Origin: Alcanivorax sp.
GTDB lineage: Bacteria > Pseudomonadota > Gammaproteobacteria > Pseudomonadales > Alcanivoracaceae
Reading direction: 5' to 3'
Assembly: GCA_022565695.1 (NCBI GenBank)
Contig: JAIUME010000002.1
Coordinates: 186,001 to 250,000, forward strand
DNA: 64,000 bases
The notes under the pieces are model-generated. The model saw only the letters and a list, made by a program, of their open reading frames with translations, had not been told where the DNA came from and made no database searches. Numbering within the stretch: position 1 is the stretch's first letter; each line of letters starts with the position of its first letter. The translations under genes were made by a program, and so were the position numbers. Shown in pieces: positions 1-64,000 of the stretch.

Positions 1-2560
1 CAGGCAGCGCGCCGGAAATAAACAGCTTGTCCTTGTCCGGATCGCTGAAGTCAGCATCGGTGATAACACCGCCGGTCCCATCAATGATCAGTGTCGCGCC
101 ATTGCCCAGCGCTTCGAATTCACCTGCATCAAAGAAACCATTGCCATTGGTGTCAGTGAAAGGGCGCGTGCGTATGGTGGCAAATATGGTGCTGGTGGCC
201 GCCACCGCCTCGAAGTCGGCAATGATATTGGGCCCGCCGGGCGCGTTGATGCTGCCCAGAGGATCCGTGTTGACGGCAAGATTGCCGAAGTCAGGGTGAT
301 TGCGGAACGTATCCCCGCTGCCGTTGACGACGAGACGGTACATACCACCCTCGACAATCCGGCCTTCCTCGGGGAACAGTTGCGCAGCCATATTTTCGGC
401 ATGCAGTGTCAGGGGGATGTTTTGCCAGGTGCCGTCGATATTCTCGCCAATACAGATGGCGCCGCCGTTGCAGGCATTACCGGCTCCATTGATGGTACCG
501 GGCCGCATGCTCGCCGTGTCCATGGGCTGACTGAAATTGACATCCATGATGGTATCGATTTCGTACAGGAAGTTTTCGTACTGCACATCGGTGGGCAAGC
601 TGCTGACACAACGTCCCGCTTTACCGGGTTGGCTGCCCACAGCAGTCAGCGCGCAGCCCACACCCGGATAGACGTTCACCAGCATGGGCGGGACAAGCAC
701 GCCGTTATCACGGCTGTAGTCGGCGGTGGTGAAACTCAGCACGCCATCGCCACCCAGCGCGTCATCGGCACGAAATTCCAGGGGCAGGGGATTGAACAGG
801 TCTGCATCGGTAATCGAGGGCGGCAGGATCAGCTCATGCCGACTTGCGGGCTGCAGCTCATTCAGCGGCGTAACAACCAGCGTAGTGCCATCCCGATTGA
901 CCTTGATCGGCACCATTGCGCCGCCCTGATCCATATTCAGCAACATCACCTCATTCAGACCACGATGACTCAGCGTGTCGGATACCGTCAGCAGGATATT
1001 CTCCCGGGTTTCCACGCCGACATCGCCATCTTCGGGAAAACTGCCGGTTACGATCGGGCCTTCTGGATTCTGGGGGTCGACCACAAAAGCCAGGTCGCTG
1101 CGTACGCCTAGTGCGAAATCAGCGTTGATGGTTGAGGCACCACCGAGCACTTCGAACTGCAGTGTGGTGAACAGCTCGATGTTCAGCGTGCCTTCCGTAA
1201 TGGTGACAACACCCGGCGCCTGAACGTGCATGATATTCTGGTTGAAGGTGGCATTGCCGGCCGGGTCTTCGCCCTGCATGGACAGATCGAAGTTCATGAT
1301 CGCAATCAACGGCGCGACGTCATCGTCCGGGTTGGTGCCAACAGGTCTGTACGGATTCGGCAGCAGGTAGGCGGTGACATTATTGAAGAAGACGCCGGTG
1401 ATATTGCCGGTATTCAGATTCAGGTCCACTTCGCCGCCCAGTTTCGCGGGATTGATGCCGGTGAGGCGCAGTTTCTGGCCAGCCCGCGCAACAATGGGCG
1501 TTTCCACCGGGAACTTCACCGGATCAGCCAGCCACGCTTCCAGTGCGTCGGGAAAAGCATCGACCTCGTTCACACCCAGCACGTCGTTGACCAATCTGAA
1601 CTGGTTCAGCGTCAGGTCGCTCAAGCGTGAGTTCAGGGGAAAACCGGGATCACCCATGGAAGGGAAGGTCTGCAGTACTTGACGAATTGGTGGATTCTCG
1701 TCGCCCGGGTTTTCCTTTGAGTTCTCCGGCAGAAAACGATAGGTGATCGCGGCAAGCGGCTCGCTGCCCAGGTCCGTGATGGCATCTGTCAGACGCAGTT
1801 CGTACCGGGCGCCCGGCTCCATGTCTTCCAGCGGCTGCAGTGAAATATAATGGCGCTCAGTGTGCAGGCTCACATCGACCGGCTCTTCGTCGATGACGCT
1901 GCCGTCTTCCGCCAGGTTGACCTTGACGAAACTGAAGGTCTCGCCCAGTCGCACGGATTTCTGAGCCAGTGGTTCTGAGAAGGTCACCCTGATGGGCGCA
2001 AAATCCATGAACGGGAAGCGCGGGTCGCGGCCTGAACCGTCAAGGAAAGCCTCCGGGCTGTCCTGATTGATGGCCAGCACCCTGGGCGGCTGTCCGGGGA
2101 CAGGCGCGGACTGGCGAGTCCGAAAGGAGAGCAGGGGGCCCGTCTCGGGCAGATTCACAGCCCCCGGTGCGGCGGATTCCCTCAGCCAGACCTCATAGCG
2201 TGTGCCCTGGGCCAGGCGGTCGGTGGAAAACTGGATCGTCTTGCCGTCGTTGACGATCTCGGTCATGGCGGCAATGTCCACCGGGCCGTCTGGACCGACC
2301 AGGCAAAAACTCCCTTCAGGCACACCGTCGGTGCCGGCTGTACAGTTCTCGAGGGCTGCCGCAGGGTCCACCGGATTGGAGAATACAAACAGTGTCTTGG
2401 TGCCCAGCGGTACATCAACAGTACCGTCCAGAGGATAGGTGTAGATCAGCCCATCACCGATTTCGGGGGGCTGGAACGCCCGGCTGCTGTCTTCACAGGC
2501 TGCAAACAGAGCAAGGCTGGCGACAAGCGCCGCGCCCTGCAGTGAGCTTTTTATTCTCAT
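1..2560 (-). CDS. Large Ig-like-domain lipoprotein (5' part, runs off the left edge)
   Basis: About 853 residues are present and the reading frame is still open at the window edge, so the C-terminus is missing. The N-terminus is a lipoprotein signal: basic start MRIKSS, hydrophobic core and lipobox LFAAC, giving lipidation near Cys22. The body is repetitive beta-type sequence with SbsA/Big_5-like Ig motifs, for example YPLDGTVDVPLGTKTLF near residue 40 and PEDGDVGVETRENILL further on. Near the edge there is an acidic stretch, TDTNGNGFFDAGEFEALGNG, that looks like a calcium-binding loop. These features suggest an outer-membrane-anchored surface protein; no enzymatic motif is visible and the specific function is unknown. 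The ATG is the first in frame before the signal sequence. Longer plus-strand frames across this stretch are shadows. Confidence 0.85.
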   Translation of the reverse strand, partial: MRIKSSLQGAALVASLALFAACEDSSRAFQPPEIGDGLIYTYPLDGTVDVPLGTKTLFVFSNPVDPAAALENCTAGTDGVPEGSFCLVGPDGPVDIAAMTEIVNDGKTIQFSTDRLAQGTRYEVWLRESAAPGAVNLPETGPLLSFRTRQSAPVPGQPPRVLAINQDSPEAFLDGSGRDPRFPFMDFAPIRVTFSEPLAQKSVRLGETFSFVKVNLAEDGSVIDEEPVDVSLHTERHYISLQPLEDMEPGARYELRLTDAITDLGSEPLAAITYRFLPENSKENPGDENPPIRQVLQTFPSMGDPGFPLNSRLSDLTLNQFRLVNDVLGVNEVDAFPDALEAWLADPVKFPVETPIVARAGQKLRLTGINPAKLGGEVDLNLNTGNITGVFFNNVTAYLLPNPYRPVGTNPDDDVAPLIAIMNFDLSMQGEDPAGNATFNQNIMHVQAPGVVTITEGTLNIELFTTLQFEVLGGASTINADFALGVRSDLAFVVDPQNPEGPIVTGSFPEDGDVGVETRENILLTVSDTLSHRGLNEVMLLNMDQGGAMVPIKVNRDGTTLVVTPLNELQPASRHELILPPSITDADLFNPLPLEFRADDALGGDGVLSFTTADYSRDNGVLVPPMLVNVYPGVGCALTAVGSQPGKAGRCVSSLPTDVQYENFLYEIDTIMDVNFSQPMDTASMRPGTINGAGNACNGGAICIGENIDGTWQNIPLTLHAENMAAQLFPEEGRIVEGGMYRLVVNGSGDTFRNHPDFGNLAVNTDPLGSINAPGGPNIIADFEAVAATSTIFATIRTRPFTDTNGNGFFDAGEFEALGNGATLIIDGTGGVITDADFSDPDKDKLFISGALP

Positions 2561-2859
2561 GTCACTGACTCTCCAGCATTATTTTTTTGTAGCGCGCCTC
2601 CATCTTTATCCGCTGTGACTACAGGGTTCTATACGTGAAATGCGTGCAGTGGTAAGTCTCGGTATACAGGCGTAACGGCACGTTAACCGGAGCCGCCGGG
2701 TGTAGCGTTAGCGCAACCTGAGCGACATCAAGGTGCAGAATGACTTGATGTCAGAGTGCGCGCAGGTTCCGGGTCGGGAGTGATTGGCGCTAAATGAGTG
2801 AATCGTCGAGCAGGGTTGTGCCAGAGCCCCTGGGAGAGGTTCAAACAACCACATCTTTA
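2561..2859. other. Intergenic region left of dif, no gene seen
   Basis: About 300 bp between the lipoprotein start and dif. No convincing open frame, RNA or repeat was recognised. It must hold the promoter of the leftward lipoprotein gene, but I could not fix a clear -35/-10 pair. Confidence 0.5.
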
Positions 2860-2887
2860 ACTTCGTATAATATATATTATGTTAAAT
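2860..2887 (+). other. dif: Chromosome dimer resolution site dif (XerC/XerD target)
   Basis: The 28-mer matches the E. coli dif sequence at 23 of 28 positions. The XerD arm TTATGTTAAAT is identical, the central hexamer is TATATA instead of TGTATA, and the XerC arm ACTTCGTATAA differs at four positions, which is where species usually vary. It lies in a gene-free, AT-rich spot. KOPS-like octamers to the right point toward it (see findings), supporting a true terminus dif rather than a chance match. It is also partly loxP-like, because the two recombination sites share features. Confidence 0.85.
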
Positions 2888-2912
2888 TATAGCAGGCGCA
2901 AATAGCAGGCAT

Positions 2913-2934
2913 AAAAAAGCCCACCGAAGCGGGC
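2913..2934 (-). terminator. Rho-independent terminator of the toxin-antitoxin operon
   Basis: On the minus strand, GCCCGC-TTCG-GTGGGC forms a 6-bp stem with a UUCG tetraloop and is followed directly by TTTTTT. It starts only a few bases after the toxin stop codon and ends before dif. Confidence 0.85.
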
Positions 2935-2940
2935 CCATCT

Positions 2941-3210
2941 TCAATCATATATCCGCCTTCGGTGGCCGACCTTCAGGACCAGCACCACCAACTTTTCGTC
3001 CTGAATCTCGCAGATTATCCGGTGGTCACCGACACGGTAACGCCAGTAGTCACCCAGTCGGGCGCCTTTCAAAGCCTTGCCAAAGGCCCTTGGGTTTGCC
3101 TGCTCAGCCACACGGCTGCGCAAGTAATCCCGTATCTGGCGGACTGTTGACGTGTCCAGCTTGCGCAGTTGCTTTGCAGCTTTCCTTTCAAACTCAATCG
3201 TCCAGGCCAA
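2941..3210 (-). CDS. RelE/ParE-family toxin (probable mRNA interferase)
   Basis: An 89-residue basic protein of typical RelE size, beginning AWTIEFERKAAKQLRKLD and ending with the family's VLKVGHRRRIYD. The GDYWRYRVGDHRIICEI core contains the conserved Arg residues of RelE enzymes that cleave mRNA in the ribosomal A site. The start appears to be TTG, inside the last codons of the antitoxin gene, giving a 17-nt overlap and implying translational coupling. A GGAAAG sequence lies just upstream. The partner antitoxin directly precedes it and a strong terminator follows. Family assignment is firm; the RelE (rather than ParE) mode of action is inferred from sequence similarity. Confidence 0.88.
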   Translation of the reverse strand: MAWTIEFERKAAKQLRKLDTSTVRQIRDYLRSRVAEQANPRAFGKALKGARLGDYWRYRVGDHRIICEIQDEKLVVLVLKVGHRRRIYD

Positions 3211-3421
3211 GGTCTTTCCACACCTCAGCTGCGCTCACAACGTCGGTCTTCCCTTCCCGCACTTCACGGGATACCCGCGCTGCATCGTAATAGTCTTCGA
3301 GGTCCTCTATCTGCTGCTCGATAGCCTCCCGGATGTAATATGCCTTTGTCCGCCCGGTGCGCCGGGCCAGCGCGTTAAGCCGTTGCTCCAGCTCTTCGGG
3401 CAGCCGTACTGATGTGGCCAT
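3194..3421 (-). CDS. Ribbon-helix-helix antitoxin
   Basis: A 75-residue protein. The N-terminal MATSVRLPEELEQRLNALA is a ribbon-helix-helix DNA-binding beta strand and first helix; the acidic C-terminal half (EDLEDYYDAARVSREVREGK) is the usual toxin-wrapping helix. It is the first gene of the two-gene operon, overlaps the toxin, and has a perfect inverted repeat just upstream, so autoregulation of the pair is likely. It resembles RelB/DinJ- and CopG-type antitoxins. Confidence 0.88.
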   Translation of the reverse strand: MATSVRLPEELEQRLNALARRTGRTKAYYIREAIEQQIEDLEDYYDAARVSREVREGKTDVVSAAEVWKDLGLDD

Positions 3422-3428
3422 GGTGCCT

Positions 3429-3480
3429 ACCCCTACAGGTGAATACTTGTATTCATTCTATCCGGCCCACCCCTACAGGT
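3429..3480. repeat. Pair of 12-bp direct repeats flanking the operator
   Basis: ACCCCTACAGGT occurs at 3429-3440 and again at 3469-3480, 40 bp apart, on either side of the GAATAC palindrome. The spacing is close to four helical turns. They may be extra operator elements or a small duplication. Confidence 0.6.
3440..3455. promoter_or_regulatory. Palindromic operator upstream of the toxin-antitoxin operon
   Basis: TGAATAC-TT-GTATTCA is a perfect 7-bp inverted repeat about 20 bp upstream of the antitoxin ATG. It overlaps the likely promoter and is a good candidate binding site for the ribbon-helix-helix antitoxin. Confidence 0.65.
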
Positions 3481-3503
3481 ACAGGGCGGTCAAGGCAGGC
3501 TTC

Positions 3504-4748
3504 TTACCAGGTCGGATCTTCTGCCTGCCGCCGAAAACGGGCCTCACGCACTGCCAGGTCGGCCGCGCTGGGGCCATCACCACGACGGTTGTTGCTGTCG
3601 GAACGGCTTGCCAGCCAGTCAGCGGATGGCGCCCACACGGATTTCAGGGCCTTGCTGCCCAGAATGACGCCCATATGGCCGCCAGGCACGATGTGGAACT
3701 CGCGATCCTTGCTGGAGACCAGCTCAACGCTGCGGCGGGCGATCTCCGGTGGCACCAGTATGTCGGTATCGCCGGCAAAAACGAGGAAGTTGGCTTCGAT
3801 CAGGCTCATGTCCGCCACGGTGCCGCGAAACTCCACCCGCCCCGCTGCCATCTGATTGTCGATGGCGAACTTGACCAGCATGTCCTGTACCACGCCGCCG
3901 GGGTACTCCAGCATGTTGTTGAGGTAGTCGGCGGTGGTCGAATAGTTCTCGACGAATTCCCGGTCCCACAGGCGTGTCAGCAGATCCCAGTAGGTGGTGA
4001 TACTGCCGATGGGGTCCGTCAGCTTGAATCCGAGGGTGGTCAGCCAGCCGGGCGCATGCAGCTTGCCCGGGTCAAGGCTGTGCAGGCGCCAGGCGCTGAA
4101 TTTGCGGATCAGGCGCGCCGGTGTGTTGAGCGCGGTAGCCGCCCGGGCCACCAGGCCGCCACCGCGCAAGTCTATGGGGCTGGCAACGGTAATCAGATTC
4201 TGGATGTGGTGATCGCGTTCCAGGCCTGTATGCAGCAGAGACAGGAGCCCGCCCATGCACCAGCCCATGACCGAGAGATCCTCGATGGCCGCGTGGCGCC
4301 GGACCTCTTCCAGGGCCGTGTCGAACATGGTCACGGCATAGTCCTTCATGCTCAGGTTGGCATGCCGGCGCTCCGGTTTGCCCCAGTCGATCAGGTAGAC
4401 ATGGAAACCCCGGGCCGCCATATAGCGCACCAGGCTGCGGTGCGGCATGAGATCGAACACTTCAGTCGTCACGCCCAGCGGCGGTACCAGTACCAGCGGC
4501 ACGGCATGGCGCTCGGCGGCCACAGGCACCCTCTCCCCGTCTGCCATCTCGATCCAGCTGTCCGAAGGTGGCGGGTAGTAGCGCACGGACATGGGGTCGC
4601 CCTGATACACAATATCGTAGGGAGTCATCCCGGATTTCACGAGGGACTCGCGCATCAGCATCCAGTCCACGGCGTTATCGGCAGTGGCCAGCAGGCGTTC
4701 ATTGATGAACAGCCCCCGGTCCAGGACGCGTTTGAACAGACGATTCAT
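3504..4748 (-). CDS. PhaC-like poly(3-hydroxyalkanoate) synthase / alpha-beta hydrolase
   Basis: About 414 residues with the class III PhaC fold. The lipase-like box is GWCMGG, with Cys in place of Ser as in PHA synthases. The other triad positions are visible as FAGDTDILVPPE (Asp) and GGHMGVILG (His), and the N-terminal half has YLIDWGKPE, typical of the family. PhaC would join hydroxyacyl-CoA units into polyester at the granule surface. There is no PhaE, PhaA, PhaB or phasin gene nearby, so it either works with partners encoded elsewhere or is an acyltransferase or hydrolase of the same family. I chose the ATG before NRLFKRVLD; about 35 codons of open frame upstream are unlikely to be translated. 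It diverges from the next hydrolase gene. Confidence 0.8.
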   Translation of the reverse strand: MNRLFKRVLDRGLFINERLLATADNAVDWMLMRESLVKSGMTPYDIVYQGDPMSVRYYPPPSDSWIEMADGERVPVAAERHAVPLVLVPPLGVTTEVFDLMPHRSLVRYMAARGFHVYLIDWGKPERRHANLSMKDYAVTMFDTALEEVRRHAAIEDLSVMGWCMGGLLSLLHTGLERDHHIQNLITVASPIDLRGGGLVARAATALNTPARLIRKFSAWRLHSLDPGKLHAPGWLTTLGFKLTDPIGSITTYWDLLTRLWDREFVENYSTTADYLNNMLEYPGGVVQDMLVKFAIDNQMAAGRVEFRGTVADMSLIEANFLVFAGDTDILVPPEIARRSVELVSSKDREFHIVPGGHMGVILGSKALKSVWAPSADWLASRSDSNNRRGDGPSAADLAVREARFRRQAEDPTW

Positions 4749-4883
4749 GGCAGTGTTCCCGGCTGATGCACTCTTGCGGCGCAGTCTACAATCATTCGCT
4801 ATAGTGGGTGGCTGGCCGCCGGGCCCGTTGGGGTGGCACCTGGGGTCAGCCAATAATCAATAATATGTATACAGGGAAAGTCT

Positions 4884-5861
4884 ATGTCATCACTGATCAA
4901 GTATCTGTCAGGTCTTGTTATCGCTCTGTTGCTGCTGGTCGCTGTGCTGCTGGGTGCCTGGTGGGCGCCGGATCAGCCGCCTGAAGCGCTGGCAGAGCGC
5001 TGGGCACAACCGCCCTCCTCTTTTGTGACCATTGACGGTATGCCGGTGCATTATCGGGATCAGGGGTCCCGTGATGCCGAACAGACGGTACTGTTGCTGC
5101 ATGGCACCTCGGCCAGCCTGCACACCTGGGAAGGCTGGGTGGCGGAAATGGGTGACGCCTATCGGGTGGTGTCTCTGGACCTGCCCGGCTTCGGATTGAC
5201 CGGGCCCTTCGTCAGCCACGACGATTACAGCATCGGCGCCTATACCACCTTTATGGGCCAGGCGATGGATGCGCTGGAGATCGAGCAGGCTGTTGTTGCC
5301 GGTAATTCGTTTGGCGGTGAAGTGGCCTGGGAGACGGCGCTGGCGATGCCGGAGCGGGTTTCAGCGTTGATTCTTGTGGATGCGGCGGGTTACCCGATCG
5401 AGTCCGTGTCAATGCCGCTTGGCTTCCGTATTGCCCAGACCCCGGCGCTCAGCAGCATCATGAACCGGGTCTTGCCGCGCAGTGTCATCGAATCCAGCGT
5501 GCGCAACGTTTACGGTGATCCGTCGCTGGTCACTGATGAGCTGGTGGACCGCTACTATGATCTGACCCTGCGTGAGGGTAACCGCGCAGCCTTGTCCGCC
5601 CGTTTCACTCATGCCGTCTGGCGTGATGAGTCCGGTGAGCGGTTGGCCACGCTGACACAGCCGACGCTGGTCATCTGGGGTGCTCAGGATCGTCTGATTC
5701 CGCCGGAGAACGGGCATCGCTTCGTGCAGGATATGCCGAATGCCGAGTTGGTCATGTTCGAGACGTTGGGACATGTGCCGCAGGAAGAGGATCCGCAGGC
5801 TACGGCGCAGGCAGCGCTTTCGTTCCTCGAACAGGCGTTCCCTGAAGAACTCAGGGAATAA
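4884..5861 (+). CDS. Membrane-anchored alpha/beta hydrolase
   Basis: 325 residues. One N-terminal transmembrane helix (about residues 6-28, LVIALLLLVAVLLGAWW) anchors a hydrolase domain facing the periplasm. The fold shows the oxyanion HGTSAS, nucleophile elbow GNSFGG, acid in GAQDRLIPP and the His in GHVPQEE. The sequence resembles bacterial meta-cleavage-type and esterase-like hydrolases, but the substrate cannot be named. It is transcribed divergently from the PhaC-like gene across 135 bp, and its stop overlaps the 3' end of the convergent stress-protein gene by 11 bp. Confidence 0.85.
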   Translation: MSSLIKYLSGLVIALLLLVAVLLGAWWAPDQPPEALAERWAQPPSSFVTIDGMPVHYRDQGSRDAEQTVLLLHGTSASLHTWEGWVAEMGDAYRVVSLDLPGFGLTGPFVSHDDYSIGAYTTFMGQAMDALEIEQAVVAGNSFGGEVAWETALAMPERVSALILVDAAGYPIESVSMPLGFRIAQTPALSSIMNRVLPRSVIESSVRNVYGDPSLVTDELVDRYYDLTLREGNRAALSARFTHAVWRDESGERLATLTQPTLVIWGAQDRLIPPENGHRFVQDMPNAELVMFETLGHVPQEEDPQATAQAALSFLEQAFPEELRE

Positions 5862-6738
5862 TCAGCATGTCGCCACTGACCTGGTGCAGCACTTTCTCCA
5901 GGGTTGTGGTGCGCCACAGCCCGGAGAGCCCGCTATAGGGCATGCTCCGCCCCATCACCAGAATGCCCGGCTGAGCCGGGTTTTCCATTTGCGCCGCCAG
6001 TGCCCGGGGCGGCGCACCTTCCAGAATCGCAAATGTGGGTGTGGCTGACAGGGTCGCCGCCAGGGCTTCCAGCCGCGCCTGGTGTTCTGCGGTCACTTCC
6101 GCCGCCGGGTCATTGCCACCGGGCAGCAGGTCGCCAAACTCTTCCTTGAGCCATTGCAGTGGCGGTATCACCGTGACCAGCGAGAGTGGCCAGCCGGTGG
6201 CGTCCGCCAGTTCCTCACCATGGTGGGCGATGGCCGCGCCTTGCAGGTTCTCATTGCCGGCGCCGGTATCAATGGCCACAAACACGGCCTGCGGACAGGG
6301 GCGTTCCGGATCCACCAGCCAGGCACAGAGGGTGTCGTTGAAGCGGAGAAAGCGGCGCAGATCGGTGGGAATCGGTGTGCCCGCAGGCCCGCGCTGCAAC
6401 AAGACGAGATCCATATCCTGTTGCATTGCGGTGTCGCGGATCAGCGTTGCTGCGTCGTCATCCAGCCAGGCCAGTTCGTAACGGGCTTCGCGGCCGCTGC
6501 TGCGTAGCTCTGCCACCAGCGTGTCCATGCCCCCCCGGGCTTGGGTCATGGCCCTGTGCCGCACCTGATGGCGCAGCTCTGGCGTCAGAAAGCGGTAGTC
6601 CATACCTGACAGGGGGCTGCGCACCGGCCGTAACAGCAACAGGCTGCTGGCCCCGTCCGCGCAACAGGCCAGTCGTGCCACAAGCTGGCGATCGGCGGCA
6701 TTGTCTCCGGTCATCACGGCCATGATCCGTTGGTACAC
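5851..6738 (-). CDS. Universal stress protein, tandem UspA-like domains
   Basis: 295 residues, the length of two Usp units. The start YQRIMAVMTGDN matches the first beta strand of UspA proteins, and the C-terminal half ends in GILVMGRSMPYSGLSGLW...DMLIIP, the nucleotide-loop region of the family, although the classic GxxGS is not exact. The start is GTG, supported by a strong AAGGAGT ribosome-binding site six bases upstream. It lies divergent from ccoN, and a perfect FNR/Anr half-pair stands between them, linking it to oxygen response. That site lies too close to the GTG for ordinary class II activation of this gene. Confidence 0.85.
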   Translation of the reverse strand: MYQRIMAVMTGDNAADRQLVARLACCADGASSLLLLRPVRSPLSGMDYRFLTPELRHQVRHRAMTQARGGMDTLVAELRSSGREARYELAWLDDDAATLIRDTAMQQDMDLVLLQRGPAGTPIPTDLRRFLRFNDTLCAWLVDPERPCPQAVFVAIDTGAGNENLQGAAIAHHGEELADATGWPLSLVTVIPPLQWLKEEFGDLLPGGNDPAAEVTAEHQARLEALAATLSATPTFAILEGAPPRALAAQMENPAQPGILVMGRSMPYSGLSGLWRTTTLEKVLHQVSGDMLIIP

Positions 6739-6753
6739 GTCTGACTCCTTATC

Positions 6754-6767
6754 TTGATCCTGATCAA
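6754..6767. promoter_or_regulatory. FNR/Anr box 1 (usp-ccoN intergenic region)
   Basis: TTGATCCTGATCAA is a perfect match to the FNR/Anr consensus TTGAT-N4-ATCAA. It lies 16 bp before the GTG of the stress-protein gene and 72 bp centre-to-centre upstream of box 2. Its position suits repression of the stress-protein gene or an upstream contribution to ccoN. Confidence 0.8.
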
Positions 6768-6825
6768 TAAAGCCGATGTTATCCCCATTGACCGCGCTGT
6801 GGCAGGGCTGCCCCCGTTACACAGC

Positions 6826-6867
6826 TTGATACAGGTCAAGGTTGTCCCCTCCCCCGCAGCGAGAATG
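6826..6867 (+). promoter_or_regulatory. FNR/Anr box 2 and predicted ccoN promoter
   Basis: TTGATACAGGTCAA (6826-6839) matches the Anr consensus in 9 of 10 positions. If it sits at -41.5, transcription would start near 6874, and the hexamer AGAATG/GAGAAT at 6861-6867 falls where the -10 should be. This is a normal class II FNR promoter geometry with a leader of about 33 nt to ccoN. Confidence 0.75.
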
Positions 6868-6906
6868 AGCGCGTCTTGCCTGTCACGCCAGTCTGGGGAT
6901 ACTGCC

Positions 6907-8358
6907 ATGCACGCTGCTACACCCTCACCCTACCATTACCGGGTAGTTCGACAATTCGCCATCATGACCATCGTGTGGGGCCTTGTCGGGATGTTTGTCG
7001 GCGTCTGGATCGCCGCACAGATGGCCTGGCCGGTACTCAATTTCGATCTGCCCTGGACCAGCTTCGGCCGGCTGCGGCCCTTGCACACCAACGCGGTGAT
7101 CTTCGCCTTTGGTGGCTCTGCCCTGATCGGCTCGTCCTATTACGTCGTCCAGCGCACCTGCGAAACGCCGCTGGCGTTCCCGCGACTGGCGGCGTTCACC
7201 TTCTGGGGCTGGACCTCGGTCATCGTGCTGGCCGCGATTACGTTGCCGCTTGGCCTGACTACCAGCAAGGAGTATGCCGAGCTGGAATGGCCGATCAATA
7301 TCCTGATTGCCGTGGTCTGGATCAGTTATGCGGTGGTCTTCTTTACCACCATCGCTCGACGCAAGACCTCCCATATCTATGTGGCCAACTGGTTCTACGG
7401 CGCCTTTATTCTCACCATCGCCCTGCTGCATGTGATCAACAACCTGGCGATCCCGGTGTCCATGTGGAATTCCTATTCCGTGTTCTCCGGGACCGTGGAT
7501 GCGATGGTCCAGTGGTGGTACGGCCACAACGCTGTCGGCTTTTTCCTGACCGCCGGTTTCCTGGCGATGATGTATTACTTTGTGCCGGTGCAGGCGCAGC
7601 GCCCGATCTATTCCTACCGCCTGTCCATCGTGCATTTCTGGTCGCTGATTGCGATCTACATGTGGGCCGGGCCGCACCATCTGCATTACAGCTCCTTGCC
7701 GGACTGGACGCAGTCCCTGGGCATGGTGTTCTCGATAGTCCTGCTGGCGCCCAGCTGGGGCGGCATGATCAATGGCGTCATGACACTGTCCGGCGCCTGG
7801 GACAAGCTGCGTACCGACCCGATCATCCGTTTCATGATTGTGGCGCTGGCGTTCTACGGCATGGCCACCTTTGAAGGGCCGATGATGTCCATCAAGACGG
7901 TGAACGCGCTGTCACACAACACAGACTGGACGGTGGCGCATGTGCATGCTGGCGCCCTGGGCTGGGTAGCCATGATCACCATGGGCGTCATGTATGTGCT
8001 GATCCCGCGGGTCTTCAACCGGCGTGCCATGTACAGCATCAACTGGATCTTCACCCACTTCTGGCTTTCCACGGTGGGCACGGTGTTGTACATCGCCTCC
8101 ATGTGGATCTCCGGTCTGATGCAAGGGCTGATGTGGCGTGCGGTGAATACCGACGGCACCCTCGCCTACTCGTTCATCCAGGAAATGGAATATCGCTTCC
8201 CCTACTACGTCGTGCGCCTGATTGGCGGTGTGATCTTCTTCGCCGGCATGGTGCTGATGGCCTGGAACGTGTGGAAGACAATACGCGACACAAACAACGA
8301 TGAGGGGGCGGACAACCGCCTGGACAGCGATGCCGAAGCACTGCCGGGAGGAGCGTAA
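6907..8358 (+). CDS. ccoN: cbb3-type cytochrome c oxidase subunit I (CcoN)
   Basis: 483 residues, the usual length. It is the catalytic haem-copper subunit that reduces oxygen to water with high affinity and pumps protons across the inner membrane. The haem b and b3/CuB histidines are visible in [44 protein letters not shown] and [16 protein letters not shown], and the protein has about twelve hydrophobic helices. I start it at the ATG before [13 protein letters not shown], preceded by a GGGGA site; the 51 codons of open frame before that cross the promoter and are not coding. It is the first gene of the Anr-controlled ccoNOQP operon. Confidence 0.97.
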
Positions 8359-8360
8359 TC

Positions 8361-8996
8361 ATGGCCGGTTCTGCACACGAGAAAGTCGAAAAGAATGTCG
8401 GGCTGCTGATTGCACTGGTGCTGGTTGCCGTCAGCTTTGGTGGCCTGGCGGAAATCGTTCCGCTGCTCTGGGATGACGACACCACGCAACCGGTCAAGGG
8501 CCTGAAGCCCTACACCGCACTGGAACTGGAAGGCCGGGATGTCTATATCCGCGAAGGCTGTCATGTCTGTCACACCCAGATGGTGCGGCCACTGCGCGCC
8601 GAGACCGAGCGCTATGGCCCCTACTCCGTCGCGGGCGAAGACGTCTGGGAGCACCCGTTCCTGTGGGGTTCCAAACGCACCGGGCCTGACCTCGCCCGTG
8701 TCGGTGGACGCTACTCGGATGACTGGCATCGGGATCACCTGTACGCGCCCCGCGATCTGGTGCCGGAATCCAATATGCCGGCCTATCCCTGGCTGCGATA
8801 TCGCACGGTCAACTGGCGGCATACGGAACGCAAACTGAATGCCCTGCGCATGTTGGGTGTGCCCTACAGCGAAGAGGATATTGCCGAGCAGCTTCAGCGT
8901 GTTGCAGCGGACTGGGCAGACAAGACTGAGGAAGATGCGCTGGTGGCCTACCTGCAGCAGCTGGGCACCGTTATGACCGGGAGGGGCGCGCAATGA
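8361..8996 (+). CDS. ccoO: cbb3-type cytochrome c oxidase subunit II, monohaem cytochrome c (CcoO)
   Basis: 211 residues. One N-terminal membrane helix (about residues 13-36) anchors a periplasmic c-type haem domain; CHVCH at residues 67-71 is the haem attachment site and Met in [10 protein letters not shown] is the probable axial ligand. It passes electrons from CcoP or soluble cytochrome c toward CcoN. It starts two bases after ccoN stops and overlaps ccoQ by four bases (ATGA), as expected for one translated operon. Confidence 0.97.
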
Positions 8997-9169
8997 CACT
9001 GATCAATTATCACATCGTGCTGACGGTCTTGCTGGTGATGGCCTTTGCGGCCATGACGGTCTGGGTGTTCTGGCCGTCGCGTCGCACGCAGTACCAGCAG
9101 ATCGCGCAGCGCATCCTGAATGATTCTCTGGACGAGAAGACCACTGAGGAGCGCAAGGGCGATGAGTAA
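8993..9169 (+). CDS. ccoQ: cbb3-type oxidase small subunit (CcoQ/FixQ)
   Basis: A 58-residue protein found by reading the sequence between ccoO and ccoP. It has one hydrophobic helix, [20 protein letters not shown], followed by the WPSRR turn and a charged tail ending in EERKGDE, the standard CcoQ layout. CcoQ stabilises the assembled oxidase, notably against oxygen damage. Its ATG overlaps the ccoO stop and its stop lies inside the start of ccoP, so the four genes are tightly coupled. Confidence 0.93.
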
Positions 9170-10061
9170 TTTCTGGAGCGGTTACATCATTGTGCTGGTG
9201 CTGCTGAACCTGCTGGGGTGTGCGGTGTTGCTGTTCTGGAACAGCCGTATGAGCGCCGAGGAGGCCAAGCGTCGTACCACTGGCCATGTGTTCGACGGCA
9301 TCGAAGAACTCAACGAGCCCCTGCCCCGCTGGTGGCTCTGGCTGTTCGTCGGCACGCTGATATTTTCAGCCGCCTATCTGGCGTTGTACCCCGGCATGGG
9401 CAAGTACGCCGGTATGCTCGGCTGGACCTCTCAGGGGCAATGGGAAGACGAAGTCGCGTTTGTCGAACGTCAGACAGCGCCCCTGTTTGCCGAGTACGCC
9501 AAAGTGCCGGTGGAAGAACTGTACCAATACCCGGAAGTGCGTGAAGTCGGTGCGCGGCTCTATATGCAGAACTGCGCCATGTGCCATGGCTCGGATGCAC
9601 GCGGTGCGCGGGGTTACCCGAACCTGACTGACGGCGCCTGGCAATGGGGCGGCAGCCCCGAGGCCATCCGGCACTCGATCGCCAAGGGGCGCGAAGCCAA
9701 CATGCCCGCGCTGGCCGCAGCGCTGGGTGAAGAAGGTACAACAGACATGGCCTGGTATGTGGCGAGCCTCAGCCGCAAGGAACTGGCCGAACGCGAGGAT
9801 GTCGCCGAGCGCATAGCGCGTGCCGCACCACGGTTTGCCATGTGTTCGGCATGCCATGGCGCCGACGGTACCGGTAACCCCATGTTTGGTGGCCCCGACC
9901 TGACCGACGGCAAATGGTTATACGGCAGCCGCATTGCGGATATCGAGCAAACCTTGCGTCAGGGCCGCATGGGCGTGATGCCCGCGCATGAAAATATTCT
10001 CTCTGCTGAGCGAATCCATGTGCTGACCGCTTATATCTATGGGCTTCGTATAGATGAGTAA
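9162..10061 (+). CDS. ccoP: cbb3-type cytochrome c oxidase subunit III, dihaem cytochrome c (CcoP)
   Basis: 299 residues. Two membrane helices (about 7-27 and 57-77) are followed by two cytochrome c domains with haem sites CAMCH at residues 138-142 and CSACH at 228-232. CcoP is the electron entry subunit. I use the ATG before SNFWSGYI, which overlaps the end of ccoQ by eight bases; an upstream start would add 14 residues from another frame context. A six-base gap leads to ccoG. Confidence 0.97.
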   Translation: MSNFWSGYIIVLVLLNLLGCAVLLFWNSRMSAEEAKRRTTGHVFDGIEELNEPLPRWWLWLFVGTLIFSAAYLALYPGMGKYAGMLGWTSQGQWEDEVAFVERQTAPLFAEYAKVPVEELYQYPEVREVGARLYMQNCAMCHGSDARGARGYPNLTDGAWQWGGSPEAIRHSIAKGREANMPALAAALGEEGTTDMAWYVASLSRKELAEREDVAERIARAAPRFAMCSACHGADGTGNPMFGGPDLTDGKWLYGSRIADIEQTLRQGRMGVMPAHENILSAERIHVLTAYIYGLRIDE

Positions 10062-10067
10062 TCTGAT

Positions 10068-11477
10068 ATGAACGATCCGCGCATCCCGATGCAGGAAGAT
10101 CCCGAGTGGATCAGCCTCTACAGCAAACGCGACGCGATTCATCCGCGTGCGGTGCACGGCCGCTTTCAGCAGCTGCGGGATGTGACGGTCTGGGCCACAC
10201 TGGGCGGCTATCTGTTGCTGCCCTGGCTGCAATGGCCCGACGGAGATGGCGGCTGGCGCCAGGCAGTGCTGTTCGATCTGCCCGGCCGGCAGTTCCATAT
10301 CTTTGGCGTGACCTTCTGGCCACAGGATTTCATTCTGCTGTCCTGGTTACTGATCTCGCTGGCGTTTGCGCTGTTTCTGGTGACGGTACTGGCTGGCCGT
10401 GTCTATTGCGGCTATGTGTGCCCGCAAACCACCTGGACCCGTTTTTTTACCTGGATTGAAAAAATCACAGAGGGCGACCGCCATGCGCGAATCCGCCTGG
10501 ACAAGTCCCCCTGGCACCGCAAGAAAATCCTGCGGCGTGGCAGCAAACATATCCTCTGGTGGATGCTGGCCTCGCTGACCGGGATTACCTTCGTTGGCTA
10601 CTTTACGCCCATTGGTGACCTGTTATTGCGCGCATTCACCTGGGAGCTGGGCCAGTGGGAAATCATCTGGATTGCGTTCTTTACCGGCGCCACCTACGTC
10701 AACGCTGGCTGGTTGCGGGAGCAGGTCTGCATCTACATGTGCCCCTACGCCCGTTTTCAAAGTGTGATGTTTGATCGCAACACCTTGATTGTCTCCTACG
10801 ACACAGAGCGCGGCGAGCCCCGCAAGCGTGGTCGGCGCAAGGAAGAAGAAAGCGGCATTGGCGACTGCATTGATTGCGAGCTGTGTGTGCAGGTGTGCCC
10901 GACCGGCATCGATATTCGCGAAGGCCTGCAGTACGAGTGCATCGGCTGTGCGGCCTGTGTGGATGCCTGCGATGCGGTCATGAAGCAGGTGGATCTGCCC
11001 GTCGGGCTGATCCGTTATACCACCGAAAATGCATTGCAGGGCCGCCCCACAGACTGGTTCCGGCCGAGACTGCTGTCCTATGGCGCAATGCTCCTGATCA
11101 TGGTGAGTGTGCTGGGGTATGCCCTGGCAACACGGGTGCCGCTGGGCATTGATGTGATGCGTGACCGTGGTCAGCTCTACCGCACAGCCAGCGACGGCAT
11201 GATCGAAAACAGTTACCAGCTGGTAGTGATGAATCGCAGTCAACAGACCCGCGATATCCGGCTGTCGCTACAGGCCGCAGACGGCCTGCACTGGCAGCAT
11301 GGCGAGCAGCAGATACAGCTGCCTGCCGGTGCAACACGCACCCTGCCCATCACTCTGGCTTACGACCCCTATACCGATCAGGTCAGTACCGGACCTGTAT
11401 GGTTCATTCTGGAGGACCAGCACAATGTCAGATATCGGCTCCGTCGAGAATCCCGGTTTATCGCCCCTGCGCACTGA
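10068..11477 (+). CDS. ccoG: Cytochrome c oxidase accessory protein CcoG (RdxA/FixG)
   Basis: 469 residues: several membrane helices, a polyferredoxin-like region and a C-terminal periplasmic Ig-like domain. Iron-sulphur cysteines are seen in CIDCELCVQVCP and CIGCAACVDACD, and further conserved cysteines in YCGYVCPQTTW and CIYMCPYARFQ. CcoG is known as a membrane cupric reductase needed to supply copper to the CuB centre of cbb3 oxidase. The last 53 bases overlap ccoH in another frame. Confidence 0.96.
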   Translation: MNDPRIPMQEDPEWISLYSKRDAIHPRAVHGRFQQLRDVTVWATLGGYLLLPWLQWPDGDGGWRQAVLFDLPGRQFHIFGVTFWPQDFILLSWLLISLAFALFLVTVLAGRVYCGYVCPQTTWTRFFTWIEKITEGDRHARIRLDKSPWHRKKILRRGSKHILWWMLASLTGITFVGYFTPIGDLLLRAFTWELGQWEIIWIAFFTGATYVNAGWLREQVCIYMCPYARFQSVMFDRNTLIVSYDTERGEPRKRGRRKEEESGIGDCIDCELCVQVCPTGIDIREGLQYECIGCAACVDACDAVMKQVDLPVGLIRYTTENALQGRPTDWFRPRLLSYGAMLLIMVSVLGYALATRVPLGIDVMRDRGQLYRTASDGMIENSYQLVVMNRSQQTRDIRLSLQAADGLHWQHGEQQIQLPAGATRTLPITLAYDPYTDQVSTGPVWFILEDQHNVRYRLRRESRFIAPAH

Positions 11478-11949
11478 CACGCAGCCGTGGTATCGCTACC
11501 GGTTTGTCTGGCTGATCATCGGCATTCTCGCCTGGTCTGTGGTGACAGGGCTGACCTTGCTGGTGGTGGCCGTGCTGAATGCGGACGATGTGGTCAGTGA
11601 TACCTGGTATCGCGATGGCCGCGGCGTTAACCGGGATATTGCCGCAGATAACATGGCCATTGCACTGGGTGTCCGCGTTGTGGCCGAGGGCAGCACGCTG
11701 CAGCTGAGCAGCGACGTGGCGCTGCCCATGCCGCAGGCGCTGGAACTGGCGTTGCGCCACCCGACCATTGCCGCCCGTGATCAGTTGCTCGGGTTCGTTC
11801 ACCAGGGCGACGGGTTCTATATCTCCGACACGGCATTGCCAGCCGGGCGTTGGGCGGTAACGCTGACGCCGTCAGAGGGCAACTGGCGCTTTCATCGGCA
11901 ACAGGTTCTCGGTGCCGAGCCCGTACTGATACTGGGGCCTGATGCATGA
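11425..11949 (+). CDS. ccoH: cbb3 oxidase assembly protein CcoH (FixH family)
   Basis: 174 residues with one membrane helix (about 30-52, FVWLIIGILAWSVVTGLTLLVV) and a periplasmic beta domain, the FixH pattern. CcoH is an assembly factor that stays associated with the oxidase. I start at the ATG before SDIGSVEN because a GGAGGA site lies eight bases upstream; this start is inside ccoG, giving an unusually long 53-nt overlap. Its stop overlaps the ccoI start (ATGA). Confidence 0.9.
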   Translation: MSDIGSVENPGLSPLRTDTQPWYRYRFVWLIIGILAWSVVTGLTLLVVAVLNADDVVSDTWYRDGRGVNRDIAADNMAIALGVRVVAEGSTLQLSSDVALPMPQALELALRHPTIAARDQLLGFVHQGDGFYISDTALPAGRWAVTLTPSEGNWRFHRQQVLGAEPVLILGPDA

Positions 11950-14372
11950 ATGCGCCGGGCACGCTCTTCCGGGCCGACAGTCCCTGCTGGCATTGCGGCA
12001 CTCCCGTGGGCAACCAGCCGGTGCTGGCAAAAACACCGGAGGGCGTGCAGCCAGCCTGTTGCCATGGTTGCGCGGCCGCCATCGAGGGCATCCATCAGCT
12101 GGGTCTGGGTGACTATTACCGTTTTCGTACCGATGCCGGGCGTCCGCCGGATGCCGAGGCACAGGATGATCAGGCACTGGCGCCCTTTACCGTGCCGGAG
12201 CTGCTCGCAGGATTCACCGATACCCGGGAAAACGGCCAGACGCAGCTGACGCTCCGCATCGAAGGGCTGCATTGCGCGGCCTGTGTATGGCTGATCGAGC
12301 ATGGCCTTACCGCCCTGCCCGGTGTCGAGGCTGTGCGCCTGAATCTGGCCAGCGCCCGCCTGACCGTGACCTATGACGCCGGGACCGTCACGCCGCTGAT
12401 GCTGGCGCGGCGTTTGCGACAGCTGGGTTACCGTGCCTGCCTGCCAACCCGGGAAGGCCGCGTGCTGCAAGCCCGCACGGCCTATCGCCAGATGCTGCGG
12501 CGGTTACTGGTGGCCGGGCTGTGCAGCATGCAGGCCATGATGTATTCCACCGCGCTTTATGTCGGCACGTTCGATGACGTCGAGGCGGTGTATGCGCAGC
12601 TGTTCCGCCTGACCAGTTTCATTGTGGCGACACCGGCGATTTTCTACAGCGGCTGGCCGTTCTTCAGTGGCGCCTGGTATGCCCTGCGCGCCCGCACCCT
12701 GACCATGGACGTGCCGGTGGCGCTGGCGCTGGGCCTTGCCTGGACCGGCTCCGTGGTAGCCCTGGTGCGCGGCGTCGGGCATATCTATTTCGAATCCCTG
12801 GCCATGTTTGTGTTCTTCCTGCTGATCAGCCGCTGGCTGGAGCAGCGCCAGAAGCTGCGTTCAGCCGAAGCGCACAGCCAGCTTTCTGACAGCCTGCCCG
12901 CCGTGGCCCGGCGGCAATCCGCAGAAGAACAGGATGCCTGGCAGATGATTGCCAGCCACCTGATCAATGCCGGTGATTGCTTGCGAGTCCAGCAAGGCGA
13001 ATTGATCCCGGTGGATGCCATCGTGACCCGTGGCGAGGCGCTGGTGGAAGAAGCCCTGCTCACGGGCGAAGCGGTGCCGGTAAAACGCGCTGCCGGTGCC
13101 TCAGTGCTGGCTGGTGCAAAAGTCGTGGAGGGCGATCTGATCCTGCAGGCACAAAGCGGTGCACGGGACAGCATGGTGGCGCGGCTGGGGCAGCTGCTGG
13201 ACATCAGCGAAGCGGAAGAGTCGCGTTTGCATCTTTATGCGCGCGGTATCGTGCCCTGGTTTATTGCTGCCGTGCTCGGCCTGGCCGCCTTTACCCTCTG
13301 GTGGCACCGGGATGCCGGCCTGGATCTGGGCCTGCAATATGCCCTCGCCGTGCTGGTGGTGACCTGCCCCTGCGCACTGGCACTGGCCGCACCACTGGCG
13401 GTCAGCGCAGCGCGCAGCCGGGCGCTGGCAGAGGGCGTGCTGATTGCCCGGCCAATGCAACTGCTGGCGCTGGCCACTGTGGATCGCGCTGTGTTCGACA
13501 AGACCGGCACCCTCACCGAGGGGCGTTTCAGTGTGCAGGCGGTGCGCCAGCTGGACGATCACTGGCCTGAAGAAACGCTTCTGGCCGTGGCCGCCGGGCT
13601 GGAACAGCACGCCAGTCACCCGCTGGCCAGAGCCATCGCCACGCTGGCGGAGCCGGCACAAGTGGGTGGTTTCGCCCAGGCACGCCAGGGGGTCACCGGT
13701 TCGGCCCATGGCGCGCAATGGGCATTGCATGCGGCACCGGAACATCTCCTCAGCGAGCAGGATCCGGTTGGTACCGTTGTGGCCCTGTTCCAGCTGGATG
13801 CCGGTGCTACCGAAAAGCCGGTCATGCTGTTTTTCCTGGCGGATAGCCTGCGCGCCGATGCCGTTGACGCTCTGCAGTTACTGCGTGAGCAAGGCATGAC
13901 ATCGATGCTGGCATCCGGCGACCGGGATACCACCGTACAGCAACTGGCCGCCCGGCTGCCGCTCAGTGAGGCGCGGGGTGATCAAACGCCAGAACAGAAG
14001 CTGGCCTGGATCATCGGCCTGCAACAGCAAGGCCATCGCGTGCTGATGACCGGCGACGGTATCAATGATGCGCGGGGTCTGGCGGCCGCCGACTGTGCCA
14101 TCGCCATGGCGGACAGCAGCGCATTGGCGCGGGACGCGGCCGGCATTTATCTGCTGCGCCAATCGCTACTCGCCCTGCCCTGGTTGCAACGATTGTCCCG
14201 GGCAACCCACCGCACACTGCGCGTCAATATTGGCTGGGCGCTGGGCTACAACCTGCTGGCCATCCCCTTCGCGGTGGCCGGGTTGATCCCGCCGTGGCTG
14301 GCCGCCATCGGCATGTCTGCCAGCTCGTTGCTGGTGTCCTGGAATGCAGGGCGGCTCCGGTCATGGAAATAG
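11946..14372 (+). CDS. ccoI: Copper-exporting P-type ATPase for cbb3 assembly (CcoI/FixI)
   Basis: 808 residues. The N-terminus carries two cysteine clusters (CWHCGTPV and CCHGCAAAIE) and a heavy-metal domain with GLHCAACVW. The membrane copper site is TCPCALALAAP, the phosphorylation motif is DKTGTLTEGRF, and GDGINDARGL is the hinge motif. In the FixI/CopA2 group this pump moves Cu(I) to the periplasm for insertion into cbb3 oxidase rather than for detoxification; the operon position supports that role. Confidence 0.96.
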   Translation: MNAPGTLFRADSPCWHCGTPVGNQPVLAKTPEGVQPACCHGCAAAIEGIHQLGLGDYYRFRTDAGRPPDAEAQDDQALAPFTVPELLAGFTDTRENGQTQLTLRIEGLHCAACVWLIEHGLTALPGVEAVRLNLASARLTVTYDAGTVTPLMLARRLRQLGYRACLPTREGRVLQARTAYRQMLRRLLVAGLCSMQAMMYSTALYVGTFDDVEAVYAQLFRLTSFIVATPAIFYSGWPFFSGAWYALRARTLTMDVPVALALGLAWTGSVVALVRGVGHIYFESLAMFVFFLLISRWLEQRQKLRSAEAHSQLSDSLPAVARRQSAEEQDAWQMIASHLINAGDCLRVQQGELIPVDAIVTRGEALVEEALLTGEAVPVKRAAGASVLAGAKVVEGDLILQAQSGARDSMVARLGQLLDISEAEESRLHLYARGIVPWFIAAVLGLAAFTLWWHRDAGLDLGLQYALAVLVVTCPCALALAAPLAVSAARSRALAEGVLIARPMQLLALATVDRAVFDKTGTLTEGRFSVQAVRQLDDHWPEETLLAVAAGLEQHASHPLARAIATLAEPAQVGGFAQARQGVTGSAHGAQWALHAAPEHLLSEQDPVGTVVALFQLDAGATEKPVMLFFLADSLRADAVDALQLLREQGMTSMLASGDRDTTVQQLAARLPLSEARGDQTPEQKLAWIIGLQQQGHRVLMTGDGINDARGLAAADCAIAMADSSALARDAAGIYLLRQSLLALPWLQRLSRATHRTLRVNIGWALGYNLLAIPFAVAGLIPPWLAAIGMSASSLLVSWNAGRLRSWK

Positions 14373-14376
14373 TGTT

Positions 14377-14583
14377 ATGGAAATAGTCATTCTGCTTATT
14401 CCCCTGGCCCTGATCGTGCTGGGCCTGGCCATCGCGGCCTTTTTCTGGGCTGTCAGCCGGGACCAATTTGACGATCTGGATTCGCCAGCATGGCGCGTGC
14501 TGTTTGATGACCGGACACCGCCGAAGCCGACCCAGGCTGGCAAGAGTGACAAGACTGACAAGGAACCCGCCGACGATGAGTGA
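14377..14583 (+). CDS. ccoS: cbb3-type oxidase assembly protein CcoS
   Basis: 68 residues: one membrane helix (MEIVILLIPLALIVLGLAIA), then FFWAVSRDQFDDLDSPAWRV, the signature of the CcoS/FixS family, and a charged tail. CcoS is needed to mature the haem and copper centres of CcoN. I use the ATG four bases after ccoI; an alternative ATG 33 bases upstream lies inside ccoI. The last eight bases overlap the next gene. Confidence 0.94.
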   Translation: MEIVILLIPLALIVLGLAIAAFFWAVSRDQFDDLDSPAWRVLFDDRTPPKPTQAGKSDKTDKEPADDE

Positions 14584-15322
14584 CGGAGTGCTGTTTGCCA
14601 GCATGGTGCTGATGGCCTTTGCAGGCAGTGTGCATTGCATCGCCATGTGTGGCGGCATGGCCATGGCCGCGACCTTTGCTGTGCCGGAAGGCCAGCGTCA
14701 GGGGCCGGCCCTGTGGCATTGGCAGGTGCTGTTCGGCTGCGGTCGAGTGATCACTTATATGCTGCTGGGGGCCATCATGGGTGGGCTCGGCGCGGTGATG
14801 TCCCTGCCACCCGCCTTGCAGGGCGCGCCGCTGCTGGTTTCCGCAGTGATCATGGTGTTGCTGGCCCTGTATCTGGTCGGCCGCACGGCAGGCATCCAGC
14901 TTGTCGAAAGACTGGGCGCACACCTCTGGCGACGTGTGAGCCCCGCACTGCGCAAGCTGATGCCCGTCACCAGCCCGGCCCGTGCGCTGGCACTGGGTAT
15001 GGGCTGGGGGCTGCTGCCCTGCGGTCTGGTGTATGCCGCGCTGGCGTTGGCCGTGGGCGCAGCCTCCCCCCTGACGGGCGCCGCACTGATGCTGGTATTC
15101 GGCGCGGTCACAGTGCCGCCGGTGGCGGCAGCGGGTGTCATTGGGGGCTCAATGGCCGCATTGAGAGGCCCGCGTGGTCGTCGGGTCGCGGCGCTGCTGG
15201 CACTGATCATGGCCGGTCTGCTGATCTGGCAGGTCCTGGCGGGTGGCCACGATCATGCCGGTCACGATCACACAGGCCACGGCCATCAACACCACGCGGA
15301 CCCACACCAGCATCATCATTGA
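14576..15322 (+). CDS. TauE/SafE-DsbD-like membrane protein with His-rich tail
   Basis: 248 residues with about six hydrophobic helices. The first helix holds SVHCIAMCGGMAM, the hallmark of the UreH/TauE-like DsbD_2 family often found directly after ccoS. The last 25 or so residues are extremely rich in His with Asp and Gly (a HDH/GHDH pattern), which suggests metal binding. Family members here are usually labelled sulphite exporter or metal transporter; the position at the end of a copper-assembly operon makes copper handling more likely, but this is an inference. Its stop codon overlaps the FNR/Anr box of hemN. Confidence 0.85.
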   Translation: MSDGVLFASMVLMAFAGSVHCIAMCGGMAMAATFAVPEGQRQGPALWHWQVLFGCGRVITYMLLGAIMGGLGAVMSLPPALQGAPLLVSAVIMVLLALYLVGRTAGIQLVERLGAHLWRRVSPALRKLMPVTSPARALALGMGWGLLPCGLVYAALALAVGAASPLTGAALMLVFGAVTVPPVAAAGVIGGSMAALRGPRGRRVAALLALIMAGLLIWQVLAGGHDHAGHDHTGHGHQHHADPHQHHH

Positions 15323-15359
15323 CGCATATCAAGGCAGACTTTGCTCGCCCCGGCATGAT
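15319..15359 (+). promoter_or_regulatory. FNR/Anr box and predicted promoter of hemN
   Basis: TTGACGCATATCAA (15319-15332) matches TTGAY-N4-ATCAA. With the box at -41.5 the start would be near 15367, and CATGAT at 15354-15359 occupies the -10 position. The box begins inside the last codons of the upstream gene. Confidence 0.75.
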
Positions 15360-15418
15360 GGCGACTTTATCACCTGTTGGTCATTACCGGCCTGGGAAAC
15401 GACGTTGACGGAGGCGCC

Positions 15419-16795
15419 ATGAGCGAATGGAATACGGATCTGATTCGTCGTTACGACGGCAAGGGGCCACGATATACCTCCTACCCGCCCGCCCTCGCCT
15501 TTCATGAAGAAATCAGCGAGACGGACTATCGTGATGCCATAGACGAAGGCAACGCGGCACGGCGCCCGCTGTCCCTGTACAGCCACATTCCGTTTTGTCA
15601 GTCGGTCTGCTACTACTGCGCCTGCAACCGTATTGTGACCGCCAATCGTCAGCGTGGCGCCGAGTATCTGGATGATCTGCTCAGCGAAATGCGCTATCGG
15701 GCCGCCACCCTGGACGGCCAGCGTCCGGTCACCCAATTGCACTGGGGTGGTGGCACCCCAACCTTTCTGGATGACGGCCAACTGACCCGGCTGATGCATC
15801 ACACCGGGCGGCTGTTCCGGCTTCTGGAGGATGACCGGGGCGATTATGGCATTGAGCTGGACCCGCGCACCGTGGACCGGGCAAGGATCGGTCTGCTGCG
15901 CGGGCTGGGCTTCAACCGGGCCAGTCTTGGCGTGCAGGACCTTGATCCCCGGGTGCAACAGGCGGTAAACCGCGTGCAATCCCTGGGATTGATCAGCGAC
16001 ACCATGGCAGCACTGCGTGAGTTCGAGTTCCATTCCGTCAGTGTGGATCTGATCTATGGCCTGCCCTGGCAGTCGGAATCCAGCCTGGCGCGCACCGTGG
16101 AGCAGCTGGTGGCGCTGAACCCGGACCGGGTGTCCCTGTACAACTATGCGCACCTGCCGGCGCGCTTCAAGGTACAGAAACAGATCGAGGAGGCCGCCCT
16201 GCCCGCGCCCTCGGAAAAACTGCGCATGCTGGCCCGCGCCGGCTCACTGTTCGAGCAGGCTGGCTATCAGTTGATCGGCATGGACCATTTCGCTCGCCCC
16301 CATGACGCACTGGCGCAGGCCCAGCAGGCGGGACGCCTGCATCGCAACTTTCAGGGCTATTCGCTGCATGGCGATGCGGACCTGCTGGGTATGGGGGTCT
16401 CCGCCATCAGCCAGATCGGCGGTCTCTATGCCCAGAACTTCAAGCAGCATGATCGCTGGCAGGCATCCGTGCAGGCCGGTGAGCTGCCCATGGAGCGCGG
16501 ATTCCTGCTCAATCGGGATGACCTGATCCGCCGTGATGTCATCATGACATTACTGTGCGATATGGCGCTGGACTATGCCGCTCTGGGCGAGAAATGGTCG
16601 GTACCGATACCGGCCTACTTCGCCCGGGAACTCATGGCGCTGGAGCCCATGGAGCAGGATGGGCTGCTCCAGCGGCATGCCGACAGGCTTGTCATCACCG
16701 AGCGTGGGCGCCTGTTTGCCCGGGCTGTTGCCATGTGTTTTGACCTGTATTCCGGCCAGGCGCCGGAACAACATCGTTACAGCCGCATCATCTGA
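15419..16795 (+). CDS. hemN: Oxygen-independent coproporphyrinogen III oxidase
   Basis: 458 residues, the normal HemN length. HemN is a radical SAM enzyme of haem synthesis that works without oxygen. The cluster motif is in HIPFCQSVCYYCACNRI (CxxxCxxC plus the following Cys), preceded by the family's GPRYTSYPPA and followed by LHWGGGTPTFL. GLGFNRASLGVQD and the HemN C-terminal domain are also present. I chose the ATG before SEWNTDLIRRYDG. An FNR/Anr box precedes it, so it would be induced at low oxygen together with the haem-rich oxidase. Confidence 0.97.
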   Translation: MSEWNTDLIRRYDGKGPRYTSYPPALAFHEEISETDYRDAIDEGNAARRPLSLYSHIPFCQSVCYYCACNRIVTANRQRGAEYLDDLLSEMRYRAATLDGQRPVTQLHWGGGTPTFLDDGQLTRLMHHTGRLFRLLEDDRGDYGIELDPRTVDRARIGLLRGLGFNRASLGVQDLDPRVQQAVNRVQSLGLISDTMAALREFEFHSVSVDLIYGLPWQSESSLARTVEQLVALNPDRVSLYNYAHLPARFKVQKQIEEAALPAPSEKLRMLARAGSLFEQAGYQLIGMDHFARPHDALAQAQQAGRLHRNFQGYSLHGDADLLGMGVSAISQIGGLYAQNFKQHDRWQASVQAGELPMERGFLLNRDDLIRRDVIMTLLCDMALDYAALGEKWSVPIPAYFARELMALEPMEQDGLLQRHADRLVITERGRLFARAVAMCFDLYSGQAPEQHRYSRII

Positions 16796-16949
16796 GTCAG
16801 GCTGCCCTGACAAGGTGCATTGCGCGTGAAGGAGGTTTAGAGTGTCAGTACGTCTGGTGGTGTCACGGCAGTGCGATGAACAGCATGAAAAGCGCTGCGC
16901 TGGCAGTAAGAACCACGGAAAAAAGAACCACTTGGAAAGAGTAGACGCA

Positions 16950-17669
16950 ATGACCGCTCGAGTGTCCTGTAACGATTGCTCCCTGAGCCCCATCTGCTTG
17001 CCGCTGGCTGTGCGTGCGGATGAACTGGAACAGCTCGATAACATCATTCGTCGCGGGCGCGCCATGAAACGTGGCGAGCACCTGTACCGCGCAGCGGATA
17101 CCTTCGATGCGGTGTATGCGGTGCGCAGTGGCGCCCTGAAGACCTATTCCGTGTCAGAAGAAGGCGAAGAACAGGTCACCGGCTTTTATCTGCCCGGGGA
17201 AATCGTCGGTATGGATGGCATCAGTACGGCCCGTCATGTGTCCTCGGCCAAGGCGCTTGAGACGGCCAGTGTTTGCGAGATCCCTTTTGATCGCCTCGAG
17301 TTTCTGTCCTCGCGTATCCCCAGCCTGCAACATCATTTTTTCAGCCTGATGAGTCGGGAGATCCAGGCGGATCGTGAGCTGCATCTGCTGGTCAGCAAGA
17401 AATCCGCGGATGACCGCATTGCCGCCCTGCTGATCTCGATCTCGGCACGCCACAAGCTGCGCGGTTTGTCCGCGACAACGTTCCGTTTGCCAATGTCTCG
17501 CTATGACATTGCCAACTATCTTGGCCTGGCGGTGGAAACCGTGAGCCGTACCTTTACCCGCTTCCAGCAACAGCATATCTTGCGTGTTGAAGGCCGCGAG
17601 GTCGAAATTCTTGATCGCGGCGCACTGTGTGGTGCTGCGCCGCGGGAAATACTTCAGCAGCCCTGCTGA
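16950..17669 (+). CDS. anr: FNR/Anr-type oxygen-sensing transcription regulator
   Basis: 239 residues. The [4Fe-4S] ligands C7-x2-C10-x5-C16 and C109 keep the spacing of E. coli FNR (C20, C23, C29, C122). A cyclic-nucleotide-type beta barrel follows, then a dimer helix and the helix-turn-helix MSRYDIANYLGLAVETVSRT, whose E..SR residues read the TTGAT half-site. Without oxygen the cluster holds the protein as an active dimer. The ATG chosen follows a GGAAAGAG site; upstream in-frame codons back to 16842 are not FNR-like. It lies beside its probable targets and 14 bases before a stress-protein gene. Confidence 0.96.
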   Translation: MTARVSCNDCSLSPICLPLAVRADELEQLDNIIRRGRAMKRGEHLYRAADTFDAVYAVRSGALKTYSVSEEGEEQVTGFYLPGEIVGMDGISTARHVSSAKALETASVCEIPFDRLEFLSSRIPSLQHHFFSLMSREIQADRELHLLVSKKSADDRIAALLISISARHKLRGLSATTFRLPMSRYDIANYLGLAVETVSRTFTRFQQQHILRVEGREVEILDRGALCGAAPREILQQPC

Positions 17670-17683
17670 CCGGTGGAGAAACC

Positions 17684-18616
17684 ATGCAATCCGTTTTTAT
17701 TATGCTTGATGAGCAACTCAAGGCCAGCCAGCCCGCACTCGAGAAAGGCCTGCGCCTTGCCCGGGGTTTGGGCGCACCCGTCACGATTTATGTCAACGGC
17801 TATTCTGCCGCGCTGCTCCGCAGCATCGGCACCGATGAGAGCCGCCTGGCTGGCGCGCAGTACGCGGTACGGCATGCCTGGCAGTCGCGTATCGACACCC
17901 TGCTGGCTGATCTGGTGGAACAACAGGATCTCGCCGTGCAAAGCGACATTGTCTGGGAGCAGGACAGCGAAACCGCCATGCGCAACGCCATCATGGCGGC
18001 CAATCCGCAACTGGTCGTGATTCATTCGGATGGACGTGATCGTGGCATCAAGGGGCTGGTGCTGACGCCGCGCCACTGGCAGCTGATTCGCAAGGCACCC
18101 TGTGATGTGCTGTGTGTGGATGAAGTGACCTGGCCGGATGAGCTGCCGGTGCTGGCCGCTGTGGACCCGGATCACGACGGCGGTGAACTGCTCGGCCTGA
18201 ATGCGACCATCGTCCGCCAGGCCCGGCAATACAGTGACGCCCTCGACAGCGATCTGCGCCTGAGTTATGTCGTCGAACATCCGGATGAAAGCCTGGTGCT
18301 GATTGCCGGCGAAGCGATCCCCAGCTACATCAGTAACCCGGATTCACTGCGCGAGTATTACGCTGGCCGGCTCGGCGAGTTGTGCCGCAATGCCGGGCTG
18401 GACGAACAGGCACGGGTGTTGCTGGAAGGCCGCCCTGCTGACGCGCTGGCCGAGTATCAGCAACGCCAGGGGCCCTTGTTACTCGTACTGGGCACGGTGC
18501 ATCGTGGCCCCGTGCGCCGCATGCTGCTGGGCAGCACCGCAGAAAAGATTGCCGGCAGCGCCCGGGGTGATCTGCTGGTGGTCAAGGATACTGATTTCGA
18601 CACGCCCTGGGGCTGA
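17684..18616 (+). CDS. Universal stress protein, two Usp domains (UspE-like)
   Basis: 310 residues, two Usp domains of roughly 145 each (residues 1-148 and 155-310). LVVIHSDGRDRGIKGLVLTP in the first and LLLVLGTVHRGPVRRMLLGS near the C-terminus are the nucleotide-loop regions; the second keeps the G-x9-GS spacing of ATP-binding Usp proteins. It starts 14 bases after anr with a GGTGGAG site, so it is probably cotranscribed with anr. In Pseudomonas such proteins support survival without oxygen. Confidence 0.88.
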   Translation: MQSVFIMLDEQLKASQPALEKGLRLARGLGAPVTIYVNGYSAALLRSIGTDESRLAGAQYAVRHAWQSRIDTLLADLVEQQDLAVQSDIVWEQDSETAMRNAIMAANPQLVVIHSDGRDRGIKGLVLTPRHWQLIRKAPCDVLCVDEVTWPDELPVLAAVDPDHDGGELLGLNATIVRQARQYSDALDSDLRLSYVVEHPDESLVLIAGEAIPSYISNPDSLREYYAGRLGELCRNAGLDEQARVLLEGRPADALAEYQQRQGPLLLVLGTVHRGPVRRMLLGSTAEKIAGSARGDLLVVKDTDFDTPWG

Positions 18617-18635
18617 CGCCTGTTTTCACCAGGCC

Positions 18636-19544
18636 CTATTCCTTCCACCACGGAAAGCCCGGCGGCATGTCCCGCACCGGTGACAGCGAGAATTTCGCCG
18701 GGCGTTTCTCGATGAATGACAGCACCCCTTCTTTGGCATCCGCCGAGCGCCCTGTCCAGTAAATGGCTTGGCTCTCGATTTCATGGGCCCGTTGCGGATG
18801 CGGCTCGCCGGCCATGTGCCAGAGCATCTGCCGTGACAGCGCCACCGAAACCGCCGAGGTATTGTCAGCAATCTCTCTCGCCAGCCGGCGGGCTTCTGCC
18901 ATCAGGGCATCGCCCTCATGCAGCGACCGCAGCAGGCCGCCGCGCTGGCCTTCCTCCGCATCGAAGACGCGTCCACTGAGCACCCATTCCAGGCTTTGCG
19001 GCAACCCCACCACCTTCGGCAGCAGCCAGCTCGCCGTCCCGTCCGGCACGATGCCACGGCGACAGAAGACGAAGCCCATGCGTGCGTCCCGGCTGGCAAT
19101 GCGAATATCCATGGGCAGGGTCATGGTGGCGCCAACGCCCACGGCGGGGCCATTGATGGCGGCAATCATGGGTTTGAGACTGTGAAACATGCGCAGGGTC
19201 ACCATGCCGCCGGTGTCTCGCACCGTTTCCCAGTCGACTTCTTCGTTGCTGTCCTCATGGTTGCCCTCATGGCCGCTCTCATGACGACTGTCATAATTGA
19301 ACGTATCCGCACCTTTACCCAGGTCTGCCCCCGCACAAAACGCCCGGCCGGCGCCGGTCACAATGATGACCCTGACGGCATCATCCGCGTCAGCGGCGTC
19401 CATGGCGCTGATCAGTTCTTGCGCCATGGTGTCGGTAAAGGCATTGAGGCGGTCAGGACGATTGAGCGTCAACGTCAGGATGCCGTCGGCAACGTCGTAC
19501 AACAGGGTTTCAAACTGGGGCTGTTTCTCAGCAGGGGCTGACAT
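18636..19544 (-). CDS. Enoyl-CoA hydratase/isomerase family protein
   Basis: 302 residues of crotonase fold. TLNRPDRLNAFTDTM, the oxyanion motifs GRAFCAGADLGKG and INGPAVGVGATMTLPMDIRIAS, and the catalytic-region FCRRGIVPDGTASWLLPKVVG are clear. It would act on acyl-CoA substrates in beta-oxidation or a related pathway. Residues 85-105 are a His/Glu/Asp-rich insertion not typical of crotonases. The ATG chosen has GGAGAC five bases upstream; the open frame extends 43 codons further but without a site. It converges on the stress-protein gene. Confidence 0.9.
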   Translation of the reverse strand: MSAPAEKQPQFETLLYDVADGILTLTLNRPDRLNAFTDTMAQELISAMDAADADDAVRVIIVTGAGRAFCAGADLGKGADTFNYDSRHESGHEGNHEDSNEEVDWETVRDTGGMVTLRMFHSLKPMIAAINGPAVGVGATMTLPMDIRIASRDARMGFVFCRRGIVPDGTASWLLPKVVGLPQSLEWVLSGRVFDAEEGQRGGLLRSLHEGDALMAEARRLAREIADNTSAVSVALSRQMLWHMAGEPHPQRAHEIESQAIYWTGRSADAKEGVLSFIEKRPAKFSLSPVRDMPPGFPWWKE

Positions 19545-19659
19545 GAGCAGGTCTCCGGCATTGACGAGCTTGAAGACTAGCATCGCCCGTCTTCTGCACC
19601 CTTGTCCTGATCCGACAACGCAGCTTGCCTTTATGTCAGGCGCCGCAGCGCCCGGGATA

Positions 19660-19701
19660 CTGACATGCGTCAATAGTGGGTCTGCGTTTCGCCGGTAGTC
19701 T
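19660..19701 (+). promoter_or_regulatory. FNR/Anr-like box upstream of the coiled-coil gene
   Basis: CTGACATGCGTCAA (19660-19673) matches TTGAC-N4-GTCAA in all but the first base. If it is at -41.5, the -10 would fall on TAGTCT (19696-19701), a weak hexamer in the right place, 45-50 bp before the ATG. Confidence 0.5.
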
Positions 19702-19747
19702 GAGTGGGTAGCCTGAACTCACCACACGGTACAAAAGGAGACCCTTC

Positions 19748-20050
19748 ATGAAACGCCCCAGCGAATATTTGCAGTCCCTTGGCCAACGCATTGAAGAATG
19801 GGAATACCAGCTTGATCGCTTCCAGCACCATGTTGCTGATCTCGGCGACAAGGCCCGGGCGCGTGCCGACCAACAGGTGGCGGAGCTGAAGACCCGGCGC
19901 AACGAGCTCAAGGACAAGCTGCAGCACCTGGAAGATCAGGGCGAACAGGCTCTGGAAGACATTCGGGATGGGCTGGAGCTCGCCTGGGACGGCCTGCATC
20001 TTGGCCTGCTGACCGCCCGCGCAGAGTTTGAGGAACCGAAAGCGGATTGA
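19748..20050 (+). CDS. Small coiled-coil protein of unknown function
   Basis: 100 residues, almost all helical with heptads of charged residues (LKTRRNELKDKLQHLEDQGEQALEDI), no signal and no membrane segment. It begins KRPSEYLQSLGQRIEEWEYQLDRF and is preceded by an AAAAGGAGAC ribosome-binding site, so it is very probably expressed. No enzymatic motif is visible. An Anr-like box upstream suggests induction at low oxygen. It ends 10 bp before the convergent yaaA gene. Confidence 0.8.
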   Translation: MKRPSEYLQSLGQRIEEWEYQLDRFQHHVADLGDKARARADQQVAELKTRRNELKDKLQHLEDQGEQALEDIRDGLELAWDGLHLGLLTARAEFEEPKAD

Positions 20051-20060
20051 TGTCGGTCAG

Positions 20061-20840
20061 TCACTGATCCTTTTCACGGCGGCGGAATACCAGCCGATCG
20101 GCATCGGAATCCGCCGCGTGGAAGCGATAACCCGCCACATCGAAGCCAGTCAGCCGCTCCGGCTCGCGGACATCATGCTGCAGTATCCAGGCAGCCATGA
20201 GACCGCGGGCCTTTTTTGCATAAAAACTGATCACCTTGTACTGGCCGTTCTTCTCGTCTTCAAACACCGGCGTGATCACCCTCGCCTTGAGCTGCCTGGG
20301 GCGCACCGCCCGAAAATACTCATTGGATGCCAGATTGATCAGCACGTCTGTGTCAGCGGCTTTCATGTCCCGTGCCAGCAGGTCAGTGATGCGATCATCC
20401 CAGAACTGGTAAAGATCCTTGCCTCGCGCGTTGGCAAGACGTGTTCCCATCTCCAGGCGATAGGCCTGCATCATATCCAGCGGCCGCAGCAACCCGTATA
20501 GTCCGGAGAGGATGCGCAGGCGTGCCTGTGCCCGTGCGAGGCTGTCGGAATCAAAACGGGCGACGTCCAGACCGGTGTAGACATCGCCCTTGAAGGCGAA
20601 CACGGCGGGCCTGGCCTGCTCCTTGCCGGCAACGGGTTGCCAGTCGGCAAACCGCGCAGCGTTCAGCTCCGCAATCTTGTCGCTGACACTCATCAGCGAG
20701 CCAATGTCAGCGGGGGTGAGTTCCCGCAGTTGCGCCACCAGTTCTGCACTGTCCTGCATCATGCGTGGCCGGGTGGTCTTCACGCGCGGCAGCGCTGACG
20801 TATAGTCCAGTGTCTTGGCAGGAGAAACGACAATCAGCAT
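20061..20840 (-). CDS. yaaA: Peroxide stress protein YaaA (DUF328/UPF0246)
   Basis: 259 residues. The N-terminus MLIVVSPAKTLDYTSALP is the family signature, followed by AVFAFKGDVYTGLDV, LSGLYGLLRPLDMMQAYRLEMG and LINLASNEYF. In E. coli YaaA is induced by OxyR and lowers free iron and DNA damage under peroxide; the fold binds DNA in vitro. Two ATG codons are adjacent; the second gives better spacing to the GAGG site. Confidence 0.95.
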   Translation of the reverse strand: MLIVVSPAKTLDYTSALPRVKTTRPRMMQDSAELVAQLRELTPADIGSLMSVSDKIAELNAARFADWQPVAGKEQARPAVFAFKGDVYTGLDVARFDSDSLARAQARLRILSGLYGLLRPLDMMQAYRLEMGTRLANARGKDLYQFWDDRITDLLARDMKAADTDVLINLASNEYFRAVRPRQLKARVITPVFEDEKNGQYKVISFYAKKARGLMAAWILQHDVREPERLTGFDVAGYRFHAADSDADRLVFRRREKDQ

Positions 20841-20950
20841 CATTGACCTCGCTTAACGTGATGCGTTGACCTTCAATGGCGCAGCAGTATAACAGGAGCA
20901 ACGACAGGTTTTGCCGATCGTTGTGACAGTTAACGGACCAGGGAATCCTT

Positions 20951-21451
20951 ATGTTACGCGTGCTTCTTGTTCTTGCCGGCCTGTTGGCCATTGCCGTTGT
21001 GCTGTGGGCAAGCTGGCGTATCGACCGGCGCCTGTTCGCGGGAACGCTCGTGGCGGTACTGATCGGCGCACTGATGTTCGGCCTGGGCTTCTGGCACAGC
21101 CGCGAGCAGGCGCAAGTCGAGTTACCCGCCGACGCCGTCAGCCTGACCCTGGAGCAATCCCGGGGCATGGAGATCGGCATCCGTATTCAGGGCCGCATGA
21201 CCAACCACAGCGAGTATGCGCTGGCCCGGGTCAAGGCCCGGGTCACCCTGCAACAGTGCCCGGAGGCCACTGGCTGCGAGACCGTGGGGGAAGACATCAT
21301 CCACCTCCGGCAGCATGTGCCAGCCGGCAGCAGCTATCCCTATTCACAGATGCTGAATCTGTCCAGTGATCTGCTCGGCGACAATGCGCAATGGCAGGTT
21401 GAACCACTTTCCGTGATCGGATTTGCCATGACGGAACGCACGCGTCATTGA
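20951..21451 (+). CDS. Two-helix membrane protein of unknown function
   Basis: 166 residues. Two N-terminal membrane helices (about 2-20 and 28-48, LFAGTLVAVLIGALMFGLGF) precede a periplasmic beta-rich domain of about 115 residues with two cysteines (QQCPEATGCETV) that may form a disulphide. The IRIQGRMTNHSEYALARVKARVTL segment resembles FxLYD-type domains of secreted proteins. No function can be assigned. It is divergent from yaaA with about 110 bp between starts. Confidence 0.75.
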   Translation: MLRVLLVLAGLLAIAVVLWASWRIDRRLFAGTLVAVLIGALMFGLGFWHSREQAQVELPADAVSLTLEQSRGMEIGIRIQGRMTNHSEYALARVKARVTLQQCPEATGCETVGEDIIHLRQHVPAGSSYPYSQMLNLSSDLLGDNAQWQVEPLSVIGFAMTERTRH

Positions 21452-21498
21452 CAGTAGCAGCGTAGGGATTATCGTGTTGGCAGTGATTATGACCGCCA

Positions 21499-21532
21499 AG
21501 TCATTACTTGAGCCGTTATGTAAGTAATGACT
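21499..21532. promoter_or_regulatory. Perfect 11-bp inverted repeat upstream of the acyl-CoA dehydrogenase
   Basis: AGTCATTACTT at 21499-21509 and its exact complement AAGTAATGACT at 21522-21532, separated by 12 bp, 41 bp before the next ATG. It has no T-run after it, so an operator for a dimeric (for example TetR-type) repressor is more likely than a terminator. Confidence 0.65.
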
Positions 21533-21573
21533 GTTGTCGGCACCCCTGCCCGCACTCAGCTTCCGGAGCCCCC

Positions 21574-22713
21574 ATGGATTTCCAGCTCACCGAATCGCAG
21601 CAGATGCTGCAGGACAGCGCCCAGCGTTTTATGCGCCAGCAGCATGGTTTTGAACAGCGCCGCGCCCTCCTCAAGGAGGGCAATGGCCTGCATCCGTCAC
21701 TCTGGCAGACCTTTGCCGAGATGGGCTGGCTGGCCCTGCCCTACCCTGAAGACCAGGGTGGGCTGGATGGCAGCTACCGTGATCTGGTGCAGTTGATGAG
21801 CTGCTTCGGCGAAGGCCTGACAGTCGAACCCTACAGCGCAAATGTCCTGCTGGCTGGCCAGCTGATTTCCGCGCTGGGCAGCGAGGCACAACAGGCGGCC
21901 CTGCTTGGCCCCATGCTTGCCGGTGAGCTGCAGCTGGCATTTGCCCACGATGAACCGGGACGTCGTTTCGCCCTTGATGCGCGCACACTGGTCGCTACCC
22001 GCGAGGGCGATGGCCATGTCGATGGCTATGTGCTCAACGGTGACAAGGCGGTGGTCCTGAATGGGGACAAGGCCGGGCAACTGGTGGTGTCGGCACGGCT
22101 GGGTGAATCGACGCTCCTGTTTGTGGTGCCGGCGGACGTCAGCGGGTTGAGCCGTCGGAATTACCCGACCGTGGACGGTGGCAGCGCCGCCGACCTGCAT
22201 TTTGACGGTGTCACATTGCCCGCCTCCGCGCTGTTGGGCGCGGACACAGATCAATGTGACGCCATCGAAGTCGCGCTGGACAAAGCACTGCTTGGCCTGT
22301 GCGCCGAGGCCGTGGGCATCATGGCCGCACTGGTCAGCGACACGGTCGAATACTGCAAGACTCGCAAACAGTTCGGCACCCCGATTTCTGCCTTTCAGGT
22401 GCTGCAGCACCGCATGGTGGACATGTTCATGCGCACCGAACAGTCCCGCGCACTGCTGGAAATGGCTGCCATCCAGGCAGACAGCGCTGCACCGGCGGAA
22501 GCGCGACAGGCCTTGTCGTCGCTCAAGGCCTGGCTCGGCTCCGCCGCCCGTTACGTAGGCCAGCAGGCGGTACAGCTGCACGGCGGCATGGGCGTCACCG
22601 AAGAGCTGCGGGTCGGTCATTACTTCAAGCGCCTGACGTTGATCCAGGAATTGCTGGGCAACGAAGACTGGCACCTGCGCCGGCTGGACCGTCTGATGGG
22701 CGAGGCTGCCTGA
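21574..22713 (+). CDS. Acyl-CoA dehydrogenase family protein
   Basis: 379 residues, usual length. It starts MDFQLTESQQMLQDSAQRFM and carries the flavin-enzyme motifs AEMGWLALPYPEDQGGL, TRKQFGTPISAFQVLQHRMVDM and the C-terminal QAVQLHGGMGVTEELRVGHYFKR. The Glu base position cannot be fixed by eye. FAD-dependent alpha,beta-dehydrogenation of an acyl-CoA is expected; the substrate is unknown and the DEPGRRF substrate-loop region resembles the PimD/CaiA-like subgroup. The upstream perfect inverted repeat suggests its own regulation. Confidence 0.92.
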   Translation: MDFQLTESQQMLQDSAQRFMRQQHGFEQRRALLKEGNGLHPSLWQTFAEMGWLALPYPEDQGGLDGSYRDLVQLMSCFGEGLTVEPYSANVLLAGQLISALGSEAQQAALLGPMLAGELQLAFAHDEPGRRFALDARTLVATREGDGHVDGYVLNGDKAVVLNGDKAGQLVVSARLGESTLLFVVPADVSGLSRRNYPTVDGGSAADLHFDGVTLPASALLGADTDQCDAIEVALDKALLGLCAEAVGIMAALVSDTVEYCKTRKQFGTPISAFQVLQHRMVDMFMRTEQSRALLEMAAIQADSAAPAEARQALSSLKAWLGSAARYVGQQAVQLHGGMGVTEELRVGHYFKRLTLIQELLGNEDWHLRRLDRLMGEAA

Positions 22714-22810
22714 GGGCGGCCATCAGGCCATTAGCATTAGATAGTGGCACTTTGCCGCCAGACGCCGAAAGGTTCACAATGCCGGTCCCGAAATACGCCC
22801 TGAGGTATGC

Positions 22811-23662
22811 ATGAGCGGTCTTGTTCCCGGCCAGGTGACCCAACTTGTGCCCGGTGTCTGGCGTCTTCTGGCGCTCAACCCCGGCATGATGACCGGCCCC
22901 GGCACCAACACCTATCTGCTGCAGGCAGGCGATGGTCTGATGGTGCTGGACCCGGGCCCGGCGGACAGCCAGCATGTTGCCAACATCCGCGCTGCCGCAG
23001 CCGAGATCGGCCTGCCGCTTCAGGCGGTGCTGGTTACCCACACCCACCGGGACCACTCCCCCGCCGCCGAGGCGCTGGTCGAGGCGTTGCAGTTGCGCCG
23101 GCTGGGCCCGGAAGCGCCCGCTGACGGCTTTCAGGATGAAGCCTGGGCGCCGGACCAGATACTCCAGGACGGTGACGTGGTGGCGCTGGGCAATGAGCAG
23201 CGTCTGCGCGTGATCGCGACGCCGGGGCATGTCAGCAATCATCTGTGCTATCTGCACGAAGACACCGGCCTGCTGTTCAGCGGTGATCACCTGATCCAGG
23301 GGTCTACCGTGGTCATCGTCCCGCCCGCAGGCTCCATGCGGGACTATCTCGCCTCCCTGGAAAAGCTGCGCAGCGAGCACATCACGCGCCTGGCGCCGGG
23401 GCATGGCGATCTGATCGAGGACCCCCAGGCCTACATCGAACATACCATTGGCCATCGGCTGCGGCGGGAAGAAAAGGTGATTCGCGCCCTGCGCCTGCAC
23501 CCGGACAGTACGGCCAACGACCTGGTCGGCACCGTTTATGATGATGTGCCGGTCTTTCTCCACGGCGTGGCCACCCTGTCGCTGATGGCGCATCTGCTGA
23601 AACTCGAAGAAGAGGGTCTGGCGGCGCAAGAGAATGAGCGCTGGGCCCTGCTCGCCTCCTGA
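22811..23662 (+). CDS. Metallo-beta-lactamase fold hydrolase (LACTB2-like)
   Basis: 283 residues. The metal motif HTHRDH and the downstream ligands in ATPGHVSNHLCYL, FSGDHLIQGSTVV and APGHGDLIEDP are all in place. The C-terminal part (VIRALRLHPDSTANDLVGTVY) is the winged-helix-like tail of LACTB2-type proteins, some of which are RNases or thioester hydrolases. Substrate is unknown. The next gene starts 20 bp later and is probably cotranscribed. Confidence 0.9.
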   Translation: MSGLVPGQVTQLVPGVWRLLALNPGMMTGPGTNTYLLQAGDGLMVLDPGPADSQHVANIRAAAAEIGLPLQAVLVTHTHRDHSPAAEALVEALQLRRLGPEAPADGFQDEAWAPDQILQDGDVVALGNEQRLRVIATPGHVSNHLCYLHEDTGLLFSGDHLIQGSTVVIVPPAGSMRDYLASLEKLRSEHITRLAPGHGDLIEDPQAYIEHTIGHRLRREEKVIRALRLHPDSTANDLVGTVYDDVPVFLHGVATLSLMAHLLKLEEEGLAAQENERWALLAS

Positions 23663-23681
23663 GGCAGAGGCAGACATTCCG

Positions 23682-24305
23682 ATGACGGCGCCACACGACG
23701 GACTGCTGCCCCCGGAGGCTGTTCTGCGACCACTGGCGCAGACGCCCGGGCTCTGGTGCTGGCCTGCATTGATAGGGAGTGCCGAGGCGAAGCCATTGAT
23801 GGCGCAACTTCTGGACGAAGTCCCCTGGGCGCAACCGGATATCACCCTGTTTGGCCGTACCGGCCCCGTGCCGCGCCTGCAAAGCTGGCATGGAGAGCCG
23901 GAGGCACGCTACGCCTATTCCGGCCTCCCTTTGCCGCCGACGCCCTGGACACCGGGCTTGCGCCGCATTCTCGACGTGGTGCAGGCAGCCACCGGACACC
24001 GCTTCAACAGCGTGCTGGCCAATCTCTACCGCAACGGCCACGACACCATGGGCTGGCACGCCGATGACGAGGCAGAGCTGGGGCCGGCGCCCTGGATTGC
24101 TTCCTACTCCCTGGGCGCGACGCGGGATTTCACCCTGCGCCGTCGCGGCACTACCCGCATCGGCGAGCGTATTGCGCTGGAACACGACCAGTTACTGCTG
24201 ATGCCACCCGCGATGCAGCAGCACTGGGAGCATGCGTTGCCGCGCCGGGCTCAGGTGATGGCGCCGCGAATAAACCTCACGTTTCGCCTTATATATCAGA
24301 AGTAA
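23682..24305 (+). CDS. AlkB-like 2-oxoglutarate/Fe(II) dioxygenase
   Basis: 207 residues, close to human ALKBH2/3 in layout. Iron ligands are in MGWHADDE (HxD) and HWEHALPRR (His), and the 2-oxoglutarate arginines in RINLTFR. NSVLANLYRNGHDTMGWH and SYSLGATRDFTLRR are family hallmarks. It would remove methyl lesions from DNA or RNA bases by oxidation. The ATG is 17 bp after the metallo-hydrolase stop, in an apparent operon. Confidence 0.93.
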   Translation: MTAPHDGLLPPEAVLRPLAQTPGLWCWPALIGSAEAKPLMAQLLDEVPWAQPDITLFGRTGPVPRLQSWHGEPEARYAYSGLPLPPTPWTPGLRRILDVVQAATGHRFNSVLANLYRNGHDTMGWHADDEAELGPAPWIASYSLGATRDFTLRRRGTTRIGERIALEHDQLLLMPPAMQQHWEHALPRRAQVMAPRINLTFRLIYQK

Positions 24306-24330
24306 CCGACTGATATACATGAATTATCAA

Positions 24331-25581
24331 TTATCCAAAAAATAGATATGTGACAAATATCGCGGTAATCAGCCCCGCCATATCAGCTACGATGCCGCAC
24401 AGCAGCGCGTAACGCAGTTTGACCACGCCGACACTGCCGAAGTAGACCGCCAGGACATAGAAGGTGGTTTCCGTACTGCCCTGCATGATGGCCGCCATAC
24501 GTCCCGCGAGGGAGTCGACGCCGTGGGTCTGCATCACTTCCAGCATCATGGCTCGGGCGCCACTTCCCGACAGCGGTTTGAGCATGGCCACGGGCAGTGC
24601 ATCAACGAAGCGCGTGTCGAAACCCGCCACCACCGCGACATAGCGAATGCCGTTGAGTACCAGATCCAGCACCCCGCCCTCGCGGAGCACCGCGATGGCC
24701 ACCAGCATGGCGACCAGGAAAGGAATCAGCCTGACAGCGAGATGAAAGCCCTCCTTGGCGCCCTCGATGAAGGTGCTGTAGGCATCCAGGCGGGCGCGAT
24801 GCGCCATGATCAGAAACAGCGCGACGACACCCAGCAGGATGCCGTTGCCAATGCTGCTGGACAGGGTGGCAGCGGCCTGAGGCGGCAATGCCCAGGCCAG
24901 GGTGCCCAGTGCCATCAACAGCGCCAGCCAGATACCGGCTGCGGCCATGATCACCGGGTCCAGCAACCGGATGCCCTGCAGACGCGCTGTGAACCAGACG
25001 CCGATAAAGGTGGATGCGGTGGTCGCCATCAGCATGGGCAGGTAGATATCAGCCGGATCTGCAGCGCCCTGCTGGGCGCGATACATCAGCACCGTTACCG
25101 GCACCAGGGTCACCGATGAGGTATTGAGCACCAGAAACATGATCTGGCTGTTGGTGGCCGTGTCCGGCTGGGGATTCTGCTCCTGCAGCGCCTCCATCGC
25201 CTTCAGGCCCAGTGGCGTGGCGGCATTGTCCAGACCGAGCATGTTGGCAGAAAGATTCATGGTGACCGGTGCCATGGGGCCGCCCTCTTTGCCTGCACCG
25301 GTGCCCTGCCGGGCATCCCGCGCTTCCGGCATCAGGCGCCCCAGCAGCGGCGTCACCTTTTGCGCGACCCATTCGGCCAGCCCGCTTTTTTCCGCGAGAC
25401 GGAACAGGCCGGTCCACAAGGTCAACACGCCGATCAGCCCGATGCTGACCTGCACCGCCAGATCGGCAGCACTGAACATGGCTTCCATGGTGCCGGACAG
25501 CGCTTCAGGCGTACCAAATACCGCCCGAACCAGGGCTGCGACAATGCCCAGCAGCAAAAAACCGATAAATAAGTAGTGCAT
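24331..25581 (-). CDS. Nucleoside-recognition (Gate) domain membrane protein, SpmA-SpmB type
   Basis: 416 residues with about ten hydrophobic helices and two Gate domains, one per half: ANMLGLDNAATPLGLKAMEALQ in the first and SGARAMMLEVMQTHGVDS...MQGSTETTFYVLAVYFGSVG in the second. This is a fusion of the SpmA and SpmB halves, as in E. coli YjiH/YjiG-like proteins. A transport role for a nucleoside-like or other small solute is assumed but unproven. It converges on the AlkB-like gene, with 25 bp between stops. Confidence 0.88.
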   Translation of the reverse strand: MHYLFIGFLLLGIVAALVRAVFGTPEALSGTMEAMFSAADLAVQVSIGLIGVLTLWTGLFRLAEKSGLAEWVAQKVTPLLGRLMPEARDARQGTGAGKEGGPMAPVTMNLSANMLGLDNAATPLGLKAMEALQEQNPQPDTATNSQIMFLVLNTSSVTLVPVTVLMYRAQQGAADPADIYLPMLMATTASTFIGVWFTARLQGIRLLDPVIMAAAGIWLALLMALGTLAWALPPQAAATLSSSIGNGILLGVVALFLIMAHRARLDAYSTFIEGAKEGFHLAVRLIPFLVAMLVAIAVLREGGVLDLVLNGIRYVAVVAGFDTRFVDALPVAMLKPLSGSGARAMMLEVMQTHGVDSLAGRMAAIMQGSTETTFYVLAVYFGSVGVVKLRYALLCGIVADMAGLITAIFVTYLFFG

Positions 25582-25805
25582 TCACGCCCTCGTGTACACG
25601 ATGTGTCATTACCTTATACTGTTGGCACAGTGCAGGGTTAGTGTGGTGTATTGCGCAACCAATGCTCAGGATGGGTGTCCACCTGTTTGAGCATTCTGCC
25701 AGTGAAAGGCAGATTTTGCGCGCCGGCATCTTGCCGGATGCCGACACGACCGTGCAGGTGCAGCGCGCCGGCCGTGACTGCTTATGGACTCCGATGAGGC
25801 CCGAG

Positions 25806-27944
25806 ATGATTCGACCCAGTATTATTCTGCGCAGTGTGTTGATCATGCTGCTGCTCGCCACCGCCGCCTTTCAGGTGAATGGCGCACTGACATCCGCAAG
25901 CCAGCCAATGGCGCTGGTGGATACCGGCCTGGCGCCGGAGGATGTCCATGCGCGCACGGCACGCAATATCGTCGAGCGGCTCCAGGGGCATTATCGCCAG
26001 ATGCGCTTTGATGATGCACTCTCGGAAAAGGTCTTCGAACGCTATCTGCGCGACCTGGACCCCAACCGCATCTACTTCGTTGCCGACGACATAGAGAAGT
26101 TCGAGCAGTACAGGAAAATACTGGACGATCAACTGCGGCGCGGTGATCTCAGTGCCGGGTTCGATATGTTCAACCTGTACCAGGTGCGAGTGAACGAGCG
26201 TCTGGAATACATGCTCGGGCAGCTCGACAAGGGGCTAGACAGCCTGGATTTTTCTGGCGATACCGACGTCAAACTGGATCGCTCCGAGGCTGCCTGGGCG
26301 GCTGATGTCGACGCCATGAACGACCTCTGGCAGCGACGGCTGAAGCACGCTGTGCTGTCCATGCGCCTGGATGATGTCGAGGACGACGAAATTGTGGAGC
26401 GTCTCGAGCGTCGCTATCGCAGCCAGCAGACCCGTATCGGCCAGAATGGCCCGGAAGATGTGTTCCAGGTTTATATCAATGCGTTGACGCAGACATTCGA
26501 TCCGCATACTTCCTATTTCACACCGCATACCTCCGAGAACTTCAATATCAGCATGAGTCGGTCTCTTGAGGGCATCGGCGCGGTACTGCAGGCCGAGGAC
26601 GAATATACTCGCGTGGTGCGCCTGATTCCCGGCGGCCCGGCAGCCAAGGCCGGCCAGTTGCAGCCTGCAGACCGGATCGTCGCGGTGGGTCAGGAAGACG
26701 GCAATATGATCAACGTGATCGGCTGGCGTCTCGACGAGGTGGTAAATCTGGTGCGCGGGCCCAAAGGCTCAAAAGTACGCCTGGAAGTCATCCCGGCCGG
26801 CAGTGCCAGCGAGCACACCACGCGGGAAATTGCCATCGAGCGCAATAAAGTGGTGCTTGAAGAGCAGGCAGCCAAGAAGAAGATCATCGAAGTGCCCGGC
26901 AAGGAAGCGGGCGAGACCCAGCGCCTCGGTGTGATCACGCTGCCCGCCTTCTATCTCGATTTCGATGCCTATAACCGGGGCGACGAAGACTACACCAGCA
27001 CCACCCGTGACGTGGCTCGCCTGCTGCAGGCGCTTGAGGAAGATGAAGAAGGCATCGACGGCCTGATCATTGACCTGCGTAACAATGGTGGCGGTTCGCT
27101 GCACGAAGCCACCCAGCTGGTATCGCTCTTTATTGCGCGCGGGCCCACCGTGCAGGTGCGCGACGCCCGTGGCCGGGTTCAGGTCGAGCAGGATCAGTAC
27201 CCCGGTATTCTGTACGCTGGCCCGATGGCCGTGCTGGTGAACCGCTTCTCGGCCTCGGCCTCGGAGATCTTTGCCGGTGCCATGCAGGATTATGGCCGCG
27301 CGCTGATCGTCGGTGACCACACGTTCGGCAAAGGCACCGTCCAGACACTGCTGCCGCTGAACCACGGACAACTGAAAATCACCCAGGCGAAGTTCTATCG
27401 TATCTCCGGCTCCAGCAACCAGAACCTGGGCATTGTCCCGGACATCGAACTCCCCTGGCTGGTGGACAAGGAAGAAATCGGCGAGAGCGCTCTGCCCAAT
27501 GCCCTGCCCTGGGACCAGATTCAGCCGACGCGCTATCAACCGGTATTCGATCTGTCACCCTTCTTCGATACGCTGCGCACGCGGCATGCCGAGCGGGTCA
27601 AGGTGAATCCGGAGTTCGTCTACGTGCTGGATCAGCGCGATCTGATGAATGAGCAGCGCAAACGTCTGACCGTGAGCCTGAATGAAGACCTGCGCCGTAG
27701 TGAGCAGTCTGATGTCGAGCGCCGCAGCCTGGCCATTGAGAATGCTCGCCGCAAGGCCCAGGGCGAAGAGGCGATCAAGGACTTTGCAGAACTCCGCGCG
27801 CTCGAAGAGCAGCGTGCGCTTGACCCCGACAACGACGACTCAGATCGCCCTGATGCCTATCTGGATGAGGCCGGGTACATACTGGGCGACCTGATACATC
27901 TGCTTCAGGACAAGCAAGTGGCCGTGAGCGCCAGCAGTAAATGA
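25806..27944 (+). CDS. prc: Tail-specific protease Prc (Tsp)
   Basis: 712 residues, like E. coli Prc (682). A signal sequence (IILRSVLIMLLLATAAFQVNGA) sends it to the periplasm. Then come the N-terminal helical part, a PDZ domain (IGAVLQAEDEYTRVVRLIPGG onward) and the protease core with the Ser/Lys dyad: RFSASASEIF and FGKGTVQ, 25 residues apart as S484 and K509. It trims or degrades periplasmic proteins with nonpolar tails, including cell-wall enzymes. I start at the ATG before IRPSIILRS, which has GAGG six bases upstream; the frame is open 55 codons further. Confidence 0.95.
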   Translation: MIRPSIILRSVLIMLLLATAAFQVNGALTSASQPMALVDTGLAPEDVHARTARNIVERLQGHYRQMRFDDALSEKVFERYLRDLDPNRIYFVADDIEKFEQYRKILDDQLRRGDLSAGFDMFNLYQVRVNERLEYMLGQLDKGLDSLDFSGDTDVKLDRSEAAWAADVDAMNDLWQRRLKHAVLSMRLDDVEDDEIVERLERRYRSQQTRIGQNGPEDVFQVYINALTQTFDPHTSYFTPHTSENFNISMSRSLEGIGAVLQAEDEYTRVVRLIPGGPAAKAGQLQPADRIVAVGQEDGNMINVIGWRLDEVVNLVRGPKGSKVRLEVIPAGSASEHTTREIAIERNKVVLEEQAAKKKIIEVPGKEAGETQRLGVITLPAFYLDFDAYNRGDEDYTSTTRDVARLLQALEEDEEGIDGLIIDLRNNGGGSLHEATQLVSLFIARGPTVQVRDARGRVQVEQDQYPGILYAGPMAVLVNRFSASASEIFAGAMQDYGRALIVGDHTFGKGTVQTLLPLNHGQLKITQAKFYRISGSSNQNLGIVPDIELPWLVDKEEIGESALPNALPWDQIQPTRYQPVFDLSPFFDTLRTRHAERVKVNPEFVYVLDQRDLMNEQRKRLTVSLNEDLRRSEQSDVERRSLAIENARRKAQGEEAIKDFAELRALEEQRALDPDNDDSDRPDAYLDEAGYILGDLIHLLQDKQVAVSASSK

Positions 27945-27948
27945 CCGA

Positions 27949-27981
27949 TGACGTCAGACGACAGGTATGTCGTCGGCGTCA
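27949..27981. terminator. Hairpin between convergent prc and hydrolase genes
   Basis: TGACGTCAGACGACA pairs with TGTCGTCGGCGTCA across a GGTA loop, with one bulge and one mismatch, directly after the prc stop. The stem can serve both strands and is probably a shared terminator, although the T-run is poor. Confidence 0.6.
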
Positions 27982-27992
27982 CAGGCGTCTTT

Positions 27993-28763
27993 TCAGGGTG
28001 ACCGCGGCGGCAGCCAGTCATTCAGGGTATCGACCAGCCAGCGGGGTGCATCAATCGGCAAGTCATGCCCGGCATGGGGATGCACACGCAAGGCGCAATG
28101 CCAGGCAGCTGCCAGCGTCACAGAGCATATCGGGTTCACCATCCGGTCACCGGCACCATTGACGAGCAGCAGGGGCACACTGGCAGGCAAATGCCTGGGC
28201 GCCTTGAAGCGCAGCCCGGCACGTAACTGACGTAGTGCATTGCCGGGGCTGACAGGGCGTTCTTTGGCATACCCCGCCCAGCGCCGCGCCAGTCTTGCAC
28301 GCTCCTCACTGCCAGTCATGTTGCTGGTCAGTTTCAGCACCAGTGTCTCCCGCGCCAGGGCGTCGTGCCGGAGCAAGGCGAAGCGCAGAATCGGCAGGTA
28401 GGCCGCCGGGCGCACGCGCTGCCAGAAACTGTTGAACCCGGCAGCGCTGCTATTAATGACGGTCACCGAGGCCAGTTCGTCGGGATAACGCGTCAACCAT
28501 TCCACCGCCACCATGCCGCCCAGGGAGAGCGCCATGACATGCCATGGAGGAGCAATGCCCTGCTCTGCCAGCTCTGCCCGCAGGCTTTCCACCATGCCAG
28601 CGATGGTATCCGGGCTGCGCAGATCGCAGTGCCTGCCATTACCGGGCAAGTCCGGGGTCATGACCCTTGCACCGGGACGCCGCTCCCTCAGTAACGCCGG
28701 CAGCGCCTCCCAATGCCCTGCTTCGCGGATCAGGCCGCGCAGTAACACCCAGGTTTCATCCAT
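27993..28763 (-). CDS. Alpha/beta hydrolase
   Basis: 256 residues with nucleophile ALSLGGMVAVEW, acid in GAGDRMVNP and the final His in HPHAGHDLP, so a complete Ser-Asp-His triad. The N-terminus WVLLRGLIREAGHWEALP has the Arg-Gly strand of the family rather than HG. The chain resembles small esterases of the BioH/pimeloyl type but the substrate is unknown. The frame extends upstream to 29039, but codons before MDETWVLL overlap the divergent kinase-like gene. Confidence 0.85.
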   Translation of the reverse strand: MDETWVLLRGLIREAGHWEALPALLRERRPGARVMTPDLPGNGRHCDLRSPDTIAGMVESLRAELAEQGIAPPWHVMALSLGGMVAVEWLTRYPDELASVTVINSSAAGFNSFWQRVRPAAYLPILRFALLRHDALARETLVLKLTSNMTGSEERARLARRWAGYAKERPVSPGNALRQLRAGLRFKAPRHLPASVPLLLVNGAGDRMVNPICSVTLAAAWHCALRVHPHAGHDLPIDAPRWLVDTLNDWLPPRSP

Positions 28764-28838
28764 TGAACAGTCTCTCTCCCTGATTTGCGCTAGAATGCCC
28801 GGCGCGAATCCACCAGGCAATCGGAGTTTACCCAGCAG

Positions 28839-30275
28839 ATGGCCCGCAAAACCGTAAAGCGTGTAAAAACAGGCGCCTTTGAGCGCCGCTTCTCCATGGC
28901 CAAGGCCGGCTTCCTCGCCGGTGCCCGCTATGCGACGCTCACTGCCGGCACCTATCTGGCCCCCAAAAGCCAGCGCGAAGGCCGCCGCAAGGCCATTCTT
29001 TCCGGCCAGGCTCAGGAGCTGGTACGGGAATTGGGTCAACTGAAGGGCTCAGTCGTCAAGATCGGCCAGATGATGGCGTTATTCGGCGAGCATTTTCTGC
29101 CCGAGGAAGTGACAGAGGCGTTACATACCCTCGAAAACAGCACCACGGCACTGGAATGGCCAGCGATCGAGCGGCAACTGCGCAAGGAGCTGGGTGAGTT
29201 GAAGATGGCCGAGCTGGAGATCGACCGGGAACCCCTCGGGGCCGCCTCCCTCGGCCAGGTGCACCGGGCAGTGCGCAAATCTGATGGTCGTGAACTGGTG
29301 CTCAAGATCCAGTACCCGGGCGTCGCCGACGCCATCGACTCGGATATGCGCGCCGTGGTGCAGTTGCTCCGCATGAGCCGCATGGTATCGATCACCGAGC
29401 AGTTCAATGAGTGGCTGGATGAAGTGCGCGCCATGCTGGGGCGCGAGGTGGACTACGATCTGGAGGCCTACACCACCCGGCATTTTCGCAAGCTGCTGGC
29501 CGATGACCCGCGTTTTGTGGTGCCGGAGGTCTTTGGCGCCTACTCCACCCACAATATTCTCTGCCTGTCCTACGAGCATGGTATCGGCGTCAATGATCCG
29601 GCGGTGCTGGAACTGTCCCAGGTACGCCGGAACTTCATCGGCCGCGCCATCATGGAGCTGTGCTGCCATGAGGTGTTCGAGTGGAACAAGATGCAGACCG
29701 ACCCGAACTTCGGCAACTATTTGCTGCGCGTCGGCGACAAGCCTGAGGAAGACCAGATAGTACTGCTGGATTTTGGCGCCATCCGGGATTTCGAGGATGC
29801 GACGCTGGGCCCGGGCCGGGAAATGATCCGTGGCGCCTGGCATCACGACGGTCAGCGGCTGATTCGTGCCCTGCATGCCCTGGATTTCCTGGCCGCGAGC
29901 GCGCCAAAACGCGTGCTGGACGATTTTTCGGCGCTGTGTTTCGAGGCCATTGAGGTACTGCAGGACCCCGAGCGGTTCCCGCCGCCGCCCAGTGTCATCA
30001 ACGAGCGTGGCGAGTATCTGTGGGGCAACAGCGATCTGCCCTCGCGGATCATGGCGCGCGCAGGCCGCAATGCCTTCTCCGTGCATTTCGACGTGCCACC
30101 CAAGGAGTTCATTTTCCTTGCGCGCAAGCTCCTCGGCGCCTATACCTTCCTGCATGTGATCGAGGCGGAAGTACGTGGTGATACCATCCTCAGGCCGTTC
30201 ATCAGCATGCACGAAGAGGCAGACAAGGCCCTGGTGGACCGAATATATGCTGAGAAAACGTCCGTCAATGGCTGA
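28839..30275 (+). CDS. ABC1/UbiB-family atypical kinase (AarF-like)
   Basis: 478 residues. The family's KxGQ motif (KIGQ, residues 74-77), the Ala-rich nucleotide loop GAASLGQVHRA (134-144), the catalytic-loop equivalent QTDPNFGNYLL and the metal motif LLDFGAIRDF are present. UbiB proteins bind ATP and assist ubiquinone synthesis or lipid handling at the membrane; this one lacks the C-terminal membrane helices of E. coli UbiB, so a paralogue is likely. It is divergent from the hydrolase, and the SD GGAG is rather far (12 bases) from the ATG. Confidence 0.88.
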   Translation: MARKTVKRVKTGAFERRFSMAKAGFLAGARYATLTAGTYLAPKSQREGRRKAILSGQAQELVRELGQLKGSVVKIGQMMALFGEHFLPEEVTEALHTLENSTTALEWPAIERQLRKELGELKMAELEIDREPLGAASLGQVHRAVRKSDGRELVLKIQYPGVADAIDSDMRAVVQLLRMSRMVSITEQFNEWLDEVRAMLGREVDYDLEAYTTRHFRKLLADDPRFVVPEVFGAYSTHNILCLSYEHGIGVNDPAVLELSQVRRNFIGRAIMELCCHEVFEWNKMQTDPNFGNYLLRVGDKPEEDQIVLLDFGAIRDFEDATLGPGREMIRGAWHHDGQRLIRALHALDFLAASAPKRVLDDFSALCFEAIEVLQDPERFPPPPSVINERGEYLWGNSDLPSRIMARAGRNAFSVHFDVPPKEFIFLARKLLGAYTFLHVIEAEVRGDTILRPFISMHEEADKALVDRIYAEKTSVNG

Positions 30276-30364
30276 TTTTGCTCACAATTTGATCGGTTGG
30301 ACGCTAACATCACGTTTCATGTTTGCCTTCAAACGGATGTCGCAATAAGGTTAGCACCCTGCCG

Positions 30365-30392
30365 ACCGGCCGGTGCCCTGGAACCGGCCGGT
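30365..30392. repeat. Two copies of the palindrome ACCGGCCGGT upstream of pnt
   Basis: The 10-bp palindrome occurs at 30365-30374 and 30383-30392 with eight bases between. The pair can fold as one strong hairpin. There is no T-run after it, so it could be a weak terminator of the kinase-like gene or a regulatory element of the pnt leader. Confidence 0.6.
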
Positions 30393-30431
30393 TCTGGTAG
30401 TGGCAATAGGTCGTAGTAGCAGTCATATCAG

Positions 30432-30454
30432 TGCCCGCCCCTTCCGGACGGGCA
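30432..30454 (+). promoter_or_regulatory. Hairpin in the pnt leader
   Basis: TGCCCG and CGGGCA form a 6-bp stem around 11 bases, ending 23-38 bp before the pntAA start and followed by three T. This might attenuate or mark the leader; evidence is structural only. Confidence 0.4.
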
Positions 30455-30491
30455 TTTCCATCCAGCGAACCATCACATGGGGGTAACGCAG

Positions 30492-31745
30492 GTGATCATC
30501 GGTGTACCCAGGGAAATCTGCCCCGGAGAAAAGCGCGTTGCGCTGGCCCCGGCCAATATTGCAAGCCTGCTGAAAAAGCACAGCATCGAAGTGCTGGTCG
30601 AGCCTGAAGCAGGCCTCGCCGCAGGCTTTACTGACGCAGAATACGAAGCCGCCGGCGCCAAACTCGCCGATCGTGCCGACATCTTCAGCAAAGCGCAGGT
30701 CATACTCCAGGTTCAGACGCCCGGCAGCAACCAGAGCAACGGCGCTGACGATCTTGCCGCGCTGAACGCCGGACAGATCCTGATCGGCATGATGGACCCA
30801 CTGGCGAATCCCGCCTTCGCGCGCACTCTGGCGGACAACAAGCTGACCGGGATTGCGCTCGAGCTGGTCCCGCGGATTACCCGCGCCCAGGCCATGGATG
30901 TGCTCTCCTCCATGGGCATGCTGGCTGGCTACAAGGCGGTGCTTCTGGCAGCTACCGAAGCAAACCGCATGTTCCCGATGAACATGACCGCCGCGGGCAC
31001 GCTTAATGCGTCCCGTGTATTCGTCATGGGCGCGGGCGTCGCGGGCCTGCAGGCCTGCGCCACCGCCAAACGTCTCGGCGCAGTCGTGGAAGCCTATGAT
31101 GTGCGCCCCGCTGCCCGTGAACAGATCCTGTCTGTCGGTGCCAAGCCCGTGGAGCTGGATCTCGACACCGGTGCTGCCGAAGGTTCAGGCGGTTACGCCA
31201 AAGCCCAGGGCGAGGACTTCCTGAAGCGACAGCGCGAGCTGATGACGGAAGTCATCGCGCAGATGGATGTGGTGATTACCACCGCTGCGGTGCCCGGCGC
31301 CAAATCGCCGATCCTGGTGACGGAAGACATGGTCAAGGCCATGAAGCAAGGCAGCGTCATCGTCGATCTGGCCGCAGAACGTGGCGGCAACTGTGACCTG
31401 ACCGAAATGGGCAAGACCATAGAAAAGCATGGCGTCACCATTATCGGCCCTGTCAATGTACCGTCCACCGTGGCCCATCATGCCAGCCAGATGTTCGGCA
31501 AGAATATCGAAAATCTCCTGAACCTGCTGATTGGCAAGGACGGCGAGATTGCCCTCGATTTTGAAGACCAGATCGTCCAGGACACCGTGGTTGCCCACGA
31601 CGGTGATGTCCCGCAGACGCGCATGCGCGAGCTGCTGGAGCTGCCGCCGCTGGAAAAACCGGAACCAGAGCCCGAATCAGGGCAAGAAGCGTCCGGGACA
31701 GAGCAGCCTGACACGCAGGATGCGTCTGCAGAGGAGAAGAAATAA
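30492..31745 (+). CDS. pntAA: NAD(P) transhydrogenase subunit alpha, part 1 (PntAA)
   Basis: About 417 residues. This is the NAD(H)-binding domain of the proton-translocating transhydrogenase: IIGVPREICPGEKRVALAP at the start, the Rossmann loop FVMGAGVAGLQACATAKRLGA, and DVVITTAAVPGAKSPILV. I favour the GTG just before IIGVPRE because family members start there and GGGGG lies upstream; an ATG at 30477 would add five residues. The C-terminal tail is charged and Pro/Glu-rich. It overlaps pntAB by one base (TAATG). Confidence 0.95.
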   Translation: MIIGVPREICPGEKRVALAPANIASLLKKHSIEVLVEPEAGLAAGFTDAEYEAAGAKLADRADIFSKAQVILQVQTPGSNQSNGADDLAALNAGQILIGMMDPLANPAFARTLADNKLTGIALELVPRITRAQAMDVLSSMGMLAGYKAVLLAATEANRMFPMNMTAAGTLNASRVFVMGAGVAGLQACATAKRLGAVVEAYDVRPAAREQILSVGAKPVELDLDTGAAEGSGGYAKAQGEDFLKRQRELMTEVIAQMDVVITTAAVPGAKSPILVTEDMVKAMKQGSVIVDLAAERGGNCDLTEMGKTIEKHGVTIIGPVNVPSTVAHHASQMFGKNIENLLNLLIGKDGEIALDFEDQIVQDTVVAHDGDVPQTRMRELLELPPLEKPEPEPESGQEASGTEQPDTQDASAEEKK

Positions 31746-32020
31746 TGGATTTCGTTGCCCAGTTGACACTGTTCGTACTGGCCATCTTTCTTGGCTTCGA
31801 ACTGATCACCAAGGTACCGCCCACCCTGCATACGCCGCTGATGTCAGGCTCCAATGCAATTTCCGGCATTACGCTGGTTGGTGCATTGCTCGCAGCCGGT
31901 CACGGCGGCAGCACGCTGATCAGTGTGCTTGGTTTTGTTGCGGTCGTGCTGGCAACCATCAACGTGATTGGCGGCTTCATGGTCACCAATCGCATGTTGG
32001 CGATGTTCAAGAGGAAGTAA
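31745..32020 (+). CDS. pntAB: NAD(P) transhydrogenase subunit alpha, part 2 (PntAB)
   Basis: 91 residues with three hydrophobic helices, the small membrane part of the split alpha subunit (LTLFVLAIFLGFELITKVPP, THTPLMSGSNAISGITLVGA). It forms part of the proton channel with PntB. This three-gene arrangement is common in gammaproteobacteria outside the enterics. Confidence 0.95.
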   Translation: MDFVAQLTLFVLAIFLGFELITKVPPTLHTPLMSGSNAISGITLVGALLAAGHGGSTLISVLGFVAVVLATINVIGGFMVTNRMLAMFKRK

Positions 32021-32023
32021 CCC

Positions 32024-33406
32024 ATGCAGATAGCGCAACACTGGATCGACATCGCCTACCTGATCGCCGCCGCACTCTTCATTCTCGGCATCAAGGGCCT
32101 TTCCAAGCCGAAAACCGCTGTCCGCGGTAATCTGCTTGCTGCTACCGGTATGGGCATTGCAGCAGTCGTGACCTTGCTGCACCACGATATCGTGTCTTAT
32201 GAAGTCATTATTGCCGGCCTGATTGTCGGTGCCGTCATTGGCGCGATACTGGCCATCCGGGTACAAATGACCTCCATGCCGCAGCTGATTGCACTGCTGA
32301 ACGGCTTCGGCGGCGGTGCATCCTTTGCACTGGCAGCCGCCGAGTACTTCAAAGGTGTGGACAGCACTGTCGCCATGGCCGCCTCCGGCGCCGCTGTACT
32401 GATTGGTGCGGTGACACTGACCGGCTCTTTTGTGGCGTTCGCCAAGCTCCAGGAACTGATCGGCGGCCAGCCGAAAGGTTTCCCCGGCATGAAACTGGTC
32501 AATCTGGTGCTGTTGGTATTTTCGCTCGGCGCCATCGGTTACATGACCTGGACCGGCCAGCCCAATGACACCCTCTTCTGGGCTGTTGTCGCTGCTGCCG
32601 CCCTGCTGGGCATCATGCTGGTCATGCCCATTGGTGGTGCGGACATGCCGGTGGTCATCGCACTGCTGAACTCCTATTCCGGTCTGGCCGCATCCGCAGC
32701 CGGTTTTGTGATGGGCAACAGCGCGCTGATCATTACAGGCTCCCTGGTCGGGGCCTCCGGTCTGATTCTGACCCAGATCATGTGCAAGGCCATGAATCGC
32801 TCGCTCACCAACGTCCTGTTCGGTGTGATGGCGGAAGCCGGCGAAGCCATGGATGCCGACGAAGTCTACAAGGGCAAGATCAAGTCCTCGTCCGCAGATG
32901 AAGTTGCCATGATTCTGGAAACCGCCCAGCGCGTGGTCATCGTGCCCGGCTTTGGTCTGGCCATGGCACAGGCGCAGCACGCAGTGCGTGATCTGGCGGA
33001 TACCCTGGAAGCCCGTGGTACAGTCGTGGAGTACGCCATCCACCCGGTGGCAGGTCGTATGCCCGGCCACATGAACGTGCTGTTGGCAGAGGCCGAAGTG
33101 TCCTATGACAAACTCAAGGACATGGACACCATCAATCCGACCTTCGAGCAGACGGATGTCGCCATCGTCATCGGTGCCAACGACGTGACCAATCCCCTCG
33201 CCCGCGAGGACAAGAGCAGCCCGATCTATGGCATGCCGATTCTGAATGTGGACAAGGCGCGCACCGTGGTCGTGGTGAAACGCTCTCTGAGCCCGGGTTT
33301 TGCCGGCCTGCCTAACCCGCTGTTCGCCAAGGACAATACCCTGATGCTGTTTGGTGACGGCAAGCAAGCCATCATTGATACCACCAATGCGCTGAAAGAA
33401 GGCTGA
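32024..33406 (+). CDS. pntB: NAD(P) transhydrogenase subunit beta (PntB)
   Basis: 460 residues. Eight or nine membrane helices (to about residue 260) are followed by the NADP(H) domain with IVPGFGLAMAQAQHAV, HPVAGRMPGHMNVLLAE and VIGANDVTNPLARED. With PntAA and PntAB it uses the proton gradient to reduce NADP+ with NADH, supplying NADPH. It starts three bases after pntAB and is followed by a strong terminator. Confidence 0.97.
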   Translation: MQIAQHWIDIAYLIAAALFILGIKGLSKPKTAVRGNLLAATGMGIAAVVTLLHHDIVSYEVIIAGLIVGAVIGAILAIRVQMTSMPQLIALLNGFGGGASFALAAAEYFKGVDSTVAMAASGAAVLIGAVTLTGSFVAFAKLQELIGGQPKGFPGMKLVNLVLLVFSLGAIGYMTWTGQPNDTLFWAVVAAAALLGIMLVMPIGGADMPVVIALLNSYSGLAASAAGFVMGNSALIITGSLVGASGLILTQIMCKAMNRSLTNVLFGVMAEAGEAMDADEVYKGKIKSSSADEVAMILETAQRVVIVPGFGLAMAQAQHAVRDLADTLEARGTVVEYAIHPVAGRMPGHMNVLLAEAEVSYDKLKDMDTINPTFEQTDVAIVIGANDVTNPLAREDKSSPIYGMPILNVDKARTVVVVKRSLSPGFAGLPNPLFAKDNTLMLFGDGKQAIIDTTNALKEG

Positions 33407-33435
33407 TTGGTCAGGGGATCACTGGTGCTGAAATG

Positions 33436-33464
33436 AAAAAGGAGAGCCGAGGCTCTCCTTTTTT
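33436..33464. terminator. Bidirectional terminator after pntB
   Basis: GGAGAGCC-GA-GGCTCTCC (33441-33458) is a perfect 8-bp stem with AAAAA before it and TTTTTT after it, so it works on both strands. It separates pntB from the convergent DUF481 gene. Confidence 0.9.
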
Positions 33465-33502
33465 ATGCTTGTCGATCCAGCTTTCGCACCGAAAACCCGG
33501 TG

Positions 33503-34258
33503 TCAGAAGCCGTAGACAAGGCCGACAGTAATTTCCTGGTCTGTCTTGCGGGCACCGGGTGCCGGGTCACTGTTGTGACGCAACACATGGCTGACACGCA
33601 GGGAAAGGCGGCTGTTGATTTTGCTGGTGATGCTGGTTGTCGCACGCGTTAACGTAGAGTCATCCTCGAATTCCGTGCTCAGGTCTTCCCGGAACTGGGC
33701 ATTTTCGGACAGGTTCAACAGATACCGCAGCCCCACACGGCCAACAACGTCTTCTTCCGTGCGGCTGCCGCTCGCGGGCTGCTCTTCCAGGCGGCGAGTC
33801 CGATAACCCGGACCAGCTTCAAGATCGAGACGATGCAGGTCGTTGTCGAACATCCGTCGGCCAAGACCGAATGCATAGGTCGCCTCATAGTCATAACCGG
33901 TGAAGCGATCTTTCTCTGCTGTCAGCAGGTTGAACAGGTAGTTGGCATCGTCCAGCTTGCGATCAAGCTTGTAGGAGCCGAAGTAGCGCTCTGCTGAGCG
34001 TTCGTCCTGGCCTGTCGTGTTATTCCGCTGCTCGGCATTCGCCGCTTCCAGTCGGGCCAGGTGACGCCAGTTGAACGACTCGCGCTGTGCTTCGCTGCGC
34101 GCATTGATGGTATCTGAACGGGTATTCCCCCGTTTCAGCAGGTATGCCAGTTCAACATCGCCTGTCCACTCATTCTGGATGTCCTCAGCCTGGCTGAATG
34201 CCAGCCCTGGCGCCAGCGCTGCGGCACAGGCGGCCGCAATCAGTTTTCTACCCATCAT
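33503..34258 (-). CDS. DUF481 outer-membrane protein (YdiY-like)
   Basis: 251 residues. An N-terminal signal peptide (KLIAAACAAALAPGLAFSQA) is followed by alternating beta-strand sequence: WTGDVELAYLLKRGNTRSDT, RRLDLEAGPGYRTRRLEEQ and a final aromatic-ended strand DQEITVGLVYGF, as in beta-barrel proteins inserted by the Bam complex. The family includes salt-induced YdiY; the role is unknown. Two ATG codons are adjacent and the second has better spacing to AGGAG. Confidence 0.88.
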   Translation of the reverse strand: MMGRKLIAAACAAALAPGLAFSQAEDIQNEWTGDVELAYLLKRGNTRSDTINARSEAQRESFNWRHLARLEAANAEQRNNTTGQDERSAERYFGSYKLDRKLDDANYLFNLLTAEKDRFTGYDYEATYAFGLGRRMFDNDLHRLDLEAGPGYRTRRLEEQPASGSRTEEDVVGRVGLRYLLNLSENAQFREDLSTEFEDDSTLTRATTSITSKINSRLSLRVSHVLRHNSDPAPGARKTDQEITVGLVYGF

Positions 34259-34300
34259 CTACTCCTGCTGCTTGGTGCTGGCCTGTGCGCCACAGACCCT

Positions 34301-34334
34301 GAAAACAAAGCTGGCAGCGTAGGGGGCTGCCAGC
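34301..34334 (-). terminator. Terminator after mscS
   Basis: GCTGGCAGC and GCTGCCAGC (34310-34318 and 34326-34334) form a perfect 9-bp stem; on the minus strand TTTGTTTTC follows. It ends mscS transcription before the DUF481 gene. Confidence 0.75.
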
Positions 34335-34360
34335 GAAGAACGAGTGAAGCGCCCGTGAAA

Positions 34361-35185
34361 TCAGGTCAGATCCACCTTGTCGAGATGCACATCCATCTGC
34401 GGGAACGGAATGGATATGCCCTCGTCATCGAAACGGCGTTTGACCGCCTCGATCGTGCCCCAGTAAACAGCCCAGTAATCCGCCGTGTTGACCCAGGGCC
34501 GGACGATCAGATTCACGGAGCTGTCAGCCAGTTCCGCTACCGCAATATTCGGTGCCGGGTCCTTCAGAATGCGCTCGTCCGCCTCCAGTACCGCCAGGAT
34601 GGCCGCTTTCACTTTGGACAGGTCCGCGCTGTAGCTGACGCCGAACTTGAGATCCACCCGGCGCGTGGCCATGGTGGAATAATTGATGATATTGCCGGCC
34701 ATGATGCTGCCGTTGGGCACCATGATCACCTTGTTGTCCGGTGACGTCATCATGGTGGCAAAAATGCGGATTTCCTTGATGGTACCCGCGGTGCCGGCGG
34801 CTTCCACATAGTCACCGATCTTGAACGGACGGAACATCAGGATCATGACCCCGGAGGCGAAGTTACCGAGGGAATCCTTGAGGGCCAGACCCACTGCCAG
34901 ACCGGCGGCACCGAAGATGGCAATCAGCGAGGTGGTCTGCACGCCCAGCCGGTCAATCGCCGCAATGATGACGAAACCGAGCATGGCAATGTGCGCCAGC
35001 CGAGCCAGGAAGCTGGATACCGTGGGATCGAGCTTGCGCTTGAAGACCCCTTCCATAAAGCCGGCAAGGCGGCCTACTACCCATTTACCGATAATGAATA
35101 TCAATACTGCGGTGAGCAGATTGAATGCGTAAGGCATCAGGTTCTGTTCGACAAACTCCGTTGACAATGCCGCAACCTCGTCCAT
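34361..35185 (-). CDS. mscS: Small-conductance mechanosensitive channel (MscS)
   Basis: 274 residues, close to E. coli MscS (286). Three membrane helices: the first near residues 20-42, the second 60-82, and the pore helix AIFGAAGLAVGLALKDSLGN with the Gly/Ala packing typical of MscS. The beta domain follows (GVMILMFRPFKIGDYVEAAG, VMVPNGSIMAGNIINYS). It releases solutes upon sudden drop of outside osmolarity. The start chosen is the ATG before DEVAALSTEF; upstream codons lack MscS similarity. Confidence 0.95.
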   Translation of the reverse strand: MDEVAALSTEFVEQNLMPYAFNLLTAVLIFIIGKWVVGRLAGFMEGVFKRKLDPTVSSFLARLAHIAMLGFVIIAAIDRLGVQTTSLIAIFGAAGLAVGLALKDSLGNFASGVMILMFRPFKIGDYVEAAGTAGTIKEIRIFATMMTSPDNKVIMVPNGSIMAGNIINYSTMATRRVDLKFGVSYSADLSKVKAAILAVLEADERILKDPAPNIAVAELADSSVNLIVRPWVNTADYWAVYWGTIEAVKRRFDDEGISIPFPQMDVHLDKVDLT

Positions 35186-35330
35186 GCTCGCTTTCCTCGT
35201 GATTGTGATGGTTGGCAGTATGCCAGACCGGGGAATGCCTTGGGAGCCCGTACCCGACCCGATGTGACGGCATTTACAAAACCGCGACGCACGCCAGTGC
35301 ATGATCCCGGCAATTCAGGTGATTCCGTCT

Positions 35331-35360
35331 TTGGGCATTCTTCCCCGGGGCCGGTATAAT
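35331..35360 (+). promoter_or_regulatory. Sigma70-type promoter of metH
   Basis: TTGGGC (35331-35336) and a perfect TATAAT (35355-35360) with an 18-bp spacer, about 34 bp before the ATG. I saw no SAM/SAH riboswitch or cobalamin box in this intergenic region. Confidence 0.7.
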
Positions 35361-35393
35361 GCCGCCCCTATCCCGTTCACCCCGGAGTTCAGC

Positions 35394-38300
35394 ATGTCAG
35401 ACAGCCTGCGCCAACAGCTCGAAGAGCAACTGGCACGACGTATCATGATTCTCGATGGCGGCATGGGGACCATGATCCAGGGGCTGAGCTTCGACGAGCA
35501 AGCCTACCGGGGTGAGCGCTTTGCAGACTGGCCCAGTGACCTCAAGGGCAACAACGACCTGCTGAGCATTACCCAGCCGGAGGCCATTCTTGGCCTGCAC
35601 CGGGATTATCTGGAAGCGGGCGCGGACATTCTCGAGACCAATTCCTTTAACTCCACCCGTGTCGCCATGGCGGATTACGACATGGAGGATCTGTCCCGGG
35701 AGATCAACGTCGCCGCCGCCAGGCTGGCACGCCAGGCGGCGGATGAGTACACCGCACGCACGCCGGACAAACCGCGCTATGTGGCGGGGGTATTGGGCCC
35801 GACCAACCGCACCGCGAGTATCAGCCCGGACGTCAACGACCCCGGCTACCGGAATGTCAGCTTTGATCAACTGGTTGAGGCGTATATCGAGTCCATCGAG
35901 GGCCTGATGGAGGGTGGCGCGCACCTGCTGCTGATCGAGACGGTTTTCGACACCCTGAATGCCAAGGCTGCCGTATTTGCGGTAGAGACCTGGAAGGCGA
36001 CCCACCAGCGCGATGTGCCGGTCATGATCTCCGGCACCATCACCGACGCCTCCGGCCGGACCCTGACCGGGCAGACGACGGAAGCCTTCTATAATTCCCT
36101 GCGCCACGCGCAGCCGCTGACCATCGGCCTCAACTGTGCGCTGGGCGCGCAGGAGCTGCGGCCCTATATGGCCGAGCTGTCGCGCATCGCGGAAGGCCCG
36201 GTGTCGGCGCACCCCAACGCCGGGCTGCCCAATGAAATGGGCGAGTACGATCAATCCCCCGAAGTGATGGCGGCAGAAATCGCCGATTGGGCAAAAAAAG
36301 GTTTCCTGAACCTGATCGGCGGGTGCTGCGGCACCACCCCTGAGCATATCCGCGCCATTGCCGAGGCGGTAGCACCCTTCCCGCCCCGCGTGCTGCCTGA
36401 GCGTGAGCCGGGCTGTCGCCTGTCCGGGCTGGAGCCCCTCAACATCACCGCCGAGTCCCTGTTTATCAATGTCGGGGAGCGGACCAATGTCACGGGGTCC
36501 AAGCGGTTTCTGCGTCTGATCAAGGAAGGCGACTACGACACCGCCCTGGAGGTCGCTCGCCAGCAGGTGGAAGCCGGCGCCCAGATCATCGATATCAATA
36601 TGGATGAGGGCATGCTCGAGTCACGGGACGCCATGGTGCGTTTCCTGAATCTGGTCGCTGCCGAGCCGGAAATCTCGAAAGTCCCGATCATGATCGACTC
36701 CTCCAAATGGGACGTCATCGAAGCCGGGCTCAAGTGCATCCAGGGCAAAGGCATCGTCAATTCCATCTCCATGAAGGAAGGCGAAGCGGCCTTCATCGAG
36801 CAGGCCCGGCTGGTGCGCCGCTATGGCGCCGCCGTGATCGTCATGGCCTTCGATGAAGACGGGCAAGCCGATACCCGCGCGCGCAAGACCGAGATATGCA
36901 CCCGTGCCTACAGGCTGCTGGTCGACGAGGTGGGCTTCCCGGCGGAAGACATCATCTTTGACCCGAACATCTTCGCCATCGCCACCGGCATCGAAGAGCA
37001 CAACAACTATGCCGTGGATTTCATCGAGTCAGTGCGGGATATCAAGACCACCCTCCCCCACGCCCTGATTTCCGGCGGCGTCTCCAATGTGTCCTTCTCG
37101 TTCCGGGGTAATGAACCCGTGCGCGAAGCCATTCATGCGGTGTTCCTGTATCACGCTATCGCTGCCGGCATGGATATGGGCATCGTCAACGCCGGCCAGC
37201 TGGGCATCTATGAAGATATTCCGGCTGACCTGAAACTGGCGGTGGAAGACGTGGTGCTCAACCGCACCGACAACGGCACTGACCGGCTGCTGGAACTGGC
37301 CGAGAAGTATCGCGGCAGCGGTGCGGGCAGTGTACGCCAGGAAGATCTGACATGGCGGGAGTGGGAGGTTGAAAAGCGCCTGGAACACGCCCTCGTCAAA
37401 GGTGTTGCCGATTATATCGATGAAGATACGGAAGAGGCCCGCCTCAAGGCGGCGCGCCCGCTGCACGTGATCGAAGGCCCGCTGATGTCCGGCATGAACG
37501 TGGTCGGCGACCTGTTTGGCGCCGGCAAGATGTTCCTGCCCCAGGTGGTCAAGTCCGCCCGCGTCATGAAGAAAGCCGTGGCCTATCTGTTGCCCTATAT
37601 GGAGAAGGAGCGCGAAGAACTCGGCACCGTGGACGAGAGCAATGGCCGCATTCTGATGGCCACGGTAAAAGGCGATGTGCATGACATCGGCAAGAACATC
37701 GTCGGGGTCGTGCTGCAATGCAACGGCTACGATGTCATCGACATGGGGGTGATGGTGCCCTGCGAGAAGATCCTTGATGTCGCACGCAAGGAAAAGGTCG
37801 ATATCATCGGTCTCTCCGGCCTGATCACACCGTCGCTGGATGAAATGGTCAACGTGGCCAGCGAAATGGAACGCCTCGGGTTCGATATCCCGCTGATGAT
37901 CGGCGGCGCCACCACCAGCCGCATCCATACGGCCGTGAAGATCGAACCGCAGTATCACGGCCCGGTGATTCATGTGAACGACGCCTCCCGGGCGGTCGGC
38001 GTCGCCAGCAACCTGCTCAGTGACACCCAGCATGACGACTATGTCGTCGGAATCCGTGCCGAGTACCAGGTGCTGCGTGAGCGCCGCGCCAGCCAGCAGC
38101 AGGAGCGCAAGCTGGCCAGCCTGAGCCAGGCGCGCAACAACGCCTTCACCTGGGATTGGCAGCAGTACACCCCGCCGGTGCCGACCTTCGCCGGCACACG
38201 GGTGCTGGACGACTATCCACTGGAGGAACTGGTGCGCCGGATCGACTGGACGCCGTTCTTCCGTTCCTGGGAGCTGGCAGGCAAATTCCCCGATATTCTG

Positions 38301-39092
38301 GATGACGAGGTGGTGGGCATCGAGGCAACCCGGCTGTACCGGGATGCCCGCGCCATGCTTGAGAAAATAGTTAAAGAAAAGTGGCTAACTGCCCGTGGTG
38401 TAATAGGTTTCTTCCCCGCGCAGAGTGTCGGTGACGACATCGAACTGCTCAAGACGCCGGGGGGAGAGCCGTTGATGACACTGCACCACCTGCGCCAGCA
38501 GACCGATGCCGAGCGCAAGAAGAACAAGCCGAATCTGTGTCTGAGCGACTATGTGGCACCAGCAGGAAGCGGCGTGGAGGACTGGCTCGGGGCCTTCGCC
38601 GTGACCACCGGAATTGGCATCGAAGCCCATCTGGCCCGCTTTGAGGCGGACCATGACGATTACAGCAGCATCATGCTCAAGGCCCTGGCTGACCGTCTCG
38701 CCGAGGCCTTCGCTGAACGCCTGCATGAGCGGGTGCGGCGTGAGTTCTGGGGCTACGCTGACAATGAGAATTTCAGTAATGACGATCTGATTCGCGAGCG
38801 CTATCGGGGCATCCGCCCTGCCCCGGGCTATCCGGCCTGCCCGGACCATACCGAGAAGACGCTGCTGTGGGAGCTGCTGCAACCGGATCAGGCGATCGGC
38901 ATCTCGCTGACAGAAAGCTACGCGATGTACCCGGCGTCATCAGTATCCGGCTGGTATTTCTCCCACCCGGAGGCCCGTTACTTCGGCACCGGCAAGATCG
39001 GCCGCGATCAGATGGAAGACTACGCGCGCCGCACCGGGCACCCGGTGAAGGAGATCGAGCGCACCATCCCGCATCTGCTGGGCTATAACTGA
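35394..39092 (+). CDS. metH: Cobalamin-dependent methionine synthase (MetH)
   Basis: 1232 residues, like E. coli MetH (1227). It transfers methyl from methyltetrahydrofolate to homocysteine through B12. Domains in order: homocysteine domain (about 1-340) with zinc ligands C248, C311 and C312 in GLNCALG and GGCCGTT; pterin domain (about 350-640, [14 protein letters not shown]); B12 cap and Rossmann domains with [10 protein letters not shown], the cobalt-binding His being H763 (E. coli H759); and the AdoMet reactivation domain ending near [17 protein letters not shown]. The ATG follows GGAG at good spacing. Its last ten bases overlap the convergent gene. Confidence 0.98.
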
Positions 39093-41143
39093 TCCGGGTG
39101 AGGGCCGTCATCCGAGAGCACGTCTCCCTCGGAGGTGTTGATCCGCACCCTGACGCCGTCCACCAGGCAGTGCATGGCGTCATCCACCCCGGCAACACAG
39201 GGAATGCCCAGGGCCTTGGCGAGTAGCGCCGCCGGGTGTCGGGGATCATGGCTGGCCAGCACCATGCCTGCAGCCACGGTCAGCCACGGCAACCAGCCCG
39301 GTTCGCACTGGTCGAGCACCACGATATCGCCTGGTGCGAGTTGGGACAGGGCCCAGCCTGAATGAATGACACGGGCCGGGCCGCTGGCGGCGTCCGGCAC
39401 CAGCGCACGCCCCCTGAGCACCGGTTTTTCCTGCTGGTCCAATCTGACCCCGTAGGCGACCTGGTCGATCATCCAGTCCGGCGCGCCCTGATAGGCGGAT
39501 GTCAGGTAGCGCACTTTCCGCTCACCGATCTTCTCCGGCGTCAGGCGCGCCTGACCTTGTCCTTGCCACAGCGACCACAGTTCATCGAAATAGACGAAAT
39601 GAATATCTTCCGCGCGCTTTAGCAGCTGTCGCGCCACCAGCACCTGCCCCATGGTCGCCAACAGACTGCGCAGCTGGCTGCCCAGTTGCTCGCGCAGCGC
39701 GGTCGCCTGGGCACGCCAGCGAGCACGGGAGCCCCCGGCCGGTTCGGCGTTACCCAGTTGCGCGAGGATGCTCCGACGCTCTGGCGTCAGCGCCGTCAGT
39801 GTTGCCAATTCAGGCAGTGCCGTATTGAAGCGCGGCAGTACCGGGTCCGCACCGAAGCCGGTGTGCGGTGCCAGGGCCTGTTCCTGCCCGGTACCCAGGC
39901 GCCGGAGGTTGGCAAGATGTGCGGGCGGTAGCCACTGCGCCAGTTGGGCGGCGGCGGACGCTTCTTCATGCGCCCCGCTATCAGTACCAGTATCGGTATC
40001 GGTATCGGTATCAGCATCCGGCGCACAGTAGGCCAGCCAGCCGTCGATGGCGGCAAGCCGCTCGCCGGCGCGATCGTAACGCATCAACTGACGCCACAGC
40101 CCTTCGAGATCGCCCAGGGCGGGTGTCGCCGCATCAGCGTGACGCAGCTCCCGGGCCAGGCTGGCCAGCGCCAGGCCGGTGGTCAGCGGACGCAGGCCAT
40201 CGCGGCGCCACAGCCAGCGCTTCACCTGTGGCGTCTCCCGGGGTTGCCAGGCCGGTGGCAATGCCGCCGCCAGTCTGACGGGGCCGCCTTGCTCATACAG
40301 CCGCAGGAAGAACCGACTGTTGCTGTAGATGTGGCTGTGCTGACGACGATAGGGCTCGATGTTGGCCAGGTCATGCCAGCCAAGCCGGTTGCCCAGCGGG
40401 CGCCAGAAACCGGTTTTCAGCCAGCGCCCGGCAAGCGTATACCACAAGGGCGCGACGGCCTGTTGCCAGATACCAAAGCCGGCACGCCGGGACCAGGCTT
40501 CGTCAGGACGTGGCAGCGATCCCACCGGCAGTGTCTGGACAAGCCACAGGCGATCCCCGTCATGCACCCATTCACAGGCCTGCGGCCGCTCGAAGTGCCG
40601 GCGCAACTGGTCAGCCAGGGCCTTGAATTCCGGCGCGCCAATGGCCGCCGCCAGCGCGCTGTCTGGCTGACTGCTGTAGGCCACCTGCCCGTCACGATGC
40701 AGGATCAGTCTTTCCTGGGCCCCCTGCTCTACCACGCCTTCAACAATCACATGCGCCAGGTCCTGGCGTACCGGGTGGCGGGTGAATAACACACCGGCCG
40801 CACGGCGCCGGGGCAAGGCCTGGATGATCACCTCCGCAGGCGCATCCTGTTTGGAGAAAAGCTGTATCAGCGCCGCGGACAACGCCGTGTCCGAATCCAG
40901 ATTGACCAGCGACTGGCGCTGCGAACCGGGTGTTGCCGGGCCCTGATGCAGAATCCAGTAGTGGTTGCCTGCACCGGGTTTGCCCGGCAGGGCTTCCAGC
41001 TTTGCGGTAACGTCACTCGCCGCCGGCACAGTACCGGCGGCACTCACACACCAGGTTGGTGGTAATGGCAGCCCCAAACCGGCCCACTGCTGCAACCGTT
41101 CAGCGCTGCGGGCACTGCTCTCCGGCAGAGCGTCAATGATCAT
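39083..41143 (-). CDS. Stand-alone PEP/pyruvate-binding and PEP-utilising mobile-domain protein
   Basis: 686 residues. The C-terminus is a PEP-utilising mobile domain: [16 protein letters not shown] and [17 protein letters not shown], where H636 aligns with the phospho-histidine of PEP synthase and PPDK. The N-terminal part ([37 protein letters not shown]) is a reduced ATP-grasp PPDK domain. There is no PEP-binding TIM barrel, so it is not PEP synthase; it looks like rifampicin-phosphotransferase-type three-domain enzymes, with unknown substrate. Residues near 370-385 are a DT-rich repeat. The downstream end overlaps metH by ten bases, and the start overlaps the DUF1461 stop (ATGA). Confidence 0.75.
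39979..40020. repeat. Hexanucleotide tandem repeat inside the PEP-domain gene
   Basis: Seven hexamers in a row, TATCAG-TACCAG-TATCGG x3-TATCAG-CATCCG, encoding alternating Asp and Thr/Ser/Ala on the minus strand. Copy changes would keep the reading frame and lengthen or shorten an acidic linker between domains. Confidence 0.85.
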
Positions 41144-41907
41144 TGCGTTTCCTTGTCATGTTCCGCCAGATAGCGACTGACCCTGTCAGCAATACGGTAA
41201 CCGGCGCTATAAATGACAGGCGTCAGAATGAGCGCGCCAGCGGCGAGCACCAGCGCGATGGCACCAAAGAGATACGGGGCTTTCATCAGGGTGCTCATGA
41301 GGGATTCTTCCCAGTAAAAAAACCACGGGTTATCCGGCGGGAAGAGCCAGATGTGCCACTGATAGAAGACCGCTTTGGGTCCGGCTATCAGCAACCAGAG
41401 TAACAGGGGCACGGCCAGTACCAGCGCACTCAGGCAGCGCGATGGCCAGCGCGGTAATCCCGCGCGGCGCGAGGCCCAGGCAGCAGGAAACCAGAGCAGG
41501 CACAATAATCCGCTGGCCAGTGTTGCCCGTGCCAGCAGGTCGGCAACGTCCTGGAGATGAAGCACCTCGTCCTGGATCAGCAGCGGCAGCACCCTGCCCT
41601 CCGGGCCGGTATATTGAATCGCCGCCAGACCGTTTCCATGATCGTGAACGGCACGTCGTATGGCACGGAATGCTTCGGCGTGTTCCGCCGGGGACAGGGC
41701 CTCGAAGCCCGGCCTGGCCTGATTCTCTGGCGCGTAGGTCGCGATGTGTTGTTCGATGCCCAGCAGGCTGTACCAGACGGGATAACCGTAATCGAGGCGG
41801 GCCAGCAACCACCAGCTCAGGGCCAGCGCCAGCCAGACACAGATCAACGCGTAGCCGAGCCACAGAAGTCCACGTTTACTCTGGTGGAGTGAGGCGTTAA
41901 TGCGCAT
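41140..41907 (-). CDS. DUF1461 (TIGR01906-type) integral membrane protein
   Basis: 255 residues with about four membrane helices (residues ~14-35, 115-135, 150-172 and 215-240) and a large loop after the first, as in DUF1461 proteins. The segment AVFYQWHIWLFPPDNPWFFYW is the most conserved part of the family and includes a His. No function is known. It overlaps the downstream PEP-domain gene by four bases, so the two are probably translated together. The start MRINASLHQ is preferred over an upstream ATG that crosses the divergent gene's promoter. Confidence 0.82.
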   Translation of the reverse strand: MRINASLHQSKRGLLWLGYALICVWLALALSWWLLARLDYGYPVWYSLLGIEQHIATYAPENQARPGFEALSPAEHAEAFRAIRRAVHDHGNGLAAIQYTGPEGRVLPLLIQDEVLHLQDVADLLARATLASGLLCLLWFPAAWASRRAGLPRWPSRCLSALVLAVPLLLWLLIAGPKAVFYQWHIWLFPPDNPWFFYWEESLMSTLMKAPYLFGAIALVLAAGALILTPVIYSAGYRIADRVSRYLAEHDKETQ

Positions 41908-41957
41908 AATCAGGCTCGCCTGAAAAATAACAAATAATAAAGCGAGGTTTTCCCGCC

Positions 41958-43619
41958 ATGCGTAGTGCATTTGCCCTGCTTGGGGTCATTCTTGTCTTGA
42001 CGGGTTGCGCAACAACTCGATTGCCCCCCGCAGACACCGGCCCGGTGACAACACACCACGAAGCCCGGCGCTATCAGGTGAAGATCCCCACCCATGATGG
42101 CATCACCCTGACCGCCACAGTCTACCAGCCTGAATTGGCCGTCGGCGACACCGCACCGCTCATTATTGCGACACATGGCTACGGCGGCTTTCGTGCCAAG
42201 CGGCCGATGTCCATTTATGGCCAGACCATGATTACCGGCCAGGCAGCAGTGCATGCCTGGCGTGCAGGCTACTGGGTTGTGTTCTATGACCAGCGCGGTT
42301 TTGGTGGCAGCGGTGACAAGGTGAACATGATGGACCCGGAGAAAGAGGTCCGCGATGTATCTACCGTGCTGGACTGGTCACTGGCGCACCTGCCCGGCAT
42401 CGCCGCCCTGCCCGATGGCGCACCGGCGGTGGGCATGATCGGTGAAAGCTATGGCGCTGGTGCGCAGATACTTGCCTCTTTCAATGATCCGCGCCTGCGC
42501 GCCCTGGTGCCCATTGCCGGCTGGCATGATCTCGCTGGCGCGCTGGCCCCCAACCGGCATGTCCGGACCAGCTGGGGCGGCGCCTTGCTTACTGTGCCAC
42601 CGGTTACCAGCGGCTTTTCGACCCAGGGCATGCGACGCCCCTGGCGCAGCATGATCACCGGCAGTATGAATAGCGAAGTGCGCAATATTCTGGCAGAACG
42701 CAGCCCCGCCACCCTGTGCGCCAATGGCCAGCGGCCGCAGGCCGATGCGTTATTGATTCAGGGTTTCCGCGACAGCCTGATGACCATGGACCAGGCGCTG
42801 GACAATCGTGCCTGTTTTCTCGACGGCGGTCGCGATGTGCGTCTGCTCGGCATCCAGGGCGGCCATATTCTGCCCTGGCCCGTGCAGAGCTGGTCGGGCA
42901 AGCCGTTGTTCAACACCGACCGGCAAATCAATTGCAATGGTCATGCAGAACCCCTGGAAGACCTGATTCTGGCCTGGTGGGATGAGAAGCTGCGCGGTGC
43001 AGCCCCGCATGTGCCCGAGATGTGTCTGGCGCTGGATTATGATGAGGCCATCACGCCGAAGAATTTCCCCACCGCCACGACGCCTTTCAGCGTGTCCCGG
43101 GAGCAGGTGCATATTCCCATTGCCGGCCTGTTTGAAGGCTTCATGGTTCCGGTGGATACGGGCTATGACCTGGTGCGGGGCATCTGGCGCAATGCAGACC
43201 GCCGTGCACTGACGCCCAACGGTGGTCTGGGCCGGCCGCGCTTTATCCCGCTGCATGTGGTGGAGCGGGATGATGAATTACTGCTGGGCATCCCGGAGAT
43301 TGATCTGCAACTGGCGGGTACAGCCAGTGTGCGCAGCACACGGGTGTTTGTCGGGATCGGCGTACAGCATGCCAACCAGCGCCGTGTGCGGGTCGCCAGC
43401 GAACAGCTGACACCGCTCCCCGGCAAAGGGCTGTACCGACAACCACTGGCGCCTGTGTCAGTACCGCTCAAGGCTGGCGACCGCGTCGGGCTGGTGGTCT
43501 ACGGCTACAGCTGGCAGTACGCCTTCAACCCGTCCTTCTGGTGGAGTCGTGCCCGCTTCAATGGCCAGGTTGCGCTGCCGATTGTGACGAATGGCTGGGA
43601 GACCAGGGCGTCACGGTGA
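41958..43619 (+). CDS. CocE/NonD-family alpha/beta hydrolase lipoprotein
   Basis: 553 residues. A lipoprotein signal with lipobox LTGC (Cys near residue 17) is followed by a peptidase S15/CocE-like hydrolase: HGYGGFRAKRPM, nucleophile GESYGAG, and an acid/His region QGGHILPWPVQ. The C-terminal third is a beta-sandwich as in CocE and X-prolyl peptidases. It would be an exported esterase or peptidase anchored to the membrane. Its last 62 bases overlap the end of the convergent secretion-operon gene. Confidence 0.85.
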   Translation: MRSAFALLGVILVLTGCATTRLPPADTGPVTTHHEARRYQVKIPTHDGITLTATVYQPELAVGDTAPLIIATHGYGGFRAKRPMSIYGQTMITGQAAVHAWRAGYWVVFYDQRGFGGSGDKVNMMDPEKEVRDVSTVLDWSLAHLPGIAALPDGAPAVGMIGESYGAGAQILASFNDPRLRALVPIAGWHDLAGALAPNRHVRTSWGGALLTVPPVTSGFSTQGMRRPWRSMITGSMNSEVRNILAERSPATLCANGQRPQADALLIQGFRDSLMTMDQALDNRACFLDGGRDVRLLGIQGGHILPWPVQSWSGKPLFNTDRQINCNGHAEPLEDLILAWWDEKLRGAAPHVPEMCLALDYDEAITPKNFPTATTPFSVSREQVHIPIAGLFEGFMVPVDTGYDLVRGIWRNADRRALTPNGGLGRPRFIPLHVVERDDELLLGIPEIDLQLAGTASVRSTRVFVGIGVQHANQRRVRVASEQLTPLPGKGLYRQPLAPVSVPLKAGDRVGLVVYGYSWQYAFNPSFWWSRARFNGQVALPIVTNGWETRASR

Positions 43620-44910
43620 GCGAAGGCCGCGCGGTGCGCGCGGCCACATACTGCTCGGGTGTGTAGTCTTCCCCGATGGCATTGCCAAACAGCAGCCTGA
43701 CAGCGAAACGCAGTTCCCGCTCTGGCGGCCAGCCGCGCAGCGCATAGCCGATGTTCGGCAATTGTCCGGGGAACTGCTCCGGCTTGACCTCCAGCTGGTC
43801 ATCGTCCTGATAGACCAGCGCCAGCGGAATATCGTGCAGGGCATCCGGCACATCCAGATCGGCCAACAGAATGAAATCGCGTTGTGAATCGAACAGTATC
43901 CAGCTGTCGGTGGTGGTCAGCCCCCGCTCGACCAGCTGCTTTTCTTCCGCGTCCATGCGCCCGTCCACCAGCCCACGCAGCTCCTTGCCCCGTGCAGTCT
44001 GGACCGTTGCGCCATACTGGGCGTTGCCGTCAATGGACACTGCCACTTCCGGGTCTCGCAGGGTGTTGCGATACAAGGTCGGAATGCGGGCGTAGCTGTG
44101 CGCTTCATAGTGATCAGGGTAACGGTGGGCCTGCACCTGAAGGCGCATGACGGGAACGCCGCCCAGCACTACACGGGTTTCCAGATGCATTACGGAGCGG
44201 AGCGGACCAACCTTGCTGCCGGCCAGTTGCGGCCGCAGATTGGTGTTGTCGAGGGTCATGCGTGCCCGTCGACTCAGAAAGCCACCGCTCATGCGCATCT
44301 TGAGGGTATCGATAATCGATCCTTCGCCCTGGTAGCCGGTATAGCCGAGGTATCGCCAGTTCAGTTCGTTGTCCGGATCGACGTGCAATTGATAGCGCTG
44401 TGTCCGGGTGATCCCGGTCTCGATGTCGTGCTCGATATAACGTGCCGGATTGCGCCGGGCATCCCCTTCCACCAGATAAACATAGCCCGGCCCGCCTGTG
44501 GCGTCCTCGATGGCCAGCTCTGCCAGCGGTATGACCTCCGCTGGCAACGTCGCATCCGCAGGTGCCCGCGGCCCCACATCCGCGGCCCGGATCAGTAATC
44601 GGTCATCGCCCAGAAAATGTGCCGGATCGCCGTCGCGCGCCAGCCCGGATTCCGGAAACCAGACCAGGTCCGCCTCGCCGATGGCATCAATCTGGAAGCT
44701 GACGGGCTGCAAGGCGCCGTCTTGCCAGCTGAGCACCGAGATCGCTGCAGCAGGACGACCCGCTGCAGCGCCCAGCTCGCTGGCCCGGTATTCAAAAATG
44801 CGGAAGTCCCCGGGCACTACACCAGGCACATCAGCCAGGGCAGGAGGGCAAACCAGGACTGCGGCCAGGGTGCAGGACACCAGGGCCGGTATGCGAGGCA
44901 GTGGCATCAT
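43558..44910 (-). CDS. Exported protein of unknown function, last gene of the gsp operon
   Basis: 450 residues with a signal peptide (IPALVSCTLAAVLVCPPALADV) and a beta-rich periplasmic body. No family could be recognised; WYL-like repeats, enzyme motifs and membrane helices are absent. It overlaps the gspM stop by four bases (ATGA), so it is translated with the secretion operon and stands where gspN occurs in other clusters. GspN is about 250 residues, so on length and sequence this is not a plain GspN. A substrate- or envelope-linked accessory is possible; the function is unknown. Confidence 0.8.
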   Translation of the reverse strand: MMPLPRIPALVSCTLAAVLVCPPALADVPGVVPGDFRIFEYRASELGAAAGRPAAAISVLSWQDGALQPVSFQIDAIGEADLVWFPESGLARDGDPAHFLGDDRLLIRAADVGPRAPADATLPAEVIPLAELAIEDATGGPGYVYLVEGDARRNPARYIEHDIETGITRTQRYQLHVDPDNELNWRYLGYTGYQGEGSIIDTLKMRMSGGFLSRRARMTLDNTNLRPQLAGSKVGPLRSVMHLETRVVLGGVPVMRLQVQAHRYPDHYEAHSYARIPTLYRNTLRDPEVAVSIDGNAQYGATVQTARGKELRGLVDGRMDAEEKQLVERGLTTTDSWILFDSQRDFILLADLDVPDALHDIPLALVYQDDDQLEVKPEQFPGQLPNIGYALRGWPPERELRFAVRLLFGNAIGEDYTPEQYVAARTARPSLTVTPWSPSHSSQSAAQPGH

Positions 44911-45452
44911 GCCCCCCGTCGGAGCGTGGCTCTCACGTTCACTGTGCCTGGAGTCTGGCTGTCGGAGATTTCAACGGCCGATGCACGGATGCCCATGTTC
45001 TGTTCCAGCGCCTGCAGCCAGGCAATGACTCTGGCGAATTCCTGCTGCTCAAGCTGCACCCGGGCGGCATCGTTCCCTTCCGGGGTGAAACCACGAAGAC
45101 TCAGCCCCGCCTCGGAGGCGCTGGCGTTGATCACCGAGATCCAGTCACCGCGATGGGTTTCCGGCCGACTCTCGCTGCTGGCGCGCGCCTGGCGTACCAC
45201 GTCCGCGTTATCCTGTATCCAGCTGAGCACTCGCTCCCGGGCCAGATAGTTGTTGATCGCGGCCTCGCGACCGTTGAGCACCGGTGCCCACATCAGCAGA
45301 TAAATCAGCATCAGCCCCAGCGCCGCCGCGAGGACCGCCACAGCGATCTGCTCACGTTCCGCCAGTGACTTGTACCAGGCCCGGGCCGGTTCGCTGGTCG
45401 TCATGAACTGCTGGCGCCACCGCTGCAGCTGTTGTTGTAATGATTGTTGCAT
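44907..45452 (-). CDS. gspM: Type II secretion system protein GspM
   Basis: 181 residues. One membrane helix (about 37-58, IAVAVLAAALGLMLIYLLMW) after a short Arg-rich cytoplasmic part (WYKSLAEREQ), then a periplasmic ferredoxin-like domain, the GspM layout. GspM pairs with GspL in the inner-membrane platform. It overlaps the gspL stop by one base. Confidence 0.92.
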   Translation of the reverse strand: MQQSLQQQLQRWRQQFMTTSEPARAWYKSLAEREQIAVAVLAAALGLMLIYLLMWAPVLNGREAAINNYLARERVLSWIQDNADVVRQARASSESRPETHRGDWISVINASASEAGLSLRGFTPEGNDAARVQLEQQEFARVIAWLQALEQNMGIRASAVEISDSQTPGTVNVRATLRRGA

Positions 45453-46648
45453 CAGCCCTGCCCCACTCGCATACGCGCTGTAACGCCGCTGGCCTGGCTG
45501 CGTGCGGTGCCAATCTCGGCGCTCAGGCCTGCCGATTGCAACTGCTCACGCAGCGATTCCAGTGCCGAAAAATCCTGTGCATTCAGATCCAGCAGTAACA
45601 CGCTGTCTCGCTCGTCGTACTGCAGCCGCCGGGGCACCACGCCCTGATCTGCCGCCGCACCGATAATTTCACCCGTTGGGCCCATCAACGCCAGGAAGCC
45701 GCTGCCACCCGCGCCGCCGGAGAGCCGGTTGATCTGGGTCTGGAACTCCGTGACGATCATCTGCGGACGGCTCGCGGCAGGGAACAGTTCCTGGTACAGC
45801 GCCACGGAGGCCTGTGCGGCTTCCTGCGCTGCAGCCTCGTATTGCCACTTTTGCACCAGCAACAGGCCCCAGACACAGACGAGCACGACAGCAGAGAGCC
45901 TGGCCACAGGTATCCAGGGCGCAAGCAATGTCTGCTGCATGCCGGCGGACCCTTTCTGGGGGCGCAGTGCGCCATGCAGCAGGGCAATCCGGTCGCCAGC
46001 GGAAATCGCCCGGGCAAAATGGCTGAATAGCTCACCCGCGTCATCAATATGCTGGAAGTCGGCGTCACCCAGCCCCATCAGCGCTGGTAGCGCTGTCGCC
46101 TCCGCAACCGGCAGCAGAAGTGCCTGCCCGGGTGCCGGCACACACAGGACGTCTGGCGCCCGGTCACCGGCACTGTGTTCAACACTTGCCTGCAGCCCCT
46201 GTTGAAGCACCATGCAAGGCGCCTGATCGCGCAACAGATCCGCATCCACCCAGGCACCGGCGATGCGCACATGGCCCGCCTCACGACACCAGTCCAGCAA
46301 CTGCTCCAGGCCGTCGCGCTCACAGGCGACAACCGGGTACTGCTCGTCCAGCGCTTTCCCGTGGGCATACCACAGCTCTTCATTGCGGCCCAGAACGGAC
46401 TCTTCGAGCAGGTACGGCAGCACTTTCTGGATATGCCGCCCCTGGCGCTTGCTCAGCGCCACACGCGTCAGCAGTGCGTCGCCGGAGGACAGGACGAGAT
46501 GCACGTCACCACGGGCCTGCGCCAGGGCATCTTCGAGCAAGCCCCCGGCGGTATCGCCGTCTGCGGTGCGCCAATAAGCTGCGACGTCAGAGGGTTGCTC
46601 TGCGCGCAGCGCACCGGCGGCCAGGTAGATCAATCTGCGTTCATCCAT
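45452..46648 (-). CDS. gspL: Type II secretion system protein GspL
   Basis: About 398 residues: a cytoplasmic actin-like domain (about 1-245; VHLVLSSGDALLTRVALSK, ICHIQ-type strand KVLPYLLEE), a membrane helix (LSAVVLVCVWGLLLVQKW) and a periplasmic domain that interacts with GspM. The cytoplasmic domain recruits the GspE ATPase. The ATG is preferred over the preceding GTG; both lie inside the gspK end. Confidence 0.92.
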   Translation of the reverse strand: MDERRLIYLAAGALRAEQPSDVAAYWRTADGDTAGGLLEDALAQARGDVHLVLSSGDALLTRVALSKRQGRHIQKVLPYLLEESVLGRNEELWYAHGKALDEQYPVVACERDGLEQLLDWCREAGHVRIAGAWVDADLLRDQAPCMVLQQGLQASVEHSAGDRAPDVLCVPAPGQALLLPVAEATALPALMGLGDADFQHIDDAGELFSHFARAISAGDRIALLHGALRPQKGSAGMQQTLLAPWIPVARLSAVVLVCVWGLLLVQKWQYEAAAQEAAQASVALYQELFPAASRPQMIVTEFQTQINRLSGGAGGSGFLALMGPTGEIIGAAADQGVVPRRLQYDERDSVLLLDLNAQDFSALESLREQLQSAGLSAEIGTARSQASGVTARMRVGQG

Positions 46649-47726
46649 CACTGTTATCTGTTCCGTTATTTATTCCGTCTGACAGCGACTCACTGTAAAA
46701 AGGATTGCACGGTGGCTCAAGCGGCCCGAGGATCGGCACCAGTTGCCGGCTGAAGACATCTGTAGGGCCCTGCTCAAGCCGCATGATGCGTGTCACCAGC
46801 CGACTGCGCTGATCATTGCGCCGCACGTCGATCATCACCTGGAAGTAGCTGGAACGCACATCCAGTTTGTCCTGCAATGCCTGGCGAGCATCAGCCTCCA
46901 TGGCACTGAAAGGCGCCTGCGCCATCAACTCATCAATCGAACCGATAGCCCCCTCTTCCCGCAACGCCACAATCTGCTGGGTCCCGGCACTGCCCACATT
47001 ATCAGCAAACACGGCGTCGAGCACCGGTTGCGCTGCGGTATTGACGTTGAGTCGGGCGTCCAGCGGCAATGCACTGAACAGGCCCCAGAACAGCGGATCC
47101 GGCACATCGCCGGCGGTCATGCTGCGCAGGGCCCGCAATTCACTTTCATGTACCACCGGAGCGTTGGGTGTGCGGCGCCAGCGGTAATCCGGATCCTCGG
47201 CGCCCTCGATACCGTCGACGATATTGTTGGAGTCGATCCAGTCGGCCATTTCGTGGGACAGCCGTTCGGCCTTGCCCGGATCGGTCAGTGTTGACCGCAA
47301 CAGGGCCGCCAGACGCTCTCGCCAGATCTCGTCGCGCACGAACTCGGTACCCTGCTGGGTCACCAGCCAGTTGAGATTGAAACGTCCCTGCAGATCCTGA
47401 ACGGTGGCGCTGAGCACGGCGTCCTCATAGGGCGTCGGCGGCAGGTTCACCGGCCACTGCTCCTCCACGCAATCATCCACCATGGCGTTATTGTTGCGGT
47501 CGTCCTCCAGGTCATCAATCAGTCCCTGAATGGCAACCGTCTCCGCCGCAATGGCGTACTGGTAGCGCTGATCCCAGTCTGTCAGGTTTTCGGTGCGGGC
47601 GCGGAAGCGGTCTTGCCGGAACATGACCTCAGTGGCGATCACCGTCATCAGGGAGACGATCATCAGCACCACAATCAGGGCCATACCTTGCTGGCGACTG
47701 ACACCCTGGCGACTGGAGCGTGTCAT
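46641..47726 (-). CDS. gspK: Type II secretion minor pseudopilin GspK
   Basis: 361 residues. The type III signal peptide RQQG/MALIVVLMIVSLMTVIATE is cut before Met; unlike major pseudopilins, GspK lacks the usual Glu5. The large globular domain is typical of the tip subunit (LDARLNVNTAAQPVLDAVF is the helix-hairpin region). It completes the tip with GspI and GspJ. The chosen ATG overlaps the gspJ stop; the longer frame upstream is in gspJ. Confidence 0.92.
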   Translation of the reverse strand: MTRSSRQGVSRQQGMALIVVLMIVSLMTVIATEVMFRQDRFRARTENLTDWDQRYQYAIAAETVAIQGLIDDLEDDRNNNAMVDDCVEEQWPVNLPPTPYEDAVLSATVQDLQGRFNLNWLVTQQGTEFVRDEIWRERLAALLRSTLTDPGKAERLSHEMADWIDSNNIVDGIEGAEDPDYRWRRTPNAPVVHESELRALRSMTAGDVPDPLFWGLFSALPLDARLNVNTAAQPVLDAVFADNVGSAGTQQIVALREEGAIGSIDELMAQAPFSAMEADARQALQDKLDVRSSYFQVMIDVRRNDQRSRLVTRIMRLEQGPTDVFSRQLVPILGPLEPPCNPFYSESLSDGINNGTDNSDG

Positions 47727-48382
47727 GGCTGGCTCCAGGGATTGACTACCGTGCGGTAGAAACGCTGGATGCTTGTCTCGTCCAGAAAAGTCAGTTCCAT
47801 ATCGATGCTGCGCGGCAATCGCTGGAACAGTGGCGGGGTCTGCGCCAGCTCGACGTCCGGCCACTCGTCCCGCCAGATCCATTCACCCTGGGGCCCGCGA
47901 TCCAGAAACCGGAAACGGATCTCTTCCACATCGCCGAGGATGATCGTGTCCACCGGTTCAGTGCCCTGGTTCTGATCAACCGCCGGCCAGTGGCGGCGAA
48001 TCAGCTGCTGGTCCTCGTCAACAAAGTATGCGACGCGCTGCATCTGGCTGCGCTGACGCAGATCGAACGGGTTGGCCCAGCCCAGGCGCGTGAATTCGAA
48101 CTGTTCGAGCGTGCCACGCACGGCAGGTTGCGTATCACCAAACGCATCGCGGGCAGGTCGTGCCACCAATTGCTCGATATCCTGTGCCAGAAAAATCAGC
48201 GCGCGCTGCCGGTCCTCCTGGCTGGTGGCGTGCCGAGCGAGAATGTCGCGGTTATCCAGCGCTGTGCTGAATGCGAGCTGCGCAGCCATATACATGAACG
48301 CGAACAGCGCGATGGCGATAACCACTTCCAGCAGCGTAAAGCCCGACTGCCGGGATCGTGAAGACTCTGCTGTGAGCGTCAT
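47723..48382 (-). CDS. gspJ: Type II secretion minor pseudopilin GspJ
   Basis: 219 residues. Prepilin signal RQSG/FTLLEVVIAIALFAF with Glu5 in place, then the GspJ core (DRQRALIFLAQDIEQLVARP, YFVDEDQQLIRRHW). It overlaps gspI by four bases and gspK by four. Confidence 0.94.
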   Translation of the reverse strand: MTLTAESSRSRQSGFTLLEVVIAIALFAFMYMAAQLAFSTALDNRDILARHATSQEDRQRALIFLAQDIEQLVARPARDAFGDTQPAVRGTLEQFEFTRLGWANPFDLRQRSQMQRVAYFVDEDQQLIRRHWPAVDQNQGTEPVDTIILGDVEEIRFRFLDRGPQGEWIWRDEWPDVELAQTPPLFQRLPRSIDMELTFLDETSIQRFYRTVVNPWSQP

Positions 48383-48816
48383 GCGCCGCCTCCCCCGTCA
48401 TCAGGCTGGACTTCCACTGCTTCGGCGGCGGGCTTGCCGAGCAGACTGGTCAGTACATAGAGCACAGAGCGCTCCCTGCCACCGGTGGCCTCGGGGCCAA
48501 CCTCGATATCCACCCGGCGCGTATCCGGATAGGGACCGTTGCTGATACGTGTGCGTATCTGCCAGGTGCGTGTGTCGCGCTCGAGTTTTTCATCCTGAAT
48601 GCCGTTATCCGGCCACTCCTGGTATACCTGCAACTCAACCAGCTTGTTGGTGGCGACCATATACGCCTGGGTGCGGTCATCCAGCATGCTGGTATTCACG
48701 GCGGCGGTGCCCATGCTCTGCATCAGTGCCATGATGGCGAAGACAAGGATGCCCAGCGCCACCAGCACCTCGAGCAGGGTGAAGCCGCGCTGGCGCCTTG
48801 CAGGCTCGCGCTTCAT
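48379..48816 (-). CDS. gspI: Type II secretion minor pseudopilin GspI
   Basis: 145 residues. Prepilin signal RQRG/FTLLEVLVALGILVFAI with Glu5, then the small GspI domain (MVATNKLVELQVYQEWP). Overlaps gspH and gspJ by four bases on each side. Confidence 0.94.
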   Translation of the reverse strand: MKREPARRQRGFTLLEVLVALGILVFAIMALMQSMGTAAVNTSMLDDRTQAYMVATNKLVELQVYQEWPDNGIQDEKLERDTRTWQIRTRISNGPYPDTRRVDIEVGPEATGGRERSVLYVLTSLLGKPAAEAVEVQPDDGGGGA

Positions 48817-49418
48817 AGCTCGTCGTCCTCGATGCTAACGCGGGAAAAGGCACTGAGATTCAGCACCACCGGCATGCGTTGTGAGCCGATCAGTTCAAGC
48901 GTCAGCCTGGCAGGCGTCGCTTCGCCGCTGGGAAAGAAAAAAAGCTGTGGCCGGGTATCCTTGTCGTCCCCGTCCTCACCCGCAACCAGCCTTGCTTCGG
49001 CCGCCGTCGCAATAGTGATACCGCCATGACTGTCGGAGGCCTCTTCTTCGGGGGTATCGAGGTCCCACTCCAGGCGCAGATCATCATCGAGGCGCCAGGT
49101 TTCAAGACCGACGCGGGACTGGCCGCCAAAGACGACAAATTTCTGTTCCGCCGGATCAAACCGCATGGGTATCACCCGGTTTTCCTCCAGGCGCACGCCC
49201 AGCAGCTCGCCGCTGAAGACGCTGTGCTCGCCCACCGAGGCGAGCACGTCCTGCAGGCGCAGCGCCCCCTGATCAAGGTCTCTGTCGTTACCGACAATCA
49301 TGTTCGGCACCAGCAAGGCGGCGAACACCCCTATCAGAACAATGACGATGAGGACTTCAATCAGCGTGAAGCCGCGCTCAGTCTCGGCGCTGGAGCTCAC
49401 GGTAGTTGAGATCGGCAT
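48813..49418 (-). CDS. gspH: Type II secretion minor pseudopilin GspH
   Basis: 201 residues with TERG/FTLIEVLIVIVLIGVFA as prepilin signal and Glu5, then a GspH-type beta domain. The ATG lies 41 bases inside gspG, a long overlap for this operon; no nearer ATG exists between the gspG end and the signal motif, though a GTG six codons in would shorten it. Confidence 0.92.
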   Translation of the reverse strand: MPISTTVSSSAETERGFTLIEVLIVIVLIGVFAALLVPNMIVGNDRDLDQGALRLQDVLASVGEHSVFSGELLGVRLEENRVIPMRFDPAEQKFVVFGGQSRVGLETWRLDDDLRLEWDLDTPEEEASDSHGGITIATAAEARLVAGEDGDDKDTRPQLFFFPSGEATPARLTLELIGSQRMPVVLNLSAFSRVSIEDDEL

Positions 49419-49821
49419 TGTTGCCCTCGCCGCCCTCGACGCCGTCAGCGCCCAGGGAAATCAGGTCATAGGGCCCGGACGAACCGGGACTGATATAGAC
49501 GTAATCATTACCCCAGGGGTCCTCAGGAATGCGCGAAAGATACCCGCCCTCGGGCCAGCTCCGGGCATTGCTCGGGCGCTCCACCAGCGCCCGCAGCCCC
49601 TCTTCCGTGGTCGGATAGCGGCTGTTGTGAAGCCGGAACATGTCCAGTGCCGAAGCAATGCTGGCCATATTGGACTTTGCCAGGTCCACGCGGGCCTGCT
49701 CCCCCTGGCCAATCACATTGGGCACGATCATTGCGGCCAGAAGCCCCAGAATGGCCACCACCACCATGATTTCAATCAGCGTGAGGCCTTTCTGGGCCTT
49801 GCGCCGCGCCTGAATATTCAT
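49378..49821 (-). CDS. gspG: Type II secretion major pseudopilin GspG
   Basis: 147 residues, usual size. The prepilin site is KAQKG/LTLIEIMVVVAILGLLAA; Leu rather than Phe follows the cut, and Glu5 is present. RYPTTEEGLRALVERP and the calcium-site region DPWGNDYVYISPG, SLGADGVEGGEGNNADL are clear. It forms the periplasmic pseudopilus. I use the ATG before NIQARRK; upstream in-frame codons belong to the 98-bp spacer after gspF. Confidence 0.97.
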   Translation of the reverse strand: MNIQARRKAQKGLTLIEIMVVVAILGLLAAMIVPNVIGQGEQARVDLAKSNMASIASALDMFRLHNSRYPTTEEGLRALVERPSNARSWPEGGYLSRIPEDPWGNDYVYISPGSSGPYDLISLGADGVEGGEGNNADLNYRELQRRD

Positions 49822-49919
49822 CTCTTTCTCCGCTTGTTGTCTGTTGCCGATCCACATCCCCGAAGCGGGATGCCATTGACCGTACGCCAACCCCGTAAGT
49901 CCATCGTGCAAGTATTGCA

Positions 49920-51143
49920 TCAAATACCGAAAAGCGCGTTCATCTGCATGATCGGCTGCATCATCGCAATCACGATCAGCGCCACCAGTGACGCCATCAC
50001 CAGCAGCATGGCAGGGCCCAGCAGCCCCACCACTGTATTGACCACACCGGTCAACTCTCGTTCCTGATACTCCGCCGCACGATTCAGCATGCGATCCAGC
50101 TCGCCACTGGCCTCACCGCTGGCAATCATCTGCACGAGCATGGGCGGGAAATAGCCGCTGACTTCCAGCGCCCGGCTCAGGCTGCCACCTTCACGGACCT
50201 TGCTCGCCGCCTTCTTGACCGCTTCACGCACCGCCAGGTTGCCTACCACCTGGCTGGAGATGGCCAGCGCCTCCACCAGGGGCACGCCACTGCGTGAGAG
50301 GATGCCCAGGGTGCTGGCCAGACGTGAGCTGTCGGCAGTACAGATCAGCTTGCCAAACACCGGCATGCGGGCCAGGCGCTGGTGCACGCGCATGCGGAAT
50401 GCGGGTGAGCGCATGGCCCGGGCAAAGGCGAAGCCGCCGGTGACGATCAGCACCACGGCAAGCCATAACCAGTCGCGGAAAAAGTCACTGACGGTGATCA
50501 TCACCCGGGTCAGTGTCGGCAACCCCTCTTCATTCCGGGCGAACACTTCCACCATGCGCGGGACCACGTAGGTCATCATCAGTGTGATGATCAGAATCGA
50601 GAACACCATGATGAAAGCCGGATAGATCAATGATTGCATCACTGAGCGGCCGGTATCGTGCCGGTTCTCCAGATATTCTGACAGCTGCTCCAGCACCTGT
50701 TCCAGATGGCCGCTCTGCTCGCCCGCGGCTACTGTGGCACGGTACATTTCCGGGAATGCCCGGGGGAATTCGCCCATGCTCTGTGCCAGACCATAGCCCT
50801 CGGTCACCTTGGCCCGCACTGCCAGTACGATACGCTCGATATGCGGGCGCCCCGCCTGGCGGGCCACCGCAGACAAGGCCTGCTCCACAGGCATGCCGGA
50901 GCGGATCAGCGTGGATAGCTGGCGCGTAATCAATGCCTGTTCTGCGGTATTCAGGCGCCCGGAACGGGAGAAGCTGGAGAACAGCGTACTGCCGCTCTTG
51001 CGGTCACGGGTCTCGCGTACCTCAAGCGGCACCCAGCCCTTGTCGCGCAGCTGTTGGCGAACCTGGCGGGCGCTGTCGGCTTCCACCATGCCCTTGCGGA
51101 CCTTGCCACGCGCATCCAGTGAACGGTATTCAAACGCCGACAT
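49920..51143 (-). CDS. gspF: Type II secretion inner-membrane protein GspF
   Basis: 407 residues with two GspF domains and three membrane helices (near 170-195, 220-242 and 375-397). The start MSAFEYRSLDARGKVRKGMVE and RSGMPVEQALSAVARQAG are family signatures. It is the platform protein that couples the GspE ATPase to pseudopilus assembly. Length and motifs are normal. Confidence 0.96.
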   Translation of the reverse strand: MSAFEYRSLDARGKVRKGMVEADSARQVRQQLRDKGWVPLEVRETRDRKSGSTLFSSFSRSGRLNTAEQALITRQLSTLIRSGMPVEQALSAVARQAGRPHIERIVLAVRAKVTEGYGLAQSMGEFPRAFPEMYRATVAAGEQSGHLEQVLEQLSEYLENRHDTGRSVMQSLIYPAFIMVFSILIITLMMTYVVPRMVEVFARNEEGLPTLTRVMITVSDFFRDWLWLAVVLIVTGGFAFARAMRSPAFRMRVHQRLARMPVFGKLICTADSSRLASTLGILSRSGVPLVEALAISSQVVGNLAVREAVKKAASKVREGGSLSRALEVSGYFPPMLVQMIASGEASGELDRMLNRAAEYQERELTGVVNTVVGLLGPAMLLVMASLVALIVIAMMQPIMQMNALFGI

Positions 51144-51163
51144 AGCGGAGCTCCCTTCCCTGC

Positions 51164-52684
51164 TCAGCTCTCACGGGTAACACGCAGCACTTCCTCCACG
51201 GTCGTGTCGCCAGCCAGCACCTTGCGCCAGCCGTCGGTGCGGATCCCGGGGGTGCGTTTGCGCGCGTGGCGCTCCAGGTGTTGTTCGCTGGCCTTGTCAT
51301 GAATGAACTCGCGCATCTCGTCATCCACGACCACCAGCTCGTAGATACCGGTCCGGCCCCGATAGCCCTGATGATTACATTCATCACAGCCCTTGTGGCG
51401 GTAGAGGGTCACGCTCTCCCCTTCGGCATAGCCCATCAATGCGAGCTCGCCGGCGGAGGCCTGGTAAGGTTCCTTGCAGCTGTCACACAACACCCGCACC
51501 AGCCGCTGTGCCATGACGCCCAGCAAGCTGGAGGACAGCAGAAATGGCTCGATCCCCATGTCCTGCAATCGGGTCACGGCACCGACCGCCGTGTTGGTGT
51601 GCAATGTCGAGAGCACCAGGTGCCCGGTAAGACTGGCCTGGACCGCAATTTCAGCGGTCTCCAGATCCCGGATCTCACCGATCATCACCACATCCGGATC
51701 CTGACGCAGGATCGCTCTCAGGCCGCGGGCAAACGTCATGTCCACCTTGTTGGAGACCTGGGTCTGACCGATGCCCTCAAGCTGGTATTCGACCGGGTCT
51801 TCCACGGTCAGGATGTTGCGCGAGGAATCGTTGAGCTCTGTCAGGCTGGCGTACAGGGTGGTGGTCTTGCCCGAGCCCGTGGGGCCGGTGACCAGAATGA
51901 TGCCGTGGGGTTTGTGAATCTGCGCCATCATTTCCTGATAGCACACATCGCCCATCCCCAGATGGCCGAGTTGCAGGCGCCCGGCCTGCTTGTCCAGCAG
52001 ACGCAGCACCACCCGCTCGCCATTGCTGGCGGGCATGGTCGACACACGCACATCCACGTCACGGCCGCCGATGCGCAGGGAAATACGGCCATCCTGTGGC
52101 ACCCGCTTTTCAGCGATGTCCAGGCGCGCCATCACCTTGATCCGTGACACCAGCAGCGGCGCCAGCTCGCGCCGGGGGGAAAGGATCTCCCGCAGCACAC
52201 CGTCCACGCGCATGCGCACCAGCAGGCGACGTTCGAAGGTCTCGATATGGATATCCGAGGCATTCTCGCGAATGGCTTCCTGCAGCAAGGCGTTGATCAG
52301 ACGGATGATCGGCGCATCGTCCTCTTGCTCCAGCAGGTCAGACGTTTCCGGCAGTGCCTCGGCCAGGCTGGCCAGATCGATGCCCTCGAGGTTGTCTGCG
52401 GCTTCCGCCGCCGCGCCCCGCTGCTGCTCATAGGCGATCGCCATGGCACCGGCAAAGCCGCCTTCGTCCAGCGCCACGACCTGCGGCAGGTCACCCAGCC
52501 AGCGGCGCACTTCGGCAAACACCTGGATGTCTACCGGCGGCACGCAGCACAACTGCCGTGCCGGCCCGCTGCCGCGCAGCAGGACCTTGTGGCGACGGGC
52601 ATAGCTGTAGGGCAGCATCTCGCGGGATGCCACCGCCGGGATGATGTCATCCTCAAGCTCCGGGCCAATCTCAGCTTCCGACAT
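51164..52684 (-). CDS. gspE: Type II secretion ATPase GspE
   Basis: 506 residues. An N-terminal GspE_N domain (about 20-110), then the ATPase core with Walker [13 protein letters not shown], Asp box [14 protein letters not shown], Walker B and His boxes ([31 protein letters not shown]) and the zinc-binding [17 protein letters not shown]. It powers secretion. It is the first gene of the operon seen here; gspC and gspD, normally upstream, are not in this window and must be elsewhere, as in the split xcp cluster of Pseudomonas. Confidence 0.97.
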
Positions 52685-52746
52685 GCGCCTGCTGTCTCTC
52701 CTGTCCGTGTAACTGATCCTGAATCTGGCACCGACCCTTTCCCGGA

Positions 52747-53895
52747 TCAGTACCGCTCCATCAATGCCTCGACAATCCCGCGACCGGCATCCGTCATGTC
52801 CAGGAACTGGAAACCGGCCAACCAGCCCTCTCCAGCGTCCTCATCGCGACACCAGACCACGCGGGCATCGAAACTCATGGTGTTGAGCCCGTTGATCTGC
52901 TCTGGCAGCACGACGCTCAGCGCCATGCGCTGTCCTTCGTCAAGGGCCTTGCGGGTAGACAGCTTGAAGCCGTCAATGCTCACATTCAGCAGCCGCCCTA
53001 CATTGCCACCAGTCGTGCGGTCGAACAATACCATCTCCCGGAATACCTTCTTGCGGGGGTAGCGCCGGGCGTCGCGCACCTGGCGCTCAGCACTGGAAAG
53101 GTCATCACCGGAGAACTCCCGAAACAGCACCACGCAGCCGCTGAAGGCGTCGCCACGCTGGTTGATCGGGCTGGCGCTGATATCGATACCCCGCCCTGCC
53201 CCGTCCACCGGGCGGGCAAACAGCGGCTGCTCATTGCGCCAGGAAGCCCCTTCGCTGCAATGCTCCAGCAGCGCCGAACCCTGCCATTGCCAGGGGGTAT
53301 TGCCTTCCTGATCCATGAACAGAATGCCGCTGAGCTGCGCGCCGACCAGATCATCCCGATTGCAGCCGAGCAGTGTACAGGCGGCATCATTACAGAATGA
53401 GATAGAGCCCTCGGCGTCGGTGCCCAGCACGCCCTCGCCCAGCGCCTGCAGCAGTCGCTCGTTTTCGTCCTTGAGGCGCTTCATCTGGACGACGGCCTGC
53501 TGCAGTTTGCGTTTCTGCATATCCAGGTCCAGGAAGACATTCACCTTGGCTTCCAGAACCTGCTTGTCGATCGGTTTGAACAGGTAGTCAACGGCGCCCG
53601 CTTCATAGCCCTTGAAAACGTAGCTCTGCTCTTTACTGATGGCTGTGACAAAGATAATCGGAATGCTGCGTGTGCGACGGCTCTGGCGCATCAACTCCGC
53701 CACCTCGAAGCCATCCATCTCCGGCATCTGCACATCCAGAAGCACCAGCGAAAAATCCTGCTTCAGCGCCAGTTGTAATGCCTCATTGCCGGACGTGGCC
53801 ATGACCAGATTGCGATTCGGCGCCTCCAGAATCGCTTCCAGTGCGATGAGATTTTCCTTGTGGTCATCAACGATGAGAATATTCTGCCTGATCAT
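52747..53895 (-). CDS. Response regulator with PAS and PilZ domains
   Basis: 382 residues. A receiver domain (1-125) with phospho-acceptor D54 in [13 protein letters not shown]; a coiled linker; a PAS domain (about 145-265); and a C-terminal PilZ domain with RRYPR (R277-R281) and NVSIDG (304-309), the two c-di-GMP-binding motifs. It would connect the phosphorelay to the second messenger. Receiver sequence is strikingly like the single-domain regulator two genes away (EAPNR, SKEQ-YVFKGY), so one is a copy of the other. It overlaps cheB by four bases. Confidence 0.9.
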
Positions 53896-54473
53896 GCGCC
53901 CAACCCGAATACGAGTTCAGAAATCACATCACCGATGTCATCAAGATCGTGAATCTGGTCGATGCATCCGGTGGCGATGGCGGCCTCTGGCATGGTCCGC
54001 GCTTCCGCGGTAACCGGTGACTGAGCCATGGTGATTCCTCCTCTTTGTTTTATATACGTTATACCGGCTGCCCCGTCGTCATTGGCGCCAGTGAGGATAA
54101 CCCCAAGCAAACCCGGGCCATAAACATGCCCGGCGGAGAAAAACAGTTCATCAATAGAAGGCCGGGAATAATTCACCGGCGCAGCAAGTGAATAACACAC
54201 TGTATGGTCAACATCCACCAGCATGTGATAGCCCGGTGGCGCAACATATACACTTCCAGCCTCAATGGGTTCCTTCTCCATTGGCGCGACCACGCGCATC
54301 GCCGTACGCGTATCCAGTATCCAGGGCAGCTTGTCTCCCCCCGAGGGATGCTGGTGCTGCACCACCAGCACTGGCACCGGCAGGTTGGCAGGCAACTTGC
54401 CAAGCACCCGGCTGTATGCATCGAGCCCACCCCATGAGGCTCCGATTACCACCGCATTGATCCGTTGCCGCAT
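53892..54473 (-). CDS. cheB: CheB-type methylesterase domain protein, no receiver domain
   Basis: 193 residues, only the catalytic domain of CheB. The triad is intact: S13 in GASWGG, H40 in VVQHQHPSGG and D133 in LTGANDDGA. It would demethylate glutamyl methyl esters or deamidate glutamine on a receptor-like partner. The receiver half that normally gates CheB is missing; the two separate receivers next to it may replace that control. It overlaps the PilZ regulator gene. Confidence 0.92.
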   Translation of the reverse strand: MRQRINAVVIGASWGGLDAYSRVLGKLPANLPVPVLVVQHQHPSGGDKLPWILDTRTAMRVVAPMEKEPIEAGSVYVAPPGYHMLVDVDHTVCYSLAAPVNYSRPSIDELFFSAGHVYGPGLLGVILTGANDDGAAGITYIKQRGGITMAQSPVTAEARTMPEAAIATGCIDQIHDLDDIGDVISELVFGLGA

Positions 54474-54505
54474 TACACCCTGCCGTCATTGATCCGCGTC
54501 ACCAG

Positions 54506-54970
54506 CTACTTGTCGCCCCGATGTTTCTCCGCTTCATAGGCAGCGCGATATGCCTGGGCTTCCTTGAGCTTGGCCTGAAGCTCCCGGCGCTGCTGGTCCA
54601 GCTGCAGGAAGAAGTTTACCTTGCTTTGCAGGATCAGTGGATCCAGTGGCTTGAACAGATAATCCACGGCGCCGGACTGGTAGCCCTTGAACACATATTT
54701 CTGTTCCTTGCTGATCGCCGTCACAAAGATAATGGGGATATTCTGCGTGTCCTTGCGCTGACGCATCAGCTCGGCCACTTCGAAACCATCCATGCCCGGC
54801 ATCTGCACATCCAGCAGCACAAGGGACACATCCTCCTTGAGCAGCACCTTCAATGCTTCCGGCCCGGAGTGTGCCTTGATCAGTTCCCGGTTTGGCGCCT
54901 CGAGGATCGCGTCCAGGGAGACCAGGTTTGCGGGCTGGTCATCGACCATCAGTATCTTCTGCTGGGTCAT
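54506..54970 (-). CDS. Single-domain response regulator
   Basis: 154 residues, one receiver domain with D54 in [15 protein letters not shown] and Lys positions in FVTAISKEQ and YLFKPLDP, and a C-terminal charged coiled tail (QQRRELQAKLKEAQAYRAAY). No output domain, so it acts by protein contact or as a phosphate relay. It overlaps cheR by four bases and closely resembles the receiver of the PilZ regulator. Confidence 0.92.
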   Translation of the reverse strand: MTQQKILMVDDQPANLVSLDAILEAPNRELIKAHSGPEALKVLLKEDVSLVLLDVQMPGMDGFEVAELMRQRKDTQNIPIIFVTAISKEQKYVFKGYQSGAVDYLFKPLDPLILQSKVNFFLQLDQQRRELQAKLKEAQAYRAAYEAEKHRGDK

Positions 54971-55836
54971 CGGGTTTCTCTTTTCATCAACTGTCGTTTG
55001 CGGAAAATCCGCATATCAGCCACCACCGGCTCGAAATGCTCTTCGCAGGCCGAAAAGCGCAGGCTCTCCTTGGTGCCAAGACACAAGTAACCGCCCATGT
55101 CGAGGCTGTCCCGGAACAGGCGGAAGACCCGCTGCTGCAGATCACGATCAAAGTAGATCAGCACATTTCGGCACACGATCACGTTCATTTCACCAAAAAC
55201 CTGGTCTGTCGCCAGGTCATGGTCGGCAAACACGATATTGCGCTTGAGGCGTTGGTCCATGATGACGCCGTCGTACTTGGCCGTGTAATAGTCTGCCAGC
55301 GATGTCTTGCCGCCCGCGCGGCGGTAGTTCTCACTGTATTGCTTCACCGCAGCGTAGGAATAGATGCCCTTTTTTGCCGCAGCCAGCACGTTCTTGTCGA
55401 TATCCGTCGCGTAGAGCATGGCCCGGTCATACAGGCCCTCCTCTTCCAGCATGATCGCCATGCTGTAGATCTCCTCCCCCGTGGCACAGCCGGCGTGCCA
55501 GATCTTGATGAACGGGAAGGTCTTGAGCACCGGAATCACTTCTTCGCGGAATGCCCGGTAAAACTCGGGATCGCGGAACATCTCGGTGACATTCACCGTC
55601 AGGTCATTGAGCAGCGTCACGAAGAACTGCTGATCCCGCAGCACCCGGTCCGTCATCGCCATGATCGAGCTCATACCGGACATGCCGAGACGATGCAGCA
55701 CCCGGCGCCGCAGGGACGCCTTGCTGTAACAGCGAAAGTCATAGCCGTAGAGCTGGTATATCGCCTCCAGCAACAGGCGTATCTCGATATCCTCGATGCT
55801 GACCTGCTCATCGGTGACTGACTCAGGCGTCTTCAT
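54967..55836 (-). CDS. cheR: CheR-type SAM-dependent methyltransferase
   Basis: 289 residues, full length. N-terminal helical CheR_N domain (FRCYSKASLRRRVLHRLG), then the methyltransferase domain with WHAGCATGEEIYSMAI for SAM binding and CRNVLIYFDRDLQQRVF. It methylates glutamates on a partner; in this cluster the only candidate is the neighbouring hybrid kinase. It starts 12 bases after that gene. Confidence 0.95.
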   Translation of the reverse strand: MKTPESVTDEQVSIEDIEIRLLLEAIYQLYGYDFRCYSKASLRRRVLHRLGMSGMSSIMAMTDRVLRDQQFFVTLLNDLTVNVTEMFRDPEFYRAFREEVIPVLKTFPFIKIWHAGCATGEEIYSMAIMLEEEGLYDRAMLYATDIDKNVLAAAKKGIYSYAAVKQYSENYRRAGGKTSLADYYTAKYDGVIMDQRLKRNIVFADHDLATDQVFGEMNVIVCRNVLIYFDRDLQQRVFRLFRDSLDMGGYLCLGTKESLRFSACEEHFEPVVADMRIFRKRQLMKRETR

Positions 55837-55847
55837 ACTCGCCCCGC

Positions 55848-58800
55848 CTACTTGTGCAGCCAGACGCGCATCAGCGACGTCAGCCTGGTCATATCAATGG
55901 GTTTGGAGCAGTAATCATTGGCGCCCGCATCGATGCATTTGGCACGGTCATCCTTCATCGCCTTGGCGGTCAGCGCCAGGATCGGCAACTTGCGGAAGCG
56001 TTCCTGGCTGCGGATATGACCCATCGCCTCGTAACCGTCCATTTCCGGCATCATGATGTCCATCAGGACAATATCCGTGTCCGGCATTTCCTCAAGCTGT
56101 TCCAGCGCCTCGCGGCCATTATTGGCAATGGTGATATCGAAACCCAGCTCTTCGAGCTGCGCCGACAGGGCATAGATATTGCGCATGTCATCATCGACCA
56201 GCAGCAGCTTCTTGTTCTCGAAGACATCATCGCGATGCTCCACCGCCTGCCCCGAGTTGCGCGCATGGGATGGCAGTGTGGATTCCAGCCAATGGAGGAA
56301 CAGCGATGCCTCGTTGAGCAGCCGCTCCGAAGAACGTTCAGTCTTGAGGATAATGCGGTCCGCGTACTTGCGCAGCTGGGCTTCCTCGTCCCGGGTCAGG
56401 TCCTTGCCGGTGTAGATGATGACCGGCACCGTGTCGTACTCATCACTGTTATGCAGGGTTTCCAGCAATTCGAACCCGGTCATGTCCGGCAAGGTCAGAT
56501 CCAGAATCATGCAGTCGAAGACCTGGCTGCGCAGGGCAGCCAGCGCCTCCGCACCATTGACCACGGCGGTAATCTCGACGCCTTTCTGGTCAAACAGCTC
56601 GCGAATGCCTTCATGCTGGATTTCACTGTCTTCCACCACCAGCAGGCGGCGCACGTTCTTGGAGATGGCCGTCTCGATCTTGGCAAAGGCGCCCAGAATC
56701 TGTTCCTTGTTGACCGGCTTGGTCAGGAAATCGATCGCGCCCAGATCCAGTGCCTTCTTGCGCTCATCCTTGCCGGACAGGAAATGCACCGGGATATCCT
56801 GGGTGCGCGCATCCGCCTTGAGCCGCTCCATCACTTCCCAGCCATCCATGCCCGGCAGGCCGATGTCGAGAATGATCGCGCTGGGCCGATAGTGACGGGA
56901 ATACTCCAGACCACTCTCGCCGTCATTGCAGACATGCGCTTCCAGGCCATAGTCCGCCGCCAGATCCACCAGCACTCTGGCAAAGTCATCATCGTCTTCA
57001 ATGATCAGCACGCTTTTTTCACGCACCGTGAAGCCATCTTCTTCAGACTGGTGCTCTGCCATCTGGCGGAACGCATCATGGGCCTGGGGCAGCCCCTGCA
57101 TGGATTCAGCGATGCCCTCTGCTTCGCTGCGCTCCACGGTGTCCACATCACCCAGGGGCAGATACAGCATGAAGGTACAGCCCATGCCCTCGCCTTCGCT
57201 GTAGATGTCGATCTCGCCACCCAGCAAACGGGCCAGCTCGCGGGAAATGGTCAGGCCCAGGCCGGTGCCGCCATACTTGCGACTGGTGGTGCCGTCGGCC
57301 TGCTGGAATGCTTCGAAAATCAGGCGCTGCTTGTCCTGGGCAATACCGATGCCGGTATCAATCACCGAGAAGCGCACGGTCTGTTCCGGCACCAGCTTGC
57401 GGCCAGGCAGGGTTTCCTCTGCACCCGGCATGTCCATGCGCAGGGTCACGCTGCCATGCTCGGTGAATTTCATTGCATTGGAGAGCATGTTCTTGAGCAC
57501 CTGCTCCACGCGCTGGCGATCCGTGTACATGCGCTCTGGCAGGGTCTCGCCCAGTTCCACCTTGAACTCAAGCCCCCGATCTTCAGCCACATGGCTGAAG
57601 TTGCGCCGGAAATGCTCGGAGAATTCGGCCATATGGATATCATCAATGATGAGCTCCATCTTGCCTTCTTCGATCTTGGAGATATCCAGAATATCGTTGA
57701 TCAACGACAGCAGGTCTGTGCCTGCGGAATGAATCACTGACGCGTGCTCTACCTGCTTCTCGTCCAGATTGCCGCGCTTGTTCTCGGCCAGCGCGTTGGA
57801 CAGAATCAGAATGCTGTTGAGCGGCGTGCGCAGCTCGTGGGACATGGTGGACAGGAACTCGGACTTGTAGCGCGATGACATTTCCAGCTCGCGCAGCTTC
57901 TCCTCGAGCTCAAGACGCAGCTGCTCCAGCTCCCGGTTCTTCTTGGTCACCTCCGCCTTCTGCTCGGACATCAGACGCGCCTGGGCTTCAAGCTCTTCAT
58001 TGGTCACCCGCAGCTCTTCCTGCTGGGCCTGGAGGCTTTCTTCAGAGGCCCGCAGTGCCTGCGTCTGCGCTTCCAGCTCTTCGTTGATGGCCTTGAGTTC
58101 TTCCTGTTGCTGTTGCAGGCGCGATTCGGATGCAGACAGGTCCATCGCCTGCTGCTCCAGATCTTCGTTCACCTTGCTCAGCTCGTATTTCTGATTCTCG
58201 AGCTCTTCCGCCTGAAGACGCGTCTGCTCGAGCATGTGCGCCAGCCGCACCCGGCTCTGGGCGGTATGGACAGCGATGGCGATGTTGCGCACACCCATTT
58301 CAAGGAAGGTCAGATCGTCTTCACTGAATTCCCGGAAGGCCGCAATTTCCAGCACGCCCTTGATCTCGTCTTCATGCACGATCGGAGTCACCACCACATT
58401 ACGTGGTGTGGCTTCGCCGGTGGCCGAGGAAATACTGAGATAATCGTCCGGCACCCGCTGCAACAGAATCTGTTTCTGCTCCAGGGCGCACTGGCCGACC
58501 AATGCTTCACCCAGAGCAAACTCATTGGCCAGATTCTTGCGGCGCTGCATGGCATGGGAGCTGCTCAACTGCAGTTTTTCGGCAACGGTGTCGAAGATGT
58601 AGAAGGCACCCACCTGGGCATCGAGGGTCGGCACCAGATAGTTGAGCATGTTGTTGCCGAGTTGCTGCAGGGTCATGTCCCCGCGCATGCGGTCATTCAG
58701 TTCGGCGAGCTGTGTTTTCAGTCGTTCTTCTCGGCGGTCATGGTCACGATTCGTCTTGAGCGTGTCGCGCATCGAGCGAATGGCGTACAGCAGACGACCG

Positions 58801-59522
58801 GTTTCATCCCGGCTGTCGGCAATAATCTCCGCATCCCAGTCACCCTCGGCGATGGTGTTGGCCGCACCCACGGCATACAGCAGGCGCCGGGTGATGCCGC
58901 GGGTAATGACCCAGGCCAGCAGACTCAGCAGAAGCAGCGCCGCAATACTGACAGCCAGGCCGAAACGCTGGGTGCCGCGACTGTCGGCACGCGCAATATT
59001 GAGCTTGTCATGGAACTGCTGGTACAGACCCCGTTCGAACTGGCGCTGAAGGGCCTCGTACTCGCGCTGCAGGGCAACCACGCCCTGGCGGCGCGCGCCG
59101 ATCTGCGCCATGTCCACGTCGGGATTCAGGGCGTACTGTGTCAACGCCTCCCCGGCATCCAGATAGCGATCCAGGGTTTCAGACAGCACCGCAATTTCCG
59201 GCGCCAGGGACGGGTCCGCCTCGGCAATGGCCTGAAGCCCCTCGGAATAGGCCATGGCCAGTTCCTGAGCTTCCAGATAAAGCGTCGCATCGTTCATGAA
59301 CATCGCCCGCAGGGCGGTTTCACGCATATTGGCGTAAACGAGGTTGTTGCTGTTGACGGCCTCGAGTACCGGGAAATGCTGCTGCTCTATGGTACTGAGC
59401 TGATAGATATTGTCTTCGGAGGCGTAGTAGCTATATACGAAGTACGCCAGGAAGGCGAGTATGCCCATCGCGGCCACGGATACGATCTTGAACCGTATAG
59501 ACACTGTCTTGAACCAGCTCAT
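55848..59522 (-). CDS. Hybrid sensor histidine kinase: 2 TM, HAMP, GAF, HisKA, HATPase, three receivers
   Basis: 1224 residues. A membrane helix (17-35), a periplasmic helical sensor of about 150 residues, a second helix (188-208), HAMP (about 209-265), GAF (about 290-420), a long coiled coil (423-555), HisKA with H562 in [10 protein letters not shown], HATPase with DTGIGI and GTGLGL, then three receivers with D886, D1008 and D1155. The coiled coil has a 28-residue repeat (469-496 and 497-524) rich in QEEL/NEELEAQ. The ATG is preceded by GGGG; a TTG seven codons upstream is less likely. It heads the operon that holds cheR and cheB. Confidence 0.93.
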
Positions 59523-59765
59523 CAAGGTCCCCTTACACTGCAAGCCTGCACCGCAATGCGGTCAAATCATTGTTGTAGTTTGCCGCCCGGCTATACAGCT
59601 GGGTCAGACGAAGTTCGTAGGCTAGCAGAATATCCTGATCCGGGACAATAAAATACCTCAGGACAGAGGCTTAGCTGGCTGATTTGTATGGATTTTATTA
59701 ACGGAGGTAATGGCAGAATGCCAGCAGAGGTGCATGACAGCGGCATGTGGCAGCAGTGGCGGAAA
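59523..59765. other. Spacer between the kinase start and the tRNA fragment
   Basis: Holds the promoter of the leftward kinase operon. I found no gene or RNA here; the DNA is visibly richer in A and T than the neighbouring coding sequence, especially near 59640-59710. Confidence 0.5.
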
Positions 59766-59821
59766 TGGTGCCCGGGGCCGGACTTGAACCGGCACGTCCC
59801 GAAGGACAAGGGATTTTTAAA
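59766..59821 (-). other. 3' fragment of tRNA-Leu(UAA): putative island attachment site
   Basis: On the minus strand the sequence runs from the anticodon loop (TTTAAAA, anticodon TAA) through ATCCC, a long variable arm (TTGTCCTTCGGGACG), the T arm GCCGGTTCAAGTCCGGC and the acceptor end CCCGGGCA with an encoded CCA. The 5' half (acceptor, D arm, anticodon stem 5' side) is absent; the bases before the loop do not match. This 56-nt piece is therefore not a working tRNA but the typical duplicated end left when an island integrates at a tRNA gene. Confidence 0.85.
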
Positions 59822-59957
59822 GCGGAATTTCCGCATTTTCACAGCTCTCAACAGTACTGACAGGCGACCAACTTTTCCTTTAATATCAAATGCTTGGGAC
59901 AACAAGACATTGCGAAGGCCCATTGGTTTAAGTCAGCCAGTTATAGCAGCCTAGAGA

Positions 59958-60243
59958 TTAATTTGCGCGCCGTAACTTCTTGTTCTCGCACTCAAGCTTC
60001 TTCGTACGTTGCGCCTCGACCCTGATCCTACTAGGCCGTTCACCCGCATCAACCTCGGGCGCTTAACCCATTTCAGCGAAACATGCGGCACGTAGTCAAT
60101 CATGGAGGAAGGCATTTCGAGCTGCCTTCAGCGACAAGTACTTGCCATGGCGCTCCTGCACAAGTCATACCGCCCGCGCTCTAATCTCAGGGAAAAACTT
60201 GTATGCCTCTATTTTCTTCTCAGATACAGGATTGTATGCGATA
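59958..60243 (-). pseudogene. Decayed IS3-family orfA (transposase helix-turn-helix part)
   Basis: Read on the minus strand across stops and at least one frameshift: YKFFPEIRARAV, stop, LVQERHGKYLSLKAA, then WVKR and, in another frame, VDAGERPSRIRVEAQRTK followed by KLECENKKLRRAN, stop. These match successive parts of IS3 OrfA proteins, such as [20 protein letters not shown] and LERENRELRRANEIL. The catalytic orfB is not present. It marks past transposition at the island edge. Confidence 0.7.
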
Positions 60244-60254
60244 CCCAGGGCGAT

Positions 60255-63200
60255 TCACTTTCTCAGTTTCACAAATAGCTGCGTTGGCATGGTTCCTCCT
60301 TCAACCGGCACATTAAGGTGTGCGAGCTGTTGCACCTGGGCGTCAATATTCCGGCCATCCACATCAAAGAAGGTCTGATGTGCAGACGCTGATCGGCCGC
60401 AGCGCCAATAGCTTATACCCTGATCCAGGCGCACCGTCAGAGCCTTGCCAGACTCGAAAACCAGCTCCAGAAGCCGACCATGCCCCACTGAGTGGATATC
60501 ACCGGAATGCACCCTGGCCGTAATGCCAAAGTAATCAAAGGTCGCCTCACAAACCCCATCGCGTAGATCACGGTCGGCCCAATCAGACCAGATCTTTCTG
60601 CGCGCCTGGTTAACGCCGGCCGGACGACAGTCAGTGGTGTGAATCTTTACTTGAGGAACATCAAACCGCACCTGAGATACCATAGCGCGAAGGCCATCAA
60701 TCACCTGGGCAAGCAGAGCAACCGAAATGGGGGTAAAAAGGTATCTGTCCCGATAATTCAACTCCACCAGCGAGTCGCTCTCGTCGCCAAGCAACGCTTT
60801 CAGGCCAGGATGCTCACTGGACAAGACCTCCCAGAAGCGCACACCGAACTTCTGAAGCGGGCCGTCCAACTGATCCTGAACCTCCAGCTCGCGGTCGCCC
60901 TCCAGAACGGCCGGGGGGTCGCGACGTATCTGTGATCCTTCGATCCGCTTTAGCTCAATATTCTCCGGGCCGGGAGAGCAGTGGGTTACCAACAATGCCT
61001 GCTCGGCCCAACCAGGCCCAAACTGAGTGCTCGCGGCGTCCCGAACTGCCCAAACGCGACTTTCCTTTGCGCCACTGGCCTCGGCAATCAAGTTGCCGCC
61101 TCCAACTGCCACCGCCGCTGCTGTACTGAACAACGCTATCTGGGGGTGGGCAGCCAAGCCAGCCAGCAAATCACGATCTTCGTCGGACAGATGATCAAGT
61201 ACAGGAGCGGGCATCACCAGCTCCACTTGCACCCCGTGGCTCGCCAGTCGGTATGCGCCTTCGCGAAGTGGACTTGGACCCAAGTCCCAATCATCGACGC
61301 CGCCGCCGAGGAAAAACCGCACTTTATCAATGCCGGAACCCGACAGCGTCAGCCAGAGTGCCTCCAACAGCGGCTTGTACTCCATGTGTGTACCGGGGCC
61401 AAAATATTGCAGCTGGTCAGGCAATGCCAAAGCAGCCATCCACTCCGTTGAGAGAAAGCGTAACGCGGCGTGCCGGTCCAGTCGTTCCGAAGCAAAGCGC
61501 TGGTCGAAATCAAGAATACAGTGTGGACAAGCACTGTCGCAGGCCGCTGGGCAGTCAAGTTGCTCGCGGGCCTTACCCAATAAGTCAACGACAAAGCGAT
61601 AGGCGCCGGAGGCATAGCCAGCCGCATGCCGGTCGTAGATCACGATCGACCGGCATGGCGCTCCGTTTTCCGCGGCCGTTGGCTTTACATCACACCCCAA
61701 CTCCTGTGCCTGAACGCCGATCAGCGCGGCCAGCGAGTCTCGTAATGCCACTGCGATGCTGCTTGCCGCTGCGTCGTCGTTCAACCAAATACCGGCGGCG
61801 GACTTGAGCTGAATCTCCAGAACATCAGTCCAGGATTCACTACCGAGAGTAATCTCCTGCTTGATCTTCCAGGAGTCAAAGCTACCAGGACAGTCGAGCT
61901 CATCTCCCCGCGCACGGCGTAATTTTCGGTGAGGTTTCTTGAATACGTCAGGCAAGCCACGATCGGGTGCCATTGGCTCGGCTCGGCCACATTCCAGACA
62001 CAACGCGTAGCCAGTGCCGTTAACACCTCGGGATTGATTGAATATATGCCCGCGCGGGGTACACCGAAAACGGCCCAAGGCGGGATTCTCTAACGGCGCC
62101 CAATCCCCTTCTGCATCTACCCAGGGCTGTTCTACGGGGACAAAATGCTGGGTGCTGATATCATTTGAAGGGTCTTGATAGAAGTCCACTGCGAAGCCGG
62201 CCGGGACCAGAAATTGCCTGAGATTCTTCTCGTGGCACTTGATTTCCGCGCCACACTGGTCGCAATGAAGCGCGCCCTTGAGGTTTAGCGCCGAACCACT
62301 CGAGCCACAACTGCTGCAGCGCCAGGCAAAGCGAATTTCCTGGATCTCCTTTGCGCCCTGCTCGCTCGCGGGAATATGCCAATTGAGCGTCACACCTGCG
62401 GACCTGTACATCAGACCGTCCATAACGATTTCAGAGCCTGGCGCATACTCACGCAGCGCCGTAACAATATCCCGGCTTGCCAGCTCCCGGCGTTGAAAAC
62501 GGTTGTCCTCGCGGGATGACTCAGAGCGACGACGCTGCTGCTCTCGTTTGAAACGACCAATCGTCATGTTGTCGAAAGACGTAATATTGGTAGGGAATCC
62601 ATAGGCGGGCAGAAACCCCTCACCCGCCAGTTCTCGCAAAAGATATTCGCCCTTCAACCGTTCCTTTTGCATCCGGACTGCCATCACGGCAGGCTCCCTG
62701 TCAGAGCCCGAGCGGGCCAGCGATTCTTCCTCCTGACAAAGATTATCGTGGGTTCTCAGCCAACGCTCGTTGATCGCTGAAAGCGCATCCGCCGAACCAT
62801 CAAGCAATCGATTGACGGGATAGCCATCAAAGATACTATGCCTGCAGATCTCTGCCAGACCCGACTTGAGTTCGTCAAGATCAGATCCACCCCCGGAGCG
62901 ACACCAGGCGATAAACCTTCTGGCAACAGAGGGATCGCCAAGGAAGAACGCACCACAGGCAAGTTTCAGCTGTTCACCACCGGAGGCATCCAGCACCCCC
63001 AGTAGAAACTTCGATAAGAAGTAGGAATTGATATGCCGAGCCGTAATCACTGGACTATCGAGCGCAACACGAGGCGCTGGAAGCGCCGTATCAAAAGCCC
63101 AGCGGCTATTGGCAAACACCCCTTGATCATGTGGATTGGACTTGCAAACAGTCAGAGCCAGGGATCGTGTTTCCTTGCGCCGACCGGCGCGCCCTGCTCG

Positions 63201-64000
63201 CTGAAGGTAGTTGGACGGGTGCGGTGGGACATTGTTCATCGCTACCATACTGATGCCGCCAATATCGATCCCCATCTCCATGGTAGTGGAGCAAGATAGC
63301 AGGTTAATATCGCCAGCCTTGAATGCTTTCTCGTACCCGTCGAGGGTCTTCGAGTCTTGCTGAGCGGAATGCTCTGCGGTGGTGTAATACAGGGATAGCT
63401 CTAGCACCATGTCATGCAAGGTGCCCCACAAACCCTCCCGGCGAAGATCGGCAATCTGCGGCTGAGCATTCAGCCAGGCTCGTGCCGTCTTTATACGATC
63501 CAGGTCATCAGTCACATCGGAGAATGGCTTGTCATACACAGGCATTGAAACTTCTCGACAGGTCGCCACCTCAGGGGATGCATGGTGAGGGAGATACGGA
63601 GTCACGCCGCGTAGTGTGGTGTCCAGAAACCGTCGAGTAACCGGACAGACCCAGGCTGTATCGATTACACGAAATGCGAGCGCATCCAAAGGCAAGGTGC
63701 GGCCATCATCACCGAGTTTAAGAAGGCCCAACCGAACAAGATCGCCCCAGGCAGCCTGCAGGATCGCATCAATACGATCCTCAGTTGTTGGAGCCGCCAT
63801 ATCAAACTGCAAGACGTGGGCAATCAGCCTGATGATAAGCGTGCGCTGCTTACCCGTAGCGAACCGTGGCCAACGACGCTGCCGTGGTCCAAGCTCAGCC
63901 TCGCTGGAAGCAACGATCTGCGACTGTGGAAATGGCACCCCGAGCCAGGCCCGCCAGTTCAGCGGAATCGCCAGAGAGCCGCCACTCCTGATAAAGAAGT
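60255..64000 (-). CDS. Large SF2 helicase with DUF1998, Druantia DruE-like (C-terminal part; runs off the right edge)
   Basis: About 1247 residues are present; the frame is open to the window end, so no start is seen. Near residues 235-275 come helicase motifs V and VI (SCSTTMEMGIDIGG, NYLQRAGRAGRR) after a large insertion. Zinc-like clusters follow (CSSCGSSGS...HCDQCGAEI), then a DUF1998 region with CPAACDSACPHC and ILDFDQRF, and a further 400-residue C-terminal domain with no motif I recognise. The missing N-terminus must hold motifs I-IV, so the whole would be near 2000 residues. That size and order fit DruE of Druantia; DpdJ and DISARM DrmA/DrmB are less good fits. It lies just inside the island edge. 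Confidence 0.8.
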   Translation of the reverse strand, partial: FFIRSGGSLAIPLNWRAWLGVPFPQSQIVASSEAELGPRQRRWPRFATGKQRTLIIRLIAHVLQFDMAAPTTEDRIDAILQAAWGDLVRLGLLKLGDDGRTLPLDALAFRVIDTAWVCPVTRRFLDTTLRGVTPYLPHHASPEVATCREVSMPVYDKPFSDVTDDLDRIKTARAWLNAQPQIADLRREGLWGTLHDMVLELSLYYTTAEHSAQQDSKTLDGYEKAFKAGDINLLSCSTTMEMGIDIGGISMVAMNNVPPHPSNYLQRAGRAGRRKETRSLALTVCKSNPHDQGVFANSRWAFDTALPAPRVALDSPVITARHINSYFLSKFLLGVLDASGGEQLKLACGAFFLGDPSVARRFIAWCRSGGGSDLDELKSGLAEICRHSIFDGYPVNRLLDGSADALSAINERWLRTHDNLCQEEESLARSGSDREPAVMAVRMQKERLKGEYLLRELAGEGFLPAYGFPTNITSFDNMTIGRFKREQQRRRSESSREDNRFQRRELASRDIVTALREYAPGSEIVMDGLMYRSAGVTLNWHIPASEQGAKEIQEIRFAWRCSSCGSSGSALNLKGALHCDQCGAEIKCHEKNLRQFLVPAGFAVDFYQDPSNDISTQHFVPVEQPWVDAEGDWAPLENPALGRFRCTPRGHIFNQSRGVNGTGYALCLECGRAEPMAPDRGLPDVFKKPHRKLRRARGDELDCPGSFDSWKIKQEITLGSESWTDVLEIQLKSAAGIWLNDDAAASSIAVALRDSLAALIGVQAQELGCDVKPTAAENGAPCRSIVIYDRHAAGYASGAYRFVVDLLGKAREQLDCPAACDSACPHCILDFDQRFASERLDRHAALRFLSTEWMAALALPDQLQYFGPGTHMEYKPLLEALWLTLSGSGIDKVRFFLGGGVDDWDLGPSPLREGAYRLASHGVQVELVMPAPVLDHLSDEDRDLLAGLAAHPQIALFSTAAAVAVGGGNLIAEASGAKESRVWAVRDAASTQFGPGWAEQALLVTHCSPGPENIELKRIEGSQIRRDPPAVLEGDRELEVQDQLDGPLQKFGVRFWEVLSSEHPGLKALLGDESDSLVELNYRDRYLFTPISVALLAQVIDGLRAMVSQVRFDVPQVKIHTTDCRPAGVNQARRKIWSDWADRDLRDGVCEATFDYFGITARVHSGDIHSVGHGRLLELVFESGKALTVRLDQGISYWRCGRSASAHQTFFDVDGRNIDAQVQQLAHLNVPVEGGTMPTQLFVKLRK

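Follow-up and report, generated by a model that had tools for sequence, protein, structure and literature searches.

A unique chromosomal dif site with convergent KOPS in Alcanivorax sp. and its apparent in-place flips within the genus

The dif site, a standard feature of bacteria, is where duplicated circular chromosomes come apart ahead of cell division. Chromosome dimer resolution is well studied in E. coli and Vibrio, where FtsK reads KOPS, moves to dif and activates XerD, after which XerC completes strand exchange and dimers are resolved (PMC5357621). Proteobacterial dif sites (Carnoy & Roten 2009, PMC2731167; Kono et al. 2011, PMC3025954) are non-coding, lie near the GC-skew shift and have the XerD arm as their best conserved part, and position 2 of the centre is its most variable base (PMC2731167). 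The site described here shares all these traits and differs from the sites of these surveys in nothing of substance, i.e. the present genome is one more case. Its likeness to the E. coli dif/XerCD/FtsK-KOPS system extends to the 28-bp layout of 11, 6 and 11 bp, the exact XerD arm, the convergent GGGNAGGG motifs and the presence of two Xer recombinases and an FtsK gamma domain. E. coli dif differs at four positions of the XerC arm and one position of the centre (TATATA here, TGTATA in E. coli).

The window, i.e. the whole stretch of 64,000 nucleotides that was analysed (G000:C2:186001-250000), belongs to an assembly of 3,528,247 bases in 22 contigs that is 99.92% complete. Positions 2860-2887 read ACTTCGTATAATATATATTATGTTAAAT and comprise an 11-bp XerC arm, a 6-bp centre and an 11-bp conserved XerD arm (Table 1). 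The 28-mer is intergenic, with a minus-strand gene (~1-2560) upstream and a relBE-like pair (2941-3421) on the other side. Re-alignment to E. coli dif gave 23/28 identical bases and an exact XerD arm, so that the preliminary description, which had given this match at these coordinates, was correct on these points; the runner-up among independent 28-mers in the window has 17 matches. The XerC arm ACTTCGTATAA equals the consensus of the 120 dif sequences that we aligned.

Table 1. Features of the dif region; positions are those of the window
Feature	Position	Strand	Remark
dif XerC-binding arm ACTTCGTATAA	2860..2870	+	position in alignment to E. coli dif
dif central hexamer TATATA	2871..2876	+	from sequence; perfect palindrome, TGTATA in E. 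coli
dif XerD-binding arm TTATGTTAAAT	2877..2887	+	exact E. coli match; found nowhere else in the 3.53-Mb genome
KOPS GGGCAGGG left of dif	782..789	+	points toward dif; the window has no other KOPS on this side
19 KOPS (CCCTNCCC on + strand) right of dif	3251..53201	-	pointing toward dif; starts 3251, 6847, 9319, 11341, 12313, 14173, 16197, 21544, 21734, 21739, 27502, 36375, 37051, 38816, 41592, 42406, 45456, 51153, 53194
Opposed KOPS right of dif	19113	points right	only one in the window
relBE/parDE-type toxin-antitoxin pair	2941..3421	-	neighbour, not part of dif function
Toxin, ParE/RelE-like	2941-3210	-	PF05016
Antitoxin, RelB-like	3194-3421	-	NF048017

The site is present in a single copy in the 22-contig assembly. 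A pattern search of all 3.53 Mb found the XerD arm TTATGTTAAAT once and no other site within three mismatches of the 24-base dif core CGYATAATNTATATTATGTTAAAT, and 200 mononucleotide shuffles of the window contained no match to the XerD arm. On a PWM whose score is descriptive, as it was built from 120 dif sites that were found with related patterns and include the present one, dif reaches 57.3 of a possible 59.8, whereas the best other independent site on the 347-kb contig C2 scores -10.8. Thus, a better dif elsewhere, which the preliminary description had named as an argument against its reading, was found neither by the genome-wide pattern search nor by the PWM scan of contig C2.

The KOPS of both arms converge on the site. 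On contig C2 (346,597 bases read) GGGNAGGG occurs 47 times forward and 3 times reverse over the 189 kb left of dif, and 2 times forward and 33 times reverse right of it (p = 2e-18); equal numbers in both directions on the left, a second counter-argument that had been raised in advance, are therefore not seen. The best changepoint on the contig falls in the interval from -2095 to +374 bp relative to dif, i.e. the polarity switches within 2.5 kb of the site, and in four congeners (G001, G002, G005 and G006) the changepoint likewise brackets dif and is located to 3-8 kb. Within 50 kb of dif, KOPS in these five genomes agree with the polarity at a ratio of 139:7, as compared to 44:13 for the reversed control motif GGGANGGG (KOPS vs control p = 3e-4) and 153:93 for the G-rich control motif GGANNGGG (p = 6e-15), so that strand composition does not account for the full polarity of KOPS. 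Right of dif in the window, 19 KOPS point leftward and one rightward (binomial p 4e-5); the list drawn up earlier had contained only real CCCTNCCC positions and the correct single opposed motif at 19113, but had missed five (3251, 9319, 11341, 21544 and 45456).

An intergenic and locally AT-rich position is also where a palindrome might arise by chance. The comparative data refute such an exceedingly improbable origin, as the 24-mer core, allowing up to two mismatches, is conserved in 49 of 57 genomes (the present one and its relatives) and the KOPS changepoint lies at the site in five genomes; moreover, an 11-base arm that is unique in 3.53 Mb speaks against chance. All but one of the 49 carriers have one copy of the core per genome. 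More widely, 89 contig stretches from GTDB species contain the 27-mer core CTTCGTATAATRTATATTATGTTAAAT, with R at one position; nearly all of the carriers are Proteobacteria, and gamma- and beta-proteobacteria predominate among the 80 loci listed.

Some of these genomes show irregular arrangements of their own. A relative from the same order (G042) contains two dif-like sites in the same orientation, 12.9 kb apart (C81:16985-17008 and 29854-29877), the arrangement that insertion of an element at dif would be expected to produce. In a contig of the Bathymodiolus japonicus methanotrophic symbiont (L042) two opposed sites, 2038-2064 (-) and 4234-4260 (+), are 2.2 kb apart, which may reflect either integration of a dif module or an artefact of the assembly. 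In two contigs of the Methylotenera MAG D2_Bin_10 (L070, 100-126, minus strand; L089, 2-28, plus strand), dif lies close to an end of the stretch retrieved, as if the assembly was broken at a dif repeat, and a proteobacterial dif on a contig binned as Mollicutes (L044) probably reflects misbinning.

The genome also encodes the proteins that such a site requires. A PF00589 search returned two tyrosine recombinases, one XerD-like on C8 and one XerC-like on C1, and a single FtsK with a gamma domain is encoded on C2. The gene following the C8 recombinase resembles a thiol-disulfide protein, which we take to be the one commonly located 3' of xerD. Hence, the chromosomal dif proposed in the preliminary description is borne out by a unique site, a KOPS switch next to it and the presence of XerC, XerD and FtsK-gamma, and positions 2860-2887 almost certainly constitute a functional chromosomal dif site, if XerCD and FtsK act as in E. 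coli and Vibrio. Binding, activation and dimer resolution, which we infer from these two systems, would then proceed as follows: XerC would bind the left and XerD the right arm, FtsK would load at KOPS during division and the convergent KOPS would drive it toward dif along both arms, where its gamma domain would activate XerD and XerC would complete strand exchange; recombination between the two dif copies of a dimeric chromosome would then resolve the dimer. In none of its features does the present dif depart from the E. coli/Vibrio model.

The relBE-type pair, located ~53 bp from dif on the XerD side, is missing from the same gap in the sister genomes G002 and G005, and toxin-antitoxin genes are discussed as dif-module content in two papers on Acinetobacter (PMC6449649, PMC13141974). 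Both points would suit a site that serves for attachment of an integrated element exploiting Xer (IMEX), or that belongs to a plasmid-type pdif module, with relBE as cargo. We regard this as very improbable. It requires a second dif-like site, and there is none near relBE or on the contig (the best PWM score near relBE is -36 vs 57 for dif), leaving Xer-mediated insertion of the pair unsupported; furthermore, dif occupies the same gap in the sister species, which have no relBE there, and the KOPS switch falls exactly at the site. An IMEX or pdif origin is thus largely refuted. Upstream of the antitoxin gene lie 16-bp direct repeats, GCCTACCCCTACAGGT and GCCCACCCCTACAGGT (3425 and 3465), which may be its operator. 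A related relBE pair is found in a gammaproteobacterial MAG (L076, 2926-4049), where it lies ~0.65 kb from that genome's own dif in the same relative orientation and encodes a toxin with 56% identity to the one in the window.

The preliminary description had further equated the start of the window with the replication terminus, which holds to within ~20 kb, but the cumulative GC-skew maximum lies 15.7 kb right of dif (~0.4% of the genome) and not at dif itself. Raw skew is about zero for ~40 kb right of dif. When skew at four-fold sites was split by gene strand, on gene calls from a simple longest-ORF rule, the replication component in the present genome had one sign in the 0-20 kb bin and the opposite sign in the 20-40 kb bin, and in five genomes the corrected sign change lies within about 20-40 kb of dif. 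Much of the offset and of the flat raw skew is gene-strand bias. Displacement of termination from dif, which the 40-kb plateau might suggest, was considered and dismissed, as the plateau is mostly removed by this strand-split analysis. Dif and the skew shift agree loosely in general, as they do here (Kono et al. 2011, PMC3025954). At the other end of the replichores, contig C1 carries dnaA (C1:369 kb), with DnaA boxes close by, and also the cumulative-skew minimum (C1:349.5 kb, in the stretch C1:200-440 kb that was read), which places the origin on a contig other than that of dif.

All in all, this is an ordinary, textbook dif site. What is mildly unusual is only that some close relatives have dif flipped in place against the adjacent genes. 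In a blastn comparison of window positions 2301-3700 with G005, the flanks 2303-2695 and 3504-3700 are colinear and plus/plus, whereas the best match of the dif segment (2854-2888) is on the minus strand, so that the reversal is confined to dif, between two genes that are the same in both genomes. In a comparison of the window with G005 and 23 other relatives, genes on both sides of dif served as markers, in particular the arm that carries the oxidase genes (window position 6754 on) and what follows. In G000, G002 and G001 the XerD side of dif faces this arm, and all other genomes whose synteny is informative have the arm on the XerC side (G003-G007, G009, G010, G013, G014, G016, G018, G021, G025, G029, G031, G033 and G035, as well as G017, judged by the opposite arm). 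In a concatenated-protein tree, a single tree of terminus genes with missing data, G001 is placed outside the other congeners and adjoins the outgroup genera, which makes two independent flips the simplest count. Apparently, dif was flipped once in the ancestor of G000 and G002 and once in the G001 lineage. The palindromic TATATA centre was considered as the cause of flipping and rejected, as G001 is also flipped and has the non-palindromic centre TGTATA.

KOPS converge on dif in both flip states. Evolution probably leaves dif free to take either orientation between the two chromosome arms, as it was apparently reversed in place twice independently while KOPS convergence was kept. In E. coli experiments, the polarity of the sequence flanking dif reportedly matters for its activity (work of Perals et al. 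in 2000), and a free direction of dif itself would fit this effect. A search of titles and abstracts in the open-licence literature returned no paper on natural dif inversion, which is weak evidence of absence.

For the organism, the site fixes the terminus of the chromosome, and the genes rightward of 2888 can be read as one replichore, from terminus to origin. For the genus, the dif flips in close relatives constitute a small natural experiment on the sequence polarity that dimer resolution needs, and, if the orientation of dif is indeed free, they would be a natural confirmation that selection maintains the polarity of the arms and not the direction of dif.
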